A DNA stretch of 64,000 bases, from the IMG/VR virus record IMGVR_UViG_3300045996_002337, positions 124,001 through 188,000 of that record. One strand, 5' to 3'. Origin of the DNA: a virus. Positions 1 to 64,000 of the stretch are shown in pieces (within the stretch, counting starts at the first letter, position 1; every line of letters starts with the position of its first letter). The translations under genes and the position numbers were made by a program. Below the pieces are notes generated by a model. It did not search any database, was not told where the DNA came from, and worked only from the letters and a program-made list of their open reading frames with translations.

Positions 1-391
1 CTGCCAGAGCTTCCGCGGACGTGAAGGTCTTCTTCGTCTTGCACGCGATCGAGCCGTCCGCCAGCAGAACCGGCGTGATCATCGAACCATCACGCTTGTC
101 CATCACACGAACGATCCGATTCCAAGGAATCAGGTCGGGCTGCGTGGATTCGTTTTCGCCAACGTTTTGGAACTTGTGAAGGGTTCGCGCTACCACTCGC
201 CCCGTCGAGGTGTCGAAGGTGATACCACGGCATTCTTTGTACCAATCTTCGTGCTCACCGCGGAAGGTGTCTTCGTCTTGGAGCATGTAGCAGATGACGG
301 TCGTGCCGTTGGGCTGCTCAGCCACTCGGAACTGCGAGTTGCCTTCGATGTATGGGAGTAGATCATTGATGTGATTGATAGTTGGAAACAT
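1..391 (-). CDS. rnlA: T4 Rnl1-type RNA ligase, 3' part cut by window edge
   Basis: Translating the minus strand from the ATG at 391 gives 130 residues with no stop before the edge, so about two thirds of the protein is missing. The residues resemble the N-terminal adenylyltransferase domain of T4 RNA ligase 1 (gp63): an ECRGITFD stretch (53-60), an LHKFQNVGEN stretch, then the nucleotidyltransferase motif I MDKRDGSM, whose lysine is residue 99, the same number as the T4 Rnl1 nucleophile. The family joins 5'-phosphate and 3'-OH RNA ends with ATP and repairs tRNA broken by host anticodon nucleases. Fits with KptA and Thg1-like genes elsewhere in the window. Family call is firm; completeness cannot be judged. 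Confidence 0.88.
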   Translation of the reverse strand, partial: MFPTINHINDLLPYIEGNSQFRVAEQPNGTTVICYMLQDEDTFRGEHEDWYKECRGITFDTSTGRVVARTLHKFQNVGENESTQPDLIPWNRIVRVMDKRDGSMITPVLLADGSIACKTKKTFTSAEALA

Positions 392-400
392 TTTGATTCC

Positions 401-733
401 TTAGGCCACTTCGACTTGTGCTTCGACAAACGCGACATAGTCGGCGTACGGAATCGGCATGATGTCGTCTTGTTGGGTGATCACACACCAACCATTCTTG
501 TTGTAGTTTTGCTTCCTCGAGCACGGATAGAACATGTCGTCTTTCAGAACACCGATCGCTTGCCAGACCGACGGCGCGTCGAAGTCGAAACCGTAGAAGG
601 CCTTGAACTCACCGAAGATCACGAAACCCATTTCGTCGTATCGAACGACGTCTTTTGCCCGCCGCTGACCTTTCTTGCGGGTCGGAAAGCAAGCGGGGAA
701 GACATCACGACCGGCGGGTTTCTTGTCAGACAT
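401..733 (-). CDS. hypothetical protein (110 aa)
   Basis: Not recognised. A soluble, basic-then-acidic 110-residue protein lying just upstream of the RNA ligase gene on the same strand (9-nt gap), so probably co-transcribed with it. GGAAC lies about 7 nt before the ATG, and a promoter of the TGTACA/TAGAAT type lies at 763-791. Confidence 0.7.
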   Translation of the reverse strand: MSDKKPAGRDVFPACFPTRKKGQRRAKDVVRYDEMGFVIFGEFKAFYGFDFDAPSVWQAIGVLKDDMFYPCSRKQNYNKNGWCVITQQDDIMPIPYADYVAFVEAQVEVA

Positions 734-762
734 TTCGAGTTCCGTTTTGATTCGATAGATGT

Positions 763-791
763 ATTCTAACTCGAACCTGTATTTCTGTACA
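763..791 (-). promoter_or_regulatory. promoter, TGTACA-N17-TAGAAT
   Basis: The minus strand reads TGTACA, a 17-nt spacer containing ACAGGTTC, then TAGAAT. The flank ACATCTAT after the -10 is identical to that after the -10 at 56198-56203, and both promoters start TTGATGTACA. It should drive the 401-733 gene and the RNA ligase. Confidence 0.7.
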
Positions 792-808
792 TCAAATAAG
801 TGTAACGA

Positions 809-1063
809 TCAGGCTTGAGGTGTAGGCACGAGCCGGTGTGGGAATACGGAGCCTGTCGAGTTTACATCTTGCTCTTCGACCATCACACCATGACGATACA
901 CTTCAACGCGAGTGAAGTTCAACGTAACCTTGTCGCCAAGCTTTCCGTGAAGGATGTTCTTGGCCACCCCGAAGGCGATTTGGTTGTACTCTTCCTTGTC
1001 ACCACCGACGTGAATGAGATACTCGCGACCGAGCACGACATCTTGCATGAATGCGTCTCTCAT
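809..1063 (-). CDS. hypothetical protein (84 aa)
   Basis: Not recognised. It shares one base with the stop codon of the gene upstream (1063-1473), so translation is probably coupled. The sequence looks like a small beta-rich soluble protein with no membrane segment. Confidence 0.65.
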   Translation of the reverse strand: MRDAFMQDVVLGREYLIHVGGDKEEYNQIAFGVAKNILHGKLGDKVTLNFTRVEVYRHGVMVEEQDVNSTGSVFPHRLVPTPQA

Positions 1064-1473
1064 TACTTCACCAGCTCGTGAAGCGTGCCATCGGCCTTGC
1101 GACGACGAACTTCAGATTTCGAGATGCCATACTTCGCGGAGATTTCAGCCACCGTGCCAAGCTCGTGCGGCTGCTGATTCGCCTTCAGCTCTTCGAGAAC
1201 GACGGCTTTAGCAGCTTTTCGTTCTTGGTGATCTTCCTTGAAAGCGTAGTCCATCAAGATTTGGAGCTGATGCTTGAAGTTAGCCTTGATATTTTCGAGG
1301 CGCACAATGGCATCCGCTTCGTCTTTGGCATTCAGCTTGGCAGTTTCGAACAGGACTTCATCGTGCGAACCCATCGCAATACACGTGATGATCGTGAGTT
1401 GATCAGGACCAGGGGTAATTGCGCCAGAGATGATGCTCAGCCCACGCAGTGACAGTTCAGTGTTGATTTTCAT
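1063..1473 (-). CDS. small protein with C-terminal helix-turn-helix-like segment
   Basis: 136 residues. The C-terminal part (about 105-136) has the pattern EISAKYGISKSEVRRRK, a typical helix-turn-helix arrangement with a basic recognition helix; the middle (about 55-95) is a charged, probably coiled-coil helix. A DNA-binding or regulatory role is inferred from this pattern alone. Sits between two small unknown genes with near-zero spacing. Confidence 0.6.
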   Translation of the reverse strand: MKINTELSLRGLSIISGAITPGPDQLTIITCIAMGSHDEVLFETAKLNAKDEADAIVRLENIKANFKHQLQILMDYAFKEDHQERKAAKAVVLEELKANQQPHELGTVAEISAKYGISKSEVRRRKADGTLHELVK

Positions 1474-1475
1474 GA

Positions 1476-1817
1476 TCAGGCCTTTTTAACGTAGTGGGCA
1501 GTCATTGCGATCCGGACTTCAGGATTTGCCAATTGAGCGCAAACCGCTTTGAGGCCTTCAGCTGTTTCGTAGAAATAATCGACGATGAACACCCCCTCAA
1601 TCCCGAAGAGGCGGACAGTATCACCAACCCGATAGGAGCCAGTGTTACACGTGTATTCCAGCAGTTCAAGCTGATCCGGCAGAAAGAAATCCACCGTCGA
1701 ATCGGCGATCTGCTCTGCCTTAATCATGTTGAGAGCAAATCCCTTGATACAATATTCGGGAGAGCCACGTTTTCCAGCTTCGCGAACGATTTGGCCGACT
1801 TCGAAGGTGATGTTCAT
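1476..1817 (-). CDS. hypothetical protein (113 aa)
   Basis: Not recognised. First gene after the promoter at 1824-1852: its ATG begins 6 bp after the TATAAT box, so the mRNA is probably leaderless. The VGDTVRLFGIEGVFIVDYF segment suggests a small beta-barrel (SH3/KOW-like) fold; this is only an impression. Confidence 0.68.
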   Translation of the reverse strand: MNITFEVGQIVREAGKRGSPEYCIKGFALNMIKAEQIADSTVDFFLPDQLELLEYTCNTGSYRVGDTVRLFGIEGVFIVDYFYETAEGLKAVCAQLANPEVRIAMTAHYVKKA

Positions 1818-1823
1818 GAATGA

Positions 1824-1852
1824 ATTATATCCATAACATCACAGGTTGTACA
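1824..1852 (-). promoter_or_regulatory. promoter, TGTACA-N17-TATAAT, 6 bp from ATG
   Basis: Minus strand: TGTACA (1847-1852), 17-nt spacer starting ACCTGT, TATAAT (1824-1829), then 6 nt to the ATG at 1817. One of the clearest members of the class that recurs in this window. Confidence 0.8.
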
Positions 1853-1855
1853 CAA

Positions 1856-2173
1856 CTATTTTCCTGCTTTTATGCAGGCCAAAAGAAATGTTGCGCGATC
1901 GTCGGCGTTAGCGTCCTTGGTGATCTTAGTTGGGGGCGTCACCTCTTTCTCGCCAATTTGGCAGGTGATTACCCCGTCGAGCTTGCACACAACTGGGTCT
2001 TTTGATTTCTGTGGTGCAATGATCACAGTCTCTGGCGCACGAGGGTAATTAAGATTTGCCTTAATCTCGCATGTGGCCCGCAGTCGCGTTGTGTCGTCAA
2101 TGGTGGATTGGTTCATTGGCTGTGGAGACGAGCACCCCGCCAATGTGAGCAACAGAATCTGGTGAATACGCAT
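1856..2173 (-). CDS. small lipoprotein
   Basis: The start is the internal ATG at 2173, which gives MRIHQILLLTLAGCSS: short basic N-terminus, hydrophobic core, lipobox LAGC with Cys at residue 14. The mature part has about 92 residues with four further cysteines (CE, CK, CQ, C near the end), likely disulfide-bonded in the periplasm. Directly follows a 50-residue membrane protein gene (2178-2330). Function unknown; an outer-membrane spanin lipoprotein was considered but not supported. Confidence 0.7.
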   Translation of the reverse strand: MRIHQILLLTLAGCSSPQPMNQSTIDDTTRLRATCEIKANLNYPRAPETVIIAPQKSKDPVVCKLDGVITCQIGEKEVTPPTKITKDANADDRATFLLACIKAGK

Positions 2174-2177
2174 ATGC

Positions 2178-2330
2178 TTACCCCCAAAAATGTAGGGCAA
2201 GCGTCAACATCAAATTTACAGCAAAAAGCCCGGCAACTGCATGTTGAAGTCGCTTGATCTGTTTTGTCTGCTTTTCATCTACTTTGTTAAGATCTGTTTT
2301 TGTGACCGCGTTGTCACTTAGTATCTTCAT
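2178..2330 (-). CDS. small C-terminally anchored membrane protein (50 aa)
   Basis: An ATG-to-TAA frame encoding a charged, coiled-coil-like N-terminal half (with KVDEKQTKQIKRLQ) and one hydrophobic segment at about residues 31-49 (AGLFAVNLMLTLALHF). The stop lies 4 nt from the start of the lipoprotein gene downstream, and the gene fills what would otherwise be a gap. Function unknown. Confidence 0.6.
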   Translation of the reverse strand: MKILSDNAVTKTDLNKVDEKQTKQIKRLQHAVAGLFAVNLMLTLALHFWG

Positions 2331-2344
2331 GATGGTAGAAAATC

Positions 2345-3064
2345 CTATTCGTAGACCACCTCTCCCTTTTTCAAGGTTACTGGTGTCTGTTGGTTGATGT
2401 TGATGGGTGTAACTGCCTTACCCGGCTTTTTATATGAAGTGTTTTCGGATAGGCCAGATTCAAACCTCGCGTCTGAGTCTGCGGCAATCTCTGATATCTT
2501 GATCTTAATCGGTTCTGCTTTATTCTTCGATGGAGAAGGAAGTGGGGTACGCACCGGCGTAAATGTCTTCTTAGTGGTTTCCTTCATCAACTTTAAACTT
2601 TCGGCTTGAGGTGTCTTCGGCGCAGGAGGAGGGGCCGGCGTGTAAGTTGGAGTTGGAGGAACTACTGGCTTTTCTGGTGGCAGTGGCGTGGGCTCTTCAA
2701 CCTTCTTCAATGGCACCGCCCCACCCTCATCTTCCCATGTCTCAGTTTGTTGAGGGGTTTGGGTTGGAGTTGGAGGTGTGATTGTTTCTGCTGCAATAGA
2801 CGCACGCGATGCAATTGTCATTTTCTTCTTAAGTGGAGTGAAGAGCCGGCTGTTAACAAGGACCTCCACCCGCACGTCATAGTCATTAGCAGTGAATTCT
2901 TCAGGAATGAATACGTCACTTACCCAGCTGTCACCACTCTTCACAGCGTTAAAGCTGAGGTCGGCGTTGGGCGTTTCAATTACGAAACGCACAATGGGAG
3001 CGGACGAGGAGCCGTTCACATTCACCTTGAACGAAACTTGATTGTGCTTGCCAATTTCTATCAT
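2345..3064 (-). CDS. probable virion protein with proline-rich linker
   Basis: 239 residues. The N-terminal ~80 residues look like an immunoglobulin-type beta-sandwich (IGKHNQVSFKVNVNG, DVRVEVLVNSRLFTPL), followed by a long Pro/Thr-rich linker (about 95-170) and a short charged C-terminus. Overlaps the upstream gene by 4 nt and is the distal member of the tail-fibre operon 2345-13230, so a structural or decorative role is inferred from position. No specific family recognised. Confidence 0.55.
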   Translation of the reverse strand: MIEIGKHNQVSFKVNVNGSSSAPIVRFVIETPNADLSFNAVKSGDSWVSDVFIPEEFTANDYDVRVEVLVNSRLFTPLKKKMTIASRASIAAETITPPTPTQTPQQTETWEDEGGAVPLKKVEEPTPLPPEKPVVPPTPTYTPAPPPAPKTPQAESLKLMKETTKKTFTPVRTPLPSPSKNKAEPIKIKISEIAADSDARFESGLSENTSYKKPGKAVTPININQQTPVTLKKGEVVYE

Positions 3065-3447
3065 GTTGTGATCTCCAGTTCAGAGATATTTACAGTCACC
3101 AAATCATCATCTGAACTAATTTCAAGATCTGTGACAACTACGAACTCAAAACGCGTGGACATTTCTTGCGTCTCGATTCCTTGAACACCATCCATCTCTA
3201 CGGTAACTGAGACGAACGGCTGCTCCCAGTTTAATGGTGGCTGCTCAAGTTCTGGTGGGCGGTATGTGGCCGGATAGAGCTCAGGTCTAGTAGGGATTGC
3301 CCATCCGCCACCAGCTGGAGGTCGTGTCTCAGTTGGCGGAATATCTGGGCGCGCCTCAAGAATAAGACGCGCAAGCACCTTGGCGCGCTGCGTACCACAG
3401 AACGAATCAATGGTCGTCGTGCCGATGGTGCAGTAATTGATCGCCAC
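3061..3447 (-). CDS. hypothetical structural-region protein (128 aa)
   Basis: Not recognised. Has a Pro/Gly-rich middle (residues 35-75) flanked by beta-type sequence. It abuts the 179-residue gene upstream (stop 3447/3448) and overlaps the next gene by 4 nt. Placed in the virion block only by context. Confidence 0.6.
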   Translation of the reverse strand: MAINYCTIGTTTIDSFCGTQRAKVLARLILEARPDIPPTETRPPAGGGWAIPTRPELYPATYRPPELEQPPLNWEQPFVSVTVEMDGVQGIETQEMSTRFEFVVVTDLEISSDDDLVTVNISELEITT

Positions 3448-3987
3448 TTAGATAGCCTCGTCAGGGTGACTTACCGTCAGATCTTCAGCGAAGCTCTCTG
3501 CCCACCCATTGGTGAAGTCATAACTGAGAGGGTCTGGAGACGACAACATAGCTTGACGGTGCTCTTCAGCTTTAGCAAAGATGAGTTGGTCATGCAACGC
3601 AGTCGCTTGGAAAATTTGAGTGGCAAGTGCTGGTGTCATTGGAACAAAGGTACCCTGCATAGTTTTCCACATAATTCCGGCTGGCATGTTTGCGCCAAAC
3701 ATTACAAGTGCTAACTGCTGGATTCTAGATGTATCGTCGGAGTGAAACCAATTCTCTCCCACCTTTACACCGGCCGACTTACGACGGTCTCGCTCAGCCT
3801 GGATGTCTCTCCAGCAACGAGTGCGAAGCAGTGAATCCATTTCTTGATCAAGCACTTCTTTTGGAGGAATAGGTTCAGAAGAGATGGACACCAGTTCGTC
3901 GTACACCCGCCCCTCGCCCACGGCGGTCGCTTGAACCTCAGGGTGAAATTCAGAAAGCACCTCTACGTAGCTCGGTTTGATTGCCAT
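3448..3987 (-). CDS. hypothetical protein of the tail-fibre operon (179 aa)
   Basis: Not recognised by sequence. Soluble and mostly helical. The WRDIQAERDRRKSAGVKV segment resembles the short C-terminal domain found in many phage tail-fibre assembly proteins (DUF4376-like: W..I...RD......V.V....) followed by a helical region. Position directly after two fibre genes fits a fibre-assembly or chaperone role; this is an inference. Confidence 0.5.
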   Translation of the reverse strand: MAIKPSYVEVLSEFHPEVQATAVGEGRVYDELVSISSEPIPPKEVLDQEMDSLLRTRCWRDIQAERDRRKSAGVKVGENWFHSDDTSRIQQLALVMFGANMPAGIMWKTMQGTFVPMTPALATQIFQATALHDQLIFAKAEEHRQAMLSSPDPLSYDFTNGWAESFAEDLTVSHPDEAI

Positions 3988-4859
3988 TAGATAATCTCCA
4001 AAATTCGGTACTCGGTCACCATCGCGCTTCCGTAGCTACCAGACGTTCCTTGGTTCACCCCCATTGTAACGGCAGCTGTTGAGGTGTTGAGGTGTCCAAG
4101 GCGCGCGCTGAAGGTGATGGCCGCAGTTGAAGGGGCCGTATAAACCGCCTGCATAGCTAGGTTTTGAACACCGACTGCGAAGGTGGCGGCAGTGACCGCC
4201 TGATGTTGAACCACCATGCCGATGCATGTAGTCCCTGCAAACGCAGTAGAAAACAACGATCTAGCGGTGGCTGTGGTGTAGGCGCTGATCGTGAATTGAA
4301 TTACCAAGCTCGACCCTGTGACCAGCGGGGTGAATGACTGAGTCCAAATTTGAAAACCTTCGGTCGCAGTTGGTACAGTTGTTGTTGCCTTACCGGCCAC
4401 AGAGCTCGTCGTTGCATTGATCGGACCAGCTACCGACTGAATAACGCGGGCATATGGGAGCCACGCGCCATTTGAAAAGACCTCAGGCTCCAGCAACGTT
4501 GAATTGTATCGATGCTCACCCACAGAAGGCGTTAACGATCGCTGCGCAGTCGTGCCAACTGGTGGGACAAATCCTTCAGAGCCGGGCATAATGAGGTTTG
4601 GTGCCAAGCCGACCTGATGTCCGTTGATAGTTGTTTCGTTAGCTGTTTGAATGGGCGCAGAAACCAATATCCATGTGGAACCGTTATCTTGCCAAATCGT
4701 GTGGTTCGTGCTGTCGATAAAGAGCCGATTAGTTACGCCTGCTGTGGGGCGATTTGCAAGTGGGCCAGACAGCACGCTACCCACCTGACCTGTTAGGAGG
4801 GGCTCTCCATTAACGTCAGGGGTTTCCAAAAAAGAAAGCTTACCAAGATGGGTTGCCAT
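3987..4859 (-). CDS. tail fibre / receptor-region protein (290 aa)
   Basis: Low-complexity Thr/Ala/Ser-rich beta sequence typical of fibres. Two stretches, GLAPNLIMPGSEGFVPPVG and TTAQRSLTPSVGEHRYN, closely match segments of the giant fibre next door (GLAPNTILPGQGATTIPTG; TTAQRPEPTPGMLRFN), so this is a diverged relative of its N-terminal module. The C-terminal 130 residues are a probable beta-sandwich head. Overlaps the next gene by 1 nt. Confidence 0.7.
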   Translation of the reverse strand: MATHLGKLSFLETPDVNGEPLLTGQVGSVLSGPLANRPTAGVTNRLFIDSTNHTIWQDNGSTWILVSAPIQTANETTINGHQVGLAPNLIMPGSEGFVPPVGTTAQRSLTPSVGEHRYNSTLLEPEVFSNGAWLPYARVIQSVAGPINATTSSVAGKATTTVPTATEGFQIWTQSFTPLVTGSSLVIQFTISAYTTATARSLFSTAFAGTTCIGMVVQHQAVTAATFAVGVQNLAMQAVYTAPSTAAITFSARLGHLNTSTAAVTMGVNQGTSGSYGSAMVTEYRILEII

Positions 4860-4895
4860 TATGCCATTGCTCCATTAGAATATGTATAGGCCATG

Positions 4896-7800
4896 TTACG
4901 TCAACTCCACTGTAAGTTCTGCGAGCAGGAAGCTCGAAGCTAGGTTTGATCCCGTGGTGCCCGTGACTCTTCTTGTGACTTCAAACTGGTACAGATTGCC
5001 AGGTGTAAGGCCCATTGCCGTGAGCGTTGAAGTAAAGCTTGCCTGCAGGAAGTTAGCATTAGCGGGGACCGCGATTTCACCAATTTCTTTCGCCGCGGCC
5101 CAGCCCGCAGAACCTGCTGTCATGGCGCTGCCATTTGGAATTTGGCGCGCATAAAGTCTAAAGGCTGCAACAGAAAGTGCCCCCTGTGCGACTTGAGCTC
5201 TTCCATGAAACCTGAACGTAATCGCCCCGCTACCAGTTGGGATCGAGCTAAGAAGGCCGATACCCTGCTCTGTCGTGTTGCTGAACTGTCGAACTGTCAG
5301 TGAAGAGAATGTTGGATCGGAAATGACAGGAGCTGTTGCGTTGATGGCCCAGTCAGCAGTCTGCGGCGTCTCGAGATCGGTTGCAGAATAGCTTCGGCGT
5401 AGACCGACGTTCACCGTTGAAACACCTGAACCGGAGTCTGCTACAGAAATTGCTGCGCCAGTGAAGTTCAGCCGTGTTGCTGCCGTGGTGATTGTCACTC
5501 CGTCCTTTGAGGTAATAACTGAGGACGGAGTGGATCCACCAGCTACAACGCCTAGACCGTTTGCGATTACAACGATTCTCAACGTGCGGCTGTTTCCAAT
5601 AACGGCGACGCGGACAGTGTTTGCATTCGTTAGAACAATTGAATCTGCTGTCACGACCGAGTTATCTGCGGTGTCAAACAGCGTGATGACGACGTTAGTT
5701 GTGCCAAGGTTGTGAGCAAAGTCCTGGTAGTAGCGCGTTCCAGAAATCAGTGTCCAGGTGTTCAAGACCCCTGAAGCTGTTCCTGTTGCGACCGCGCTGT
5801 TGACCCAGTTTGTGCCATTGAATGATAGCAACTGATTTGCGGCCGGGGCTGTCAGTGCAACGTTTGAAAGTTCCCCGAACCCTAGCTTGCGGAAAGCAGG
5901 TGTACCGCCCGCGATTGGTGCAACAAACACCGCGCTTGCTGTTTGAGAAGCCAGGGTAGCCGTGATGGTGCCTGTCGTCGTTACTGGCGACGAAGCTACA
6001 GTGAAAATGCTTGGTAGTGAAAGACCAACGGAAGTAACTCCGGTGTTGCTGATCGTTGGGTTACCTGCCACTCCGGATCCGTTAGCAATTGAGATACCTG
6101 TTCCAGCTGTCAGCGTGCGCGTTGCGGAAGCCCCTGTCCCGGTGACCGCGTACATGCCGGTGGTTGTGGTGGTTGCTAAGGCAGTTAGATCGGAGTCCAG
6201 TGGCTGTGCGTCACTGATACCATATCCAGCTAGAGTTGTTGGGTTAGTTCCACTTGTTACGCGCCCATACTCATCTGTGGTGACCGAGCGATATGTCCCT
6301 GAAGTTCCTACCGCATTTAGTGAAACTGTCGGTGCACCCGCAACACCGTCACCATTGTTGACCGTGATTCCAGATCCACCCGTGATTGCCCGAGTGGTCC
6401 ATGTATCATTGGCGGTTCTAACCGTGATGCCTGTTGTTGTCAGTCCTTCAACTGCCGCCAGATCATTTGCAAGTCCAAGAGTGAGTGTTCCACTGGTCGT
6501 GATCGGAGAGCCAGCAACGGTAATGCCTGCAACTGGCGCCTCCATTGCAACCGATGTAACAGAGCCGGCAGGGAGAACAACAACGCCAGTCATGCCATTA
6601 ACTGATGTGACTGAGTCTGTTGGGGATAGAAGTTCCTGCCAGTTATTGATGTTCGCGGATGGTGACGTACGAAGAATGAACGATTTGTTTAGGTCGGTTC
6701 TAACGGCGACGTCGCCAACTTCAGCAACAAGTGAGATCATCGCCGCCTCACTAGCTACAACAAACGTGTCGCTGATCGCTAGAGCAGGAATCTGCGCCTG
6801 TGAAAGTTTTCCGGTGTTGTCAAGTGTGGCTACGCCGTTAACAGCTCCAAGTTGTGAAGTGGAGACCGCATCCGTAATTTCATAACCCGCCAAGGTTGTT
6901 GGGTTAGTTCCACCTGTTACACGGCCGTACTCATCTGTGGTAACTGAACGATATGTGCCAGCCCCTCCAATTGAGGTAAGGTCAAGAACCACGTTTCCTG
7001 CAATGCCTGCACCATTAGTCAGTGAGAGAGTTGTAGTGGTGATTGAGCGATTGGCCCAAGTATTGGCAGCGGTGCGAACCGCAAAACCAGTTCCGGCCAA
7101 ACCTTCAACTCCCGCTAGGTCGCCAGCAAGTGCGAATGTGATGTTACCACCCACGCCAGCAGGGTTGGTAATGGTGATGCCTGCGGCTGGAGCAACGAGG
7201 GTTCTGATCGCCCATGTGTCTGCGCCCGACCGAACAGGAATGCCCGTTGTTGAAAGCGCCTCGATCGCCGCCAGGTCATTGGCCAGTGCAAAAGTCGGTG
7301 ATCCAGCAATTCCATCTGGATTCGTAATCGTAACGCCAGCTGCCGGGGCAACGAGTGAACGTGTGACTGAAGTTCCCGCACCAGTCACCGCGTAAAAGCC
7401 GGTGCTTCCGATGCCTGACAGCGCGGTAAGATCAGCATTGAGCGGCTGCGCATCCGTGATGCCATAGCCAGTCAAGGTCGTCGGTGCATTGACAATAGCA
7501 GCGTGTGGAACTTCATTCGTGCCAGCAGTCACACGCCCAAATGCATCCGTGGTAACGCTTTGATATGTCCCAGGGGTGCCAATTGTGGTAAGCGCGATGC
7601 TGACGTTACCAGCTACACCATCACCATTTTCTACTGCCAGGTTAGCGTCCGATGTGATGCTACGTGCCACCCATGTGTTCGGCGCAGTTCGTACAGGAAA
7701 ACCCGTTTCAGCGAAGGCGGCAAGAGAGGTAAGTTCAGTGCTGGCCGGCTGAAGACCTTCAACTGCGTGGGTGTGATCCGCACGCGATAGGTTGTTAGAG

Positions 7801-10379
7801 ATACCAGCGGTGTTCGTGCTGTTAGGGCCAATTGAAACAGCCGGTCCGGTACTAAGCGGGTCATCACCGTTCGGCTGGTGACGTGCGGCGTGTGTAAACA
7901 GATTAAATCCGTCGATGAGCCCAACGTTTGTGATGTCGTTGCCACCAAGATTCAAGTCTCCGCTCATCCCACGTGAACCATTCACCAGGAGATACTGGAG
8001 GTGATCATCGTCCGCAAGCCCGAGCAAATCGCCATGGTGTGTGGCGCCTTCAGCCCCAGCAGTTACCCCACCGGTCCTAAAGAACATTGGGCGCACGTCA
8101 ATAATTTCTACGAGGCTATCGACCCCTTGCTGAACCACAACGGCTGCGATAAGTGGCGTAGAGTCTGGCGCGACAAGCGGCGTCGGAAGAGGAGCCAAGA
8201 GGGCCGCCTCAAGTGTGGCGTATTCAGCCTGTGCGTGGGCGATGACGTACGTTTGGTATGGACCCTCAGAGGATTGGTAGATCGAGTGCTTTGCGAAATA
8301 ACCAGGGGTCATCGGAACCAAATCGGTTCCGTTGTCAATCGTGTCGTTGGGAATCGTATTTCGAGGAGTGAAAACCGTAACCCCAGCAACTCGATACCCG
8401 TCCTGCAACATAGGAGCGGTTCTTGCGCCTGGATTTCGCACCATGGTGCCATACATCCACTGACCGGCAGTGACGTCAATTGCCCGCGGTGTCGTTGCAT
8501 TTTCTGTAACGATTGATCCACTAACGTAAACAGTTCCGACGGCCTTGCGCAGGTAGTCTTCAACTTTGTTGCCGTACGAGGAAATATCGATAGAAAGATC
8601 GCCGAGCGCATAAACATCGGTTGCATTAGTCGAGCATCTGCCCAAAATAATGTTTGTTAGACCATCTGGTTCAGCAACGGATGTGGAAATTACGCCATTC
8701 TTATTGACAAAAATGTACGATGCCAAGTTTGGCGCAAGTGGGAGCGTCAGTCCATCCCATGCAACGAGAGTAACCTCTCCATCTTTTCTGAGGTAACCCG
8801 AGCCTCCACCCACTGTAACATTCAAGCCCACCGCACCCGACAATCCGCCGCCCGTTAGAATACCCATAGGCGGGGTTTCGATAATGAGGCCAGTAACGTT
8901 GGTGACGGTTCCTGCTCTAGCGCCAAGATAAAAATCACCAGTCTGAACGTACGCGTTATTTGCGGTGTCAGCAACTGCAAACGTGAACCCAGGGGCGACC
9001 GCGGCATTTAACTTTGAACGTGTTGCTGTACCAAAAATAGCGCCCTGAGCGTCGGGGTGTTCGGCGTGCAGGTCCCAAGTGGTGTTGCTATGGAGTGCGA
9101 CGCCAATAAAATCGCCAATTGCGGGCAGTCCTGCATTTTGAATATGGACGCCCGTGTCCCAACCAGAGATTGCTCCAGCCTTCGCATCAACGCGAGCCCC
9201 ATTTCCAAGATTAACGCCAATGCCAGTCGTCGAATCGCCCTCGACGGCGAATGATTGCAGATCAAGAGAAACATTGGGGCCAAAAACGTGGATGCCCTCA
9301 GAAGGATTCGTACCGCTGCCATACACGTAAAAATTTTCTGCGTTGACGTAGGTCGTGAATTCAGTTGACGTAGAATCAATGTTTAGACCGATACCACCTG
9401 CCTGCTCGGTATCGCAGTACTCAAGATAAACGCTCGAGTCAGCTGTCGTAGATGTGATGTCAAAGCCAATCGATGAGCGCTCGATGCAGACCTTGTGAAG
9501 AATTACGCCATACTCACCAGTGTTGTGAAGCTTAACAGCAATCTGATCGGCAGCCGCCGCATCAGTGACGTTAAGGAACGATAGCGTCGAGAATTCTGAA
9601 AGCGTGAAAACTGGATCAACCGCACCATTCGGCTTGACGTACACCGCGTATTCAGTCTTGCCCGCAACGTGAACATATGGCGGGATAGTGATCGCAGGCT
9701 CTACGTATGTTCCTGGACCAACGTCAATAAGCCAGTGACTTTCAGCTGTTGCCACTCCAACCAAGGACGAGCACGCAGCCGCGATAGAACTAAACTGACC
9801 CGGTTTTGGTGTTGAACGAACCTCAATAACGTTTGATTCGCCGCTCAGGCGTGAATCATTATCAAGCACGACCTTCTGCCAGGTTGCACCAATTGGGGTT
9901 TCGAGCGCTGCAGTAGTTGCGTTGAAACGGAGCATCCCAGGGGTTGGCTCGGGACGCTGGGCGGTCGTGCCAGTTGGAATCGTCGTTGCGCCCTGACCTG
10001 GCAGAATGGTGTTTGGTGCAAGACCAAATGTAATTGGGTTCTTGACCCCGCCATCCGCCAACACAATTTCACCCGCAACACCAGTGGCAATTCGATATGT
10101 AGCGCCTGGAGTGTCAGGAAGATTGCCAGTGTCGACAGCGATGAGCGGCAAGGCTTGAGCATCCTGAGCGCTGAAAGCGTCAGTGATTCCATAACCTGCA
10201 AGTGTCGTTGGATTCTCCGCGGAAGTTACGCGCCCCTTTTCATTTACCGTTACCTTCGTGTATGTACCGGCGCCAACGCCCGATGGTGAAAGCTTTTCAT
10301 CGTTAACTGATCCATCTGCAATATCTGCAGTGTCAATTCCCTTATCAAGGATCTGTTTTCCAGGGATCTGTGTTCTCAC
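4896..10379 (-). CDS. giant tail fibre, 1827 aa, with beta-helix and tandem repeats
   Basis: Largest gene of the window. N-terminal region (1-190) has the fibre motif GRVTSAENPTTLAGYGITDA and an ADIADGSVNDEKLS segment. About residues 190-480 read as short, regularly spaced beta strands (GPGTYVEPAITIPPYVHVAG onwards), the look of a right-handed parallel beta-helix. From about 830 to 1500 a unit of the type YRSVTTDEYGRVTGGTNPTT plus LAGYGITDAQPL recurs several times, interspersed with the VRTAxNTWAxRSI unit. The C-terminal 330 residues form a different beta domain ending ELTVELT. Role: long side tail fibre for host contact. The same repeat occurs once in the plus-strand fibre at 44314, showing module exchange. 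Confidence 0.85.
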   Translation of the reverse strand: MRTQIPGKQILDKGIDTADIADGSVNDEKLSPSGVGAGTYTKVTVNEKGRVTSAENPTTLAGYGITDAFSAQDAQALPLIAVDTGNLPDTPGATYRIATGVAGEIVLADGGVKNPITFGLAPNTILPGQGATTIPTGTTAQRPEPTPGMLRFNATTAALETPIGATWQKVVLDNDSRLSGESNVIEVRSTPKPGQFSSIAAACSSLVGVATAESHWLIDVGPGTYVEPAITIPPYVHVAGKTEYAVYVKPNGAVDPVFTLSEFSTLSFLNVTDAAAADQIAVKLHNTGEYGVILHKVCIERSSIGFDITSTTADSSVYLEYCDTEQAGGIGLNIDSTSTEFTTYVNAENFYVYGSGTNPSEGIHVFGPNVSLDLQSFAVEGDSTTGIGVNLGNGARVDAKAGAISGWDTGVHIQNAGLPAIGDFIGVALHSNTTWDLHAEHPDAQGAIFGTATRSKLNAAVAPGFTFAVADTANNAYVQTGDFYLGARAGTVTNVTGLIIETPPMGILTGGGLSGAVGLNVTVGGGSGYLRKDGEVTLVAWDGLTLPLAPNLASYIFVNKNGVISTSVAEPDGLTNIILGRCSTNATDVYALGDLSIDISSYGNKVEDYLRKAVGTVYVSGSIVTENATTPRAIDVTAGQWMYGTMVRNPGARTAPMLQDGYRVAGVTVFTPRNTIPNDTIDNGTDLVPMTPGYFAKHSIYQSSEGPYQTYVIAHAQAEYATLEAALLAPLPTPLVAPDSTPLIAAVVVQQGVDSLVEIIDVRPMFFRTGGVTAGAEGATHHGDLLGLADDDHLQYLLVNGSRGMSGDLNLGGNDITNVGLIDGFNLFTHAARHQPNGDDPLSTGPAVSIGPNSTNTAGISNNLSRADHTHAVEGLQPASTELTSLAAFAETGFPVRTAPNTWVARSITSDANLAVENGDGVAGNVSIALTTIGTPGTYQSVTTDAFGRVTAGTNEVPHAAIVNAPTTLTGYGITDAQPLNADLTALSGIGSTGFYAVTGAGTSVTRSLVAPAAGVTITNPDGIAGSPTFALANDLAAIEALSTTGIPVRSGADTWAIRTLVAPAAGITITNPAGVGGNITFALAGDLAGVEGLAGTGFAVRTAANTWANRSITTTTLSLTNGAGIAGNVVLDLTSIGGAGTYRSVTTDEYGRVTGGTNPTTLAGYEITDAVSTSQLGAVNGVATLDNTGKLSQAQIPALAISDTFVVASEAAMISLVAEVGDVAVRTDLNKSFILRTSPSANINNWQELLSPTDSVTSVNGMTGVVVLPAGSVTSVAMEAPVAGITVAGSPITTSGTLTLGLANDLAAVEGLTTTGITVRTANDTWTTRAITGGSGITVNNGDGVAGAPTVSLNAVGTSGTYRSVTTDEYGRVTSGTNPTTLAGYGISDAQPLDSDLTALATTTTTGMYAVTGTGASATRTLTAGTGISIANGSGVAGNPTISNTGVTSVGLSLPSIFTVASSPVTTTGTITATLASQTASAVFVAPIAGGTPAFRKLGFGELSNVALTAPAANQLLSFNGTNWVNSAVATGTASGVLNTWTLISGTRYYQDFAHNLGTTNVVITLFDTADNSVVTADSIVLTNANTVRVAVIGNSRTLRIVVIANGLGVVAGGSTPSSVITSKDGVTITTAATRLNFTGAAISVADSGSGVSTVNVGLRRSYSATDLETPQTADWAINATAPVISDPTFSSLTVRQFSNTTEQGIGLLSSIPTGSGAITFRFHGRAQVAQGALSVAAFRLYARQIPNGSAMTAGSAGWAAAKEIGEIAVPANANFLQASFTSTLTAMGLTPGNLYQFEVTRRVTGTTGSNLASSFLLAELTVELT

Positions 10380-10391
10380 GTTGTTTCCTTA

Positions 10392-11798
10392 TTACGCCTT
10401 GAAGTAGCTCACGCGAATTTTGTCGCCTGGAGTCAACAGGTACAGCGTTGTAATGATCGTTCCACTTACAGTATAGTCATTGCCTGCCCCGGCATCTTGT
10501 AGTACGCCGTTGATAAAGAGCTCAACTGTTCCAGCTCTTGGGGTATGAGCAAGCACAAACGTGTCGTTTACACCATCGATTGCACCGGTAGGAACCTCGC
10601 CTTTTACGATGTCAGCAACGCGGACGACAGTAGCTGGATTTACTGTAACAACACCCGCTTCGTTGATAGTGACGTCACCAGACAAGGCAACAGTTGCATT
10701 TCCACCGGACGTACCAATAAGCAGGCGGCCGGCAGGGATCGTGACTAGCTTTGGAAGCGTGACGCTTGCATTTACCAGCTGAGTAGTCCCAACCGAGTTA
10801 GTTGAAAGCTGGATCTGTCCAGTTCCGGAAACAGTTGCTGCTCCAGAAATGGTCACATACGATGGAGTTCCTGAGTCACCAATTACGATAAGTTGACCAG
10901 TTGTACCACCTGCAAGCTTACTCAAGCCTAGGGTGCCATCGGCAATGCTCGTTGCGTTGACTGCGCCCTCAACGATGCGGGCGACGCCGGCAGAGTCAAT
11001 CGTGATGTCGCCAGAAATCGTTCTCGGGGTTGCAACATTGGCGCCAGAACCAATGAGCACCTGCCCCTCTGGTAGGTCTGAAAGCTTCAATCCGGCTGGA
11101 CCGACTGTAAGAGATGGGCCATCAAGTGTCAATGCAATTGCATCGGACGAGGCAACGATGCCGCCGTTAGAAGAGACCACATTCAACGTATTGCCGGTTT
11201 TCGCCAGACCTGTTCCAGCCAGGACAACACCTGCGGTTGAGAACTGCGCGAATGGAAGTGGTGTGGTGCCCAGAACGGTGGTACCGGTCGAGGTTAGAAC
11301 CCAACCAGTTCCAGCGTTTGCGTTACCCTCTTCAACGAAGGTGAAGAGCCCTGGAGTTACGTCGGCGGCAGTTGTTGCGTCAGGTGAACGGGTCCATCCA
11401 CCGGCAGCTACAATGTAGATACCGTTTTGAACGCTGTTTGATTGGCCAGCTAGAAGGACGCGATCGCCCACATTGAGGGACACCCCGTCAACTGTCTGCG
11501 TGCCAGACATTGGAATGCTCGTTGTGGCGACAGCACGAACAGAGAGCTTTACATCGAGACCCTGCGCCTGCGCGTCAACATATTCCTTAGTGGCGAGATG
11601 CCCGTTTTGACTAGGAGTTACGCCAGAGATTGGAGTCGTGAATGGGACAGAGCCATCAGACTTGATAAGCAGTGAGCCATCCTGAATTTTGGACAGCAGA
11701 ATACCATCCGGGTTTACCGGATCGGGAAGCGAAATTTGGGCGTTGGTAATCGACAGGTCCTGAACCTGTGTGTTACCGCGAATCTTGGTCAGGGCCAT
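10392..11798 (-). CDS. tail fibre protein with KEYVDAQ module (468 aa)
   Basis: The ATG at 11798 is preferred over the in-frame GTG at 11804 because AAGAGG lies 6 nt upstream. Contains the fibre module ATKEYVDAQAQGLDVKLSVR, then VDGVSLNVGDRVLLAGQ and NGIYIVAAGGWTRS, a module also present in the plus-strand fibre at 44314 (TKEYVDNFVQGLHWVGSARA). The C-terminus (DGVNDTFVLAHTP, TVELFINGVLQDAG) matches short domains common at fibre ends and echoes the neighbour at 11868. Late-type promoter box at 11837-11844. Confidence 0.82.
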   Translation of the reverse strand: MALTKIRGNTQVQDLSITNAQISLPDPVNPDGILLSKIQDGSLLIKSDGSVPFTTPISGVTPSQNGHLATKEYVDAQAQGLDVKLSVRAVATTSIPMSGTQTVDGVSLNVGDRVLLAGQSNSVQNGIYIVAAGGWTRSPDATTAADVTPGLFTFVEEGNANAGTGWVLTSTGTTVLGTTPLPFAQFSTAGVVLAGTGLAKTGNTLNVVSSNGGIVASSDAIALTLDGPSLTVGPAGLKLSDLPEGQVLIGSGANVATPRTISGDITIDSAGVARIVEGAVNATSIADGTLGLSKLAGGTTGQLIVIGDSGTPSYVTISGAATVSGTGQIQLSTNSVGTTQLVNASVTLPKLVTIPAGRLLIGTSGGNATVALSGDVTINEAGVVTVNPATVVRVADIVKGEVPTGAIDGVNDTFVLAHTPRAGTVELFINGVLQDAGAGNDYTVSGTIITTLYLLTPGDKIRVSYFKA

Positions 11799-11836
11799 GT
11801 CCACCTCTTAAGCGTTTGGTGTTAGCAGGATTGCTA

Positions 11837-11844
11837 TATTTATG
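11837..11844 (-). promoter_or_regulatory. late-type promoter box CATAAATA
   Basis: Minus-strand CATAAATA, 38 nt before the fibre gene start at 11798. Resembles the T4 late promoter core TATAAATA; similar boxes precede other virion genes here. Confidence 0.55.
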
Positions 11845-11867
11845 AGGTATGGCCCCGCGGACGGGTG

Positions 11868-12527
11868 TTATGCTAGAGCGTAATCTACGACAACATTCAA
11901 GCCATCTGCAATTTGTTCAGGAGAAAGTGCAAATTGAAGCTCAAGTGTCGTGGCCCCGGTTTCAATAAAGTCAACACCACGTTTCTGTCTCACTCCACCG
12001 ATGTATACCGCTGTGCTACCGGGCACGAAGGCTGAAGGTGTTTGAACTAAAGTGTGTGTACCATTTGGTTGAACGGATGTTTGAACGGCTGCGTCAACAA
12101 CCGTAGTTGTCCCACCGCCCTCTCCACTGCCATTGGTCTGTAGGAGATAGTCGATGGCTTCCTTAAAATCAGTGAGCAACGGAAAGCCATTGTGCTGATA
12201 TTGGTTACCAAGACGGAGGAGCGATTCGGCAGTGATCCGGTGATCTACAAGGGTGTCGCTTCCGGAGGATGCCGACCAGGCGCGGGCGGATGTTCCCTCT
12301 TGCCCGCGAACAACAGTAAAGGTATCACCAGAGCGGGCCGTAACGTAGACGATTTCCTGTGCGGTGGCAGATTGATCTTCTAACGTTACAACAAAGAATT
12401 CATTTGCCTGTGGGGTAGGAAACTTTTCACCATGACCAGACAGAACGGTGATGACGGTTGCGTCAATGCTTAGCGGAGCCGCAAGAAGCGAGACCGCGTT
12501 ATTGGTGAAAAGTTGCTTCAGCGCCAT
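11868..12527 (-). CDS. tail/baseplate-fibre connector-like protein (219 aa)
   Basis: N-terminal part (about 15-85) has the phage tail motif ITVLSGHGEKFPTPQANEFF ... FTVVRGQEGTSARAWSA, widespread in proteins that sit at the base of fibres. The C-terminal ~90 residues (AVYIGGVRQKRGVDF) repeat the type of domain that ends the 10392-11798 fibre. Likely anchors or caps fibres; exact role inferred. Confidence 0.68.
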   Translation of the reverse strand: MALKQLFTNNAVSLLAAPLSIDATVITVLSGHGEKFPTPQANEFFVVTLEDQSATAQEIVYVTARSGDTFTVVRGQEGTSARAWSASSGSDTLVDHRITAESLLRLGNQYQHNGFPLLTDFKEAIDYLLQTNGSGEGGGTTTVVDAAVQTSVQPNGTHTLVQTPSAFVPGSTAVYIGGVRQKRGVDFIETGATTLELQFALSPEQIADGLNVVVDYALA

Positions 12528-12529
12528 TT

Positions 12530-12739
12530 TTAACCTCGCACCTTACCAGAGTGGCTCGAGATTATCTCTAGAAGCGCGGTCTTAGAATGATCGGTGTTTG
12601 CATGAAAATCTGCTTCAAACATTTTTGCGTTTTTCAACGGGACTAGAACCTTGAGTTCTTCAATTCCGTGTTTTACGGTGTAGGTCTGGTATGCGATCTT
12701 CTCTGCAACTGAATCAATTCCGGAAAGGAGTGATTTCAT
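12530..12739 (-). CDS. hypothetical protein (69 aa)
   Basis: Not recognised. Small soluble protein overlapping its upstream neighbour by 4 nt, within the structural operon. Confidence 0.6.
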   Translation of the reverse strand: MKSLLSGIDSVAEKIAYQTYTVKHGIEELKVLVPLKNAKMFEADFHANTDHSKTALLEIISSHSGKVRG

Positions 12740-13230
12740 CGTGAACCTCTGTAGTCTGCGTAATAAGCCAGGAAGCGATCGCGAGAAAACAGGTCATTCC
12801 CAATATCGCGCTCAAGGTCGATGATTTGATCAAGGCGCACCATTACACGCTCTTGGGTCTCTGGGTCTTCAGCGACTATTTGGAGGCCCTTGGCCAGTTC
12901 GCCGCGCTTGTGCAACTTAAGGCTCTTGACCGTGACATCTTGTGTCACTCCACTAGCGCGCCAGGTAACCTTGTCGTTTTGTTGCGGCAGTTGAAATTTG
13001 CGCTTAAGCGGGCCGAGGGATCTGAAGACCTTCGGTCCGCTCATGAACTCAACCGATTTGCCGTTGATCTTTGCGATGTCAAAGAAGTAAACGGCGTCAG
13101 AGGGCACCGCCGGGGTGTGCTCAACGTAGACCGCTGGACCTTTATCACGATAATTCGTGTAGGACAGAACTTTGAAGGAAACGCCGTCCTTCGTTTCAAT
13201 GGTATCGCCTTTTAGAGGGACTACAAGCAT
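12736..13230 (-). CDS. hypothetical protein (164 aa), first gene of tail-fibre operon
   Basis: Not recognised. Beta-rich N-terminus (VPLKGDTIETKDGVSFKVLS) and a charged helical C-terminus. It is the first gene after the late-type box at 13256-13263, so it probably belongs to the late operon that runs to 2345. A role in the virion or its assembly is an inference from position. Confidence 0.6.
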   Translation of the reverse strand: MLVVPLKGDTIETKDGVSFKVLSYTNYRDKGPAVYVEHTPAVPSDAVYFFDIAKINGKSVEFMSGPKVFRSLGPLKRKFQLPQQNDKVTWRASGVTQDVTVKSLKLHKRGELAKGLQIVAEDPETQERVMVRLDQIIDLERDIGNDLFSRDRFLAYYADYRGSR

Positions 13231-13255
13231 GTGTTCACCAATCTGTGTTTCACCT

Positions 13256-13263
13256 TATTTATG
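13256..13263 (-). promoter_or_regulatory. late-type promoter box CATAAATA
   Basis: Minus-strand CATAAATA 26 nt before the start of the first gene of the tail-fibre operon (13230). Confidence 0.55.
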
Positions 13264-13283
13264 GCAAGGTGGAGCCAGATTGG

Positions 13284-13481
13284 TTAGTTCGCTTCGTCGA
13301 TTTGACCGTCAACGATATCTGCATCATCCTCGATTTCAAGGTCGGCTTCAAGAAGCTCTTCCTCGATTTCGCGCAAGTAATTCTTGAAGGTGACACGGGT
13401 TGCTCGTGCCAGCGGATCATTGCCTTCCTTCAGCTTCTTGTTGCGCTTACCGTACTTACGGTTGTCGATGTGTTCACCCAT
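13284..13481 (-). CDS. small acidic-tailed protein (65 aa)
   Basis: Start chosen at the internal ATG 13481 (MGEHIDNRKYGKRNKK), because the longer frame from 13532 would overlap the upstream gene by 25 nt and lacks a ribosome binding site. Basic N-terminal half, strongly acidic C-terminal half (EEELLEADLEIEDDADI). Bipartite charge suggests nucleic-acid or protein binding; no family recognised. Confidence 0.55.
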   Translation of the reverse strand: MGEHIDNRKYGKRNKKLKEGNDPLARATRVTFKNYLREIEEELLEADLEIEDDADIVDGQIDEAN

Positions 13482-13507
13482 TTTAGTTTCTCTAGTTTCC
13501 AAGCCAA

Positions 13508-14395
13508 TCACGGCAAGTAAATTCGGGCCCACGGTTGGTTACGGTGGATACAGTAGAGCCCGATCATTTCTTCAGTCACATGACCAAAAAACATCATTTG
13601 AAGCGATCTCGTATTGATAAGAGCGACGTTTTTACCAACAAGATAGTTCTCAAACGCGTTCTTCCTCCATCTGTCGATGATCTTTTTCAAGGTTGATGCT
13701 TTATTATCTACAGAGATTTCATGCTCCGCTAGCGTAAATTCAAGCACTTTCTTTAGTCCCTGCTTATCATGTAGTGAAATGAGTGTTTCAGCAGTTTCAG
13801 TTAAGATGGTTTGGGTGGCAGGGTCTAGGAAGACTGGAATGGGCGCCCGAGACACACCCTTAAACTGCTGAGCCAGCTTCTTCAAGTCGAGGTGCGACCA
13901 CTCTTCAATCGTGGTAACACCTGCAGCCCCAGCATTCCACTTGTTCAATGGCTTACCTGTGATTTTTTTGTAGGTTTCATTGAAGTCCTTGACCTCAGCC
14001 ATGAGCTGCGTGACAGCGGGGTCGCCATCCTTGGAGATTTTGAAGTTGTCCAGTGTGTTCGTTTTCTTGGTGTAGTCGCCACCTTTGACCTCTACGAATT
14101 CCTTACCGTTCATCCAAAGGTCAGTATGCGAATTTTTCCCACCGAGGTGGATATTGTCAAAAAGGAAGTACGCGATCATTTCACCGGGGCCCACGCCATC
14201 GGGCCGGTCGTCGCTGATGATCTTAGCCTCTTGCGGAAATGCCGTAACAAATGCGTTGAAGTTCTTTTGAAAGTTTTTGTGCGTAGCCACCGAAAAATAT
14301 GGGGCCGCAGCTTCTAGCGAAAGGCCGGCGATTCGCGCCTGCTCTATTCTGCCCTGTTCTTTGACCTCAAGGAATTGAGGGTTGAACGAGACCAT
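13508..14395 (-). CDS. PD-(D/E)XK-like putative nuclease (295 aa)
   Basis: The central region contains HTDLWMNGKEFVEVKGGDYT (around residues 90-110): an Asp followed 10 residues later by a Glu-Val-Lys, in the D...ExK spacing of restriction-endonuclease-fold enzymes, with hydrophobic strands on either side. No named family recognised beyond this. It lies between the tail block and the nucleotide genes. Could be a homing, restriction-like or recombination nuclease, or a structural protein that only mimics the motif. Confidence 0.5.
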   Translation of the reverse strand: MVSFNPQFLEVKEQGRIEQARIAGLSLEAAAPYFSVATHKNFQKNFNAFVTAFPQEAKIISDDRPDGVGPGEMIAYFLFDNIHLGGKNSHTDLWMNGKEFVEVKGGDYTKKTNTLDNFKISKDGDPAVTQLMAEVKDFNETYKKITGKPLNKWNAGAAGVTTIEEWSHLDLKKLAQQFKGVSRAPIPVFLDPATQTILTETAETLISLHDKQGLKKVLEFTLAEHEISVDNKASTLKKIIDRWRKNAFENYLVGKNVALINTRSLQMMFFGHVTEEMIGLYCIHRNQPWARIYLP

Positions 14396-14463
14396 TTACT
14401 GTGTCATTTTATTCTCGCGTGTGGTTCACTTGTTGCAGGTTCTCTTTTGGTTATTTTGAGCGC

Positions 14464-14931
14464 TTATTCGGGAAGTTCCCAAAGCGTATGATTGATTGTA
14501 TCAAGGCGGGTGTTGATAATCGCAGAAACGATGGACCAGTCACCGCCACCAAGCCCACATCCAATCAGTGGATAGTGAACATCAAGACCGAACGGTTTTG
14601 CCATTGCGCTGATCTTTGAGAAGCCCTCATCCAAGGCATCATACGAGGTGTAACGCTTCTTGTCGCGTCCAAAGAACTGCTGGCCCACCACGCTAGCAAT
14701 CCACAAATCAGGCGCCACTTGAGTCCAGACGCAAAGCCCCATGTACGGCCGACCCCCGTCACGCTGGGTGTAGGCAGGTCCAATCATATCGATGTAGTCA
14801 CGGTACATCTGGGGGTAGCGGTCTTTAAGCACTTTTGCAACGCCGCCACCCATTACGCCTTGCGCGTTTACTTGATGGACGATGATGCCGCGTTCGACGG
14901 TGAGAATGTCACCCTTGCAGCGATTTTGCAT
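14464..14931 (-). CDS. macro domain protein (ADP-ribose binding or hydrolase)
   Basis: 155 residues from ATG 14931 (a TTG start at 14946 is the alternative). Single macro domain: GDILTV at the N-terminus, HQVNAQGVMGGGVA (adenosine/ribose loop, with the Asn used for catalysis in many family members) and PLIGCGLGGGDW (phosphate loop). The family binds ADP-ribose and often removes it from proteins or nucleic acids, or hydrolyses ADP-ribose-1''-phosphate. Close to ThyA, KptA and a SLOG-type gene on the same strand. KptA releases ADP-ribose 1''-2'' cyclic phosphate, so downstream clearance is one role; reversal of DarT-type DNA ADP-ribosylation is another. Neither is proven by sequence. Confidence 0.88.
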   Translation of the reverse strand: MQNRCKGDILTVERGIIVHQVNAQGVMGGGVAKVLKDRYPQMYRDYIDMIGPAYTQRDGGRPYMGLCVWTQVAPDLWIASVVGQQFFGRDKKRYTSYDALDEGFSKISAMAKPFGLDVHYPLIGCGLGGGDWSIVSAIINTRLDTINHTLWELPE

Positions 14932-15406
14932 GGTAGAGTCTTTCAATGTTCATGGCTAGAGTTGTGTCGTAATAAAGCTTCTCAAGATCTTTCGCAAGCC
15001 GCTGCTCGAGCGTGTAAACGATGATTTCTTTGACAAGCTTTATCAGCTCCTCGCGGGCGTAGACGCTGCTGTCATCGCACTCTTCTTTTGACAGCTGTTG
15101 CCAATGCGAGACAAAGCTAGCCGCGATGTCCTTGGTGGAAACAGATTCTGGGTACAGGGTGTAGAAGTGACCGTTCTCGTAGCGGGTGACGGCGATCTTC
15201 TTCGCTACGTCTTTGTTAAACTTCATTCCATCTTCACAGATGGAAAACGAGACGCGAATTTTGCGGCCTGAGTCATGACCATTCTCGTCCACTGCGTAGC
15301 CCTCGTCCACCACGTAAAAACAAATCCCGCCGGTATCAGGTATGTAGACCTCCTTCCGCTTTTCATCGAAGCGGAAGGAGTGGAAGTAGCGGTAGAAAGA
15401 GTTCAC
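14909..15406 (-). CDS. hypothetical protein (165 aa)
   Basis: Not recognised. Soluble; the N-terminal 80 residues look beta-rich, the C-terminal part helical (REELIKLVKEIIVYTLEQRL). Overlaps both neighbours by a few nucleotides (23 nt with the macro-domain gene), so it is part of the same transcription unit. Confidence 0.65.
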   Translation of the reverse strand: MNSFYRYFHSFRFDEKRKEVYIPDTGGICFYVVDEGYAVDENGHDSGRKIRVSFSICEDGMKFNKDVAKKIAVTRYENGHFYTLYPESVSTKDIAASFVSHWQQLSKEECDDSSVYAREELIKLVKEIIVYTLEQRLAKDLEKLYYDTTLAMNIERLYHAKSLQG

Positions 15407-15585
15407 AGGGTATGTTCTTCCAAGAGATGATATAACTCAAGAAGGTGTTTCTCTGTGGCCTTGATTTCATTAAGAATAAGCTGGTGGGCATGTTCTTTTG
15501 CGGCTTCGGCCGAAATGAAGTCACCCTTCCAGGGTGTCCCTTCGTATCTTACTGGCTTTAAATTTTCAACCACCCAATATGCCAT
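15403..15585 (-). CDS. hypothetical small protein (60 aa)
   Basis: Not recognised. N-terminal WVVENLKPVRYEGTPWKG resembles a beta-hairpin, followed by a single amphipathic helix. Lies 2 nt after the thyA stop. Confidence 0.6.
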   Translation of the reverse strand: MAYWVVENLKPVRYEGTPWKGDFISAEAAKEHAHQLILNEIKATEKHLLELYHLLEEHTL

Positions 15586-15587
15586 GA

Positions 15588-16484
15588 TTACACCGCCATA
15601 TCCATCTTGATTGCAGGCTGAGAAACGTAATTTTCCAGTGCGATGTCAGCCATCGTGAACTTTTCGATGTCGTCGATGTCTGGGTTCAACTTCAGAACTG
15701 GGGGCAGTCCGGGGATGCGAAGCAGCTGCTCACGCGCACCGTCAAGGTGGTTGTTGTAGAGGTGCACGTCGCCCAGATTCATGATCAACCGATCCACAGC
15801 TAGGCCAGCTACTTGGGCGAGCATGTGTGTAAACAGCGCATAAGATGCGATGTTAAACGGAAGCCCGAGCATCGTGTCAACCGAACGCTGGTACATTTGG
15901 CATGAAAGCTTGCCCTTTGCGACGAAGAACTGCGCCATCATATGGCAAGGCGGCAATGCCATTTGATCGAGCTCGCCAGGATTCCAAGCGCTGATGATCA
16001 TGCGCCGGTCGGTGTTGTTCGTCTTCAGCTTCTTGACTAGCTCGAGCAGTTGATCAACCTCTTCTTCAAGGTGCCAAACATGTCCGTCTTTGTCTGGAGT
16101 TGCAACATGGCGACCTGTCCACCAATGACGCCATTGAACGCCATACACGCGACCAAGGTCACCATCGAACCGCGCCTTCGGTTTCCAGTAGTCGGCCTGC
16201 GCGTTGCCCGTCCAGATCGTAACTTTTGATGGATCGCGGGAGCCGTGTAGAATCTCTGCCAGCCGCCGCTCATCGCCCGATCCTTCGATAAACCAAAGTA
16301 GTTCAGACGTAACCGCCTTCCATGCCAGTTTCTTGGTGGTCATGGCAGGGAACCCGGCTTTCAGGTCGATGTCGAGGGTACGGCCGAACAGGGCGCGGGT
16401 GCCCACGCCGGTGCGATCGGTGCGATCATCGCCGTTTTCGAGAATATCTCTAACCAGAGACAAATATTGATTTTCCCAGGTCAT
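15588..16484 (-). CDS. thyA: thymidylate synthase
   Basis: 298 residues. Makes dTMP from dUMP with methylene-tetrahydrofolate. Family marks in order: DRTGVGTRALFG (phosphate-binding Arg), TTKKLAWKAV and SELLWFIEG, VYGVQWRHW, catalytic Cys in PPCHMMAQFF, QRSVDTMLGLPFNIASY with the dUMP-selecting Asn, and DVHLYNNHL near the C-terminus; it ends in the KMDMAV tail typical of active ThyA. Works with the DHFR gene at 52448. A second, divergent ThyA-like gene lies at 39500-40465. Overlaps KptA by 4 nt. Confidence 0.97.
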   Translation of the reverse strand: MTWENQYLSLVRDILENGDDRTDRTGVGTRALFGRTLDIDLKAGFPAMTTKKLAWKAVTSELLWFIEGSGDERRLAEILHGSRDPSKVTIWTGNAQADYWKPKARFDGDLGRVYGVQWRHWWTGRHVATPDKDGHVWHLEEEVDQLLELVKKLKTNNTDRRMIISAWNPGELDQMALPPCHMMAQFFVAKGKLSCQMYQRSVDTMLGLPFNIASYALFTHMLAQVAGLAVDRLIMNLGDVHLYNNHLDGAREQLLRIPGLPPVLKLNPDIDDIEKFTMADIALENYVSQPAIKMDMAV

Positions 16485-17005
16485 ACTTTCACCTTAATAT
16501 ATTTTGAATCTACTGAACTTACGAGCCATACGCCATTTTCAGATTTGAAGAAAATGATGCCGTCGGTAAGCATTTGCGCTGCGTCGATTTCAAATACCGC
16601 AACATCGCCACGGCGCCGACCCCCAACATCTCTTGCCTCTTGTTCTTCGGCGGTGAGGTGAACGTAGTGCCGCTTCATTGGCTTAATGCCAGATTTTTTA
16701 ATTCCCTCGGCCGCGTCCTTTGTCGTACCGTGATACAGCGTCGGTGGTGGAATTGCTTTTGCGAAGGTCAGGCGAACTTGGCTGGTGCTGTGCCCCTGAT
16801 TTGCACGAATCTTCTTGCCATCTTCTGATATGGAATATCGCTGCTTTGGGTCTAGTTCAACGATTGACTTCATTTCAGCAATGGTAAATCCTGCACTTTT
16901 GACAAGGTCTTCCATGGAAGCCCAGCCGTCACGATCTAATTTTAGACCTTTAGCTTCAGGACGGTGTCTTAGCAAGAAGGACAGAAATTTTGATCGTTCA
17001 TTCAT
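16481..17005 (-). CDS. kptA: tRNA/RNA 2'-phosphotransferase (Tpt1/KptA)
   Basis: 174 residues, usual family length. N-terminal winged-helix half with FLSFLLRHRPEAKGLKLD and the Arg-His pair, RYSISEDGKKIRANQGHS, then the NAD-binding half with LYHGTTKDAAEGI, PMKRHYVHLTAEEQEA, VGGRRRGD and FFKSENGVWLV. The enzyme moves an internal 2'-phosphate from RNA splice/repair junctions to NAD+, releasing nicotinamide and ADP-ribose 1''-2'' cyclic phosphate. In a phage it would finish RNA ends sealed by 2'-phosphate-leaving repair, or take part in NAD/ADP-ribose chemistry with the macro-domain gene nearby. Overlaps the SLOG-type gene upstream by 8 nt. Confidence 0.93.
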   Translation of the reverse strand: MNERSKFLSFLLRHRPEAKGLKLDRDGWASMEDLVKSAGFTIAEMKSIVELDPKQRYSISEDGKKIRANQGHSTSQVRLTFAKAIPPPTLYHGTTKDAAEGIKKSGIKPMKRHYVHLTAEEQEARDVGGRRRGDVAVFEIDAAQMLTDGIIFFKSENGVWLVSSVDSKYIKVKV

Positions 17006-17564
17006 TGGTGTATTGTATCAACTCTGACGGTAGAAGTCCACGCGTATGCAGGTCAAGTAGCACCCATGTGACAAGCTTGTGGGTTGAATGAAAGTGGTGC
17101 GTGTCGTTGCCCGTGTCGCGGTTGCCCGCCACATTTAATACATGAATGCGATTTTTGATTATCCAATGAACCACCGGTTTAACCTGCTCATTAAGCCATT
17201 CGTTAGTGTAGTCGCGATCTACTTGGATTCTGAGGAGGGGCTTCTTCGTCTTTTCTGCAAAATTTGCGGTGAGGGTGCACCCAGGTGATGCCAGATTTGA
17301 GGCGATGATAAGTGTACCATCCGACCGCTCTACGTTAACACGCGTACGCGGGGCATAGCTAAATGACGCGTGTTCAGCCAAACCAAAGACATCACGCAGC
17401 CTGAGATTTGGCCCCGTTTGTGTACGATACCCGAGCGGTGCGGTACCGCCAGTTGCAACTCCCATTTCGCGAGCTGCGTGGAGACCGCCTTGGTCTGCAC
17501 CAACCTGACCACCAGAAATCACCTTGAAGAGGCCAACAAAATCAGGTTCGTGAAATGTCAACAT
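16998..17564 (-). CDS. SLOG-superfamily protein, putative MoCo-carrier-like
   Basis: 188 residues. Rossmann-like start FKVISGGQVGADQGGLHAAR, then GGTAPLGYRTQTGPN, SDGTLIIASNLASPGCTLT and KPLLRIQVD. This pattern fits the 'putative molybdenum carrier' branch of the SLOG superfamily, whose members bind nucleotides or ADP-ribose-like ligands. The physiological ligand is unknown. Gene order SLOG-KptA-ThyA-(2 small)-macro, all overlapping, suggests a shared NAD/ADP-ribose theme. Confidence 0.78.
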   Translation of the reverse strand: MLTFHEPDFVGLFKVISGGQVGADQGGLHAAREMGVATGGTAPLGYRTQTGPNLRLRDVFGLAEHASFSYAPRTRVNVERSDGTLIIASNLASPGCTLTANFAEKTKKPLLRIQVDRDYTNEWLNEQVKPVVHWIIKNRIHVLNVAGNRDTGNDTHHFHSTHKLVTWVLLDLHTRGLLPSELIQYTNE

Positions 17565-17865
17565 CGCCAGCCCATTGATCAGCTTCTTCCTCGAAGCCGT
17601 GTTTTTCTAAAAGATACTCGTAATCAACAAGCGCGTCATCACTGTGATAATCCACCAACAACCCAAGCAGATCGTTCTGAAGTGCCATGCGTGAGTTCAA
17701 CTCTCGCCATCTGGAATTGTTAGATCGTACATGCATGATCCATATCATTGGGATCAAGAAGAAGGCATCATGGAGGTGGGCTCCGAAGATCGCCCAAAGC
17801 ATGAGTCCGAAGCTCGCCCCAAGCAGGAGATTGATCAACCTAAATGACCAAGCATCTGCTCGCAT
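17542..17865 (-). CDS. small membrane protein, two TM segments
   Basis: 107 residues. Hydrophobic segments at about 8-26 (FRLINLLLGASFGLMLWAIF) and 31-45 (HDAFFLIPMIWIM), then a charged cytosolic tail with an acidic helix. Not recognised. Overlaps both neighbours (23 nt with the SLOG gene; shares one base with the DnaJ-like stop). Confidence 0.65.
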   Translation of the reverse strand: MRADAWSFRLINLLLGASFGLMLWAIFGAHLHDAFFLIPMIWIMHVRSNNSRWRELNSRMALQNDLLGLLVDYHSDDALVDYEYLLEKHGFEEEADQWAGDVDISRT

Positions 17866-18695
17866 TAGAGCCCCTCAACGGTCTTATAGAGGTCGATGAT
17901 TTTCTGCCGCTCGATATCTTCTGGTCTGTTGAAGATTGGATTGAGCTTGATAAACATGTCCATTCGATTGTTCGAGGGCCGGTTAAACTCCTGCAGCCAA
18001 CCGTAGTAACCTTTGCTTGCCACCTTCAATCGATGAAGTGGATTAAAACCTGCCGGCACCCGCACCACCAGTTTTTCTCCAAGGAAGTCCTCGACTTTCA
18101 CCCAGGTCCCAGTGATCAGGTCAATTGCATCCACATCCATCGCGATTTCGACATCACCAACCTGAAGCCCGGCGCTGAAGAGGTTGTTTTGATTATCCAA
18201 CCCTCTAACCTTATGGAAAGACGATTGAATGGTCACGTGAACGGTAACGGGTCTGCCGTCACTAGCGACATACTTTCCTACATACCCACTTGGGGTGCCA
18301 CGTGGAATGTCGACAGTGGTGTTCGTGCCATCAGCCCTTTGAAATTCTGCACGAAACCCACGATAGGCAGTTCGCAGATCGACATTGACTTCATGTGCGG
18401 CAAAATCAAAATTGCTGTTTTGGCCATTCGGGGCTGACCTGTTCGCCTGACGAAATTCATCAGCCCAGTGGCCTGCATATTTGAATGTGCTTGAAGAGCC
18501 AGGCGAAGATGGACGTGAAACCGGCTCGCGGTAGCCGCCGTCAATCTTTTCCCAGGCGGCCTTGATTTCCTTGAACTTTGCTTCGTTGCCGGTCTCACGG
18601 TCCGGGTGATATCGCTGGGCGAGCTTACGGTAAGCATCTTTGGCTACCTGCACGTCACAGTTGGTGGAAACGCCGAGAACGGTAAATGGATTCAT
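17865..18695 (-). CDS. DnaJ-like co-chaperone
   Basis: Start placed at ATG 18695 (MNPFTVLGV, the usual J-domain opening); an in-frame GTG at 18719 overlapping the upstream stop is the alternative. J domain at residues 1-55 with AYRKLAQRYHPDRETG, including the HPD motif that stimulates Hsp70 ATPase. After a Ser/Pro linker come two beta domains (about 95-240) resembling the substrate-binding C-terminal domains of type II DnaJ; no zinc-finger Cys repeats. Likely recruits host DnaK for virion assembly or replication, as other phage J-proteins do. Confidence 0.85.
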   Translation of the reverse strand: MNPFTVLGVSTNCDVQVAKDAYRKLAQRYHPDRETGNEAKFKEIKAAWEKIDGGYREPVSRPSSPGSSSTFKYAGHWADEFRQANRSAPNGQNSNFDFAAHEVNVDLRTAYRGFRAEFQRADGTNTTVDIPRGTPSGYVGKYVASDGRPVTVHVTIQSSFHKVRGLDNQNNLFSAGLQVGDVEIAMDVDAIDLITGTWVKVEDFLGEKLVVRVPAGFNPLHRLKVASKGYYGWLQEFNRPSNNRMDMFIKLNPIFNRPEDIERQKIIDLYKTVEGL

Positions 18696-18711
18696 ACTTT
18701 TTGGGTGGGTG

Positions 18712-19089
18712 TTAAACACCGCCCTTGATGATTGGACGGTCCTTCTCTTCTTTGGAATCTACGTTGGAATCTACGTAGCGGACGAATTCGAAGTCATACC
18801 ATGACCAATCCACGTTCCATGCACGCTCGATGTTGCACAGTTCGTAGATGGCAATCTTACCGCTTTGCATCTCAACAGGAACCTGTATACCGAGCGTATT
18901 TGGGCAACCAAGTTCGTGCCACATAACCGCAATGCTAGATGTACGGAAGTGCTTTTTTGGTCCTTCTGCGGTGTTGTTAGGCGGAGAATACTCTTTAGGT
19001 TTAACAATCTGCTTAGCAAAATGCAAACTGACAACCAACGCAACAAGGACTACCGTCAGCAGAAGAAGGAGAAAAAAGGTGACCATCAT
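18712..19089 (-). CDS. membrane-anchored hypothetical protein (125 aa)
   Basis: A single N-terminal hydrophobic segment (residues 2-24, rich in Leu/Val) followed by a ~100-residue soluble domain with many aromatics (WNVDWSWYDFEF). Could be a signal anchor. Not recognised. ATGA overlap with the upstream gene. Confidence 0.65.
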   Translation of the reverse strand: MMVTFFLLLLLTVVLVALVVSLHFAKQIVKPKEYSPPNNTAEGPKKHFRTSSIAVMWHELGCPNTLGIQVPVEMQSGKIAIYELCNIERAWNVDWSWYDFEFVRYVDSNVDSKEEKDRPIIKGGV

Positions 19090-19343
19090 TTTGCAGTCAG
19101 CGTCGTGCCACAGATGATACAGAAGCGAGCGTCATAGGGATAGCCTTTGTGGTCTTGGAAAACCTCGTGCTTACAGTTGCGTCTTGCAAGCTCGCGCATA
19201 ATTTCAAGTCGCTGCAGCACGTCACGAGTATCATGAATTTCCTGACCCAGCGTTTTAAGCCTTGCCTTTAGAACTTCTTGCTCTTCCGTCAACCTACGAA
19301 CCGGTCGTGGGTTTTCTTCATCCGTATAGCCAATTATGGTCAT
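19086..19343 (-). CDS. small protein with zinc-ribbon-like C-terminus (85 aa)
   Basis: Long charged helix (residues 20-58), then NCKHEVF and RFCIICGTTL: Cys-x-His plus Cys-x2-Cys, consistent with one bound zinc. GGAG lies 8 nt before the ATG. No named family recognised. Confidence 0.65.
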   Translation of the reverse strand: MTIIGYTDEENPRPVRRLTEEQEVLKARLKTLGQEIHDTRDVLQRLEIMRELARRNCKHEVFQDHKGYPYDARFCIICGTTLTAK

Positions 19344-19402
19344 CTTGTTCTCCGTATGTAGACGGGGCGGACTTGAACGTCTCTTCTCCCTGAAGGTATT
19401 TA

Positions 19403-19433
19403 CACTAGAAGCGGTTCAAGCCCGCTTCTAGTG
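19403..19433. terminator. 12-bp perfect hairpin after gp52-like gene
   Basis: Arms CACTAGAAGCGG and CCGCTTCTAGTG, 7-nt loop, 13 nt past the topoisomerase stop in the minus direction. There is no U-tract (TAAATACC follows), so it may be a processing or stability element rather than a classical terminator. TAAATA next to it may be a late-type box for the gene at 19343. Confidence 0.55.
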
Positions 19434-19445
19434 ACCACTTGAAGA

Positions 19446-20846
19446 TTACTCTTCAGCGTCAAGTACGTTTTCTTCGTACTTGAATGCCTTCAATTCCCGC
19501 TTGTACATATCGTTCGCGGTATCGGACTCGAGCGTAGCGTAGTAAGTCTTCGATTCACCAAGCTTTTTCTCCAGCTCGGCGATCTTGTCCTTCGTCAGGT
19601 TCCAGATCGGCATGCCCAAGAGTTTGTCATAGTCAGCGAACTTTTCGCTCAGCAAAAGCGCAATCAGTTCCTTCTTCGACGTATCACGGAAGAGCTTGAC
19701 GTTTGCGAGATAGAAACGAATGAATCGAATCTGTTCGCTCATCCAGCGAATTGCTTCCGCCGTATCGCTCATGAGCTTTTGGCGACGCTTCTCATAGAAG
19801 CTGAGCCGCCAAACAGTGTACATCGTAATGATGTCTTCCGCGGACTCGAACCGTTGGAGCACGCCTTCAGCGTTCCAGAGGGTGAAGTTTTCGGACTCGC
19901 GGGCGACAAGCTTGAACTTTTGATACAACTGATCTTCAGACATCGCGGTCGTAGAACGCGGAACCGTCACCTTGAAGCAGAAGCTTTGCTCAGTCGACGA
20001 GTCTTCATAGTCCTTGATAACTTCTTCTTCCTCAAGACGGTTGAGGATTGCCTTGTAGTCATCAAGGAAGCGACCAACCGGCAGCTCGGTGATCATGATT
20101 GTGGTGGAGTTCACAACCTCAAGCTTGCCGGTCGTGACGATCTGTCCATTTTCATTACGAGAGACCGAGCCTTTGAAGCCGCCGAGGGCCCGGAACCAAG
20201 GGACGAGGGTGCCAGGAACCAGCTTCTTACCATCCAGAACCTTGAGTGTGGCATCACGAACATGCATCGGATGATAAGGCTTGATCTCGACGCTGTGGCC
20301 AGTACCGATGCCTGTGGCGCCGTTAATCAAGGCGAGCGGGAGAATCGGGAGGTAGAATTTTGGCTCGATCTTTTCGCCGTCAACGATGTGGTGCTCGAGA
20401 ATGATGTCATCCTCTTTCTTGCACAGCATGCGGAAGTTCTCAGAGAGCTTCGTCTTGATGTAGCGACCAGCACCAGGATCACGCGTAAGGCGCGAACCGA
20501 ATTGGCCCTTCGGGCTGAAGAGGTTCATGTTGTTCGAGCCAGCGTACTTCACTGCAGCGAGGCCGGCAAGAGTCGACTCCATCGAGCCAGTGCCGTGGTG
20601 GTAGTCGGTGAGTTCCGCGATCGAGGCTGCAAGTCGCGCAACGACGTGAAAGTTGGCGTTCTCACCCTTCAGGTACGTGCCGTAGATGGCCTTACGCTGC
20701 GATGGTTTGAGACCGTCAATTCCAGGAATCGAACGAACGTTGTCGTAAAGCGAGAACGTTTTGAACGCAGAGTTGAAGAAGTTGCGTGCGCTGATCGATT
20801 GCGTCGTCGTGGAGCCGTGCTTTGAAACGATGTTGATTTTCTTCAT
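19446..20846 (-). CDS. 52: DNA topoisomerase II medium subunit (T4 gp52-like)
   Basis: 466 residues from ATG 20846, which lies 6 bp from a TATAAT box; T4 gp52 has 442. Cleavage-religation (GyrA/ParC-type) subunit: IDGLKPSQRKAIYG at the N-terminus, DYHHGTGSMESTLAG, FSPKGQFGSRLTRDPGAGRY with the catalytic Tyr, then the C-terminal coiled coil with ALLLSEKFADYDKLLGMP. Works with the ATPase subunit gene just upstream (21108-23072). Needed for phage DNA replication and segregation in T4. Confidence 0.95.
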   Translation of the reverse strand: MKKINIVSKHGSTTTQSISARNFFNSAFKTFSLYDNVRSIPGIDGLKPSQRKAIYGTYLKGENANFHVVARLAASIAELTDYHHGTGSMESTLAGLAAVKYAGSNNMNLFSPKGQFGSRLTRDPGAGRYIKTKLSENFRMLCKKEDDIILEHHIVDGEKIEPKFYLPILPLALINGATGIGTGHSVEIKPYHPMHVRDATLKVLDGKKLVPGTLVPWFRALGGFKGSVSRNENGQIVTTGKLEVVNSTTIMITELPVGRFLDDYKAILNRLEEEEVIKDYEDSSTEQSFCFKVTVPRSTTAMSEDQLYQKFKLVARESENFTLWNAEGVLQRFESAEDIITMYTVWRLSFYEKRRQKLMSDTAEAIRWMSEQIRFIRFYLANVKLFRDTSKKELIALLLSEKFADYDKLLGMPIWNLTKDKIAELEKKLGESKTYYATLESDTANDMYKRELKAFKYEENVLDAEE

Positions 20847-20852
20847 AGGTCT

Positions 20853-20858
20853 ATTATA
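20853..20858 (-). promoter_or_regulatory. TATAAT box 6 bp before gp52-like ATG
   Basis: Minus-strand TATAAT followed by AGACCT and ATG. No clear TGTACA at the -35 position. Same 6-nt geometry as other boxes of the class. Confidence 0.55.
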
Positions 20859-20871
20859 CACCAGTTTTCAG

Positions 20872-21111
20872 TTATCGTGTTGCGTTAAGGGGACGCCACG
20901 GGCTTTTACCAAGCCGAAGACGATTGTAGCGGACTGTGGCTCGCATCCAAAATAGCGCCCGCCCGTTCATTTCTTCAGTCGGCTCGTTACCAGTGAGAAT
21001 AGAATAGTTTATCCCGTCTGATACCGCCGCCATCATGATGTCATGCGCGAGCAAGGCGCACTTCTTTGCCAGCTTGCGCCGTTCCCAACCACGAATAAGT
21101 TTAGTGATCAT
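20872..21111 (-). CDS. hypothetical basic protein between topoisomerase genes (79 aa)
   Basis: Start at ATG 21111, overlapping the gp39-like stop as ATGA. Basic N-terminus (RGWERRKLAKKC), a helix, and a basic C-terminus. No family recognised; being sandwiched between the two topoisomerase genes suggests co-expression only. Confidence 0.6.
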   Translation of the reverse strand: MITKLIRGWERRKLAKKCALLAHDIMMAAVSDGINYSILTGNEPTEEMNGRALFWMRATVRYNRLRLGKSPWRPLNATR

Positions 21112-23072
21112 TCTGCGCTCTTCACGATGAATTCTTCGAAGTCGGCTGCGGGAGTTTCCAGCCATGCCTTGCGATCGTCAGCACGTTGACCATTGAACGC
21201 GAGGTCAATTGCGTCCTTGTCATCTTCATCTTCCATCGTGACCTTGAAGAGATATGTGTCCAGATTTTGAAGGAACTTGGCGAACTCCTTCGTCTCCCAC
21301 TGCGAGAGGCCTTTGTAGTACTCATGCGCCCAACCGCGGAGCTTGACGCCTTCGGACTCTTCCCAATCGTGGAAGTCGCGTTCAGTGAAGAACTCAAGAT
21401 TCGGCTTGCCCTTCATTCGAACAACCACCACGGGGGTGCGAAGGATGTGGATGAAACCCATCTTGAACAGCTCAGGCCAGAACGTGTCGATCATGTTCAT
21501 CAGCAGACCACAGATGTGGAAGCCGTCTACGTCGGCGTCAGATGCAATCGCGAGCTTGCCGAAGCGCAGCTCAGCGAGTGACTTCACAGGCACACCAATT
21601 TGGAGGCCGATGATCGTGAGAATCTTTTGGATCTCGTTCGGTTCGACCTTCTTGCCTGCTTGTTCTTTTTCCTTCTTCTTGTCGAGACCCAACACACGGG
21701 TGATTTCCTTTTCACGCACGTTCAGCGGCTTACCCTTGAGAGGGAAAGAGGCGATGTATGGGTTGGAACCACGGCCACCTTGTACGGACTTGGCAGCAGA
21801 ATCACCCTCAGCCAGGAAGAGTACGCACTTGTGACGTTGCGTCCGTTCCATCGCGTCAGAAAACTTGTCCACCTTACGAGGATCAGATTTCGTTTGCTCC
21901 TTGCCGGCCTTACGCAGTTCCTTTTGGAGTTCGGCGTTGGCTTTCGCTTCGGCCCAATCAAGGATGGACTGAATGATCTCGGTCTTGAGCAGCTTCTGAA
22001 TGAACTTGTCAGAGACAGTCCAGGACGTCTTCCACTCGCTCGGCAGAGAAATCATGTTCTCCTTCGTCTGCGAGGAAAAACGCGGGCGGTTCACGTTTGC
22101 GCTGATATAGATGCGCATGTGACCGCGGATGTCACCTGGTGAAACGTCGACCTTGTGCTTTTTCTTGATGATCGTGCGGAGTTCATCGACGATCTGGTTG
22201 ATCGCGTACTTGACGTGCTCGCCACCTTGGTACGTTTCGACAGAGTTCACGAAGCTGATCTGCTCGAACCCATCGGACTTGGAGATGCCGACCTTCCAGT
22301 CGGGGGTCTCGTCGTAGACATATTCGTCGGCGTACATCGCGATGTAGTCATCGAAGTTGCGGGTCATGATCCGCTCGCCGTTCACGTAGAACTTGACCTT
22401 CGGGTTCGTGGCGGCCGCGTCCACGACCTTCTTGATCATACGCAGCTTGTGATCTTCGTCGAGACCCTTCAGCTTGAAGAACTCGTAGTCGGGGGTGAAG
22501 GTGATCTTCGTGTGGTTCTTGTCGTGATCACGAATCTTCGGTTCGCTGCGTTCGCGCATGCCGTTGAAGAACTCTTGGCGGAAGAGCTTCTTGCCATCAC
22601 ATGACTCGATCTTGAAGGACGTCGAGAGCACGTTCGTGAGCGTGGAACCGACGCCGTTGGTGCCGATAAGCTGCTGATCTTCTTCGTCGTTGAAGTTGGA
22701 GCCGGCGCGGAGGTTCGAGAACACCGTTTCTGCGATGTACTTGCCGGTCTGCGGGTGGAGCTGAACGGGGATGCCGCGGCCGTTGTCGGTCACCGAGATG
22801 GTGCCATCGTCGTTGATTTCAACGCGAATGGCGTCGAGAACATCTGGTGCACGACGGCTTTCGTCGATCGCGTTGTCGAGAATTTCAGAGAAGATCTTGA
22901 TGAAGGCAGGGATCACGCTGATCTGCTTGCGAACCATCTTCTTGGTTTCGGTGTCGTAGACCCACTGATCTGCGGTCTCAAGCGCGGTCGAACCCGCGTA
23001 CATGCCAGTACGTTTGCGGATGTGTTCGATTTCGTCGAGAACTTGGTAGGTTTGAGCGATGTGTTTTGTCAT
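21108..23072 (-). CDS. 39: DNA topoisomerase II large subunit (gp39-like, gp60 part fused)
   Basis: 654 residues. GHKL ATPase domain: EILDNAIDES, VTDNGRGIPVQ, IGTNGVGSTLTNV; transducer domain around residues 230-400; TOPRIM with FLAEGDSAAKS and SDADVDGFHICGLL. In T4 the TOPRIM part is split off as gp60; here ATPase and TOPRIM are in one chain as in GyrB/ParE. Forms the enzyme with the gp52-like subunit. Its ATG is 6 bp from a TATAAT box. Confidence 0.96.
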   Translation of the reverse strand: MTKHIAQTYQVLDEIEHIRKRTGMYAGSTALETADQWVYDTETKKMVRKQISVIPAFIKIFSEILDNAIDESRRAPDVLDAIRVEINDDGTISVTDNGRGIPVQLHPQTGKYIAETVFSNLRAGSNFNDEEDQQLIGTNGVGSTLTNVLSTSFKIESCDGKKLFRQEFFNGMRERSEPKIRDHDKNHTKITFTPDYEFFKLKGLDEDHKLRMIKKVVDAAATNPKVKFYVNGERIMTRNFDDYIAMYADEYVYDETPDWKVGISKSDGFEQISFVNSVETYQGGEHVKYAINQIVDELRTIIKKKHKVDVSPGDIRGHMRIYISANVNRPRFSSQTKENMISLPSEWKTSWTVSDKFIQKLLKTEIIQSILDWAEAKANAELQKELRKAGKEQTKSDPRKVDKFSDAMERTQRHKCVLFLAEGDSAAKSVQGGRGSNPYIASFPLKGKPLNVREKEITRVLGLDKKKEKEQAGKKVEPNEIQKILTIIGLQIGVPVKSLAELRFGKLAIASDADVDGFHICGLLMNMIDTFWPELFKMGFIHILRTPVVVVRMKGKPNLEFFTERDFHDWEESEGVKLRGWAHEYYKGLSQWETKEFAKFLQNLDTYLFKVTMEDEDDKDAIDLAFNGQRADDRKAWLETPAADFEEFIVKSAE

Positions 23073-23078
23073 GTGTTA

Positions 23079-23107
23079 ATTATACAACGTTTCAACCTGT
23101 GCGTACA
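23079..23107 (-). promoter_or_regulatory. promoter, TGTACG-N17-TATAAT, 6 bp from ATG
   Basis: Minus strand TGTACG (23102-23107), a spacer with ACAGGTT, TATAAT (23079-23084), then TTAACA and the gp39-like ATG. Leaderless geometry. Confidence 0.78.
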
Positions 23108-23121
23108 ATGAGATTTTTAGG

Positions 23122-23322
23122 TCACTGGCAGATGAGAACAATCTCAGGATTCACCTCATGAAACGTGATGAGCTGCCCGCAGAGAGATTCACCCGCGTAT
23201 TCATACAGCTTGCCAGCACGCACCACAAAGTTGTAGTCGAGGACAGGGCTGCCTGGTGTCACCGTGATCTTCGCCACAACTTCACCTGACCAATTGTAGA
23301 GCTCGATCATTTTGATTCTCAT
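23122..23322 (-). CDS. hypothetical protein (66 aa)
   Basis: Start at ATG 23322 with CAGGA 6 nt before it; ATG 23328, which overlaps the upstream stop, is the alternative. All-beta small protein (ELYNWSGEVVAKITV). Not recognised. Confidence 0.6.
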   Translation of the reverse strand: MRIKMIELYNWSGEVVAKITVTPGSPVLDYNFVVRAGKLYEYAGESLCGQLITFHEVNPEIVLICQ

Positions 23323-23324
23323 AG

Positions 23325-23513
23325 TCATTCCTGATTGTAAAAGCATTCGGCCCGCGCCAACCAACCTGCCCATGCCATATAGGTGTCATCAGCGATGAAT
23401 GCAGGCATGTCAGAATGATCCGTAGTCCTTTCATCAGTGGTCGTGTCGAACTCATTCTTTTTAGCCCAAATGATGAACTTAATACGTTCACCAAAGATTT
23501 GTGCTTTTTCCAT
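23325..23513 (-). CDS. hypothetical protein (62 aa)
   Basis: Start at ATG 23513 with AAGGA 6 nt upstream; ATG 23519 in the overlap is the alternative. Tryptophan-rich C-terminal half (MAWAGWLARAECFY). Not recognised. Middle gene of a three-gene overlapping set. Confidence 0.58.
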   Translation of the reverse strand: MEKAQIFGERIKFIIWAKKNEFDTTTDERTTDHSDMPAFIADDTYMAWAGWLARAECFYNQE

Positions 23514-23515
23514 GA

Positions 23516-23803
23516 TCATTCCTTAATAGCTTTGAGTGCATTCATAGCCTGAATCACTTCAGCTTCTTGCATAGGATCCCAGTTACCTGCATCGCCTGAC
23601 TGAATCAGACTGATGTAATGCTGGGTCATGTCATCCAATGCTTTGGTAAGCATTTCAATCTTGGTATCTGCCTTCAATGCCAATTCAGCAGCAGCATGGC
23701 GAGCTTCTTTGTGACCGGTCTTGTAGCAAATACGTTCTTGAAAGCTGTTGTAATGATTGATATCACCGCAACTCAGATTCATGATTTGATCGTGGTAAGA
23801 CAT
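23516..23803 (-). CDS. hypothetical helical protein (95 aa)
   Basis: ATG 23803 chosen because AAGGAA lies 7 nt upstream. Helical, with a HxxxH-rich N-terminus (SCGDINHYNSF) and a long central helix. Not recognised. First gene behind the promoter at 23842-23870. Confidence 0.62.
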   Translation of the reverse strand: MSYHDQIMNLSCGDINHYNSFQERICYKTGHKEARHAAAELALKADTKIEMLTKALDDMTQHYISLIQSGDAGNWDPMQEAEVIQAMNALKAIKE

Positions 23804-23841
23804 GGTTATTCCTTTGTGGCAGTTGCCGTGTTGATAGATGC

Positions 23842-23870
23842 ATTGTACACCGCTCTCACTAAGAAGTACA
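23842..23870 (-). promoter_or_regulatory. promoter, TGTACT-N17-TACAAT
   Basis: Minus strand TGTACT, 17-nt spacer, TACAAT, followed by GCATCTAT, the same kind of flank as ACATCTAT after the boxes at 763 and 56198. Leader of about 35 nt to the gene at 23803, which has a good ribosome binding site. Confidence 0.68.
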
Positions 23871-23877
23871 CATAAAA

Positions 23878-23898
23878 AAGCCCTCACGAGGAGGGCTT
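23878..23898 (-). terminator. rho-independent terminator
   Basis: Stem AAGCCCTC/GAGGGCTT with a 5-nt loop, followed on the minus strand by TTTTTT. Ends the transcript of the genes at 23920-24949, just before the next promoter. Confidence 0.8.
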
Positions 23899-23919
23899 GA
23901 AATATAAGCGTTGAATTTC

Positions 23920-24213
23920 TTAGAAGCGTTGGCGATCGCAGTAGCGGCGTGAGTTCACACGTCGGCAGTCGTCATAACGGCGACGTGCATCTTCATAGCG
24001 GCGATCCTCGCGGTTACGGTCGACTTCAGAGCCGATCAGACCACCGATGACTGCACCAGCGGCTGTTGCACCAACTGAGCCACCGCCGATCACGTTACCT
24101 GCTACACCACCAATGGCTGCGCCAGAGAAGATGCGTTGGTCGCGGTCGGACATACCAGCACAGCCGGTGAGGGTTGCAACTGCGAGAGCTGCTGAAACAA
24201 TTAGGGCGCGCAT
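23920..24213 (-). CDS. glycine-zipper lipoprotein
   Basis: 97 residues. Signal MRALIVSAALAVATLTGC with lipobox Cys at residue 18, then a glycine-zipper region (GAAIGGVAGNVIGGGSVGAT, AGAVIGGLIGSEVD) and an Arg/Asp-rich tail with two Cys. Resembles bacterial surface-antigen/OsmB-type glycine-zipper lipoproteins. May alter the outer membrane (lysis, superinfection exclusion); function inferred only. Confidence 0.75.
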   Translation of the reverse strand: MRALIVSAALAVATLTGCAGMSDRDQRIFSGAAIGGVAGNVIGGGSVGATAAGAVIGGLIGSEVDRNREDRRYEDARRRYDDCRRVNSRRYCDRQRF

Positions 24214-24223
24214 ACGTTACTCC

Positions 24224-24565
24224 TTACTTTTGGTCAAGCTGGCCAGTTGAGCCATCGCTGTTTGGGCGAGTGGTAGACTGGTCACCCGATGTAGTGGCAT
24301 CCTTACCAGCCTGTGGAATTTCGGCGGCGCCGTCTTTCACGGCGTCAGCGCCACGTTCAACGCCTTGCTTAATGTCCGTTGAGACAGACGCGGGCGTATC
24401 TTCCTGACCGTTGAAATAAAACCAACCGCCGATGGCGAGCGCGATAGCAACGATAATTGCAACCACGCCGACGCCAGCACCAGCTGAACCAGAACCTTCA
24501 GTTACGACCGTTGTTTCACGAACTACACGGTCTCCATTTTCATCATAATCGTACTTTTTAACCAT
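24224..24565 (-). CDS. single-TM protein with low-complexity tail (113 aa)
   Basis: Cytosolic N-terminus with YDENGDRVVRETTVV, one TM helix at about 32-52 (VGVVAIIVAIALAIGGWFYF), then an Asp/Thr/Gly-rich, probably periplasmic tail. The N-terminal D-R-V-V-R-E-T motif recurs in the next gene upstream, so the two are related. Unknown role. Confidence 0.68.
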   Translation of the reverse strand: MVKKYDYDENGDRVVRETTVVTEGSGSAGAGVGVVAIIVAIALAIGGWFYFNGQEDTPASVSTDIKQGVERGADAVKDGAAEIPQAGKDATTSGDQSTTRPNSDGSTGQLDQK

Positions 24566-24577
24566 GGATTACTCCTC

Positions 24578-24949
24578 CTAGTTTACTGAACTTGCCGCAG
24601 GTTCCAACGGGGGAACGGGTGGTGTAGTCGCTGCCTTTGCGGCTTCTGCAGCTTCTTTTGCCGAACGTGCGGCGTCTTCTGCCGCCCTTCGTGCCTCTTC
24701 CACTCCGGGATCAGGCGTGACAATTACCGGCGGAGGTGTCTCAACCGGTGTTGGTACGATGATTTGTGGAAGTGGATCTGGTGGGGCAAGTTGCGTTTGA
24801 GGTTCTTGCTTTACTAGAAACAAGAAGCCGATTAACGCAAAAACTGCGACGATTAGAATCGCCACGATTGCGCCCGTGTTATCTGATTTTGAAGACGTGC
24901 TAGTGCGCGTTTCACGCACTACTACACGGTCGTCGTCATCGTAGTGCAT
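24578..24949 (-). CDS. single-TM protein with Pro and Ala-rich periplasmic tail (123 aa)
   Basis: Start at ATG 24949, 6 nt after TAGGAG. N-terminal DDDDRVVVRETRTS parallels the neighbour; TM at about 27-47 (GAIVAILIVAVFALIGFLFL); then a proline-rich segment and an alanine/lysine coiled coil (EEARRAAEDAARSAKEAAEA) similar to TolA/TonB-type linkers. Possibly an envelope-spanning adaptor; speculative. Confidence 0.68.
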   Translation of the reverse strand: MHYDDDDRVVVRETRTSTSSKSDNTGAIVAILIVAVFALIGFLFLVKQEPQTQLAPPDPLPQIIVPTPVETPPPVIVTPDPGVEEARRAAEDAARSAKEAAEAAKAATTPPVPPLEPAASSVN

Positions 24950-25016
24950 AGTCATCTCCTAAGTAGCTGCACATCTGCAGCGGCGTCAAATAAATTGACT
25001 ACCTAAGATATGTATA

Positions 25017-25043
25017 GCGATCTGCCTCTTTTAGGCAGATCGC
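25017..25043. terminator. 11-bp hairpin, possible terminator
   Basis: Arms GCGATCTGCCT and AGGCAGATCGC with a CTTTT loop, 22 nt beyond the stop of the small secreted-protein gene on the minus strand. No T-tract follows, so termination strength is uncertain. Confidence 0.5.
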
Positions 25044-25064
25044 TTGCGCTGAAATAAGTAAATT

Positions 25065-25238
25065 TTACTTACGTACGCAGGTGAGGAGGATCACTGAACC
25101 TCCGCCCAAATTCTCCCGAATTTGAGTTTTTGCTGCTTCGCACGTTTCTTTTGAGTTGTGCTCATGTTCAAAAGCGACAGGCCTTGCGGACCCACCTGGC
25201 GCACTAACCAGGATTACCGCGTAGAGGATGAAGATCAT
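25065..25238 (-). CDS. small exported protein with two cysteines (57 aa)
   Basis: Begins inside the stop of the upstream gene (ATGA). Residues 1-18 form a signal-like hydrophobic stretch (MIFILYAVILVSAPGGSA, possible cleavage after SA); the remaining part has Cys at 33 and 54, suggesting a periplasmic disulfide. Not recognised. Confidence 0.6.
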   Translation of the reverse strand: MIFILYAVILVSAPGGSARPVAFEHEHNSKETCEAAKTQIRENLGGGSVILLTCVRK

Positions 25239-25738
25239 ACGAGGCGGTATCCTTTGATGATGTTGATAAAGTTGAATTCTGGGCTGTCAGCATCATACCT
25301 GATTGCGCCAACCACCTCACCAAGGCTGTCCTTCTGATAGTGAGTGTATGACTCACGGTCGGCCCCACCGCCCACGCCACCATAACCGGGGGTGCGGTCG
25401 TATTCAACATCGAAGTACTGCTTAGGCACAACAACACCGACTGCAGTTGCCGCACCACCCAAGCTAACTTCATCTTCATAAAAGATCGAGAGCGGGAGTC
25501 CGAAGAGCACGGCGAAGGGCACGAGGCGTTCATGAAGACTGATCACCCCACCAGAGTTCAGCGCGTTGAGGATGATGATCGTCTTGTTCTTTTCTGCCCA
25601 ATCTGCGTACTTCTGCCGGGCCGGTCCAGCTTGACGCGTGGCGTACAGCTCGCTCACGATGTGGGCCGTCTGCAGACCGCATTGAAGAGGACTCAGGTAA
25701 AGACCTGCGACGAAAGAGTAGAGGCGAAGATCATCCAT
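25235..25738 (-). CDS. conserved-looking phage protein (167 aa)
   Basis: Soluble alpha/beta protein: LYLSPLQCGLQTAHIVSELY, then KTIIILNALNSGGVISLHE and FYEDEVSLGGAATAVGVVVP. The layout (N-terminal helix, strand ending in N-x-x-N-S, acidic turn, VGVVVP strand) faintly recalls peptidyl-tRNA hydrolase 2, but key residues could not be matched, so no function is assigned. Confidence 0.62.
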   Translation of the reverse strand: MDDLRLYSFVAGLYLSPLQCGLQTAHIVSELYATRQAGPARQKYADWAEKNKTIIILNALNSGGVISLHERLVPFAVLFGLPLSIFYEDEVSLGGAATAVGVVVPKQYFDVEYDRTPGYGGVGGGADRESYTHYQKDSLGEVVGAIRYDADSPEFNFINIIKGYRLV

Positions 25739-25740
25739 GT

Positions 25741-27150
25741 TTAATCCTTATATTCGGCTTTGAAGGTGTACAACTTTCCTTCATTATACCACGTTTTGAG
25801 CTGATTGAGCACCTCTTCTTTCGACAACGGTGGCAACGTCATTAGTGGAACTTCAATGCCGGAGTTTGACACGTGAAACGTGCGGTGATAGTAGTCGTTG
25901 TGCCGTGGTGATTTTGGGCCGGTGATAGAGAGCTTTGTATCTGTGTAGCGGACCAGCTCAAATGGATACTCGTAGTTGCTACGTTCGGCCCCATAGGGGT
26001 AGAACAAGCCTTTGCAGTCATATGACTGATAACTCGATGGTTGCCATAGCCCGGTTTCTGTTTGCACGGCGAAGAAGAACGGGCATTCGTCGGCATCGTC
26101 ATAGCCTTTGTAGATCCACATGCTTTCACGATTGGAACGATGCTTGTCCTCGTGTACCTTCTTGATGAGTGTGTGAAACAACTCCTGCGAAAGTGGAGTC
26201 TTGACCCAGTGCATCACAGCTTTCTTGTCGGTAGATGCAGAGATGAAGTCGATGTTATAGGTGCTGTTTGCAGCAGCTCTCATCTCTCGGCCATTGATGT
26301 ATTTGAGGGCTTCCTCGGTCGACATCGATCCCTTCTCGACAATGTTCGCAACCTTGATGTCACGGTAGAGAAGGACCTCATGTTCAGAATCGACAGCGTG
26401 ATATTGAATCGGCGCGTTGATTACGTATTGTGCTTCAGAGCCTTCATGGCGCTTGATATCGCCGACGTTCGAGGTGAAAACGACTGGATCGAAGCCAACA
26501 TAATCCTCGTACACCTGGCTCTTCGAGGTGAACCAGTATCGGCCAAGATACGTCGTCTCGAGTCCATTGGTCAGCACGACTTTATCACCCGGCCCAAACT
26601 TCGACTTCTCCAGGCCGGCCAGTGGCTTGATCGTTTCAGCAGCGAGTCGAGCGGTCTTGTACTCCTCGCTCGACTCGTGAATGAGAATGTTGTTTGCCCC
26701 ATCACGGCCCCAGCAGCACTTGCCGGGGATCACACCGCCTTCATTGATGCCAACCAGACGAATGATCGTCATCAGGTTCTGTGCCTGAATCTCGAGTTCG
26801 AACCCGCGCGGGTCCTCGATTCGGAAGACAACGTTGCCACCACCATAGTACGTGCGCTTGATGTCGTCGGTGACCTTGAAGCCTTCAGCGAGCTCGTTGT
26901 TGATCAGCTTCGCCTGAAGTGCCGGTACTCCATGTGGGAAACCGTGCTTGGCCCAGGAGTCAACTGTCGTCTGCCGTTTGCGGCCTTGTGCGTTGTCCTC
27001 ATGAGGCGTCGCAAATCCGAGTGGAACAGCGTATACGACGTTGCTCAATTGCCCCGTTTTCGAATCGTAGTCATATGACGCCATTTGCTGGCGAAAGCCG
27101 ACATACAGCTTCGAAAAAACCTTCATTCCCACGTTTTGTTCGTATTTCAT
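25741..27150 (-). CDS. large unknown protein (469 aa)
   Basis: Start at ATG 27150, just after the small lipoprotein stop; no clear ribosome binding site. No transmembrane segment. Many aromatic residues and several beta-type blocks (GFDPVVFTSNVGDIKRH, MWIYKGYDDADECPFFFAVQ). No domain recognised. It is the largest gene of the window without any functional clue. A GTG start at 27189 would overlap the lipoprotein gene by 29 nt and is less likely. Confidence 0.68.
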   Translation of the reverse strand: MKYEQNVGMKVFSKLYVGFRQQMASYDYDSKTGQLSNVVYAVPLGFATPHEDNAQGRKRQTTVDSWAKHGFPHGVPALQAKLINNELAEGFKVTDDIKRTYYGGGNVVFRIEDPRGFELEIQAQNLMTIIRLVGINEGGVIPGKCCWGRDGANNILIHESSEEYKTARLAAETIKPLAGLEKSKFGPGDKVVLTNGLETTYLGRYWFTSKSQVYEDYVGFDPVVFTSNVGDIKRHEGSEAQYVINAPIQYHAVDSEHEVLLYRDIKVANIVEKGSMSTEEALKYINGREMRAAANSTYNIDFISASTDKKAVMHWVKTPLSQELFHTLIKKVHEDKHRSNRESMWIYKGYDDADECPFFFAVQTETGLWQPSSYQSYDCKGLFYPYGAERSNYEYPFELVRYTDTKLSITGPKSPRHNDYYHRTFHVSNSGIEVPLMTLPPLSKEEVLNQLKTWYNEGKLYTFKAEYKD

Positions 27151-27160
27151 ATGGTGAAAA

Positions 27161-27319
27161 TCACTTAGGTTGACAAGCCACACCACCACGCTGGTAATGA
27201 GCAGGTGTACACGGTTCCATGAATTTTTTCACGGGCTGACTAGCACAGGTTGAAAGAACCGCAAGCGCAACTGCTGCGATCACGAACGAAAGCCAAACAG
27301 GAAATTTTGGTGGACACAT
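27161..27319 (-). CDS. small lipoprotein (52 aa)
   Basis: Minus-strand ATG 27319 with AGGAG 8 nt upstream, ending TGA at 27161. Hydrophobic segment at residues 8-24 (VWLSFVIAAVALAVLST) and a lipobox-like LSTC with Cys 25, followed by a 27-residue tail with two more Cys. Driven by the promoter at 27377-27405. Confidence 0.62.
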   Translation of the reverse strand: MCPPKFPVWLSFVIAAVALAVLSTCASQPVKKFMEPCTPAHYQRGGVACQPK

Positions 27320-27343
27320 TACTTTTTCTCCTCGCACGCGATT

Positions 27344-27365
27344 TTATAGCATTAGTTGACAAATA
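27344..27365. repeat. 22-bp perfect repeat, copy 1
   Basis: On the minus strand this is TATTTGTCAACTAATGCTAT followed by AA. An identical 22-mer lies on the plus strand at 47093-47114. Here it sits between the -10 box at 27377 and the lipoprotein start. It contains an extended -10-like TGCTATAA in one direction and TTGACA in the other. Confidence 0.65.
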
Positions 27366-27384
27366 GCGGTTAACTCATTATAAC
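27356..27384 (+). promoter_or_regulatory. consensus sigma70-type promoter, TTGACA-N17-TATAAC
   Basis: Plus-strand TTGACA (27356-27361), 17-nt spacer, TATAAC (27379-27384). It faces away from the lipoprotein gene and shares its -10 bases with the minus-strand promoter. A terminator hairpin follows at 27421-27447, so a transcript would be only about 60 nt long: a possible small RNA. Confidence 0.5.
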
Positions 27385-27405
27385 CATTGACAAATAAGAA
27401 GTACA
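27377..27405 (-). promoter_or_regulatory. promoter, TGTACT-N17-TATAAT
   Basis: Minus strand TGTACT (27400-27405), 17-nt spacer, TATAAT (27377-27382). Drives the small lipoprotein and probably the 469-residue gene. Confidence 0.7.
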
Positions 27406-27420
27406 TAGGCCCGGGCAACA

Positions 27421-27447
27421 AAAAGCCCAGGCTTGACCTGGGCTTTT
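27421..27447. terminator. bidirectional rho-independent terminator
   Basis: Arms AAAAGCCCAGG and CCTGGGCTTTT, 5-nt loop, with T/A runs on both sides. Ends the minus-strand operon 27539-30238 or beyond and would also stop a plus-strand transcript from 27356-27384. Confidence 0.85.
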
Positions 27448-27457
27448 TTGGTTCGAC

Positions 27458-27538
27458 TTACTGTCGCTTCGCGCGATCCTTAAGTATTTCCCTCGCCTCT
27501 ATCATGGCAGCCACTGTCTCCTCATTTGGTGAATCGGA
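27458..27538 (-). other. in-frame 26-codon extension after the TGA of the upstream gene
   Basis: Directly after the TGA of the 27539-27877 gene the same frame stays open for 26 codons and ends at TAA (27458-27460). The residues (PNEETVAAMIEAREILKDR) look coding, like the SPNxETxxAMxEA helix of RelB/DinJ-type antitoxins. Options: chance, TGA readthrough, a recent nonsense change, or a separate 18-residue peptide from a GTG with GAGGAG upstream. Confidence 0.35.
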
Positions 27539-27877
27539 TCACAAAATCTTTGGGGCGGCACAAACTACGCCACCGTGCTTGACGGCGTTGAGGATGTCAC
27601 GGACACGTTCAGCACCGACGTCGGACATGGCGCAGGCCAGCGGCGTCGCCCCATCGAGCATGGGGTGTGGCTGCCGTAGCCACATAGCCGCCTCTTCATC
27701 AGACTCGAAGGTGTCACGTGCCATCGCGTCAAGCTCGAGTAGGCGCAGCATGCGGTCCATTCCCAAGACATCCGCTTGGCTTTTCTTTTGACGCCATCTA
27801 CCGAGAAGATATCCTGCCCCACCAGCTAGTAAAATCGGGATGAAGAATCCAAACACATAGTGGGCATTTTCCATCAT
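27539..27877 (-). CDS. membrane-tethered MbcA/ParS/Xre-type (DUF2384) domain protein
   Basis: 112 residues. TM helix at about 7-25 (YVFGFFIPILLAGGAGYLLG), basic WRQKK stop-transfer, a linker, then the C-terminal ~50 residues FESDEEAAMWLRQPHPMLDG and TPLACAMSDVGAERVRDIL ending KHGG. This follows the pattern A..WL..P...L.G.TPL...G...V...L..HG of the toxin-binding domain in MbcA/Xre antitoxins that neutralise RES toxins, which destroy NAD+. There is no HTH and no toxin gene next door. Orphan, membrane-bound antitoxin domain; anti-toxin activity is an inference. ATGA overlap with the cytidylyltransferase-like gene. Confidence 0.72.
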   Translation of the reverse strand: MMENAHYVFGFFIPILLAGGAGYLLGRWRQKKSQADVLGMDRMLRLLELDAMARDTFESDEEAAMWLRQPHPMLDGATPLACAMSDVGAERVRDILNAVKHGGVVCAAPKIL

Positions 27878-28353
27878 GACTTTTCACCAGTGCGTCTATC
27901 TTCACCCTTCCATTTCAGACGTTCGATTTCAGTCACTCTTGCACGTAGCTCGCTGGTAGAGAAGCTGTGCTTGCGGGTGTTGAAGTAAAACTCCATGTGC
28001 GTGAGGTCGTGCCCCGTGAACGGCTTGCCCTTGTATTCGTCACCCAAAATTCGAACGTCAATGGGGTACGCCAAAAGAATATCAAGAAGGTCCTTCTCAG
28101 TCGCGTACACGACGATTTCGTCAACATACTTGCAGGCCTCGAGTTGCACAAAGCGCTCGAAGACTGACTGGACTGGCTTGTTCTTTTCCGGCCGATCAAT
28201 CGTTGGATCCGTCTGCAGCCCCACAATGAGGAAGTCGCACTGACGCCTTGCTTCACGAAGCATCATGATGTGACCTGCATGGAAGAGGTCGAAGCAAGAT
28301 GCGGTGAAGCCGGTTCTTACGTGTTCAGCTGGGCGTTCCGATAATTTCGCCAT
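27874..28353 (-). CDS. cytidylyltransferase-like nucleotidyltransferase
   Basis: 159 residues. HxGH-type alpha/beta nucleotidyltransferase: TGFTASCFDLFHAGHIMML (HAGH), FLIVGLQTD, DVRILGDEYKGKP, and SFSTSELRARV (STxxxR signature). Closest overall pattern is the TagD/RfaE-type cytidylyltransferase group, which activates a sugar- or polyol-phosphate; an NMN adenylyltransferase-like activity is possible. Near Glf and a glycosyltransferase, it may supply an activated precursor. Overlaps the kinase gene upstream by 37 nt; RBS AGGGA 6 nt before the ATG. Confidence 0.8.
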   Translation of the reverse strand: MAKLSERPAEHVRTGFTASCFDLFHAGHIMMLREARRQCDFLIVGLQTDPTIDRPEKNKPVQSVFERFVQLEACKYVDEIVVYATEKDLLDILLAYPIDVRILGDEYKGKPFTGHDLTHMEFYFNTRKHSFSTSELRARVTEIERLKWKGEDRRTGEKS

Positions 28354-29057
28354 TTGATTCCCTGTTCAATATGTTGAATTGCCTTGTTCACGTCATCACC
28401 TGGAACTTGAAGATCCCATCGCGTAACGTTTGACCATGCTCGTTCTTCACCAGTGATGGAAAGGAGACGGTTGGTGTGAATATGAATAAGCTTCTCGGCC
28501 GCATCATGCATGTCCATTGATGTCAGCAGCGCAGAAACGTTCTGTGAGGATTTGGCGATATTGTGAAGCGCATTACGAATGTCCAGCGCGGTTCGGCGGT
28601 TCAGCCGGGCGATGCGCTCTGATTCAACGGTGTGTACGTAGATCTTGAAGATTTCCCATCCATTGTCTCTACACAGCTGCTCGTACATCTCGAGACCCTT
28701 CGGTTCCAAGATCACGATCGGCGCCCTGTCACCGTGCATCTTACCTTGCATTTCTTTATGCGTCACGCCGTAACGAACGCCCTGAAATGTGATGAGCTCT
28801 GCGAACTCACCGTTCTTTTCCATTGCCAACGATTGCTCAACGCTAATGAAGTTGTAGTCAACTCCTTCCACCTCACCATCGCGCCGCGCACGTGTAGTGG
28901 TGCTGACGATGCGCGAGAACATTGGCTCGAACTGATAGGCCTGCCCTCGCTTTGCCACGGCAGCAGGATCCGGTTTCGTCATCGCATCAAGCAGGTACGA
29001 CTTGCCAGAGCACGTAGGGGCCGTCATTGTGACGAGAGTAGGTTTGTCAAATTTCAT
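28317..29057 (-). CDS. guanylate-kinase-like nucleoside monophosphate kinase
   Basis: 246 residues. P-loop TAPTCSGKSYLLDAM, then the GMP-binding region FSRIVSTTTRARRDGEVEGV followed by DYNFISVEQSLAM and YGVTHKEMQG, the arrangement seen in Gmk (TTRxxRxGExxGxDYxF; YGT/YGV). C-terminal ~70 residues are extra relative to Gmk. Probable role: phosphorylates (d)GMP or a modified dNMP. Its ATG is 6 bp from TATAAT. Confidence 0.85.
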   Translation of the reverse strand: MKFDKPTLVTMTAPTCSGKSYLLDAMTKPDPAAVAKRGQAYQFEPMFSRIVSTTTRARRDGEVEGVDYNFISVEQSLAMEKNGEFAELITFQGVRYGVTHKEMQGKMHGDRAPIVILEPKGLEMYEQLCRDNGWEIFKIYVHTVESERIARLNRRTALDIRNALHNIAKSSQNVSALLTSMDMHDAAEKLIHIHTNRLLSITGEERAWSNVTRWDLQVPGDDVNKAIQHIEQGIKWRNYRNAQLNT

Positions 29058-29063
29058 GATGCA

Positions 29064-29092
29064 ATTATACCAAAGTTAGATCTTGTTACAAA
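29064..29092 (-). promoter_or_regulatory. promoter, TTTGTA-N17-TATAAT, 6 bp from ATG
   Basis: Minus-strand TATAAT at 29064-29069 followed by TGCATC and the kinase ATG at 29057; TTTGTAAC lies at the -35 distance. Confidence 0.68.
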
Positions 29093-29104
29093 TGAGTCGT
29101 AGGT

Positions 29105-30238
29105 TCAACAGAAGGCATTGTAAAACTCCAATCTATTCTTCCCAGCTCTCTTAGCGCAGTACATCGCCTTGTCAGCCTTATCACGCAGGTCGTTAATGTC
29201 TCCAGAATCATCAGGATAAATGGCGACACCAATGCTGGCGCCAATCTTGATGTTGCGCTCTCCAATTGGAACCCGCACTATCTCAATCATTGCCTGACCA
29301 ATCTCATGAATCGCCTTCAGGTCATGGGCTTCTCCAAGGATCGCGATAAATTCATCACCGCCAATGCGGGCGACAGTGTCAGTGTTTCGTACGACCCCTG
29401 ACAATCTGTCAGCAACTTCCTTCAGAACTTCGTCACCTACACCATGGCCGTAGGTGTCATTCACTGCCTTAAACCCGTCGAGATCAATAAACATAACAGC
29501 AACCTTATCACCAACTCGCTTTGCGTGAAGCGCCGCCATTTGAAGGCGGTCCTCAGCAACCCGAACTGAGGGCAATCCCGTAAGGTGGTCCTTACGGGCA
29601 AGTTGTTCAAGCTCAAGCTTTTGTTGATCCACAATTTCACGCTGTGATAAAAGTAGATCTCGCTGCTCAGCCACTTGATCAAGAAGATCGATGACCGTCC
29701 GCTGAAAGCGACTAACAGACACGAGTGTAATAAACGGCACTGCAACCGCAATCGCGAGAAAATTCAACCACCCTGACGGGCTTGCCACATGTTCAGCCAG
29801 ATTGAACGGGGGTTGAATCCATCCATTCATGAAGCAGATGCCAGCCGAAACCATTGAGGCGGCGGCCAGGACAGTAATTACAACGCTGGCTTCATGCGAG
29901 TACAGCATGCACACCAAGAACGTGCTGAACGCGACCCAAAAGAAACCAGTCCCCGTCATACCAAGAGAAAAAATCCCTGACAGCCCTAGCGTCATCGAGA
30001 AGATGATCAGCCCAATTGCCATGAAGTTGAAGCTAAGCTTGTTACGGGCAAGGGCAACAACGATGGTCGACAAGAAGAGGATGAAATGCAAGATCAGCTG
30101 TGTGTGCCAGCCAATATCAACCCCGCGCCAAATAATGATGGGTGCGTCAATGACCGCGAGGATGGCCGCCCCCACCCACACCTGTTTTACAAATCGGTGT
30201 TTGCTCTCTCGCAGCTTCGTGTGGGTGGTTGTCGTCAT
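29105..30238 (-). CDS. membrane diguanylate cyclase (GGDEF)
   Basis: 377 residues. N-terminal sensor of five to six TM helices (about residues 20-185, MASE-like), a coiled-coil linker (LLDQVAEQRDLLLSQREIV), then a complete GGDEF domain: DHLTGLPSVRVAEDRL, VMFIDLDGFKAVNDTYGHGV, inhibitory site RNTD five residues before GGDEF, and RAGKNRLEFY. All catalytic residues appear present, so it should make c-di-GMP from two GTP. The EAL partner is absent. Very unusual in a phage: it could shift the host to a sessile state or feed a nucleotide-based process. Confidence 0.92.
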   Translation of the reverse strand: MTTTTHTKLRESKHRFVKQVWVGAAILAVIDAPIIIWRGVDIGWHTQLILHFILFLSTIVVALARNKLSFNFMAIGLIIFSMTLGLSGIFSLGMTGTGFFWVAFSTFLVCMLYSHEASVVITVLAAASMVSAGICFMNGWIQPPFNLAEHVASPSGWLNFLAIAVAVPFITLVSVSRFQRTVIDLLDQVAEQRDLLLSQREIVDQQKLELEQLARKDHLTGLPSVRVAEDRLQMAALHAKRVGDKVAVMFIDLDGFKAVNDTYGHGVGDEVLKEVADRLSGVVRNTDTVARIGGDEFIAILGEAHDLKAIHEIGQAMIEIVRVPIGERNIKIGASIGVAIYPDDSGDINDLRDKADKAMYCAKRAGKNRLEFYNAFC

Positions 30239-30252
30239 CGCTTTCTTACGCT

Positions 30253-31467
30253 TTATTCAATGTCTGGCTGGGTATCACCTGCGAGAAATTTTCGAACTTG
30301 TGCTAGGGTTGAGTTAACGCAAGGTTGCATGTCCGTGTACACGTATCGCCCGCAGCGACCGATGAAGTGAATGCCATCCGCCCTGGCCCGCTCACGGTAT
30401 TTCTTGTAGAGCTCACGGTTCGGGTCAACAGCATGAGACGTCTTCACTGGATAGTAGCGCTCCATGCTGTTGTCCTTGTAGTCGCACGGCTCTTCGATGG
30501 TAAGCGTCGTCCAGTGCGGATTGCCGCCGTGCCCCGGCAGCTGCTTCCACTCGGTGGCGCGGGTGTGCGGACCATCATGTGTGAAGTTGACGACTGGAGC
30601 GGAGAGCGCTTTCGGCAGCGGCACGCTGTACGTGTGGCACTTGATCGACCGCCAAGGTAGCTCGCCCATGTCGCAGTTGTAGTACGTGTCGATCGGCTCG
30701 GACGTGAAGACGGCGTCGAAGTTCACGTTGTCCCATTCGCGGTCGATGACGCATGGATACGAGTACGTCGCACCGTATTGCGGCAGTTGCTTCCGCTCGG
30801 TGCTGAGCTTGAGCGTGATGTTCGGGTGATCGAAGATGCGCTTGAACATCGCCGTGTACCCATCCTTTGGCAAGCACTGGTGCTTGTCCTTCGGGAAGTA
30901 GTAGGGGTCGTAGTCGCTCTTCGTGGGAATTCGTGCAGCCACAGATGTGGGCAAATCACTCAAATCCATGCCCCACATCTTCTTGGTGTAGGGCGCGAAG
31001 AACAGCTCGCAAAGCTCCTTGCCAACCGATGCCTCAACGTGCTGGCGCGAGTTGGTGATCTTGTCGTGCTTCACCAACTTTTTCTCAAAGAACTCCGTAA
31101 ACTGCCAGTCATCGAGGTAGTTCGGTCCATACGCGGCGACGATTTCATTCCCGAAAACCGTCTCAATGGTGCCTCGGTTGATTGGAAGCGGAACGTGCTG
31201 ACCATCTGGAAGCTGCGCGTGAACCCAGTGCTTGTACGGCAGCCACTCGGTGAAACGCGAAGCCCATTCCTGGGCGACGTCGTTGCTTCCGTGCCAGAGA
31301 TGGGGGCCATACTTATGCACCCGAATTCCATGCTCATTCACGAAATCATACGCGTTACCAGCGATGTGGTTGCGTTTGTCAATCACAAGCACCTCCCACC
31401 CTGCTTCTGCTAGCTCACGAGCAACAACTGCGCCGGCAAAACCAGCGCCAACAACCAAAGCTTTCAT
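30253..31467 (-). CDS. glf: UDP-galactopyranose mutase
   Basis: 404 residues, normal length. N-terminal FAD Rossmann motif VVGAGFAGAVVARELAE, then IDKRNHIAGNAYD, GPHLWHGSN, a long substrate domain with LPINRGTIETVFG and FFAPYTKKMWG, SYPCVIDREW, and the C-terminal FAD motif IHFIGRCGRYVYTDM. Interconverts UDP-galactopyranose and UDP-galactofuranose. A probable glycosyltransferase lies two genes upstream on the same overlapping operon, so UDP-Galf or a similar furanose donor may be used to glycosylate phage DNA or a virion component. Confidence 0.95.
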   Translation of the reverse strand: MKALVVGAGFAGAVVARELAEAGWEVLVIDKRNHIAGNAYDFVNEHGIRVHKYGPHLWHGSNDVAQEWASRFTEWLPYKHWVHAQLPDGQHVPLPINRGTIETVFGNEIVAAYGPNYLDDWQFTEFFEKKLVKHDKITNSRQHVEASVGKELCELFFAPYTKKMWGMDLSDLPTSVAARIPTKSDYDPYYFPKDKHQCLPKDGYTAMFKRIFDHPNITLKLSTERKQLPQYGATYSYPCVIDREWDNVNFDAVFTSEPIDTYYNCDMGELPWRSIKCHTYSVPLPKALSAPVVNFTHDGPHTRATEWKQLPGHGGNPHWTTLTIEEPCDYKDNSMERYYPVKTSHAVDPNRELYKKYRERARADGIHFIGRCGRYVYTDMQPCVNSTLAQVRKFLAGDTQPDIE

Positions 31468-31736
31468 TCTTTTCCCTTGTAAATGTGAATTGCGAAAGGA
31501 ACCTCATCGTTACAACTGATTTCCCAGAAGGCCACAAATCGCTGGGCCTTCATGTTGTATGTATGCTCAAGAACGTGCAACGAATAGCTGACATTGGTCG
31601 GGACGAGGCCCTTCAAAACCCCATGCCAAAACGATGCCAAATGCGATTCTTGTATATCGCGATATGGGCAGCCCGCAACATGGGTTTCGTAAAACTCAAG
31701 CAGAGCTTCAATTTGTTCTGGGGTGATATCGGTCAT
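31464..31736 (-). CDS. hypothetical protein between glycosyltransferase and glf (90 aa)
   Basis: Not recognised. Soluble, 4-nt overlaps with both neighbours, so translationally coupled to the glycosylation genes. The middle (VSYSLHVLEHTYNMKAQRFV) looks like a beta-rich core. Confidence 0.65.
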   Translation of the reverse strand: MTDITPEQIEALLEFYETHVAGCPYRDIQESHLASFWHGVLKGLVPTNVSYSLHVLEHTYNMKAQRFVAFWEISCNDEVPFAIHIYKGKE

Positions 31737-32917
31737 TTGTCAGCTTCCAAAATGGCGCGCAGTTCTTCCTTCTGCAGATCTTTGCTGAGGTGGTGCGTCT
31801 TGTACAGCGCGACCTTCTGTGCATCTGCAATGTCACGAAGCTCTTCATCGCTGAGGTTCACGAGATCGCTTGCCTTCAGGCCGTAGTACTCGTACTCGGC
31901 GCCGTAGTAGACACGCAGCTCCTTCTCTTCACCAATGAGGATAGATCCTGCATCAGCACACTGCAGAGGACGAGCGCGCCACCAGCCGGACCCAGCATGT
32001 TCGTAACCAGGCATCAAGCAGCCCCAGTCACGTGTGATGATTTCCACCATCTGATCTTCAGTCAGGCGTTTCTGTGTTTCAGCTTTCGACCCGTAAAGGT
32101 CAACAGCCCAACCACCGATCGTGCCTTCTTCGTCGTTCTTCGGGTTGCCCGTGTAGCCTTGCTTCTTCAGCCACTTCTGGGTCTTCGATTGAACGAGGGA
32201 GGCGAAGTTGAAGCGACGTTCCTTTTCAGGCAAACGAATCATTTTATAAATCGCAGCTGCATCGTCACCAAAGTTCAGCGTTGATTTCCAAGTCGGATCT
32301 TCCGAACCTTCATGAATCAAATCACCGATCTTTCGGTTGCGGTGGTACGGGTTCGGGTTGTAGACGAAGAGGCGGTCGCGTGGATAGGCGATCTTGTCGA
32401 ACAACAGGTGAGGACCGTAGTTCTCGTCGTCACCAACGTGCTCAGTGCGGAAGGCGCTGATCAGCATGCGATTCTTCATCGCGGTGATCGTAGCAATCGC
32501 GGCCATGAACTTGTCCTCATACGGCTGCACGACCTCGAGCGTCTTCTTGTTCACGTCGAGAATGAACTGCGCGAAGAGCTCATTCGGCTTCCCATCGCAC
32601 TTTGCCACGCCCTTGAACAGGTCAGGAACTTGCCAGTCATCGAACGCGAGGATGCACTTGGGATGTTGACTGATTGCCCAGAGGCCCTCGTAAACGGTGG
32701 TTGCCACGAGCTGACGAGGACCGGCAATGAACACGATGACTTCATCGTAGCCGCTCAGGTCTTCGCCGAGTGTGACTTGACGCTGCTCAACCTCGTGACC
32801 CATGTCAACGAGGCAGTTGAACAGAGAGTAGTGCGAAGGCACCACCTTCAAGTTTTGACGAAGGTAGAACTTGCGGGTGCACTGATTTTTGTTGAAGCCG
32901 GTGATGAGAATTTTCAT
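31733..32917 (-). CDS. probable glycosyltransferase (GT-B-like), candidate DNA glycosyltransferase
   Basis: 394 residues. N-terminal Rossmann-type start MKILITGFNKNQCTRKFYLR, VPSHYSLFNCLVDMGHEVEQ, and DEVIVFIAGPRQL; second half has GSKAETQKRLTEDQMVEII and MPGYEHAGSGWWRARPLQCAD, a layout similar to T4-type agt/GT-B enzymes with the donor site in the C-terminal half. No exact family match by eye. Co-operonic with glf via a 90-residue gene, which supports use of a UDP-furanose donor. With the dCMP-hydroxymethylase-like gene at 39500, cytosine glycosylation is the leading hypothesis. Confidence 0.62.
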   Translation of the reverse strand: MKILITGFNKNQCTRKFYLRQNLKVVPSHYSLFNCLVDMGHEVEQRQVTLGEDLSGYDEVIVFIAGPRQLVATTVYEGLWAISQHPKCILAFDDWQVPDLFKGVAKCDGKPNELFAQFILDVNKKTLEVVQPYEDKFMAAIATITAMKNRMLISAFRTEHVGDDENYGPHLLFDKIAYPRDRLFVYNPNPYHRNRKIGDLIHEGSEDPTWKSTLNFGDDAAAIYKMIRLPEKERRFNFASLVQSKTQKWLKKQGYTGNPKNDEEGTIGGWAVDLYGSKAETQKRLTEDQMVEIITRDWGCLMPGYEHAGSGWWRARPLQCADAGSILIGEEKELRVYYGAEYEYYGLKASDLVNLSDEELRDIADAQKVALYKTHHLSKDLQKEELRAILEADK

Positions 32918-33102
32918 TTGTTACCTAGTCGTTTGAGAAGTTCTTCACGGATGCCGTCTTGGTCGAACTCATACTTATTCGCGTGAAACCTGCAGTAAGG
33001 ATCATAGTGGTTGCAAGCCACAAATGTTTCAAACAGATCAATCAGCGCAGAATCTGAAAGAGCTTTCAGCTCTTCAAGGGACATCTGGTGATGATTGAAC
33101 AT
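32914..33102 (-). CDS. hypothetical small helical protein (62 aa)
   Basis: Begins at the ATG overlapping the stop of its upstream neighbour (TGATG) and overlaps the glycosyltransferase by 4 nt. Three predicted short helices with CNHYDPYC in the middle. Not recognised. Confidence 0.6.
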   Translation of the reverse strand: MFNHHQMSLEELKALSDSALIDLFETFVACNHYDPYCRFHANKYEFDQDGIREELLKRLGNK

Positions 33103-33314
33103 CAGAAAAACCAACCCATGAATGAACCAAGTGGTGGAATGAAGATGCCGACCACGCGCACGATGCCAATGCCCGTGGAAAGCGCGTCAGACATGCCGAT
33201 AAGATCAGCGATGTTCAGGCACCACCCGACGATACCAAGCACCGCTAGCGTTAGCCAAAACAAAAGCGCCACAAGGCCAATTTTTTCATAGCGCCGCAAT
33301 CCAGTTCGCTTCAT
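33102..33314 (-). CDS. small membrane protein, two TM segments (70 aa)
   Basis: Hydrophobic segments at about 11-33 (KIGLVALLFWLTLAVLGIVG) and 50-69 (GIVRVVGIFIPPLGSFMGWF). RBS AAGGAAG 4 nt before the ATG. Not recognised; could be holin-like by topology only. Confidence 0.65.
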   Translation of the reverse strand: MKRTGLRRYEKIGLVALLFWLTLAVLGIVGWCLNIADLIGMSDALSTGIGIVRVVGIFIPPLGSFMGWFF

Positions 33315-33385
33315 TTTCTTCCTTAAGGATGTTATGAGGTCTATTGTAACCCGACTTTGCCAGAGCCGATACCATATTTTATAGG

Positions 33386-33892
33386 TCAGAGCGCCCGTTT
33401 AAGTTCATCAATCAACGCGTACGGCTCTTTCGATTTGAACCGTTTTGCGAATTGGGGGTGATAGACCTTCACGTACTCAGATGTAGGAGCGTTGCGCCGC
33501 ACCCACATCTCGGCTTTGCCGCCGAGACAAATGATCGCTGGTTTACCGGCCATCAGATCCTGCACATAAACAGGGTCAAGCGTGGTCCCGTCTGCAAGTT
33601 CAGCGTTAAACCACACCAACTTTTCTTCCTCTATGCCCGCCTCGACAAGTTGCTTGTTGAGCCACAGGCTCGAGTTCTTTGTGCTGTAAAAGGGGGTGTG
33701 ATGGTAACCTGCAGTTGTTGGTCTACCTGGCCCGGGCGTGTCACCAATTACGATCGCCTTCGTTAAACCATTGTACTGTCGGTGCAGGGCCCGCAGGTAT
33801 ATATGCTTGCGAATCTGCAGCTGATCACGAATGCCCTTCTGAATTTCTGGTGTCAACTTGTCGAACGCCGCCCCAAAAATACTAGCGCCCAT
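33386..33892 (-). CDS. uracil-DNA-glycosylase-superfamily-like protein
   Basis: 168 residues; start at ATG 33892 with TTGGAG 6 nt upstream (a TTG at 33904 is the alternative). Pattern AIVIGDTPGPGRPTTAGYHH with PFYST, then AIICLGGKAEMWVRR and VKVYHPQFAKR, recalls the GDxPG, LG and HPS segments of UDG families 4/5. The catalytic HPS Ser is Gln here. Might act on modified or damaged bases, or belong to a non-excising branch found with base-hypermodification genes. Tentative. Confidence 0.5.
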   Translation of the reverse strand: MGASIFGAAFDKLTPEIQKGIRDQLQIRKHIYLRALHRQYNGLTKAIVIGDTPGPGRPTTAGYHHTPFYSTKNSSLWLNKQLVEAGIEEEKLVWFNAELADGTTLDPVYVQDLMAGKPAIICLGGKAEMWVRRNAPTSEYVKVYHPQFAKRFKSKEPYALIDELKRAL

Positions 33893-34595
33893 TTTTTGCT
33901 CCAAGGGTGGTCATGCCAATGTTGAAAGAGGACAAGCTCGTGTTGATCGTGGCCCGCTTCGAGATAGCTTTTTCTTCAGAGCGAGGGTCATCGTTGATCG
34001 AGAGCTTCACGAAATCATGAAGACGATCATATTCGGCGTCCTCAACCCCCAATGTGGTCTTCGCGGCGGGGCGAAGCTCTTCCTTGATGATGTCGGCCTT
34101 CTTGCAGATCTGCCGCTGGAGCTCTTGGCATTCCTCAACAATTGCGGCGATCAAAGTTTTGAGGTCGGTGATCTCGTCGAGGTTAAAGTACGCGGAAGAA
34201 TACTCATTATCCAAGTACTTGATTTCATTGGGTGTGAGCTCGTGATTTTTGATTTGGTGTTCGGGAGCGAGCGACACACTGATGCCGTATTGGGCAAGGT
34301 GATCGCGTACGATTTGTCCGCTGCCAATGAAATCCAACACACGGTACATGCCTGCGAAGCTGTCAAGGAGGGCCTCCATGCGGCCCTTCGAGTTGGGCGT
34401 GGGCCAGCCGCCACCCAAATAATAAAGCGCGTCGACGGCTTTCTTCACATCTGCGTGTGAGACGCCTGCTGAATAAACGGCGATGTCAGTGAGCGCGCGG
34501 TACTGGCTATAGTGCTCAGTAATTTCTGCGCGAATCGCAACCGCCGTTTTGATCAGGCCGAGCGCCTCTTCAGCTTTCGCAACGAGTTTAGTCAT
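33882..34595 (-). CDS. hypothetical protein (237 aa)
   Basis: Start at ATG 34595 with TGGAG upstream. Largely helical, with DEITDLKTLIAAIVEECQEL followed by a long charged helix. Not recognised. Overlaps the UDG-like gene by 11 nt. Confidence 0.66.
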   Translation of the reverse strand: MTKLVAKAEEALGLIKTAVAIRAEITEHYSQYRALTDIAVYSAGVSHADVKKAVDALYYLGGGWPTPNSKGRMEALLDSFAGMYRVLDFIGSGQIVRDHLAQYGISVSLAPEHQIKNHELTPNEIKYLDNEYSSAYFNLDEITDLKTLIAAIVEECQELQRQICKKADIIKEELRPAAKTTLGVEDAEYDRLHDFVKLSINDDPRSEEKAISKRATINTSLSSFNIGMTTLGAKNGR

Positions 34596-34615
34596 TGTGG
34601 CTCCAGTAAAAGAAC

Positions 34616-34644
34616 ATTCTAACACCTGTTGCCACAATTGTACA
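34616..34644 (-). promoter_or_regulatory. promoter, TGTACA-N17-TAGAAT
   Basis: Minus strand TGTACA (34639-34644), a spacer containing ACAGGT, TAGAAT (34616-34621). About 20 nt to the gene start at 34595, which has its own ribosome binding site. Confidence 0.72.
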
Positions 34645-34860
34645 CTATCGCCTAATCAGATCCTGCGCAGCCACGTCAATCTTCAGGAGGTGAAGCTTTT
34701 CACAAAGCTCCTCGTCGCTGTGTATGTAAAGGAACTTGTCGGCGAGCAGTTCGTGCTTTGGATCCGCGTGATGGTAAATGAACGTGATATAGCCCTGGCT
34801 CTGACTCTCGTTCAACAGGCTCCGAATCCCGTGGGGATTTGAGATGGCGATGACCTTCAT
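34645..34860 (-). CDS. hypothetical small alpha/beta protein (71 aa)
   Basis: Not recognised. VIAISNPHGIRSLLNESQSQ opening suggests a strand-loop-helix. 4-nt overlap with the gene upstream. Confidence 0.6.
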   Translation of the reverse strand: MKVIAISNPHGIRSLLNESQSQGYITFIYHHADPKHELLADKFLYIHSDEELCEKLHLLKIDVAAQDLIRR

Positions 34861-35282
34861 AGCGGCTTGTCATTGACGAGGACGTCGACTTCGAACTTTT
34901 TCTGTTCCATGTCGTAGTAGAAAATGTTCACTGCGTCGATGCGTGCATTCGTGCTGTAACCACCGTCGGTGGTGTCCCGCTGGACGAAGCTGTCGCGAAA
35001 TTGATCGATGGCCTTTTTATCCATGCCAAGCTCAGAGAGGTGCTGCTCCAATGCTTGCTCCTCAAGGCGCCGATCGTAGAGCCCAGAGTACTCTGGGGTG
35101 CGCATGAACGCCAGGCCATAGAGGTGACCCTTCATCTCGTTGAACTGCAGACGCGGCTTGTAGAAGCACGACTCCGTCGAATAGGCATCTGCATCGCCAT
35201 GCATGAAGCCCACCTCGATCTCGTACACGTCCTTATAGGTAGGAAGCTCGACCTCTTTCCCAATCGTGAGCTTAACGGTCAT
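34857..35282 (-). CDS. hypothetical protein (141 aa)
   Basis: Start at ATG 35282, inside the end of the dTMP-kinase-like gene. Beta-rich first half and helical middle (YDRRLEEQALEQHLSELGMD). Not recognised. Confidence 0.62.
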   Translation of the reverse strand: MTVKLTIGKEVELPTYKDVYEIEVGFMHGDADAYSTESCFYKPRLQFNEMKGHLYGLAFMRTPEYSGLYDRRLEEQALEQHLSELGMDKKAIDQFRDSFVQRDTTDGGYSTNARIDAVNIFYYDMEQKKFEVDVLVNDKPL

Positions 35283-35859
35283 GGAGCGCCTCGCTAAGAA
35301 TTTCATCCCTGCTTCGGAAACTGCCGTCTCTTGCGGTGACACAGATCATTCTCTTATCGAGGATGATTGACCTGTTAAAGGCAGCGACGAAGAGCTCCTG
35401 TTCATCACGACGCTTTGTATCATCAAAGCTTTCACCATCTGAAACGAAGTGCTTGCTGCGGTCAAAATCCTCAACGAGAAGAATGAGGCGAACGAGAGAA
35501 TCATTTAATTGGTGTACGCGCTCAAGCTCGAAGACGTAGTCGCCTGAGTAGCCGCGATAGAGAGGTGCGTAGACTGCTTCACCAAGATGCCAGCGGTCAA
35601 AGATGATGCTCGCACCTGACTGCGCAAGGATCATCGAGTGTGAAAAGCTGGCGCGCTGGTAGAGGTACGCCCCATTACGTGATTGACCTTGACCTTCAAA
35701 TTCCTTGTTCCACCGCTCGGCCGCCTCCTCGTAAACCTTCAGAATTTCTGGTTTGCCGAAATGAATGACCTGGAAGAAGCCTTCGCGCTGCTTAATTCCG
35801 TCGATGAGTGTTGACTTACCGAGACGGTCAAGCCCCTCAATTGCATATACTGATGGCAT
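35272..35859 (-). CDS. thymidylate-kinase-like dNMP kinase
   Basis: 195 residues. P-loop IEGLDRLGKSTLIDGI (Tmk-type GLDRxGKST), then ASFSHSMILAQSGASIIFDR and WHLGEAVYAPLYRGYSGDYV in place of the Tmk DRY region, LILLVEDFDRSKHF. Phosphorylates dTMP or, in a phage with modified bases, possibly a modified dNMP. Confidence 0.82.
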   Translation of the reverse strand: MPSVYAIEGLDRLGKSTLIDGIKQREGFFQVIHFGKPEILKVYEEAAERWNKEFEGQGQSRNGAYLYQRASFSHSMILAQSGASIIFDRWHLGEAVYAPLYRGYSGDYVFELERVHQLNDSLVRLILLVEDFDRSKHFVSDGESFDDTKRRDEQELFVAAFNRSIILDKRMICVTARDGSFRSRDEILSEALHDR

Positions 35860-36149
35860 TAAACCTCCAAAATAATTTGATAACGATTCAAGATTGCAAC
35901 GGTCCGCTCGGAGTCGTCCACCTGAGTAACATGGAGGTCAACGTCATCGGCCGCCCTCGCCTGAAAATCCTTATCGGTGATCTGCTCAATGGTGCCCATG
36001 AGCTTCATCGACGCGCGCTGGTATGTGCCTGGACCGAGGCGCGTCACATACAGCATCGCTGAGATTACCTGAAGTTCCTCAACGGTCATTCGAAGAGTGA
36101 ACTCACCCTCTCCGGCTGGCTCGTCATATTCACGTGAGCAGATATTCAT
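35859..36149 (-). CDS. hypothetical protein (96 aa)
   Basis: Not recognised. Residues 17-55 (LRMTVEELQVISAMLYVTRL) are helical and the C-terminus beta-like. Shares one base with the next gene and overlaps the upstream gene by 4 nt. Confidence 0.62.
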   Translation of the reverse strand: MNICSREYDEPAGEGEFTLRMTVEELQVISAMLYVTRLGPGTYQRASMKLMGTIEQITDKDFQARAADDVDLHVTQVDDSERTVAILNRYQIILEV

Positions 36150-36346
36150 TGCTTTGTCTTAGGTGTGTTTGCAAGGAGTGATTGTAACACGCGGTGCTGT
36201 GGGACGTCGATCTTTTCCCGTTCAACAAACAGGGCGCCGTCGTACAGCATTGGCTGGCCAATGAACGTAGACCAGTCATGGTTGAGTGATTCCGCGTTGA
36301 ACGTTGCATGCATCGCGGAACGACGAGCAGTGCGTGATTTCATCAA
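36146..36346 (-). CDS. hypothetical protein (66 aa)
   Basis: Not recognised. Basic N-terminus, then MLYDGALFVEREKIDVPQH. 4-nt overlaps on both sides place it in the AAA+ ATPase operon. Confidence 0.55.
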   Translation of the reverse strand: MMKSRTARRSAMHATFNAESLNHDWSTFIGQPMLYDGALFVEREKIDVPQHRVLQSLLANTPKTKQ

Positions 36347-37416
36347 ATGAATCCCGGGCCGCGTTTGCGACGTTGATTGTCGCTAGGTTGCTGGCAAAAG
36401 AGCTCTGCCAGAGTAACGCGCGTCTTGCCTTCTGGCACCTGCCCCTTGCCAGTTTCCTTGATGATTACTTCCGCTTCCGAGACGGTCAGAGGCCGAAATT
36501 CAACGACGTCAAAACAGCGGCCGGGCCGCATGAGAGCCGGGTCGATATCTGAGATGTTCGGCAGGTTGGTCGAGAAGATCATCTTCTTGTCGGAAGCCGA
36601 GATCAGACCATCCGACACGTTCAGAAATTTGTGCATCATGGTGTTGCCGTCTGCGCGTGATTGGAGGAACGCGTCTGCATCTTCCATCACGAGAAAGCGA
36701 CTGTCATCATCAATGAAGCCAGCGAACAGACCGTCGTCCATCATCACCTTCTCATCGTACGCGACCTTTGCATTTCCACCGGAGCGGTGGATCAGGTTCT
36801 TGATGAAGGTCGTCTTGCCAGTTCCCGGTGGGCCAATCAAGATCAGGACGCTGGCATCCGAATTCAGGTAATCGTCGATGTAGTCGATCAGGTTCTTCTG
36901 GATCCACGGATACGCACCGTTGATGGCCGGGCGGTAGTTCAGTGGAACGCGAATCGTATCACCTCGGGTGGAGTAGACCCACTCGATCAGGCTTTGGGCC
37001 CGCCGGAAATGTTCGTCAAAGCAACTAACCCACCGCTTAACCCACTCCATATCCCCGATATGCTCAACTGCAAGTTTGCCACGGGAGTGAGTGATGCGAA
37101 GAATTCCAGAGCTTTCAACGATCACCACACGCTGGGCGGAGTAGAAGGTGAATTTCTTCGCGCGATCAGGAACCCACTCTGCGAGAGAGAAACCTGCCGG
37201 TACGAGCCAGGTAACGTCGATCTGGATCGTAGCGGCACCACTCAGGTGCCGCTGGCGAAGGACATCCGCCAGAACCCATTCCTCTGAGCCGTAAACGCCG
37301 AGCACGACTTCGTTTCGTTCGACTGTTCTCGGCGCAAAAATGTGGGCGTCGTCCATTGCAGTGTCGTGCTGCTCAGGCAGCGACTCGAAATAATCTTGAT
37401 GGGCTGAATAGTTCAT
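36343..37416 (-). CDS. AAA+ ATPase (Bcs1/FtsH-like core)
   Basis: 357 residues. N-terminal ~150 residues form a divergent domain; then Walker A LILIGPPGTGKTTFIKNL, Walker B SRFLVMEDADAFL, sensor 1 KKMIFSTNLPNI, and the second region of homology DIDPALMRPGRCFDVVEF. The C-terminus is short and polar. Pattern fits Bcs1-like AAA ATPases; a remodelling role in DNA processing is suggested by the helicase gene just upstream, not shown. ATG is 6 bp from TATAAT. Confidence 0.85.
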   Translation of the reverse strand: MNYSAHQDYFESLPEQHDTAMDDAHIFAPRTVERNEVVLGVYGSEEWVLADVLRQRHLSGAATIQIDVTWLVPAGFSLAEWVPDRAKKFTFYSAQRVVIVESSGILRITHSRGKLAVEHIGDMEWVKRWVSCFDEHFRRAQSLIEWVYSTRGDTIRVPLNYRPAINGAYPWIQKNLIDYIDDYLNSDASVLILIGPPGTGKTTFIKNLIHRSGGNAKVAYDEKVMMDDGLFAGFIDDDSRFLVMEDADAFLQSRADGNTMMHKFLNVSDGLISASDKKMIFSTNLPNISDIDPALMRPGRCFDVVEFRPLTVSEAEVIIKETGKGQVPEGKTRVTLAELFCQQPSDNQRRKRGPGFI

Positions 37417-37422
37417 AATGAG

Positions 37423-37428
37423 ATTATA
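37423..37428 (-). promoter_or_regulatory. TATAAT box 6 bp before AAA+ ATG
   Basis: Minus-strand TATAAT, CTCATT, ATG. The -35 position lies in the helicase 3' end and reads AGCTTG, a weak match. Confidence 0.5.
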
Positions 37429-37434
37429 ACTCGT

Positions 37435-39186
37435 TTAATTATCACCAAGCTGCGAAGTGAAGGATGTTTTGAACTCGTCTGCCCAGGCGTTCGTCTTCGA
37501 GGTCCAGAGCCGCTGAATGCCGGCGTCCAAACAGTACGTGGTGGCCCAATCCGTTGCTGAACGTACGGAACGTCCGGCGCCCTGCGTAACCTTCATCAGC
37601 GCGGTCAGTGAGTAGATGTCAGGGTACACGTTCAGGATATGTGCAACCCGCTTGTCGCCGAGTGATCCGAACGGGGCTTTACACAGAATCTGAAAGCGAG
37701 AAAGATCCCCTGGCAAGTCAATACCTTCAAAGCCTGATGGCGTCAGCAGAACAGCCGGCCCTCGTGTGTACGCCTTAAACTCCTCAAGCACATCAGCCAA
37801 CTTCTCGCCACGTTGCTGTTCAAACACCCGGTAGTTTCCGCCCATTTGGCGAAGCGTTTCGGAAACCGATTGAACGATCACAAAAGACGGAGCTAGAATG
37901 ATGCCACGTTCCCCCTTCTTCGTATGGTGATCCACAATTTGATAGACGGAAGCACACAGCTTTTTAATGGTGGCCGGGTCCTTCATGGTCGTGTAGTTTA
38001 ACGCCTGCGTCTTGAAAAAGATAACCTTCTTGTTTTCTGGCGGAAACTGCGGATCAAGCTTGATGAACTTTGTTTCACCTGGCAGCGTCATCGTTCGCTT
38101 AGCAAATACGTCGCTGATTGTCGCTGACATGAGGAGATTGTGATCCGCGTTGTCGAGGGCCTCGAACATGTCACCAACAAAGATCGGCTTGACAGAGACT
38201 TCGTGCTCATGTTGCCCCTTCTTGGTGTCCTTTGCTTTGTGCTCGAACACGTGCGGATAACCAAAGATGATCAGGTCGTCGATCTTGCAACCGAGGTTGT
38301 AGTACTTCTTTGAAAGCTTTGAAAGCGTAAGGTACTTCTTGTGATTGCGATTGTTGCGATCAGCTTCACGGGCAGCTGCCTCCGAGATTTGCTTGTACGT
38401 GGCATGCAGCGTCTGGAGGTACGCCATGTACGTTTGGTCAGTGATCTTACCAGCGATCAGGTGTTCGCGAATTGTCTTCAGGTTCTTGAAGATGTCCGTG
38501 TTACCGACTGATAGTTGCTCACTGATTTCCTCGGCGAACTGGGCCAGCCGCTTCTCGGAGAAGAAGATGGCGTTGTGCTCAACGAACAGATCATTAATGA
38601 GGTGCGCTTCGTCAAACACACAGACGGACCGCTTTTCCATCGGGTGAGTAGAGTACATACGATCGAGAAAGTACCACGAGTAGTTCGTGATCAGGTGCCG
38701 TGAGCTGTTCTTCTTCGACCGTGAACGTTTGTACTCGCAGGAATCGCAGTGTGCCTGGATGATGGAGTCCATTGCCTGCTTTTGAAACATCACGATCGAG
38801 CATGACTCAGCGTTCTGCGGTTCCTCGGGCACCGACAGGGCAGAACACTCGTAGTTACCGGCACCTTTGATGATGTGGAAGATGTTGTCGTCAGGCGCCG
38901 AATCATCTACGAAAGTGTCATGATACTGGTGCGCAAGCACGTTCGTCGCTGTGAGGAGAAAGGAAGCGCCTGCCGATGTGCCAGGATGCTTAACTGTGTG
39001 GATCACATCTGCCACAATTGCACCAATGATCGACTTACCAGTTCCGGTTGGAGCGGACAGAATCACATTCTTCACCTTCTCATCGAGAAAGGCAATGAGA
39101 ATTTTGTCAATGTGTTCAACCTGGCGATCACGCGGTTTGAACCCGATGCGATCATAGGCTTCTAGAATTTGTTTTTCGTATCTCAT
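37435..39186 (-). CDS. DinG/XPD-type superfamily 2 helicase
   Basis: 583 residues. Motif I VILSAPTGTGKSIIGAIVAD; four cysteines at YEC, ESC, HCDSC between motif I and the DEAH box, placed as in the Fe-S cluster of DinG/XPD; DEAH box CVFDEAHLIND; motif III LMSATISD; C-terminal GIILAPSFVIV and the VI region VTQGAGRSVRS. 5'-3' helicase with probable Fe-S domain; likely unwinds recombination or replication intermediates, as T4 Dda/UvsW do by other folds. Confidence 0.9.
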   Translation of the reverse strand: MRYEKQILEAYDRIGFKPRDRQVEHIDKILIAFLDEKVKNVILSAPTGTGKSIIGAIVADVIHTVKHPGTSAGASFLLTATNVLAHQYHDTFVDDSAPDDNIFHIIKGAGNYECSALSVPEEPQNAESCSIVMFQKQAMDSIIQAHCDSCEYKRSRSKKNSSRHLITNYSWYFLDRMYSTHPMEKRSVCVFDEAHLINDLFVEHNAIFFSEKRLAQFAEEISEQLSVGNTDIFKNLKTIREHLIAGKITDQTYMAYLQTLHATYKQISEAAAREADRNNRNHKKYLTLSKLSKKYYNLGCKIDDLIIFGYPHVFEHKAKDTKKGQHEHEVSVKPIFVGDMFEALDNADHNLLMSATISDVFAKRTMTLPGETKFIKLDPQFPPENKKVIFFKTQALNYTTMKDPATIKKLCASVYQIVDHHTKKGERGIILAPSFVIVQSVSETLRQMGGNYRVFEQQRGEKLADVLEEFKAYTRGPAVLLTPSGFEGIDLPGDLSRFQILCKAPFGSLGDKRVAHILNVYPDIYSLTALMKVTQGAGRSVRSATDWATTYCLDAGIQRLWTSKTNAWADEFKTSFTSQLGDN

Positions 39187-39497
39187 AGACCCTTCATGAG
39201 GTCACGCAGGACCTCATCGTCGATTTCTTTGGCGATTTCAGTTGACAGTTTGGACAGGATTTCTTTCTCGGCCTCAGCCCATGACTTTCGTGGACCTTTC
39301 CACTTGTGCATGTGCCCGCACTGCTCTAGATACATTTTACCGATGACGCGTTCCGAGTCTGGCACCATGAGAGATTCAATGGCCATTCGCCTGGCACGGT
39401 GCATGGCCATTTGCGTGTCTTCGCTTGGGCGATTGTTCCGATCGTTAAGTACCTCGGCGGTCTCCAACATCAGCTTTTCAAAACGCGTCATCGTCAT
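39183..39497 (-). CDS. hypothetical helical protein (104 aa)
   Basis: Start at ATG 39497, just after the stop of the ThyA-like gene. All-helical, with MHRARRMAIESLM and a C-terminal acidic helix (KLSTEIAKEIDDEVLRDLM). Not recognised. Confidence 0.62.
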   Translation of the reverse strand: MTMTRFEKLMLETAEVLNDRNNRPSEDTQMAMHRARRMAIESLMVPDSERVIGKMYLEQCGHMHKWKGPRKSWAEAEKEILSKLSTEIAKEIDDEVLRDLMKGL

Positions 39498-39499
39498 TC

Positions 39500-40465
39500 T
39501 CAGTCCTCTTGGCCAAACAGGGCGTGCATGGCTTCTTCGTCTTTTCCAAGCAAGGCTTTCACACACGTCTGCCAGTACGGTGAGAGCATGGCAAAGGCAC
39601 CAACTGCTTCAAAGTCAAAGTCGTCAGGAGCGCCTGCAGCCTGCCACGCTGCCTCAACACCTGCAAGGCCAGTAAGAATTTCGTCGTCGAAACGATCCAT
39701 TGGAATCATCTCAAGGTCAAATGCCTTCTCGTTGGCGATGATCTTTTCGGCCATCTCAAAGTGACGATCATAGATGTGCATCGAGCCAGCGTTGTGGAAA
39801 TAATGACCAAGGCCCAGATCAGGATACATTTCCTTCAGCTGCACCTGCATGCACTCTTGAAGCATTGTAAACTGAAACACGTCGTTTGTAAACCCGAGAA
39901 TGATGTCATTCGAGCGCATGTTACAGATCATGTGCAGCTTGTTCTCGCGAATGAACCAGTGCAGGGTCAAGGTGCACGGAACGTCCTTGTTGCCATCGTG
40001 ACGGTCGGCCGGCATGTGGATGTTCATGATGGCCTGGCGGGAATCCTTGTCCTTCTTCAGGAGCTCAACGGTGCTGTTCCATTGTGACAGCCCAGACACG
40101 TTCATTCGCTCATCATGGCCAAAAAGGCGGTGACCGTAGTTGGAGTTGATCGTGCCCTTTTCGTAACCTGCGACGTCACCCGAGTTCGTGATGTTCGCCC
40201 AGAACTTTGAGTAAGGGAGGATGCCCTTCGGGTCGTTTGAACCTGTGAGGTACCAGATGAACTCACCAAGGAGGTACTTTGTGTTCGTGTTACGCTCAGG
40301 AAATGTAATCACCCGATTACGCGCGGACTGCAGGGTGATGTTGTAGTTCAGCAGCTCTCTGGTGGTTGTACCACGGGGATGAGCAACCATCCCGTACTCC
40401 ATCAGCTGGGCCAGGCAGGTGCGAAAATCGTTGTTGAGATAACCTGTTTGAATGTGTTCTGTCAT
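39500..40465 (-). CDS. ThyA-like dNMP (hydroxy)methyltransferase, deoxycytidylate type
   Basis: 321 residues from ATG 40465 (AAGGAG 6 nt upstream). ThyA fold: LLGEFIWYLTG with the conserved Glu, DSRQAIMNIHMPA, catalytic Cys in DVPCTLTLHW, and MRSNDIILGFTNDVFQF. Aligned with the ThyA at 15588 (RSVDTMLGLPFNIASY), the base-selecting Asn is Asp. T4 dCMP hydroxymethylase (gp42) and related dCMP enzymes carry Asp here, so the likely substrate is dCMP and the product 5-hydroxymethyl- or 5-methyl-dCMP. SMHIYDRHF replaces DVHLYNNHL. The product class cannot be told from sequence by eye. Confidence 0.82.
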   Translation of the reverse strand: MTEHIQTGYLNNDFRTCLAQLMEYGMVAHPRGTTTRELLNYNITLQSARNRVITFPERNTNTKYLLGEFIWYLTGSNDPKGILPYSKFWANITNSGDVAGYEKGTINSNYGHRLFGHDERMNVSGLSQWNSTVELLKKDKDSRQAIMNIHMPADRHDGNKDVPCTLTLHWFIRENKLHMICNMRSNDIILGFTNDVFQFTMLQECMQVQLKEMYPDLGLGHYFHNAGSMHIYDRHFEMAEKIIANEKAFDLEMIPMDRFDDEILTGLAGVEAAWQAAGAPDDFDFEAVGAFAMLSPYWQTCVKALLGKDEEAMHALFGQED

Positions 40466-40519
40466 GAGTTCTCCTTCTTGAATGTTCAATTGTAACTTAT
40501 TGGGAACCTGCCCAAGATC

Positions 40520-40527
40520 CATAAATA
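40520..40527 (+). promoter_or_regulatory. late-type promoter box CATAAATA
   Basis: Plus-strand CATAAATA, 35 nt before the ATG of the S74-type fibre gene at 40562. Same word as at 44276, also 31-35 nt before a plus-strand fibre gene. Confidence 0.6.
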
Positions 40528-40561
40528 GGTTGGTAAGCTTACCTGTCACAGGACGACGAAA

Positions 40562-42280
40562 ATGATCAAACATCTCGCGGGCGGCGCAGTCATTAACTAC
40601 GGACCAACCCTCCCTTCTTCAGCGGAAGCCATCGACGGCTCCCTTTTCTACAAGTCAACAGGTGCCGATACCGGCCTCTATCTTTTCAGCTTTACGCAGG
40701 ATTCATCCACCACGATCGTGGGTGATCAGGTTGCGCAGAACTGGACTGCAGTTGCATCGCCTTCGCTCTTCGTGAGCAAGAAGGGTGATGAAATGACCGG
40801 GGCATTGACAGTTTCCACGCCGAACGTTGGTACCTTTGGTTCTGGTGCTGGTAGCATCATTCTAAACAACACCACTGGCACGACAAACTCACGCGCAGGT
40901 GCCATTCAATGGGTCTTCACGGGATCGACAAACGTTTCTGCCCAGATCGATACCGTCGTTGGAGCCACCAACAGCAAAGGCACCCTCTCCTTCTCGACCC
41001 GTGGAACATCTGGCATCATTGCTGAGCGGATGAAGATCGATGAAACCGGTGTTTACATCGGCACTGGCAAGGTCTGGCACTCTGAAAACGATGGGGCTGG
41101 TTCCGGTCTTGACGCTGACCTGCTTGACGGACAAAGCTCGGCCTTCTTCCAAAATGCCTCGAACATTACCGCTGGTACGTTAGATGTATCACGGCTACCG
41201 TTCACCCCTGTTCAACAGGGCGGAGGCGGGAACCAAACCGGAAGCAAGGTCTACATCGGCTGGTTAAACACGGCCCAGCTTGGTCTACAGGTTGATACGA
41301 CAAACTTCGGCTCCTCATGGCCTATCAGCGTCTCGGGTTCATCGTCAACTTCGAACTACTCCAACACCTCGGGCACCGCCACAAACGCAACTGACGCGAC
41401 GTCTGCTCGCTACCTCCGTGCGGGTGCAGGTGCTGCTGCGACAAATATGGCGTTCAACTGGGAAGCTCGTCCAGGCACACCAACATATGTTTGGGGCTCA
41501 GATGGCGTTGCTAACCACTACGTTTGGTCGCCATCGACAATGACGGTGGGTGCTGCGACGAACGCAACCAACGCGTCGAACGCGTCGAACGCGACCTTCC
41601 TTCGTCAAGGCGGAAATGCTGGCGGAACTGCAATGTCATTCCACTGGTCCGGTCAAGACGTCAACCCAACGTGGATTTGGGGCGGTTCCGACGGTGTCAA
41701 CCATTACGTCTATAGCCCATTTAGAGTTGTAAACGCCGCGACTAGTGGCTCTTACGGGTGGACTGGCGTAAACAACTTCTATTCGAATCAGAACACTGGA
41801 GGATCGGGCCAGGCCGCAATTATTGCCTCTGCGGACCTTGTCGGCCGAGGCGGCATTATCAAGTTCTCTAACTTGTCACAGGCTGTTAACGTTGGCATGG
41901 ATTCTGACAACGTCTTCCGCATCGGTGGACATTCATGGGGTGCAAACCGCATGCAGCTTGATGCGTCTGGTAACGTTACCTTCTCTGGAAACGTAACTGC
42001 ATTCTCTGACGCCCGGTTGAAGTCTGACGTTGTCCTGATCAGCTCTGCCCTCGACAAGGTAGATGCTCTTCGCGGCGTTACCTTCACTCAGACCGAAAGC
42101 GAACAGCGCTCGACTGGTCTTATCGCTCAAGAGCTGCAATTAGTGCTCCCTGAGGCAGTGCATGAGAACGAAGATGGTTATCTCTCTGTTGCGTACGGCA
42201 ACTTAGCAGGTCTTTTCGTCGAGGCCATTAAGGAACTTCGAGCTGAAATTACAGACCTGAAGGCACAACTCGGAAAGTAA
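40562..42280 (+). CDS. tail fibre protein with C-terminal Peptidase_S74 chaperone
   Basis: 572 residues. N-terminal beta region with GSLFYKSTGADTGLYLFSF, a Ser/Thr/Asn-rich shaft with repeated blocks ATFLRQGGNAGGTAMSFHW and RYLRAGAGAAATNMAFNW, then the intramolecular chaperone autoprocessing domain: FSDARLKSDVVLISSALDKV (Ser-Asp and Lys dyad), RGVTFTQTE, GLIAQELQLVLPEAV, YGNLAGLFVEAIKELR. The domain folds the trimeric fibre and then cuts itself off. On the plus strand, opposite most genes. Confidence 0.9.
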   Translation: MIKHLAGGAVINYGPTLPSSAEAIDGSLFYKSTGADTGLYLFSFTQDSSTTIVGDQVAQNWTAVASPSLFVSKKGDEMTGALTVSTPNVGTFGSGAGSIILNNTTGTTNSRAGAIQWVFTGSTNVSAQIDTVVGATNSKGTLSFSTRGTSGIIAERMKIDETGVYIGTGKVWHSENDGAGSGLDADLLDGQSSAFFQNASNITAGTLDVSRLPFTPVQQGGGGNQTGSKVYIGWLNTAQLGLQVDTTNFGSSWPISVSGSSSTSNYSNTSGTATNATDATSARYLRAGAGAAATNMAFNWEARPGTPTYVWGSDGVANHYVWSPSTMTVGAATNATNASNASNATFLRQGGNAGGTAMSFHWSGQDVNPTWIWGGSDGVNHYVYSPFRVVNAATSGSYGWTGVNNFYSNQNTGGSGQAAIIASADLVGRGGIIKFSNLSQAVNVGMDSDNVFRIGGHSWGANRMQLDASGNVTFSGNVTAFSDARLKSDVVLISSALDKVDALRGVTFTQTESEQRSTGLIAQELQLVLPEAVHENEDGYLSVAYGNLAGLFVEAIKELRAEITDLKAQLGK

Positions 42281-42283
42281 ACC

Positions 42284-42919
42284 ATGGCCATCAAAAATTC
42301 TGGTCCGCTAAGCTTAACAGAAATTCAGGCAGAGTACGGTGGTTCTGCGCCTATCTCGCTGAGTGAGTACTACTCTGGTGGCGGGCAGGTTCCTTCGCCG
42401 GCCCCAACAAGCGCCTATCAAATCGGTGGGGCGATTCCTACCTCAGGCGCGATCCGAATGGGCAGCTTCTACGGTACATCGAAAATTACGAACTTCGTCG
42501 TCGGACGATATGCGATGGCAGTGGATAGAATTACGCACTATCGCGTAGATCCAAATGGTGAGATTGGCGTTGTTGCGTCTACAAGTTGGAACACAAACAT
42601 TTGGAACCAAATCATACGGCTCCCCGCGGTTTCTTTCGCGGGTGGTACAGCTTCGGCTTTTTCATATCCCGCAATGGGTGAACGTTTGCCAGGGGCCATT
42701 ACCATAGTGCATCAACCAACCCAGGCTCAACCGTACATTGAATTTGTTGTAAACGATGATGGCCCACCTGGCGCCTCGCAGTTGATAGTGCAAGTCACAA
42801 TTAACGGAGTTGTCGGTGGACCCCTGTACACGGGCCCATTCAGGGGTGGAATGCAGGGAAATCAACCATCTGTTTATGGAATTTTCGCGTCTGATGAAAC
42901 GCCACCAGCGCCGTTCTAA
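42284..42919 (+). CDS. fibre-associated protein with phage tail N-terminal motif (211 aa)
   Basis: N-terminal LSLTEIQAEYGGSAPISLSE, YYSGGG and IPTSGAIRMGSFYGTSK match the short module common in contractile-tail phage fibre or hinge proteins. The remaining 140 residues are beta-rich and unknown; probably a receptor-binding head. Three nt after the S74 fibre gene; followed by a terminator. Confidence 0.72.
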   Translation: MAIKNSGPLSLTEIQAEYGGSAPISLSEYYSGGGQVPSPAPTSAYQIGGAIPTSGAIRMGSFYGTSKITNFVVGRYAMAVDRITHYRVDPNGEIGVVASTSWNTNIWNQIIRLPAVSFAGGTASAFSYPAMGERLPGAITIVHQPTQAQPYIEFVVNDDGPPGASQLIVQVTINGVVGGPLYTGPFRGGMQGNQPSVYGIFASDETPPAPF

Positions 42920-42921
42920 TA

Positions 42922-42948
42922 ACAAAGGGCTCCTTAGGAGCCCTTTGT
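42922..42948. terminator. bidirectional rho-independent terminator
   Basis: Arms ACAAAGGGCTCC and GGAGCCCTTTGT with a TTA loop, T-run on the plus side and A-run for the minus side. Separates the converging plus-strand fibre genes and the minus-strand pair 42964-44213. Confidence 0.88.
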
Positions 42949-42963
42949 TTTATTGGTGAACTT

Positions 42964-43320
42964 TCACGACATTCCTTCTTTGATTTCGAAGGTGATGCCC
43001 CACCCGTATTCTGTTTCGACATCCGCGAGATAGAATTCATTCTCGATCGTGTCGAAGAACTTCTTCAGGTTTTCACTATCGAGTGTGATCGTCCAGTCAA
43101 GAAAATCATTCCGCTTGTACTTTCCACCCGCTGTCTTTGCGCTGTTTCTCACGACGCGATTGAACTGACGCTCCTCGCGACTGTCAACTGATGGATAATC
43201 AGAGTAGTAGCCCTTCAGAGTGATGGGACCCGAAAATGAACCAATTTTCTCTGCAGTTTTGGCGCTGTTCACTTCAACCGATTTTCCAGCGGCTTCATTC
43301 AACAGTTCATTAATCTTCAT
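42964..43320 (-). CDS. hypothetical protein (118 aa)
   Basis: Not recognised. Starts MKINELLNEAAGKSVEVNSA, resembling the N-terminus of the neighbour upstream (MKLKQLFEAKSSGKSTAHMG); this MKxxxLxEA opening is frequent among phage proteins translated as pairs. 4-nt overlap with 43317-44213. Confidence 0.62.
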   Translation of the reverse strand: MKINELLNEAAGKSVEVNSAKTAEKIGSFSGPITLKGYYSDYPSVDSREERQFNRVVRNSAKTAGGKYKRNDFLDWTITLDSENLKKFFDTIENEFYLADVETEYGWGITFEIKEGMS

Positions 43321-44213
43321 TTGTATTGCTCCAGTTCAGGCGGAACTTCCAGCCCTTGTTCTTTTAGGTCGTCCATCGTGTTCTTGAAGATGGTCGATGC
43401 GTCTTTTCGTTTCCGAATGATATTTACGATCTGCTCAACTGACATCACGTCCTTTGCCTTCACACCTTTCCCAAACATCAGCGAGGCAGCTTGATCTGGG
43501 TCGGTGATTGGGTCTGAGCTTGGATCAAACTTGTGATCCAGCCCCATTCTTTTTAGCTCAGCAGAAACTTCTTCAGCTGTTGCCTTGGCAAGGTTCTTGG
43601 TTCGTCCCTTGCCATCCTTGCGCATTGGACGCACCTTAAAGAGTCGCTCAAGCCCAACGTCTGCCTTGAAGGAGCGTCGAACCCGAATCACTGGCTCTCC
43701 ATCCTCAGGGTCCTTGACCTCTAGGTCCTTGCCAGGTTCGAAGATCTGCTTCATCATGTTCACGAAGAGCAGGGACCGAACGGCACCTTTGTACTTAGAA
43801 TCGGGTGCTGAGTGAAATGAGAATTTCGCCCACTTCTTTGAGGGGACAAACATCAGGTCAACTTGTACCTTCCGATCACCGGGGACCGGGACTGCAAAGG
43901 AGAAAACACCAGCACCGGCTCGGTGAATTTCGTCCGTGCCAGTTGCGTCGAGCATCTTCTGAATCACTGCCTCACGATCTACTGAACCTTCCTCAACCGC
44001 GATGTCAATGTCACCGGAGTCCTGTTGCTTTCCAGCAAGGGTCTTCTCAGTGGACCCAATAAGACTGGTTTTGATCTCATCGAGATCCAGCCCAGCATGC
44101 TTCGCCACAAATTTGAGCGCCGACTTGATATCATTCGCGCTCGCCCGGGTCGTGCCCATGTGGGCGGTAGATTTACCGCTGGACTTAGCCTCGAAAAGCT
44201 GTTTCAACTTCAT
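43317..44213 (-). CDS. polymerase-beta-fold nucleotidyltransferase-like protein (298 aa)
   Basis: Residues 50-80 carry SLIGSTEKTLAGKQQDSGDI followed by DIAVEE: G-S ... D-x-D spacing of the NTase fold, with a third acidic residue at VQVDLMFVP. Domain then extends through a long basic region (RPMRKDGKGRTKNLAKA). Substrate unknown: tRNA, protein or small molecule. Lies in a fibre locus on the opposite strand, an odd position. ATG is 6 bp from TAAAAT. Confidence 0.68.
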   Translation of the reverse strand: MKLKQLFEAKSSGKSTAHMGTTRASANDIKSALKFVAKHAGLDLDEIKTSLIGSTEKTLAGKQQDSGDIDIAVEEGSVDREAVIQKMLDATGTDEIHRAGAGVFSFAVPVPGDRKVQVDLMFVPSKKWAKFSFHSAPDSKYKGAVRSLLFVNMMKQIFEPGKDLEVKDPEDGEPVIRVRRSFKADVGLERLFKVRPMRKDGKGRTKNLAKATAEEVSAELKRMGLDHKFDPSSDPITDPDQAASLMFGKGVKAKDVMSVEQIVNIIRKRKDASTIFKNTMDDLKEQGLEVPPELEQYK

Positions 44214-44219
44214 ATGTCT

Positions 44220-44247
44220 ATTTTAACCTTAGGCAAAATTTTGTACA
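44220..44247 (-). promoter_or_regulatory. promoter, TGTACA-N16-TAAAAT, 6 bp from ATG
   Basis: Minus strand TGTACA (44242-44247), TAAAAT (44220-44225), AGACAT, ATG 44213. A TAAATA word (44252-44258) lies just upstream, so early and late control may overlap. Confidence 0.68.
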
Positions 44248-44275
44248 CCTCTATTTAGAGAACCTGGCCGCTAAC

Positions 44276-44283
44276 CATAAATA
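44276..44283 (+). promoter_or_regulatory. late-type promoter box CATAAATA
   Basis: Plus-strand CATAAATA, 31 nt before the fibre gene ATG at 44314. Confidence 0.6.
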
Positions 44284-44313
44284 CAGCACGACATCCCTGG
44301 AAGTAAAAAGACC

Positions 44314-46272
44314 ATGCTTATTGATCGCCCACAAATTGTAGAAAACTCCACTATCGTAAACACGACAGTAGCTTCAGGAACAGCCTTCCCCGCCCAACCA
44401 TCAGCCGGCGAGCTGTTCTACTTGACAACAGGTGAAGTAGGACTTTACTCGTACAGCGGCACGGTTTGGCTTCTTTCTGCCACGAACGCGGCCCTGACTG
44501 CCCACATTGCAGATGAGACAAAGCACCTTTCGGCTGCGCAGAACACTCTCCTTGACGGGGTAACAGTCACCAGTGCTGAACTCAACACGATTCCAGCCCT
44601 AACTACTCGTGTAACTGATGTCGAAACAGATCTTGACGGCCATATAACCAATCAAGCGGTTCACCTTACAGCAGCGCAGAACACGCTTCTTGACGGGCTC
44701 TCGGCGTCTCTAACCGCAGCCGAGTTGAACCATGTAGTTGGCGTAACCTCGCCGATCCAAGCTCAGCTTAACGCAATTGTCCAGGTGAATAACCAACAGG
44801 GCACTGACATCATTGACCTGCAAGATGCAGCATCCGGTGGAGCGGCCGCTGTGCAGGAAGAGCTCGACACCCACGTTGCCGACCAGACTGTTCACTTGAC
44901 CGCAGCACAGAACACCTTTCTAGATGGCGTTACAGTCACGGCCGCAGAAGTGAACTTTCTTTCAGGTGTCACTTCATCCGTTCAGACGCAACTTACGACA
45001 ACCGCAGGTGCCGTGGCTGGGTTGGGAACGAGCAAGCTAAGCGTCGACGGCACAAACGCAATGGCAGCAAATCTAAATGCTGGCAACTTTCGAATCATCA
45101 ACCTTGCAGCTCCTACGGCGCAAACTGACGCGGTCACCAAAGAGTACGTGGACAACTTTGTTCAAGGCCTGCACTGGGTTGGTTCAGCAAGGGCAGCAAC
45201 AACCGCGAACATCACGCTATCCGGTCTTCAGACTGTCGACGGCGTGGTGCTTGCAGTTGCAGATCGCGTGCTCGTCAAGGACCAGACGACTACATCACAG
45301 AACGGTGTGTGGCTTGCGGCGGCTGGAGCTTGGTCTCGCGCCACCGACTACAACACGACTGTAGAGGTTTCAAACTCAGCAGTGTTCGTTCTAGAGGGCA
45401 CTGTCAATTTGAAATCTACATGGGTACAGACATCGACATCTCCGGTAATTGGAACTGACCCGATCGTTTTTACCGCCTTCTCGGGACCAACGATCAACAC
45501 CGCAGGGGCGGGTGTTCAGTTCATTTCCACCGGTCACGTTGCCCTAGATCTTTATACTGGCGGCGGGCTCATGCTCACGTCAAACGGCACCGCTGCTGAT
45601 GCGAGCAACCCAGATTCTAAGTTGGCCCTCACAAACATCGGAACTGCGGGCACATATCGCTCAGTGACAGTCGATGCAAAGGGGCGAGTTAGCGCTGGGA
45701 CAAACCCGACGACAATTGCCGGTTACGGCTTGACTGACGCTGTTTCAAAAGCGGGCGACACCATGACCGGCCCGCTCGCTGTTAATGGACGTGTTTCAAT
45801 CACGAACACGACTGGCACACAGTATCTGCTCATGGGTAACCAAGATGCTGGAGGTCTCAACAAACCAGGCATGGTGGTTGCCACCGATGGTAGCATCCGA
45901 ATTGGACAAGGCACTTCATGGACAGGCAACGGTGGAACCTTCACAGCTGGGTTGTCTGTTACCAACGGAGTCGTAACAGACAGCTCTGGAAATGAGCTTG
46001 GCTGGAAGAACATTCCGCCAGTCGGAGCATGGACGGCTGGAGCGTGCTTCGTAACCACGACAAACCAGAACATTGACACAACCCCAGCTGGCACTGTCTA
46101 TTCGATCTATAACAACTCAGCGGTGTCGATCACAATTACGCCTATCAGCGGCGTGGTTCTTTACCTTGGTGGTACGGCCTCTGTCGGCGTGCGTACTCTT
46201 CTTCCGCATGGCTACGCCACGATTTGGTTTAGAACGACGGGTGAAGCTGTGATCAACGGGAACGTAACGTGA
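44314..46272 (+). CDS. tail fibre shaft protein with tandem repeats (652 aa)
   Basis: Three copies of the unit HxADxTxHLxAAQNTxLDGVT followed by xxAELN near residues 55-230 (around 44490, 44640 and 44870), then TKEYVDNFVQGLHWVGSARA and DGVVLAVADRVLVKDQTTTS (the module shared with the minus-strand fibre at 10392), then TYRSVTVDAKGRVSAGTNPT plus IAGYGLTDA (shared with the giant fibre). C-terminal ~180 residues form a different beta domain. Likely trimeric shaft; the fibrinogen-like gene follows and overlaps by 4 nt. Confidence 0.85.
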   Translation: MLIDRPQIVENSTIVNTTVASGTAFPAQPSAGELFYLTTGEVGLYSYSGTVWLLSATNAALTAHIADETKHLSAAQNTLLDGVTVTSAELNTIPALTTRVTDVETDLDGHITNQAVHLTAAQNTLLDGLSASLTAAELNHVVGVTSPIQAQLNAIVQVNNQQGTDIIDLQDAASGGAAAVQEELDTHVADQTVHLTAAQNTFLDGVTVTAAEVNFLSGVTSSVQTQLTTTAGAVAGLGTSKLSVDGTNAMAANLNAGNFRIINLAAPTAQTDAVTKEYVDNFVQGLHWVGSARAATTANITLSGLQTVDGVVLAVADRVLVKDQTTTSQNGVWLAAAGAWSRATDYNTTVEVSNSAVFVLEGTVNLKSTWVQTSTSPVIGTDPIVFTAFSGPTINTAGAGVQFISTGHVALDLYTGGGLMLTSNGTAADASNPDSKLALTNIGTAGTYRSVTVDAKGRVSAGTNPTTIAGYGLTDAVSKAGDTMTGPLAVNGRVSITNTTGTQYLLMGNQDAGGLNKPGMVVATDGSIRIGQGTSWTGNGGTFTAGLSVTNGVVTDSSGNELGWKNIPPVGAWTAGACFVTTTNQNIDTTPAGTVYSIYNNSAVSITITPISGVVLYLGGTASVGVRTLLPHGYATIWFRTTGEAVINGNVT

Positions 46273-47060
46273 TTCGATCGCAAGTTTACAGCAAGCAGCA
46301 CATGGGCCTTGGGCTCAGTGACGGTTCTTCAGCGGCTAACGCTGGCGGGTCCGCGCTTCAAATCAAGCAACGTACAGGCACCACCACAAATGGCCTGTAC
46401 TGGATCAAGCCGCCAAATGGACCTGCGGAGCAGGTGTGGTGTGACATGAACACGGCTGGTGGTGGATGGATTTTGATTGCGCGAACTCACCCTTCGTTCT
46501 CTCCAACGATGGGAACCTTTGGTTGGAACTCGTCAACGCTGATTGGTGGAGCCACTACATTCGGCGCCGGTTATCACCTAGGTCTAAAGCGCTTGACTGA
46601 TGCAGGTTTTTTATTCAACTCGTTCATTTATGGCAATCAACGAGACATCGTAAGCAACGAATGGGGTCCTTTCGTTTATCAGGTTGGGATTTATACGCCG
46701 ATTTCATTCATGGGAAACATAGATCCACCCGAGCGCTTAAACGAACGGTCGACGGTCAAAATGGATTTGAACGTGTATGGGAGCTCTGCATTTCCTCCCA
46801 TGCAGCAATACATGAGTCCTAGAGAAACGACAACAACGAATGAGAATTTATTCAACATGCGAGATGTTACCCCATCATCGGGATATGGTATTTCCCCAGT
46901 TGGCATGTTAACAGGTTACTGTAATTCTGCGGGGGTGCCATGGTATGCAGGCGCATTCTGCAATGGGGCGACCTTAAGCGGCAATGACTGGGTGCAGGGT
47001 GGGTCCTCATTAGTTACGAACATGGGCGGTACGAGTCAAGTGATGCTCATGGTCCGGTAA
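46269..47060 (+). CDS. fibrinogen-like-domain receptor-binding protein (263 aa)
   Basis: Residues 20-60 read SALQIKQRTGTTTNGLYWIK and AEQVWCDMNTAGGGWILIAR, the opening of fibrinogen C-terminal/COLFI-related domains (G-x-Y-x-I-x-P ... V-x-CDM-x-T-x-GGGW-x-L-I-x-R). The following FGWNSSTLIGG and GAGYHLGLKRLTD fit the same fold. In animals the domain binds glycans and acetyl groups; here it is the likely fibre tip that recognises a surface sugar. Overlaps the shaft gene by 4 nt and ends at a terminator. Confidence 0.8.
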   Translation: MIRSQVYSKQHMGLGLSDGSSAANAGGSALQIKQRTGTTTNGLYWIKPPNGPAEQVWCDMNTAGGGWILIARTHPSFSPTMGTFGWNSSTLIGGATTFGAGYHLGLKRLTDAGFLFNSFIYGNQRDIVSNEWGPFVYQVGIYTPISFMGNIDPPERLNERSTVKMDLNVYGSSAFPPMQQYMSPRETTTTNENLFNMRDVTPSSGYGISPVGMLTGYCNSAGVPWYAGAFCNGATLSGNDWVQGGSSLVTNMGGTSQVMLMVR

Positions 47061-47063
47061 CGG

Positions 47064-47089
47064 AAAAGGGTTCCTCACGGAACCCTTTT
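47064..47089 (+). terminator. rho-independent terminator
   Basis: Arms AAAAGGGTTCC and GGAACCCTTTT, TCAC loop, followed by T-rich sequence. Four nt after the receptor-binding-protein stop. Confidence 0.88.
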
Positions 47090-47092
47090 TCT

Positions 47093-47114
47093 TATTTGTC
47101 AACTAATGCTATAA
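47093..47114. repeat. 22-bp perfect repeat, copy 2
   Basis: Plus strand TATTTGTCAACTAATGCTAT then AA, identical to the minus strand of 27344-27365. Here TGCTATAAT (47107-47115) forms an extended -10 pointing into the 3' end of spoVR, so an antisense transcript is possible. A 14-bp flank (TTGACAAATAAGAA on the minus strand, 47089-47102) also recurs at 27387-27400 on the plus strand. Confidence 0.62.
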
Positions 47115-47129
47115 TTGTTGCGCGCTGTG

Positions 47130-48620
47130 TTATGACAGTGTCACAGCATGACCCCAAAGCCCATCGATGTGATCTACGACAGCTACTGCGTCGTCCTCAT
47201 CGAGCGTGCGGCCAAGATACGGCTTGTACTTCAGGACAAGAGCGCGGTCGTCCTTAGGCGTTCCGATACCAGTAACCGCGATCTGCGGAACGTAGTTGAT
47301 TCGCTCCATGGACCGAGCCAGAGAATTACGGAGGTTTTGGTATCCCACATCGTCGTGAATCTCACTTACGAATGCGCTCGGATCTTCTTCTTCCTCGTCA
47401 TCTGGGTAATTCACCTTGACCGAGAACATCTTCATGTCTCGGATGACCTTCGGTGAAAGATACTGCGCCACGAAGCTGTCGTCGCGGTGCTCAAACGCTG
47501 CTTCCTTGACGGCATCCTGCCAACGCTTTCCAATTAGCTGGGGGAACCATTCACGGTCCTCATCCGTTGGATTTTCGCAGATGCGTTTCACGTCCATGAG
47601 AATGTTAAAGCCGAGGGCATACGGGTTAATGCCGCTGTACCAGCGCTTCGTGTACTCAGGTTGATAGATGACACCGCTGTGGTAGTTCAAGAACGAAATG
47701 AAGGCGTCAGGTGAAAGGAACCCCTTCTCCTCCAACCGGGTCATGATGTAGTAGTGTGTGAAGGTTGCAAAGCCTTCGTTCAGGTTCTTCGTCTGCCCCT
47801 GCGGGTAGAAGTATTGATTCACCTTGTACACGATCCGAAGAATTTCACGCTTCCACTGGGGCAGAGTAGACGAGTTCTTCATGATAAAGTAGAGAAGATT
47901 CTCTTCTTCCTCGATCTGGTCATCCTCATCATGATCAGAAAGGTCAACTTCCTTGAAGCTTGTTTTCTTCAAGATGATGTCCAGCTCACGCTGCTTAGCC
48001 TCTTCATCATCGAGCAGCTTCTTCAGTCGAGATTCCTCGCTCAACTTGGGCTGGTGCTTCCGCTTGAACTTGTCAACGCCGTGAGGGGCAATCGCGTGGG
48101 CAGCATCAAGAACTTCCTCGACCTCTTCCTCACCGTACCGGTCTTCGCATTGACGAATGTAATCGCGCGCGAAGATCATGTAGTCAACGATGGAGCCTGC
48201 ATTTGTCCACTGCTTGAAGCACTCGTTGTTCTTGAACACAGCGTTATGGCCGATGGCCGCGTGCGCAATCACCATCGTCTGCATGAGCATGTCGTTTTCC
48301 TCCATGAGGTACGAAATGCACGGGTTCGTGTTGATCACGATTTCATATGCAAGGCCTTGGTGGCCTTTCTCATAAGCGCGCGAGCTCTTGAGAAAGTCCT
48401 TACCAAAGGACCAGTGGTTGTAGTGGATCGGAAGACCGATTGAGCTGTACGCATCGAGCATCTGCTCAGCGGAGATGATTTCGATGGAGTTAGGGTAGAA
48501 GTCCACGCCGGGCTTCAGTTCCATCTCCTCCTCTGCAATCTTCTCAATCTCCTTATACATCCTCGCAATCAGATCTGGGGTCCAATCGGTACGTGATGTG
48601 ACATAGAGCGGTTCAGTCAT
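47130..48620 (-). CDS. spoVR: SpoVR family protein (YcgB-like)
   Basis: 496 residues, full family length. N-terminal VDFYPNSIEIISAEQMLDAY and IGLPIHYNHWSFGKDF, YEIVINTNPCISYLMEENDM, HAAIGHNAVFKNNECFK, and NEGFATFTHYYIMTRLEEKG, PEYTKRWYSGINPYALGFNI, all hallmarks of SpoVR/YcgB. Biochemical function unknown; in bacteria it is co-expressed with PrkA (YeaG) and YeaH in stationary phase and sporulation. Here it is the last gene of the trio, 4-nt overlap with the YeaH-like gene. Confidence 0.95.
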   Translation of the reverse strand: MTEPLYVTSRTDWTPDLIARMYKEIEKIAEEEMELKPGVDFYPNSIEIISAEQMLDAYSSIGLPIHYNHWSFGKDFLKSSRAYEKGHQGLAYEIVINTNPCISYLMEENDMLMQTMVIAHAAIGHNAVFKNNECFKQWTNAGSIVDYMIFARDYIRQCEDRYGEEEVEEVLDAAHAIAPHGVDKFKRKHQPKLSEESRLKKLLDDEEAKQRELDIILKKTSFKEVDLSDHDEDDQIEEEENLLYFIMKNSSTLPQWKREILRIVYKVNQYFYPQGQTKNLNEGFATFTHYYIMTRLEEKGFLSPDAFISFLNYHSGVIYQPEYTKRWYSGINPYALGFNILMDVKRICENPTDEDREWFPQLIGKRWQDAVKEAAFEHRDDSFVAQYLSPKVIRDMKMFSVKVNYPDDEEEEDPSAFVSEIHDDVGYQNLRNSLARSMERINYVPQIAVTGIGTPKDDRALVLKYKPYLGRTLDEDDAVAVVDHIDGLWGHAVTLS

Positions 48621-49978
48621 TTCTTACCTTTCTTCTTTCCATACAGCGACTTGAAGGCATCGAATACCTGCGCCTCATCAGCAATTTTAACACAAGCCAG
48701 CTTACGGTTAGTGTTAGAAATTGACATCATGACGTTCCACAGAGTGGGTGAACCGCCAAACGAAGCTGCAAAGTTTTGACCGACTTGAACATACACGGCA
48801 TGTCGCACCTTTGCGAGGAGGCCCTTAGTTTCAATTTCATCAATCACGTTTGCGTTATCATTGTCCCAGTTGTCACCGTCACCAGCATACGACAGGTAAA
48901 TGTTTGTCTGATTCGCATCATACCGTGACTTGATGATGTCATGCATCATTGCCCAGGCTGGTGAGACCGTCGTGCCACCACTCAAGCGCGTGGTGAAAAA
49001 CTCCTCTTCAGAGAGCTCGTGCGGCTCGTCAGTGTGAGCGATGAAGATCAGGTCAGTCGTCGGGTACTTACGCTTAATGAAGGCGTACTGTAGAGAGAAG
49101 AACTTGCGCGCCATCCGCTTCTTATCTTCATCCATCGACCCTGAAACGTCCATGATCATGCCAAGCACGGCGTCTGACGCCTTTACTTGAACCTTCTCAG
49201 ATTTACGGTAACGAAGATCAACATCCTCAAAAATCGGCATTGACGAGACCTTCTGCTTCAGCTCAGCGATGCGCAGCGCAACTTCCTGAACGCGAAGTGC
49301 CCATGCATCTACGCCTGCCTCATGCTCATGATCGTCGGCCATGAGCTCAGCCAGCTCAGCCTCAAGCTCAGCAAGTTCATCACGTGAGTCCTTTGTAAGA
49401 GCCAGTCGCCGCGCCTTTGAGTGCTTGAAGGACCGAATTACTGAAAGTTGCCCTGGGTTGCCGACCTTTTGGAAGCCTGCCCGTTGCATCTTGAATTCTG
49501 GCAGGTCCTTCTCGTGCGTTTCCTTCAGGTCTGGTAGTTCGCAGTCCTCAAAGAACACGTCAAAGAACTCAGAGCGCGAGATGTTGACGATGAAGTCATC
49601 TTCACCTTCTTCACCAGGGCCATTGCCGTTTCCACGACCACCTGATCCTCCGCTAGGGTTGATTGGAAATTCATCTCCCTTCAGCCAGTGATCGTTGCCA
49701 ATCAGGACGATTTCGCGCTCACCAATGTTTGGGTCGTAATGAAATGTCGGTTCGCTCAATGCGTGCCGCGCAACTTTAACCGGGTTCGTGTAGTTGCCGG
49801 CCCCCTGAGGGCCACCGGCTTTGCCCACGCCGCCAGCATCGATGTCTTCAGGCTTCGCATTCTTAATCGAATCCTTGACGCGCTTCAGCAACTTCTGTCG
49901 GTTATTCAGCGACTTTCCACGACCAGTCTTACGTCGATCGACGAAGATAAAGGTCGTGGAGGTAGGAGTGGTAGCCAT
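48617..49978 (-). CDS. yeaH: YeaH/DUF444 vWA-domain protein
   Basis: 453 residues. N-terminal IFVDRRKTGRGKSLNNRQKL and a Gly-rich linker (about 118-140, with GGSGGRGNGNGPGEEGED), DFIVNISRSEFFDVFFEDCE, then a von Willebrand A domain with the MIDAS start MIMDVSGSMDEDKKRMARKF, LIFIAHTDEPHELSEEEFF, TRLSGGTTVSPAW and YLSYAGDGDNWDNDN. DUF444 proteins are always found with PrkA-type kinases and are thought to be partners or substrates. Between prkA and spoVR. Confidence 0.95.
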   Translation of the reverse strand: MATTPTSTTFIFVDRRKTGRGKSLNNRQKLLKRVKDSIKNAKPEDIDAGGVGKAGGPQGAGNYTNPVKVARHALSEPTFHYDPNIGEREIVLIGNDHWLKGDEFPINPSGGSGGRGNGNGPGEEGEDDFIVNISRSEFFDVFFEDCELPDLKETHEKDLPEFKMQRAGFQKVGNPGQLSVIRSFKHSKARRLALTKDSRDELAELEAELAELMADDHEHEAGVDAWALRVQEVALRIAELKQKVSSMPIFEDVDLRYRKSEKVQVKASDAVLGMIMDVSGSMDEDKKRMARKFFSLQYAFIKRKYPTTDLIFIAHTDEPHELSEEEFFTTRLSGGTTVSPAWAMMHDIIKSRYDANQTNIYLSYAGDGDNWDNDNANVIDEIETKGLLAKVRHAVYVQVGQNFAASFGGSPTLWNVMMSISNTNRKLACVKIADEAQVFDAFKSLYGKKKGKK

Positions 49979-49998
49979 TCCTAACCTCCTTTAGTTAA

Positions 49999-51963
49999 TT
50001 ACGACGACTTACGGTTGTTGGAAAACCAATTGACCAAGATTTGAACTTGGTGTGGGGTGTAACCCTTTTCAACCATACGCTCAACAAAACCGCGGTGCTT
50101 CTCTTCGGTTTCCTTGTCTTGCTTTGGACCGAAGGCAATCACTGGCATGATTTGCTCAGTGGCAGCGAACATGCGCTTTTCGATGACCGTCTTGATCTTT
50201 TCGTACTGGTCCCAGCGAGGCGACTTGCCTTCGTTCTTCGCCTTGTGACGGAGAACATAGTGCACGATGTCATTGCGGAAGTCCTTCGCGTTTGTAATCG
50301 CGGCGGCCTTTTCAATTTCCTCAAGCTTCTGATTCAGCGTGTCGCGGTTGAGAAGCTGATGTGTTTCGGGATCACGGGTCTGTTCATCATCGATCCATGC
50401 TGCAGCGAACTGAACATAACGTTCGAACATGTTCTGACCGAACGAGCTGTACGACTCAAGGTAGGCGGTGCGCAGTTCTTTCTCGAGGAACTCGAAATAG
50501 CGCGGTTGCAGGTGCGACTTGATGAAGTCAACGTAGCGCGTGAACTTCTCTTCAGGGAGAGCCTCCTTCTTGATCGCCTCTTCGATGACATACATCAGGT
50601 CGATCGGGTTCGCTTGGAACTCCTCTGGACGAAGGTCAAAGACCGACGACAGAACCTTGAAGGCAAAACGGGTCGACATGCCGTTCATTCCTTCATCAAC
50701 GCCAGCTGCATCGCGATACTCTTCGTACGGCTTGGCGTTCGGCATCGTGTCCTTAACGTTCTCGCCGTTGTACACACGAAGCTTGGCGTAGATCGTCGAG
50801 TTTTCCGGTTCCTTGAGACGCGTCAGAATCATCCACTGCGCAAGCATCTTCAACGTGCCGGGGGCGATCGGTGCCTTGCTGAGGCTGGAGCCGCTCAGCA
50901 TCTTCTCGTAGATCTTGATCTCCTCGTTCACGCGCAGGCAGTACGGCACATCAACGATAAAGACGCGGTCCAAGAAAGCTTCGTTCGTCTTGTTGTTCTT
51001 GAACGCGAACCATTCAGATTCGTTCGAGTGGGCGCAGATGATGCCGGTGTAAGGCATCGCGGGGATGGCTTCCGTGCCGTTGTAGTTGTGTTCTTGCGTT
51101 GCCATCAGGAGCGGGTTAAGCGTCTTGATGTTCGCCTTGAACATTTCAGCGAAGTCCATCAGGCCTTGGTTCGTGCGGTTCAAGCCACCGCTGTACGAGT
51201 ACGAGTACGGGTGATTCTGCGGGAACTTCTCCAGCTTGCGCAGGTCTGTCTTGCCGATCAGGACCGAAACGTCTTGGTTGTTCTCATCGCCTGGCTCGAC
51301 CTTCATGACGCCGATTTGGCGATCCTTATTAGGCCACAGCTTTACGACCGAGAAGCGGGTGATGTCGCCACCGAATTCCTGCAGCTTTTGCTGAGCCCAG
51401 CCAGAGAGAACAGTTTGGCCGATCAGGTTGCGCGGAATGCCGATTTCATTGACGAGCGCCATGTGATCTGCATCGTACTTGTCGAACAGGCCGAGCGGGC
51501 TTTCAAAGACTGGCGAGGTGGCCAGCTCAGGGTCCTTTTCGCTTGCATCGTGCAGCACGTAGATGGGGTGCTTCTCCATCAGCGATTTCAGGCGTTCGAC
51601 GAGTGAGGACTTACCACCACCGACTGGACCCTTGAGGTACAGGATCTGCTTGGATTCTTCCAGGCCGGCCGACGCGTGGCGGAAGTAGGCGGCAATGCGT
51701 TCGATGGTGTCTTCCATGCCGTGGAAGTCGTCGAAGCCTTGGTAAAGGCGGACCTTCTTGTTCGAGTGAATGCGCGAAAGGCGCGGATCCTCAGAGGTGT
51801 CAACGATGCGTGCATCGCCAATTGCTGCAACCATGCGCTCTGCAGCGGTTGCGTAGGCCATCTGGTCCGTCTTGCAGAGGTCCAGATATTGATCGAGGGT
51901 TAGAACCTCGGGCTTGGAAAACTTCTTCTCGAAAGAAGCCTTGAGAGATGACAAGGTGCTCAT
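49999..51963 (-). CDS. prkA: PrkA-type serine protein kinase / AAA ATPase
   Basis: 654 residues, close to host YeaG/PrkA. AAA_PrkA domain with Walker A YLKGPVGGGKSSLVERL, FESPLGLFD, LFDKYDADHMALV, RTNQGLMDFAEMFKANIKTL, AMPYTGIICAHSNESEW, and the C-terminal kinase-like region with NDIVHYVLRHKAKNEGKSPR and PVIAFGPKQDKETEEKHRGF. Known PrkA proteins act in stress, carbon-starvation and sporulation programmes. First gene of the trio; a late-like TAAATA box lies 45 nt upstream. Confidence 0.96.
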   Translation of the reverse strand: MSTLSSLKASFEKKFSKPEVLTLDQYLDLCKTDQMAYATAAERMVAAIGDARIVDTSEDPRLSRIHSNKKVRLYQGFDDFHGMEDTIERIAAYFRHASAGLEESKQILYLKGPVGGGKSSLVERLKSLMEKHPIYVLHDASEKDPELATSPVFESPLGLFDKYDADHMALVNEIGIPRNLIGQTVLSGWAQQKLQEFGGDITRFSVVKLWPNKDRQIGVMKVEPGDENNQDVSVLIGKTDLRKLEKFPQNHPYSYSYSGGLNRTNQGLMDFAEMFKANIKTLNPLLMATQEHNYNGTEAIPAMPYTGIICAHSNESEWFAFKNNKTNEAFLDRVFIVDVPYCLRVNEEIKIYEKMLSGSSLSKAPIAPGTLKMLAQWMILTRLKEPENSTIYAKLRVYNGENVKDTMPNAKPYEEYRDAAGVDEGMNGMSTRFAFKVLSSVFDLRPEEFQANPIDLMYVIEEAIKKEALPEEKFTRYVDFIKSHLQPRYFEFLEKELRTAYLESYSSFGQNMFERYVQFAAAWIDDEQTRDPETHQLLNRDTLNQKLEEIEKAAAITNAKDFRNDIVHYVLRHKAKNEGKSPRWDQYEKIKTVIEKRMFAATEQIMPVIAFGPKQDKETEEKHRGFVERMVEKGYTPHQVQILVNWFSNNRKSS

Positions 51964-52007
51964 TAGAATCCCCTTTAAAAATGGGTTGACGAGTCTGCTA
52001 TTTGCGG

Positions 52008-52014
52008 TATTTAG
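52008..52014 (-). promoter_or_regulatory. late-type box CTAAATA before prkA
   Basis: Minus-strand CTAAATA, 45 nt before the prkA ATG. The spacer also holds TTAAAGGGGATT with the ribosome binding site. Weaker match than CATAAATA. Confidence 0.4.
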
Positions 52015-52031
52015 AGAGTAATGGAAAGCGT

Positions 52032-52451
52032 TTAGGTTTGCTCGCCCTCCGAAACATGGTCAAGATGGAACATTTGTCCATGAACGACGGCGCTCGTTTC
52101 AATGACGAGGTTGCGGTAAAGAATTTTCTTCGCGATCAACTTGGCGCCAGCCTTGACCGCAAGAGTACCCTCAACTCGAATTACATCACACACGAGGTTG
52201 CCGGTGATGATGACGTTTGTGACAGTGACGTCTAGCGCCCGGTCAAAAGATGGAGCACTCAGCTTGCCATTGACAACCAGGGTGGTTTTAGTATCCACCT
52301 TACCATCCTCGGCAGGGATCGTTGAGATAACCTGCGCTGCGACTTCTCCGTCGATAACGAAGGTGCCGTTACGGGCGAGCGTGATGTCACCAGTAATTTT
52401 GGTACCAGCGCCAATCAGCGAATCAAAACCGCGGGGGCGAAAAATGCTCAT
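52032..52451 (-). CDS. bactofilin-like protein
   Basis: 139 residues. SLIGAGTKITGDITLARNGT, FVIDGEVAAQV, TTLVVNGKLSAPS, VTNVIITGNLVCDVIRVEGT, LAVKAGAKLIAKKILYRNLV, then a short polar tail. This is the repeating GxxxxGxI pattern of the bactofilin (DUF583) beta-helix, a bacterial cytoskeletal polymer former. Rare in phages; may form a filament or scaffold. ATGA overlap with DHFR. Confidence 0.82.
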   Translation of the reverse strand: MSIFRPRGFDSLIGAGTKITGDITLARNGTFVIDGEVAAQVISTIPAEDGKVDTKTTLVVNGKLSAPSFDRALDVTVTNVIITGNLVCDVIRVEGTLAVKAGAKLIAKKILYRNLVIETSAVVHGQMFHLDHVSEGEQT

Positions 52452-53011
52452 CGTGCTCTCTTCAAAGTAATAAACGTAAAGTGGATGCCGTCATCAGTTT
52501 GTTGACGGTCGCTCATTTCGGTAAGATACCATTTTACACCAATTTTCGCCTGTTGGAGGACAAATAGCTTCCAGGCGCTCAGGTCGAAGGGCAAAATAAC
52601 ATCGCCACCAGAGTTTTCATCGACGAGTGTCAAGTAAATTTCATCGACCATCTTCAGCTCCAACGCCTGCGCATAGACGTTGGCGCCACCAATGAGCCAG
52701 ACATCTGGTGCGGTGCGCCCAAGGCATGCCTGTGATGCCTGAACCCAATCGAAACTGGAGATGATGTCGATCTTGTCACCTGACTTCCCGCGAATTTCAC
52801 CGTAAGGTTTCCGAGTCATCACGATGTTTCGACGGTTTGGGAGACCATTTGGTCTCCCGAGAGATTCGAAGGTGTTCCATCCCATGACAACTGTGCCGCC
52901 AGTCGTGAGCTCCTTGAACCGTGCCATGTCCCCGGGAATCTTCCACGGCAGACGACCATCTTTCCAACCAATCGCGTTGCCGCGATCGACCGCCACGATC
53001 ATCTTCAGCAT
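52448..53011 (-). CDS. folA: dihydrofolate reductase
   Basis: 187 residues. MIVAVDRGNAIGWKDGRLPW, DMARFKELTTGGTVVMGWNT, SLGRPNGLPNRRNIVMTRKP, and VWLIGGANVYAQAL, the DHFR pattern including the acid residue used for hydride transfer (DMARFKE). Regenerates tetrahydrofolate for ThyA. Small 20-residue insertion before the C-terminus. Confidence 0.96.
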   Translation of the reverse strand: MLKMIVAVDRGNAIGWKDGRLPWKIPGDMARFKELTTGGTVVMGWNTFESLGRPNGLPNRRNIVMTRKPYGEIRGKSGDKIDIISSFDWVQASQACLGRTAPDVWLIGGANVYAQALELKMVDEIYLTLVDENSGGDVILPFDLSAWKLFVLQQAKIGVKWYLTEMSDRQQTDDGIHFTFITLKRAR

Positions 53012-53268
53012 TCGATAAGCTCCTTTAGATTTTCAACCGGTGGGATGGGGCCACGTGAAAAACGGCTGTAGAAAAGATCAGTGCACGACTTTGGGCCGAT
53101 GTAATCATAGTTGACGTAGTAGTCTGGTACTGGAAGTTCTCGATCTTTCATCGCTTCCATGCTATATTTCAGCGCCTCAGCTTCAGTTCTGAACGTCAAG
53201 TATCCGCTGATTCTTGAACCCCAGCCCCGCTCATATTCAACACGCTCTATAACGTAAACAATCTTCAC
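53005..53268 (-). CDS. hypothetical protein (87 aa)
   Basis: GTG start at 53268 overlapping the HD gene stop (GTGA) with GGAAC upstream. Not recognised; charged alpha/beta protein (FRTEAEALKYSMEAMKDREL). Confidence 0.6.
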   Translation of the reverse strand: MKIVYVIERVEYERGWGSRISGYLTFRTEAEALKYSMEAMKDRELPVPDYYVNYDYIGPKSCTDLFYSRFSRGPIPPVENLKELIEC

Positions 53269-53942
53269 GGTTGTTCCAATGTTTCCTGCTTTGGCTCATA
53301 TGCGTTCATGATGTGCTCAATCAGCTGCAATTGGTTGATCAGTTGCAACTTGATGTTCTCGAACACGCCTTCTTGGTCAGGGAACCGACGACGGGCAAGC
53401 TTGATACGGTGCAGGAACTCTTCGACGGTTTCTTTGATGTAGCGCTCAAGGCGAGCTGGCTTGAACACACCAAACATCGTTGCAACGTTGTTTGCGCGGT
53501 CACCCGCTTTCACGACCGCGGTGTCTTCATCCGCGAAGATGGTATCAAGGCTGTAATCTGGGTTCTTGATGCCCATGATTTCCTTAGACAGCTTGCGAAC
53601 TTTTTCGGCGATCTGATCACCCCAAAGCTGCGAAACTTCTTCAAGCGAGACGTAGTGCTTTTGCTTCGTTTCTTTATCAGTGCGCGGGTCTTCAACTGCG
53701 TCGTGAAGGAACACGAGGATATAAACCGTCACCGGGTTGCGGATGTGCCGGTGCAAGGTGCGAAGGTCGTGAAAGATGCTCAACTGGTGGATGAACTCCG
53801 GTTCACCGCCGTTGCGCAGTCCGTCGTGGTGGGCTGCGCCATATTCCATGGCTTCGAGGACCTTGAAATAACGGTGATCAGACTCCGCCATTCCAAGAAG
53901 CCAGTAGCGGGCGGCGATCATCAGCTTTTCGTATTTGGTCAT
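53265..53942 (-). CDS. HD-domain (p)ppGpp-hydrolase-like protein
   Basis: 225 residues; ATG 53942 lies 6 bp from TATAAT. HD pattern: AAHHDGLRNGGEPEFIHQL (SpoT-type H..R..GEP.I.H), LVFLHDAVEDPRTD (HD with ED), and AVVKAGDRANNVATM (D-R-x-N-N, as in KLADRLHN). These match the hydrolase half of RelA/SpoT and Mesh1. No synthetase domain. It may remove (p)ppGpp made by the starving host; related HD enzymes also act on other nucleotides, so substrate is inferred. Confidence 0.82.
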   Translation of the reverse strand: MTKYEKLMIAARYWLLGMAESDHRYFKVLEAMEYGAAHHDGLRNGGEPEFIHQLSIFHDLRTLHRHIRNPVTVYILVFLHDAVEDPRTDKETKQKHYVSLEEVSQLWGDQIAEKVRKLSKEIMGIKNPDYSLDTIFADEDTAVVKAGDRANNVATMFGVFKPARLERYIKETVEEFLHRIKLARRRFPDQEGVFENIKLQLINQLQLIEHIMNAYEPKQETLEQP

Positions 53943-53948
53943 AAGTTT

Positions 53949-53954
53949 ATTATA
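53949..53954 (-). promoter_or_regulatory. TATAAT box 6 bp before HD-domain ATG
   Basis: Minus-strand TATAAT, AAACTT, ATG. No TGTACA at -35. Confidence 0.52.
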
Positions 53955-53968
53955 ACACAAAAGCGCGA

Positions 53969-54763
53969 TTAGCCCTGAACGATTGGCGCACCTTTAAACA
54001 GCGCCGCTACACCATCAGGTTGCTTAGACAGCCAGATGTCAAGCTGATCGATAAATGATCGTTCGACAGGTCCAGTTGGCCGGTGCTTTTCCGGAATCTT
54101 CGCGAGTTGATCTTCAGTCAGCATGCGTTCTTCGCGAACCCGGCGAGCGAACGTGCCGCGCTTGAAGAAATACGGATAGTCGTTGAAGTTGATCCCCACC
54201 TTGAAAAGCATCTCCTGCATCTCAGGTCCGCTCTTGTGCTGCAGTTCCTTGTGCGAGAACATAGATTGGGCCGCCATGGAGATGGCGTTCTTCGTTGCAT
54301 CCTGCTGGCGCCAAAGCACGCAGTTGTAGGCCTCAACGAGGTTAGGAACCACGAAGGCCCGAGCATCGAAGATTGGAAGCTGATCGGCCTTCTCAGGCAG
54401 GTGGAACTCGAGCTGCTTGTTGAAGTACGCGGTGGCGTAGGAAGCGCACAGCGACTCCATCTTCTGGATGCGCCCGTTGAACGGGTAGTCAGCGCTGGAG
54501 AACGAGTCCTCGTAGAAAACGAGGGTGATTTCATCCGACTGAGTGTAACCAACGATGGAACCCATGCGGTCAACCAGCGCCTTCATCGTCTCCACCATGA
54601 GGGCGCTCAGCCGTGTATCATATGGCCGCTTGAGCCCCTTGGTGAAGGTGTGAAAGGACTTGCCATCCAGTCGCACGATCAGCGGTTGTCCCTTGAATGC
54701 TTTTCGCGAGGTCGTAACGGCCTCGTAAGATTTCATCCGATCACCTAGGTCGTCCATGCTCAT
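53969..54763 (-). CDS. Thg1-like tRNA 5'-nucleotidyltransferase
   Basis: 264 residues; ATG 54763 chosen because GGAG sits 5 nt upstream and it overlaps the lipoprotein stop. Thg1 pattern: LIVRLDGKSFHTFTKGLKRP (metal-binding Asp), VDRMGSIVGYTQSDEITLVF (second Asp pair), PYFFKRGTFARR, and QDATKNAISMAAQSMFSHKE. Thg1-like proteins add nucleotides to the 5' end of tRNA in the 3'-5' direction, repairing truncated 5' ends. Fits Rnl1 and KptA as a tRNA-maintenance set. Confidence 0.93.
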   Translation of the reverse strand: MSMDDLGDRMKSYEAVTTSRKAFKGQPLIVRLDGKSFHTFTKGLKRPYDTRLSALMVETMKALVDRMGSIVGYTQSDEITLVFYEDSFSSADYPFNGRIQKMESLCASYATAYFNKQLEFHLPEKADQLPIFDARAFVVPNLVEAYNCVLWRQQDATKNAISMAAQSMFSHKELQHKSGPEMQEMLFKVGINFNDYPYFFKRGTFARRVREERMLTEDQLAKIPEKHRPTGPVERSFIDQLDIWLSKQPDGVAALFKGAPIVQG

Positions 54764-55005
54764 TTCTCCACTCCACATTTAATGCCCACTGCGGCGATTC
54801 CGGCAGTGCCATTCCATTCATTTCTGATTTTTGGGGCCAATCCACCACCTTCAGATACTAGGTAAACGTAGCCGTCGTAGCAAACTTCATTAAGATTGAT
54901 AACAGGCCTGGCAGCCGCCACCTTTGTTACCAGGTGCGCATCTTCATTTTTCTGACCACACGCCACTAGCATCAGAGCTGCAACCACAGAAATTACGCGT
55001 TTCAT
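54760..55005 (-). CDS. small lipoprotein (81 aa)
   Basis: Start at ATG 55005: MKRVISVVAALMLVACGQ, with lipobox VAC-G (Cys 16) and a 65-residue periplasmic part with two Cys (CYDG, CGVEK). Unknown. 4-nt overlaps on both sides. Confidence 0.72.
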   Translation of the reverse strand: MKRVISVVAALMLVACGQKNEDAHLVTKVAAARPVINLNEVCYDGYVYLVSEGGGLAPKIRNEWNGTAGIAAVGIKCGVEK

Positions 55006-55496
55006 GATTTCACTTGCTTGATAAGTTGAACCAACTCCATGATCAACCACACCTTTGGTGCAAACCAGACCAAGAGAAATTCCTTGAGGTGGGCCATCGT
55101 GATGATGAAACCCACAGTCATTCCGAGAAGGCCCGTGGCTACTGCAAAAATTCGTTGGCCGGCCCACTGATCAGCGAAATCGTTCTCGGCATTTTGCACG
55201 TTCTTGAAGCCGTATCGATAGGCAATCATAAAGAACCCGATGAAGAACGCAAGACCAAGAAGAATCAGCCCAGTGTTGTAAGCGCGACCGAAGGCCACGT
55301 ACTGGAAGGCGATTTCAGGGATTTCCTGCGCAACGGCTTTGCCACCTTCGACAGCGAAGTCGGTTGCCTTCGAGACGGCAGACCCGACTGAAGCAAAGAT
55401 AGCATCGGCCCGACCGAGGAGCTCAGCCTGCATTGGGGAGAGACCCGAAGCCGGGGCAGAGGCGGCAACAGCCGCGGCGGCAGCTACGTCAGACAT
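55002..55496 (-). CDS. multi-TM membrane protein (164 aa)
   Basis: Ala/Ser-rich N-terminus, amphipathic middle, then TM segments at about 73-93 (TGLILLGLAFFIGFFMIAYR), 114-134 (IFAVATGLLGMTVGFIITMA) and 139-158 (FLLVWFAPKVWLIMELVQLI). Not recognised; possible holin or envelope protein. Start overlaps the upstream stop (TGATG). Confidence 0.68.
   Translation of the reverse strand: MSDVAAAAAVAASAPASGLSPMQAELLGRADAIFASVGSAVSKATDFAVEGGKAVAQEIPEIAFQYVAFGRAYNTGLILLGLAFFIGFFMIAYRYGFKNVQNAENDFADQWAGQRIFAVATGLLGMTVGFIITMAHLKEFLLVWFAPKVWLIMELVQLIKQVKS

Positions 55497-64000: not shown

Follow-up and report, generated by a model that had tools for sequence, protein, structure and literature searches.

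The genes prkA, yeaH and spoVR form a widespread bacterial operon that is required for sporulation or for starvation survival. The three lie together in Legionella adelaidensis (EL206_RS08015-08025), and E. coli has them as yeaGH with an unlinked ycgB. Among better understood systems, the nearest in arrangement are NorQ-NorD, BchI-BchD and RavA-ViaA, in each of which an AAA+ motor is encoded together with a partner that carries a von Willebrand A (vWA) domain with a MIDAS site. For NorQD, the vWA partner is twisted and iron is inserted (PMC13036017).

In phages, the trio is already visible in annotation, both in the GenBank record of Thermus phage phiYS40 and in the Ralstonia jumbo phage RsoM2USA (343,806 bp), for which SpoVR (ORF28, 506 aa) and PrkA (ORF30, 648 aa) were annotated in 2021 with space for a DUF444 gene between them. 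The authors of that genome listed the two genes separately and put SpoVR under replication/cell cycle, and a viral spoVR from an oxygen-minimum zone has been described as an auxiliary gene (PMC8940887). Among the open-licence papers searched, we found none that treats the phage trio as a unit. New here are the recurrence of the three genes as one unit, their late placement, and the interpretation of their products as an AAA+/vWA system; the copy described below is a phage-adapted variant of the bacterial module.

An intact trio in a T4-type jumbo phage

The window (the whole stretch of 64,000 nucleotides analysed here, positions 124,001-188,000 of its IMG/VR record) belongs to a T4-type jumbo-phage contig of 349,660 bp, and its minus strand carries full-length prkA/yeaG, yeaH (DUF444) and spoVR at 47130-51963. 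The prkA/yeaG gene (49999-51963, minus strand) encodes a 654-aa PrkA-family AAA+ ATPase with the PrkA C-terminal domain, yeaH (48617-49978, minus strand) encodes a 453-aa vWA-domain protein with a complete MIDAS, and spoVR/ycgB (47130-48620, minus strand) encodes a 496-aa SpoVR-family protein. The order prkA>yeaH>spoVR on one strand is that of the bacterial operon, and the gene lengths are similar. The description of these genes as adjacent and overlapping, given by the sequence-only reading, is right for spoVR and the DUF444 gene, which share 4 nt, and wrong for the DUF444 gene and prkA, which are separated by a gap of 20 nt. Downstream, a terminator scan and direct reading of the sequence gave a 13-bp stem-loop (47062-47091) between the end of spoVR and a convergent phage gene on the plus strand (46269-47060). 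It is terminator-like and is probably used from both sides.

Pfam recovered all three families that had been named from the sequence. PrkA matched AAA_PrkA (5e-152) and the PrkA C-terminal domain (5.7e-62, profile positions 2-255 of 255), the DUF444 protein matched its profile over positions 1-417 of 418 (8e-113), and SpoVR matched SpoVR (7.9e-139, positions 1-404 of 407) and SpoVR_C (2.4e-9). Because the profiles are covered over their full length, all three proteins are full length, and the earlier claim of an intact, untruncated trio in a phage is confirmed. Against NCBIfam, PrkA scored 975 bits, far above the equivalog cut-off of 576, and SpoVR (625 versus 679 bits) and YeaH (385 versus 396 bits) fell slightly under theirs.

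The active-site residues are likewise intact. In PrkA, G112, P113, K118 and S119 of the Walker A motif GPVGGGKSS, together with D231, E273 and R333, are invariant in 43 of 43 homologues. The same holds for the YeaH MIDAS residues D277-x-S279-x-S281, T336 and D367 (44 of 44) and for H120, H125, E282 and H289 of SpoVR (56 of 56).

Distribution, descent and selection

The sequence-only reading implied that such a phage is a rarity, and this is not the case. A search of IMG/VR with PrkA returned 80 loci, and in 76 of them profile searches detected the complete trio; the four exceptions (L006, L049, L056 and L057) are cut by contig ends. Together with annotated and huge-phage copies, these loci rule out a find unique to one phage. 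The loci sort into three groups of phages, and Thermus phages carry a related set. Group A, which includes the window phage, has contigs of up to 368 kb and the order prkA>yeaH>spoVR. Group B has the order yeaH>spoVR>prkA and a PrkA identity of ~31%, and group C, with contigs of up to ~160 kb, has a PrkA identity of ~28% and the bacterial gene order. This order, prkA>yeaH>spoVR, is that of the bacterial loci L104, L107 and L109.

The Thermus phages phiYS40, phiLo, MN1 and Lalka8 resemble the window phage in that all three families are adjacent or nearly so, and the SpoVR proteins of Lalka8 and MN1 were confirmed by Pfam. However, their order is vWA>SpoVR>PrkA, their PrkA is only 24-28% identical, and their vWA proteins are shorter; their origin is probably separate. 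The trio also occurs in unannotated records of huge phages of 595-642 kb. Three of these (LR745206, LR756502 and LR756504, 634-642 kb) encode a PrkA 54-55% identical to that of the window phage, along with YeaH and SpoVR, but they sit on separate tree branches. In LR756502, spoVR lies ~245 kb away from prkA-yeaH and has nevertheless been kept.

We compared the phage copies with bacterial ones in maximum-likelihood trees, which were quick trees with SH-aLRT as the only support measure. The PrkA, SpoVR and YeaH trees are congruent, and the phage groups form clades of their own. The group-A core (22-23 sequences including that of the window) forms a single clade, supported at 100 in all three trees, within a Pseudomonadota-type clade; PrkA of the window is 57-58% identical to Pseudomonadota copies. 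The bacterial sampling behind this placement is thin, the contig scan having given Bacillota relatives only and the Pseudomonadota copies having come from plasmid and chromid records. Group B is monophyletic in all three trees (98-99) and adjoins Clostridia in those of PrkA and SpoVR, and group C is monophyletic and deep (99-100). The Thermus phages and loci L028, L030 and L090 form long branches whose positions are unsure. Since the trees are congruent and the groups form three separate clades, they indicate that phages acquired the trio at least three times, each time as a set. The median dN/dS values are 0.04-0.29, with a maximum of 0.47, and the trio is thus under purifying selection in phages.

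These data also bear on whether the genes belong to the phage at all, as they might instead be misassembled host DNA or cargo with no function. Such artefacts do occur, the GenBank phage LAU1 being an example: it carries a piece of Enterobacter yeaG-yeaH at the end of its record and is a false case of a trio-bearing phage. In the window phage, by contrast, phage genes lie on both flanks of the trio, and among its neighbors PHROGs identifies topoisomerase, helicase, thymidylate synthase and DHFR genes as well as genes for tail fibres and further virion proteins. The same contig encodes a T4-type Gp23 capsid protein (6.5e-87) and the large terminase subunit TerL, at ~145 kb and ~160 kb from the trio, respectively. 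Codon usage of the trio correlates with that of the other phage genes (r of 0.89-0.91), and its GC content is 51-54%, compared with 51.5% for the window. In addition, when relatives were selected by the window phage's capsid rather than by PrkA, prkA and spoVR were present in all three records of at least 300 kb; the shorter records are fragments, some of which share samples with trio-bearing fragments. The phage flanks, codon usage and capsid-selected relatives rule out host contamination, and with the supported clade of 23 group-A sequences and dN/dS well below 1, the idea of a passenger or artefact is largely refuted already and retains next to no credibility.

Late-type box and genomic position

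Unlike the bacterial operon, the window trio is placed behind a phage late-type box and amid phage genes. The box, TCTAAATA (52008-52015, minus strand), lies 52 nt upstream of the prkA ATG and has one mismatch to the T4 late core TATAAATA; the late-like box noticed before prkA is real. The exact T4 box, TATAAATA, is absent from the 64-kb window. There are 12 NNTAAATA sites in the window, and 10 of these lie 30-61 nt upstream of an ORF; the ORFs behind them include prkA and the tail-fibre/virion genes at 40562, 44314 and 10392-11804. Across the phage group of the window, 75 of the 138 occurrences of NNTAAATA upstream of genes fall in a peak at 30-49 nt. As the box is common to structural genes, the suggested late expression is a plausible prediction, and the trio is probably expressed together with the late genes. 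Among the 19 group-A prkA genes examined, the exact NNTAAATA box is present in only seven, about seven carry CATAGAATA, a possible sigma70 -10 element, and no box is evident in four.

In other groups, the trio is found directly within the head and packaging genes. Group C has the arrangement portal-protease-scaffold-MCP-[trio]-TerL-adaptor, in which the trio sits between a small ORF, c3, and TerL. In L068 and L076 the block c3-prkA-yeaH-spoVR-terL is intact despite inverted flanks, and when group C was sampled by capsid, the trio was again between c3 and TerL in seven close relatives. Two other relatives of this group, L130 and L133, have MCP-c3-TerL with no trio in between. This argues that the group-C trio is an added, dispensable late cassette and not a core part of packaging. 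Thermus phage Lalka8 shows a comparable position with a different gene order (portal, minor head protein, vWA, SpoVR, PrkA, two small ORFs, TerL), and in phiYS40 the trio adjoins TerL in convergent orientation.

Predicted mechanism and competing roles

The sequence-only reading, whose kinase and dormancy interpretation is supported only in part, had taken PrkA for a kinase that might phosphorylate host targets, and the predicted structure does not bear this out. The single-chain model of PrkA (pLDDT of 87.9) matched the folds of Lon, BchI, ClpC, sigma54 activators, NorQ and NorQ-NorD(vWA) complexes, and its 50 best PDB structural matches include no kinase fold. TM-scores in these alignments are low, at 0.2-0.3, for the chain as a whole, and several AAA+ classes were matched, NorQ being one of them. 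The PrkA family is itself represented in the PDB (9xip). Kinase and protease activities are negligible in purified Bacillus anthracis PrkA, a protein that oligomerizes with ATP (PMC13001217), and the kinase assignment is therefore weak; to the contrary, one older report, as cited in PMC4664914, describes kinase activity of YeaG in vitro. There was no match of PrkA to the MoxR family profile, and its Pfam scan gave AAA_PrkA, PrkA and a sub-threshold AAA_16 only.

Since NorQ-NorD, BchI-BchD and RavA-ViaA each pair an AAA+ motor with a MIDAS-vWA protein, we infer that PrkA and YeaH may form a remodeller of this general kind, with SpoVR as its partner or client. BchI and NorQ structures are among the best fold matches of PrkA. 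The likeness is one of working and not of membership, as PrkA has its own C-terminal domain and SpoVR would be a third partner. The model of SpoVR (pLDDT of 88.6) had no significant match among PDB folds, and the DUF444 protein gave nothing significant against solved structures. Gluzincin-type matches of SpoVR (M61, DPP III and IrrE) had E values above 1 and were set aside as evidence. From residue conservation, SpoVR is predicted to be, probably, a metal-site protein. One strong match of SpoVR in BFVD carries no name.

We favor, at a probability of about 0.55, a reading in which the trio is a Pseudomonadota-type bacterial cassette that is under selection in T4-like jumbo phages and makes, late in infection, an ATP-driven remodelling machine rather than a kinase. 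The source would be a bacterial prkA-yeaH-spoVR operon of Pseudomonadota type, kept by selection in the jumbo-phage lineage. PrkA would be the AAA+ motor, YeaH its MIDAS-vWA adaptor, in the role that NorD has for NorQ and ViaA for RavA, and SpoVR a dedicated partner or client, probably with a metal site. The three proteins would be made with the phage late genes and, once infection is past its midpoint, would act on proteins of the host or of the virion.

It is possible, if rather unlikely, that the targets are those of virion morphogenesis or packaging specifically, with the machine remodelling head or packaging proteins in the manner of an assembly chaperone, or being itself packaged and injected. 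The late-type box in the window would fit, as would the group-C trio inside the head module, with its block intact in L068 and L076, and the position of the trio between a minor head gene and TerL in Lalka8 and beside TerL in phiYS40. However, L130 and L133 retain MCP-c3-TerL without the trio, which demoted a packaging factor as the leading explanation; the window trio lies far from both TerL and the capsid gene; and unrelated cargo also gathers in late operons. Carrying slightly less weight is control of the host state, a broadened form of the dormancy or stress program proposed by the sequence-only reading, in which the trio would copy a YeaG/YeaH "metabolic brake", through kinase signalling or otherwise, and keep the host quiescent but viable through a long infection. 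YeaG/YeaH quiesce metabolism in nitrogen-starved E. coli (PMC10954441) and are required for survival (PMC4664914), the latent period of the relative RsoM2USA is 270 min (PMC8504454), and a SpoT-like HD protein and a Ro60/Rsr homologue are encoded near the trio in the same phage group. An early takeover of this sort, though, fits poorly with the late-type box and late-module positions, and the negligible kinase activity of the B. anthracis protein also speaks against it.

Counter-defence functions are common in phages, and the trio might dampen toxin-antitoxin or abortive-infection responses late in infection, which we regard as improbable. E. coli yeaG does reduce expression of mqsRA and dinJ-yafQ (PMC4664914), but this effect is transcriptional, and none of the three proteins had a PADLOC match, a result that also sets aside the trio as a defence system. 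Beyond the favored remodelling reading, a broader and more speculative idea, to which we give a little less credence than to host-state control, is that phages have repeatedly recruited, for late assembly or packaging, a maturation machine of general use, PrkA-YeaH-SpoVR, which would be driven by ATP and made up of an AAA+ motor, a MIDAS-vWA adaptor and a metal-site partner. If so, the function of the widespread bacterial stress operon would be remodelling of proteins or metal centres, and it could be read on the phage particle.

The phage trio offers a new route to the function of its bacterial counterparts, which serve in stress and sporulation. That phages retained all three after at least three acquisitions, even when unlinked, is independent evidence that the genes act as one system, and the retention of spoVR in LR756502 counts toward this. 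In the window and in group C, phages also appear to assign the trio a definite stage, among the late genes. As the trio can be deleted, particles can be purified, and L130 and L133 are naturally without it, its function is directly testable in phages.

Inteins point to the residues at which such work could begin. They occur within trio genes of four relatives (L050, L081, L065 and L078), and Rfam detected no group I introns in the trio genes. The YeaH intein of L065 lies directly before SGGT, which holds the MIDAS threonine, and the PrkA intein of L078 lies inside the invariant PxDxxQD. In SpoVR, L050 from group B and L081 from group C have their inteins at one and the same site, NEGWA^T, inside the E282-H289 motif. 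Inteins tend to occupy active sites, and this motif is thereby marked, independently, as functional. Together with the residues conserved in SpoVR, the intein sites name the positions to mutate.

Genes surrounding the phage trio

Genes for a bactofilin, DHFR, and a Thg1-type tRNA-His guanylyltransferase lie immediately 5' of prkA on the same strand (window 52032-54778, minus strand), and the bactofilin and DHFR genes are kept in 19 to 21 loci of group A, the trio-bearing phage group that includes the window. A SpoT/RelA-type HD protein is also encoded near the trio (53265-53960, minus strand), with the DHFR gene two genes downstream. This protein matches TIGR00691 (residues 8-141, 2.8e-7) and phrog_15275/990, has HDxxED and DR..N motifs, and has relatives close to the trio in 13 group-A loci. 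It is possibly a (p)ppGpp hydrolase. Upstream of the trio lies the gene for a Ro60/Rsr homologue with TROVE and Ro60 vWA domains (57253-58953, minus strand), conserved at this place in 18 group-A loci. In the group-C phage L065, a tmRNA gene (17790-18156, plus strand; RF00023, 7.9e-40) lies just 3' of spoVR.

Terminase and possible terminase genes

In group C, an ORF encoding a protein of about 160 aa (cluster c3; e.g., L079:9271-9795) is invariably found directly 5' of prkA, and in relatives without the trio it directly precedes TerL, the large terminase gene. The c3 protein had no match in PHROG or Pfam; its gene position is consistent with its perhaps being the small terminase. In group A, the jumbo-phage contig containing the window has two adjacent Terminase_6N matches (G000:C1:337772-339156), one with an internal stop, and adjacent matches also occur in genomes G005 and G008. 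These sequences suggest that group-A TerL is duplicated or interrupted.

Interrupted trio genes

LAGLIDADG inteins were observed within spoVR, yeaH, and prkA of separate phages (L050, L065, L078, and L081), positioned at the most conserved motifs of the trio proteins, and the spoVR site is identical between groups B and C. In phage locus L013, yeaH is split (13651-15704) into two ORFs, and the 181-aa ORF between them belongs to no known family; DUF7487 proteins flank the split yeaH, and an Rfam search for an intron in the split gene gave no match.

Among 150 genomes, prkA is broken at one position (profile about 272-276) in four Bacillota (G031, G067, G109, and G127), with 4 to 60 kb of DNA between the halves. 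These interruptions look like skin-type elements and resemble vrin, which sits in spoVR (PMC4191935).

Positions 1-3308 of MN688132 (Enterobacter phage LAU1), a record labeled as a complete phage genome, hold an Enterobacter yeaG-yeaH fragment that is probably host DNA from a prophage edge.
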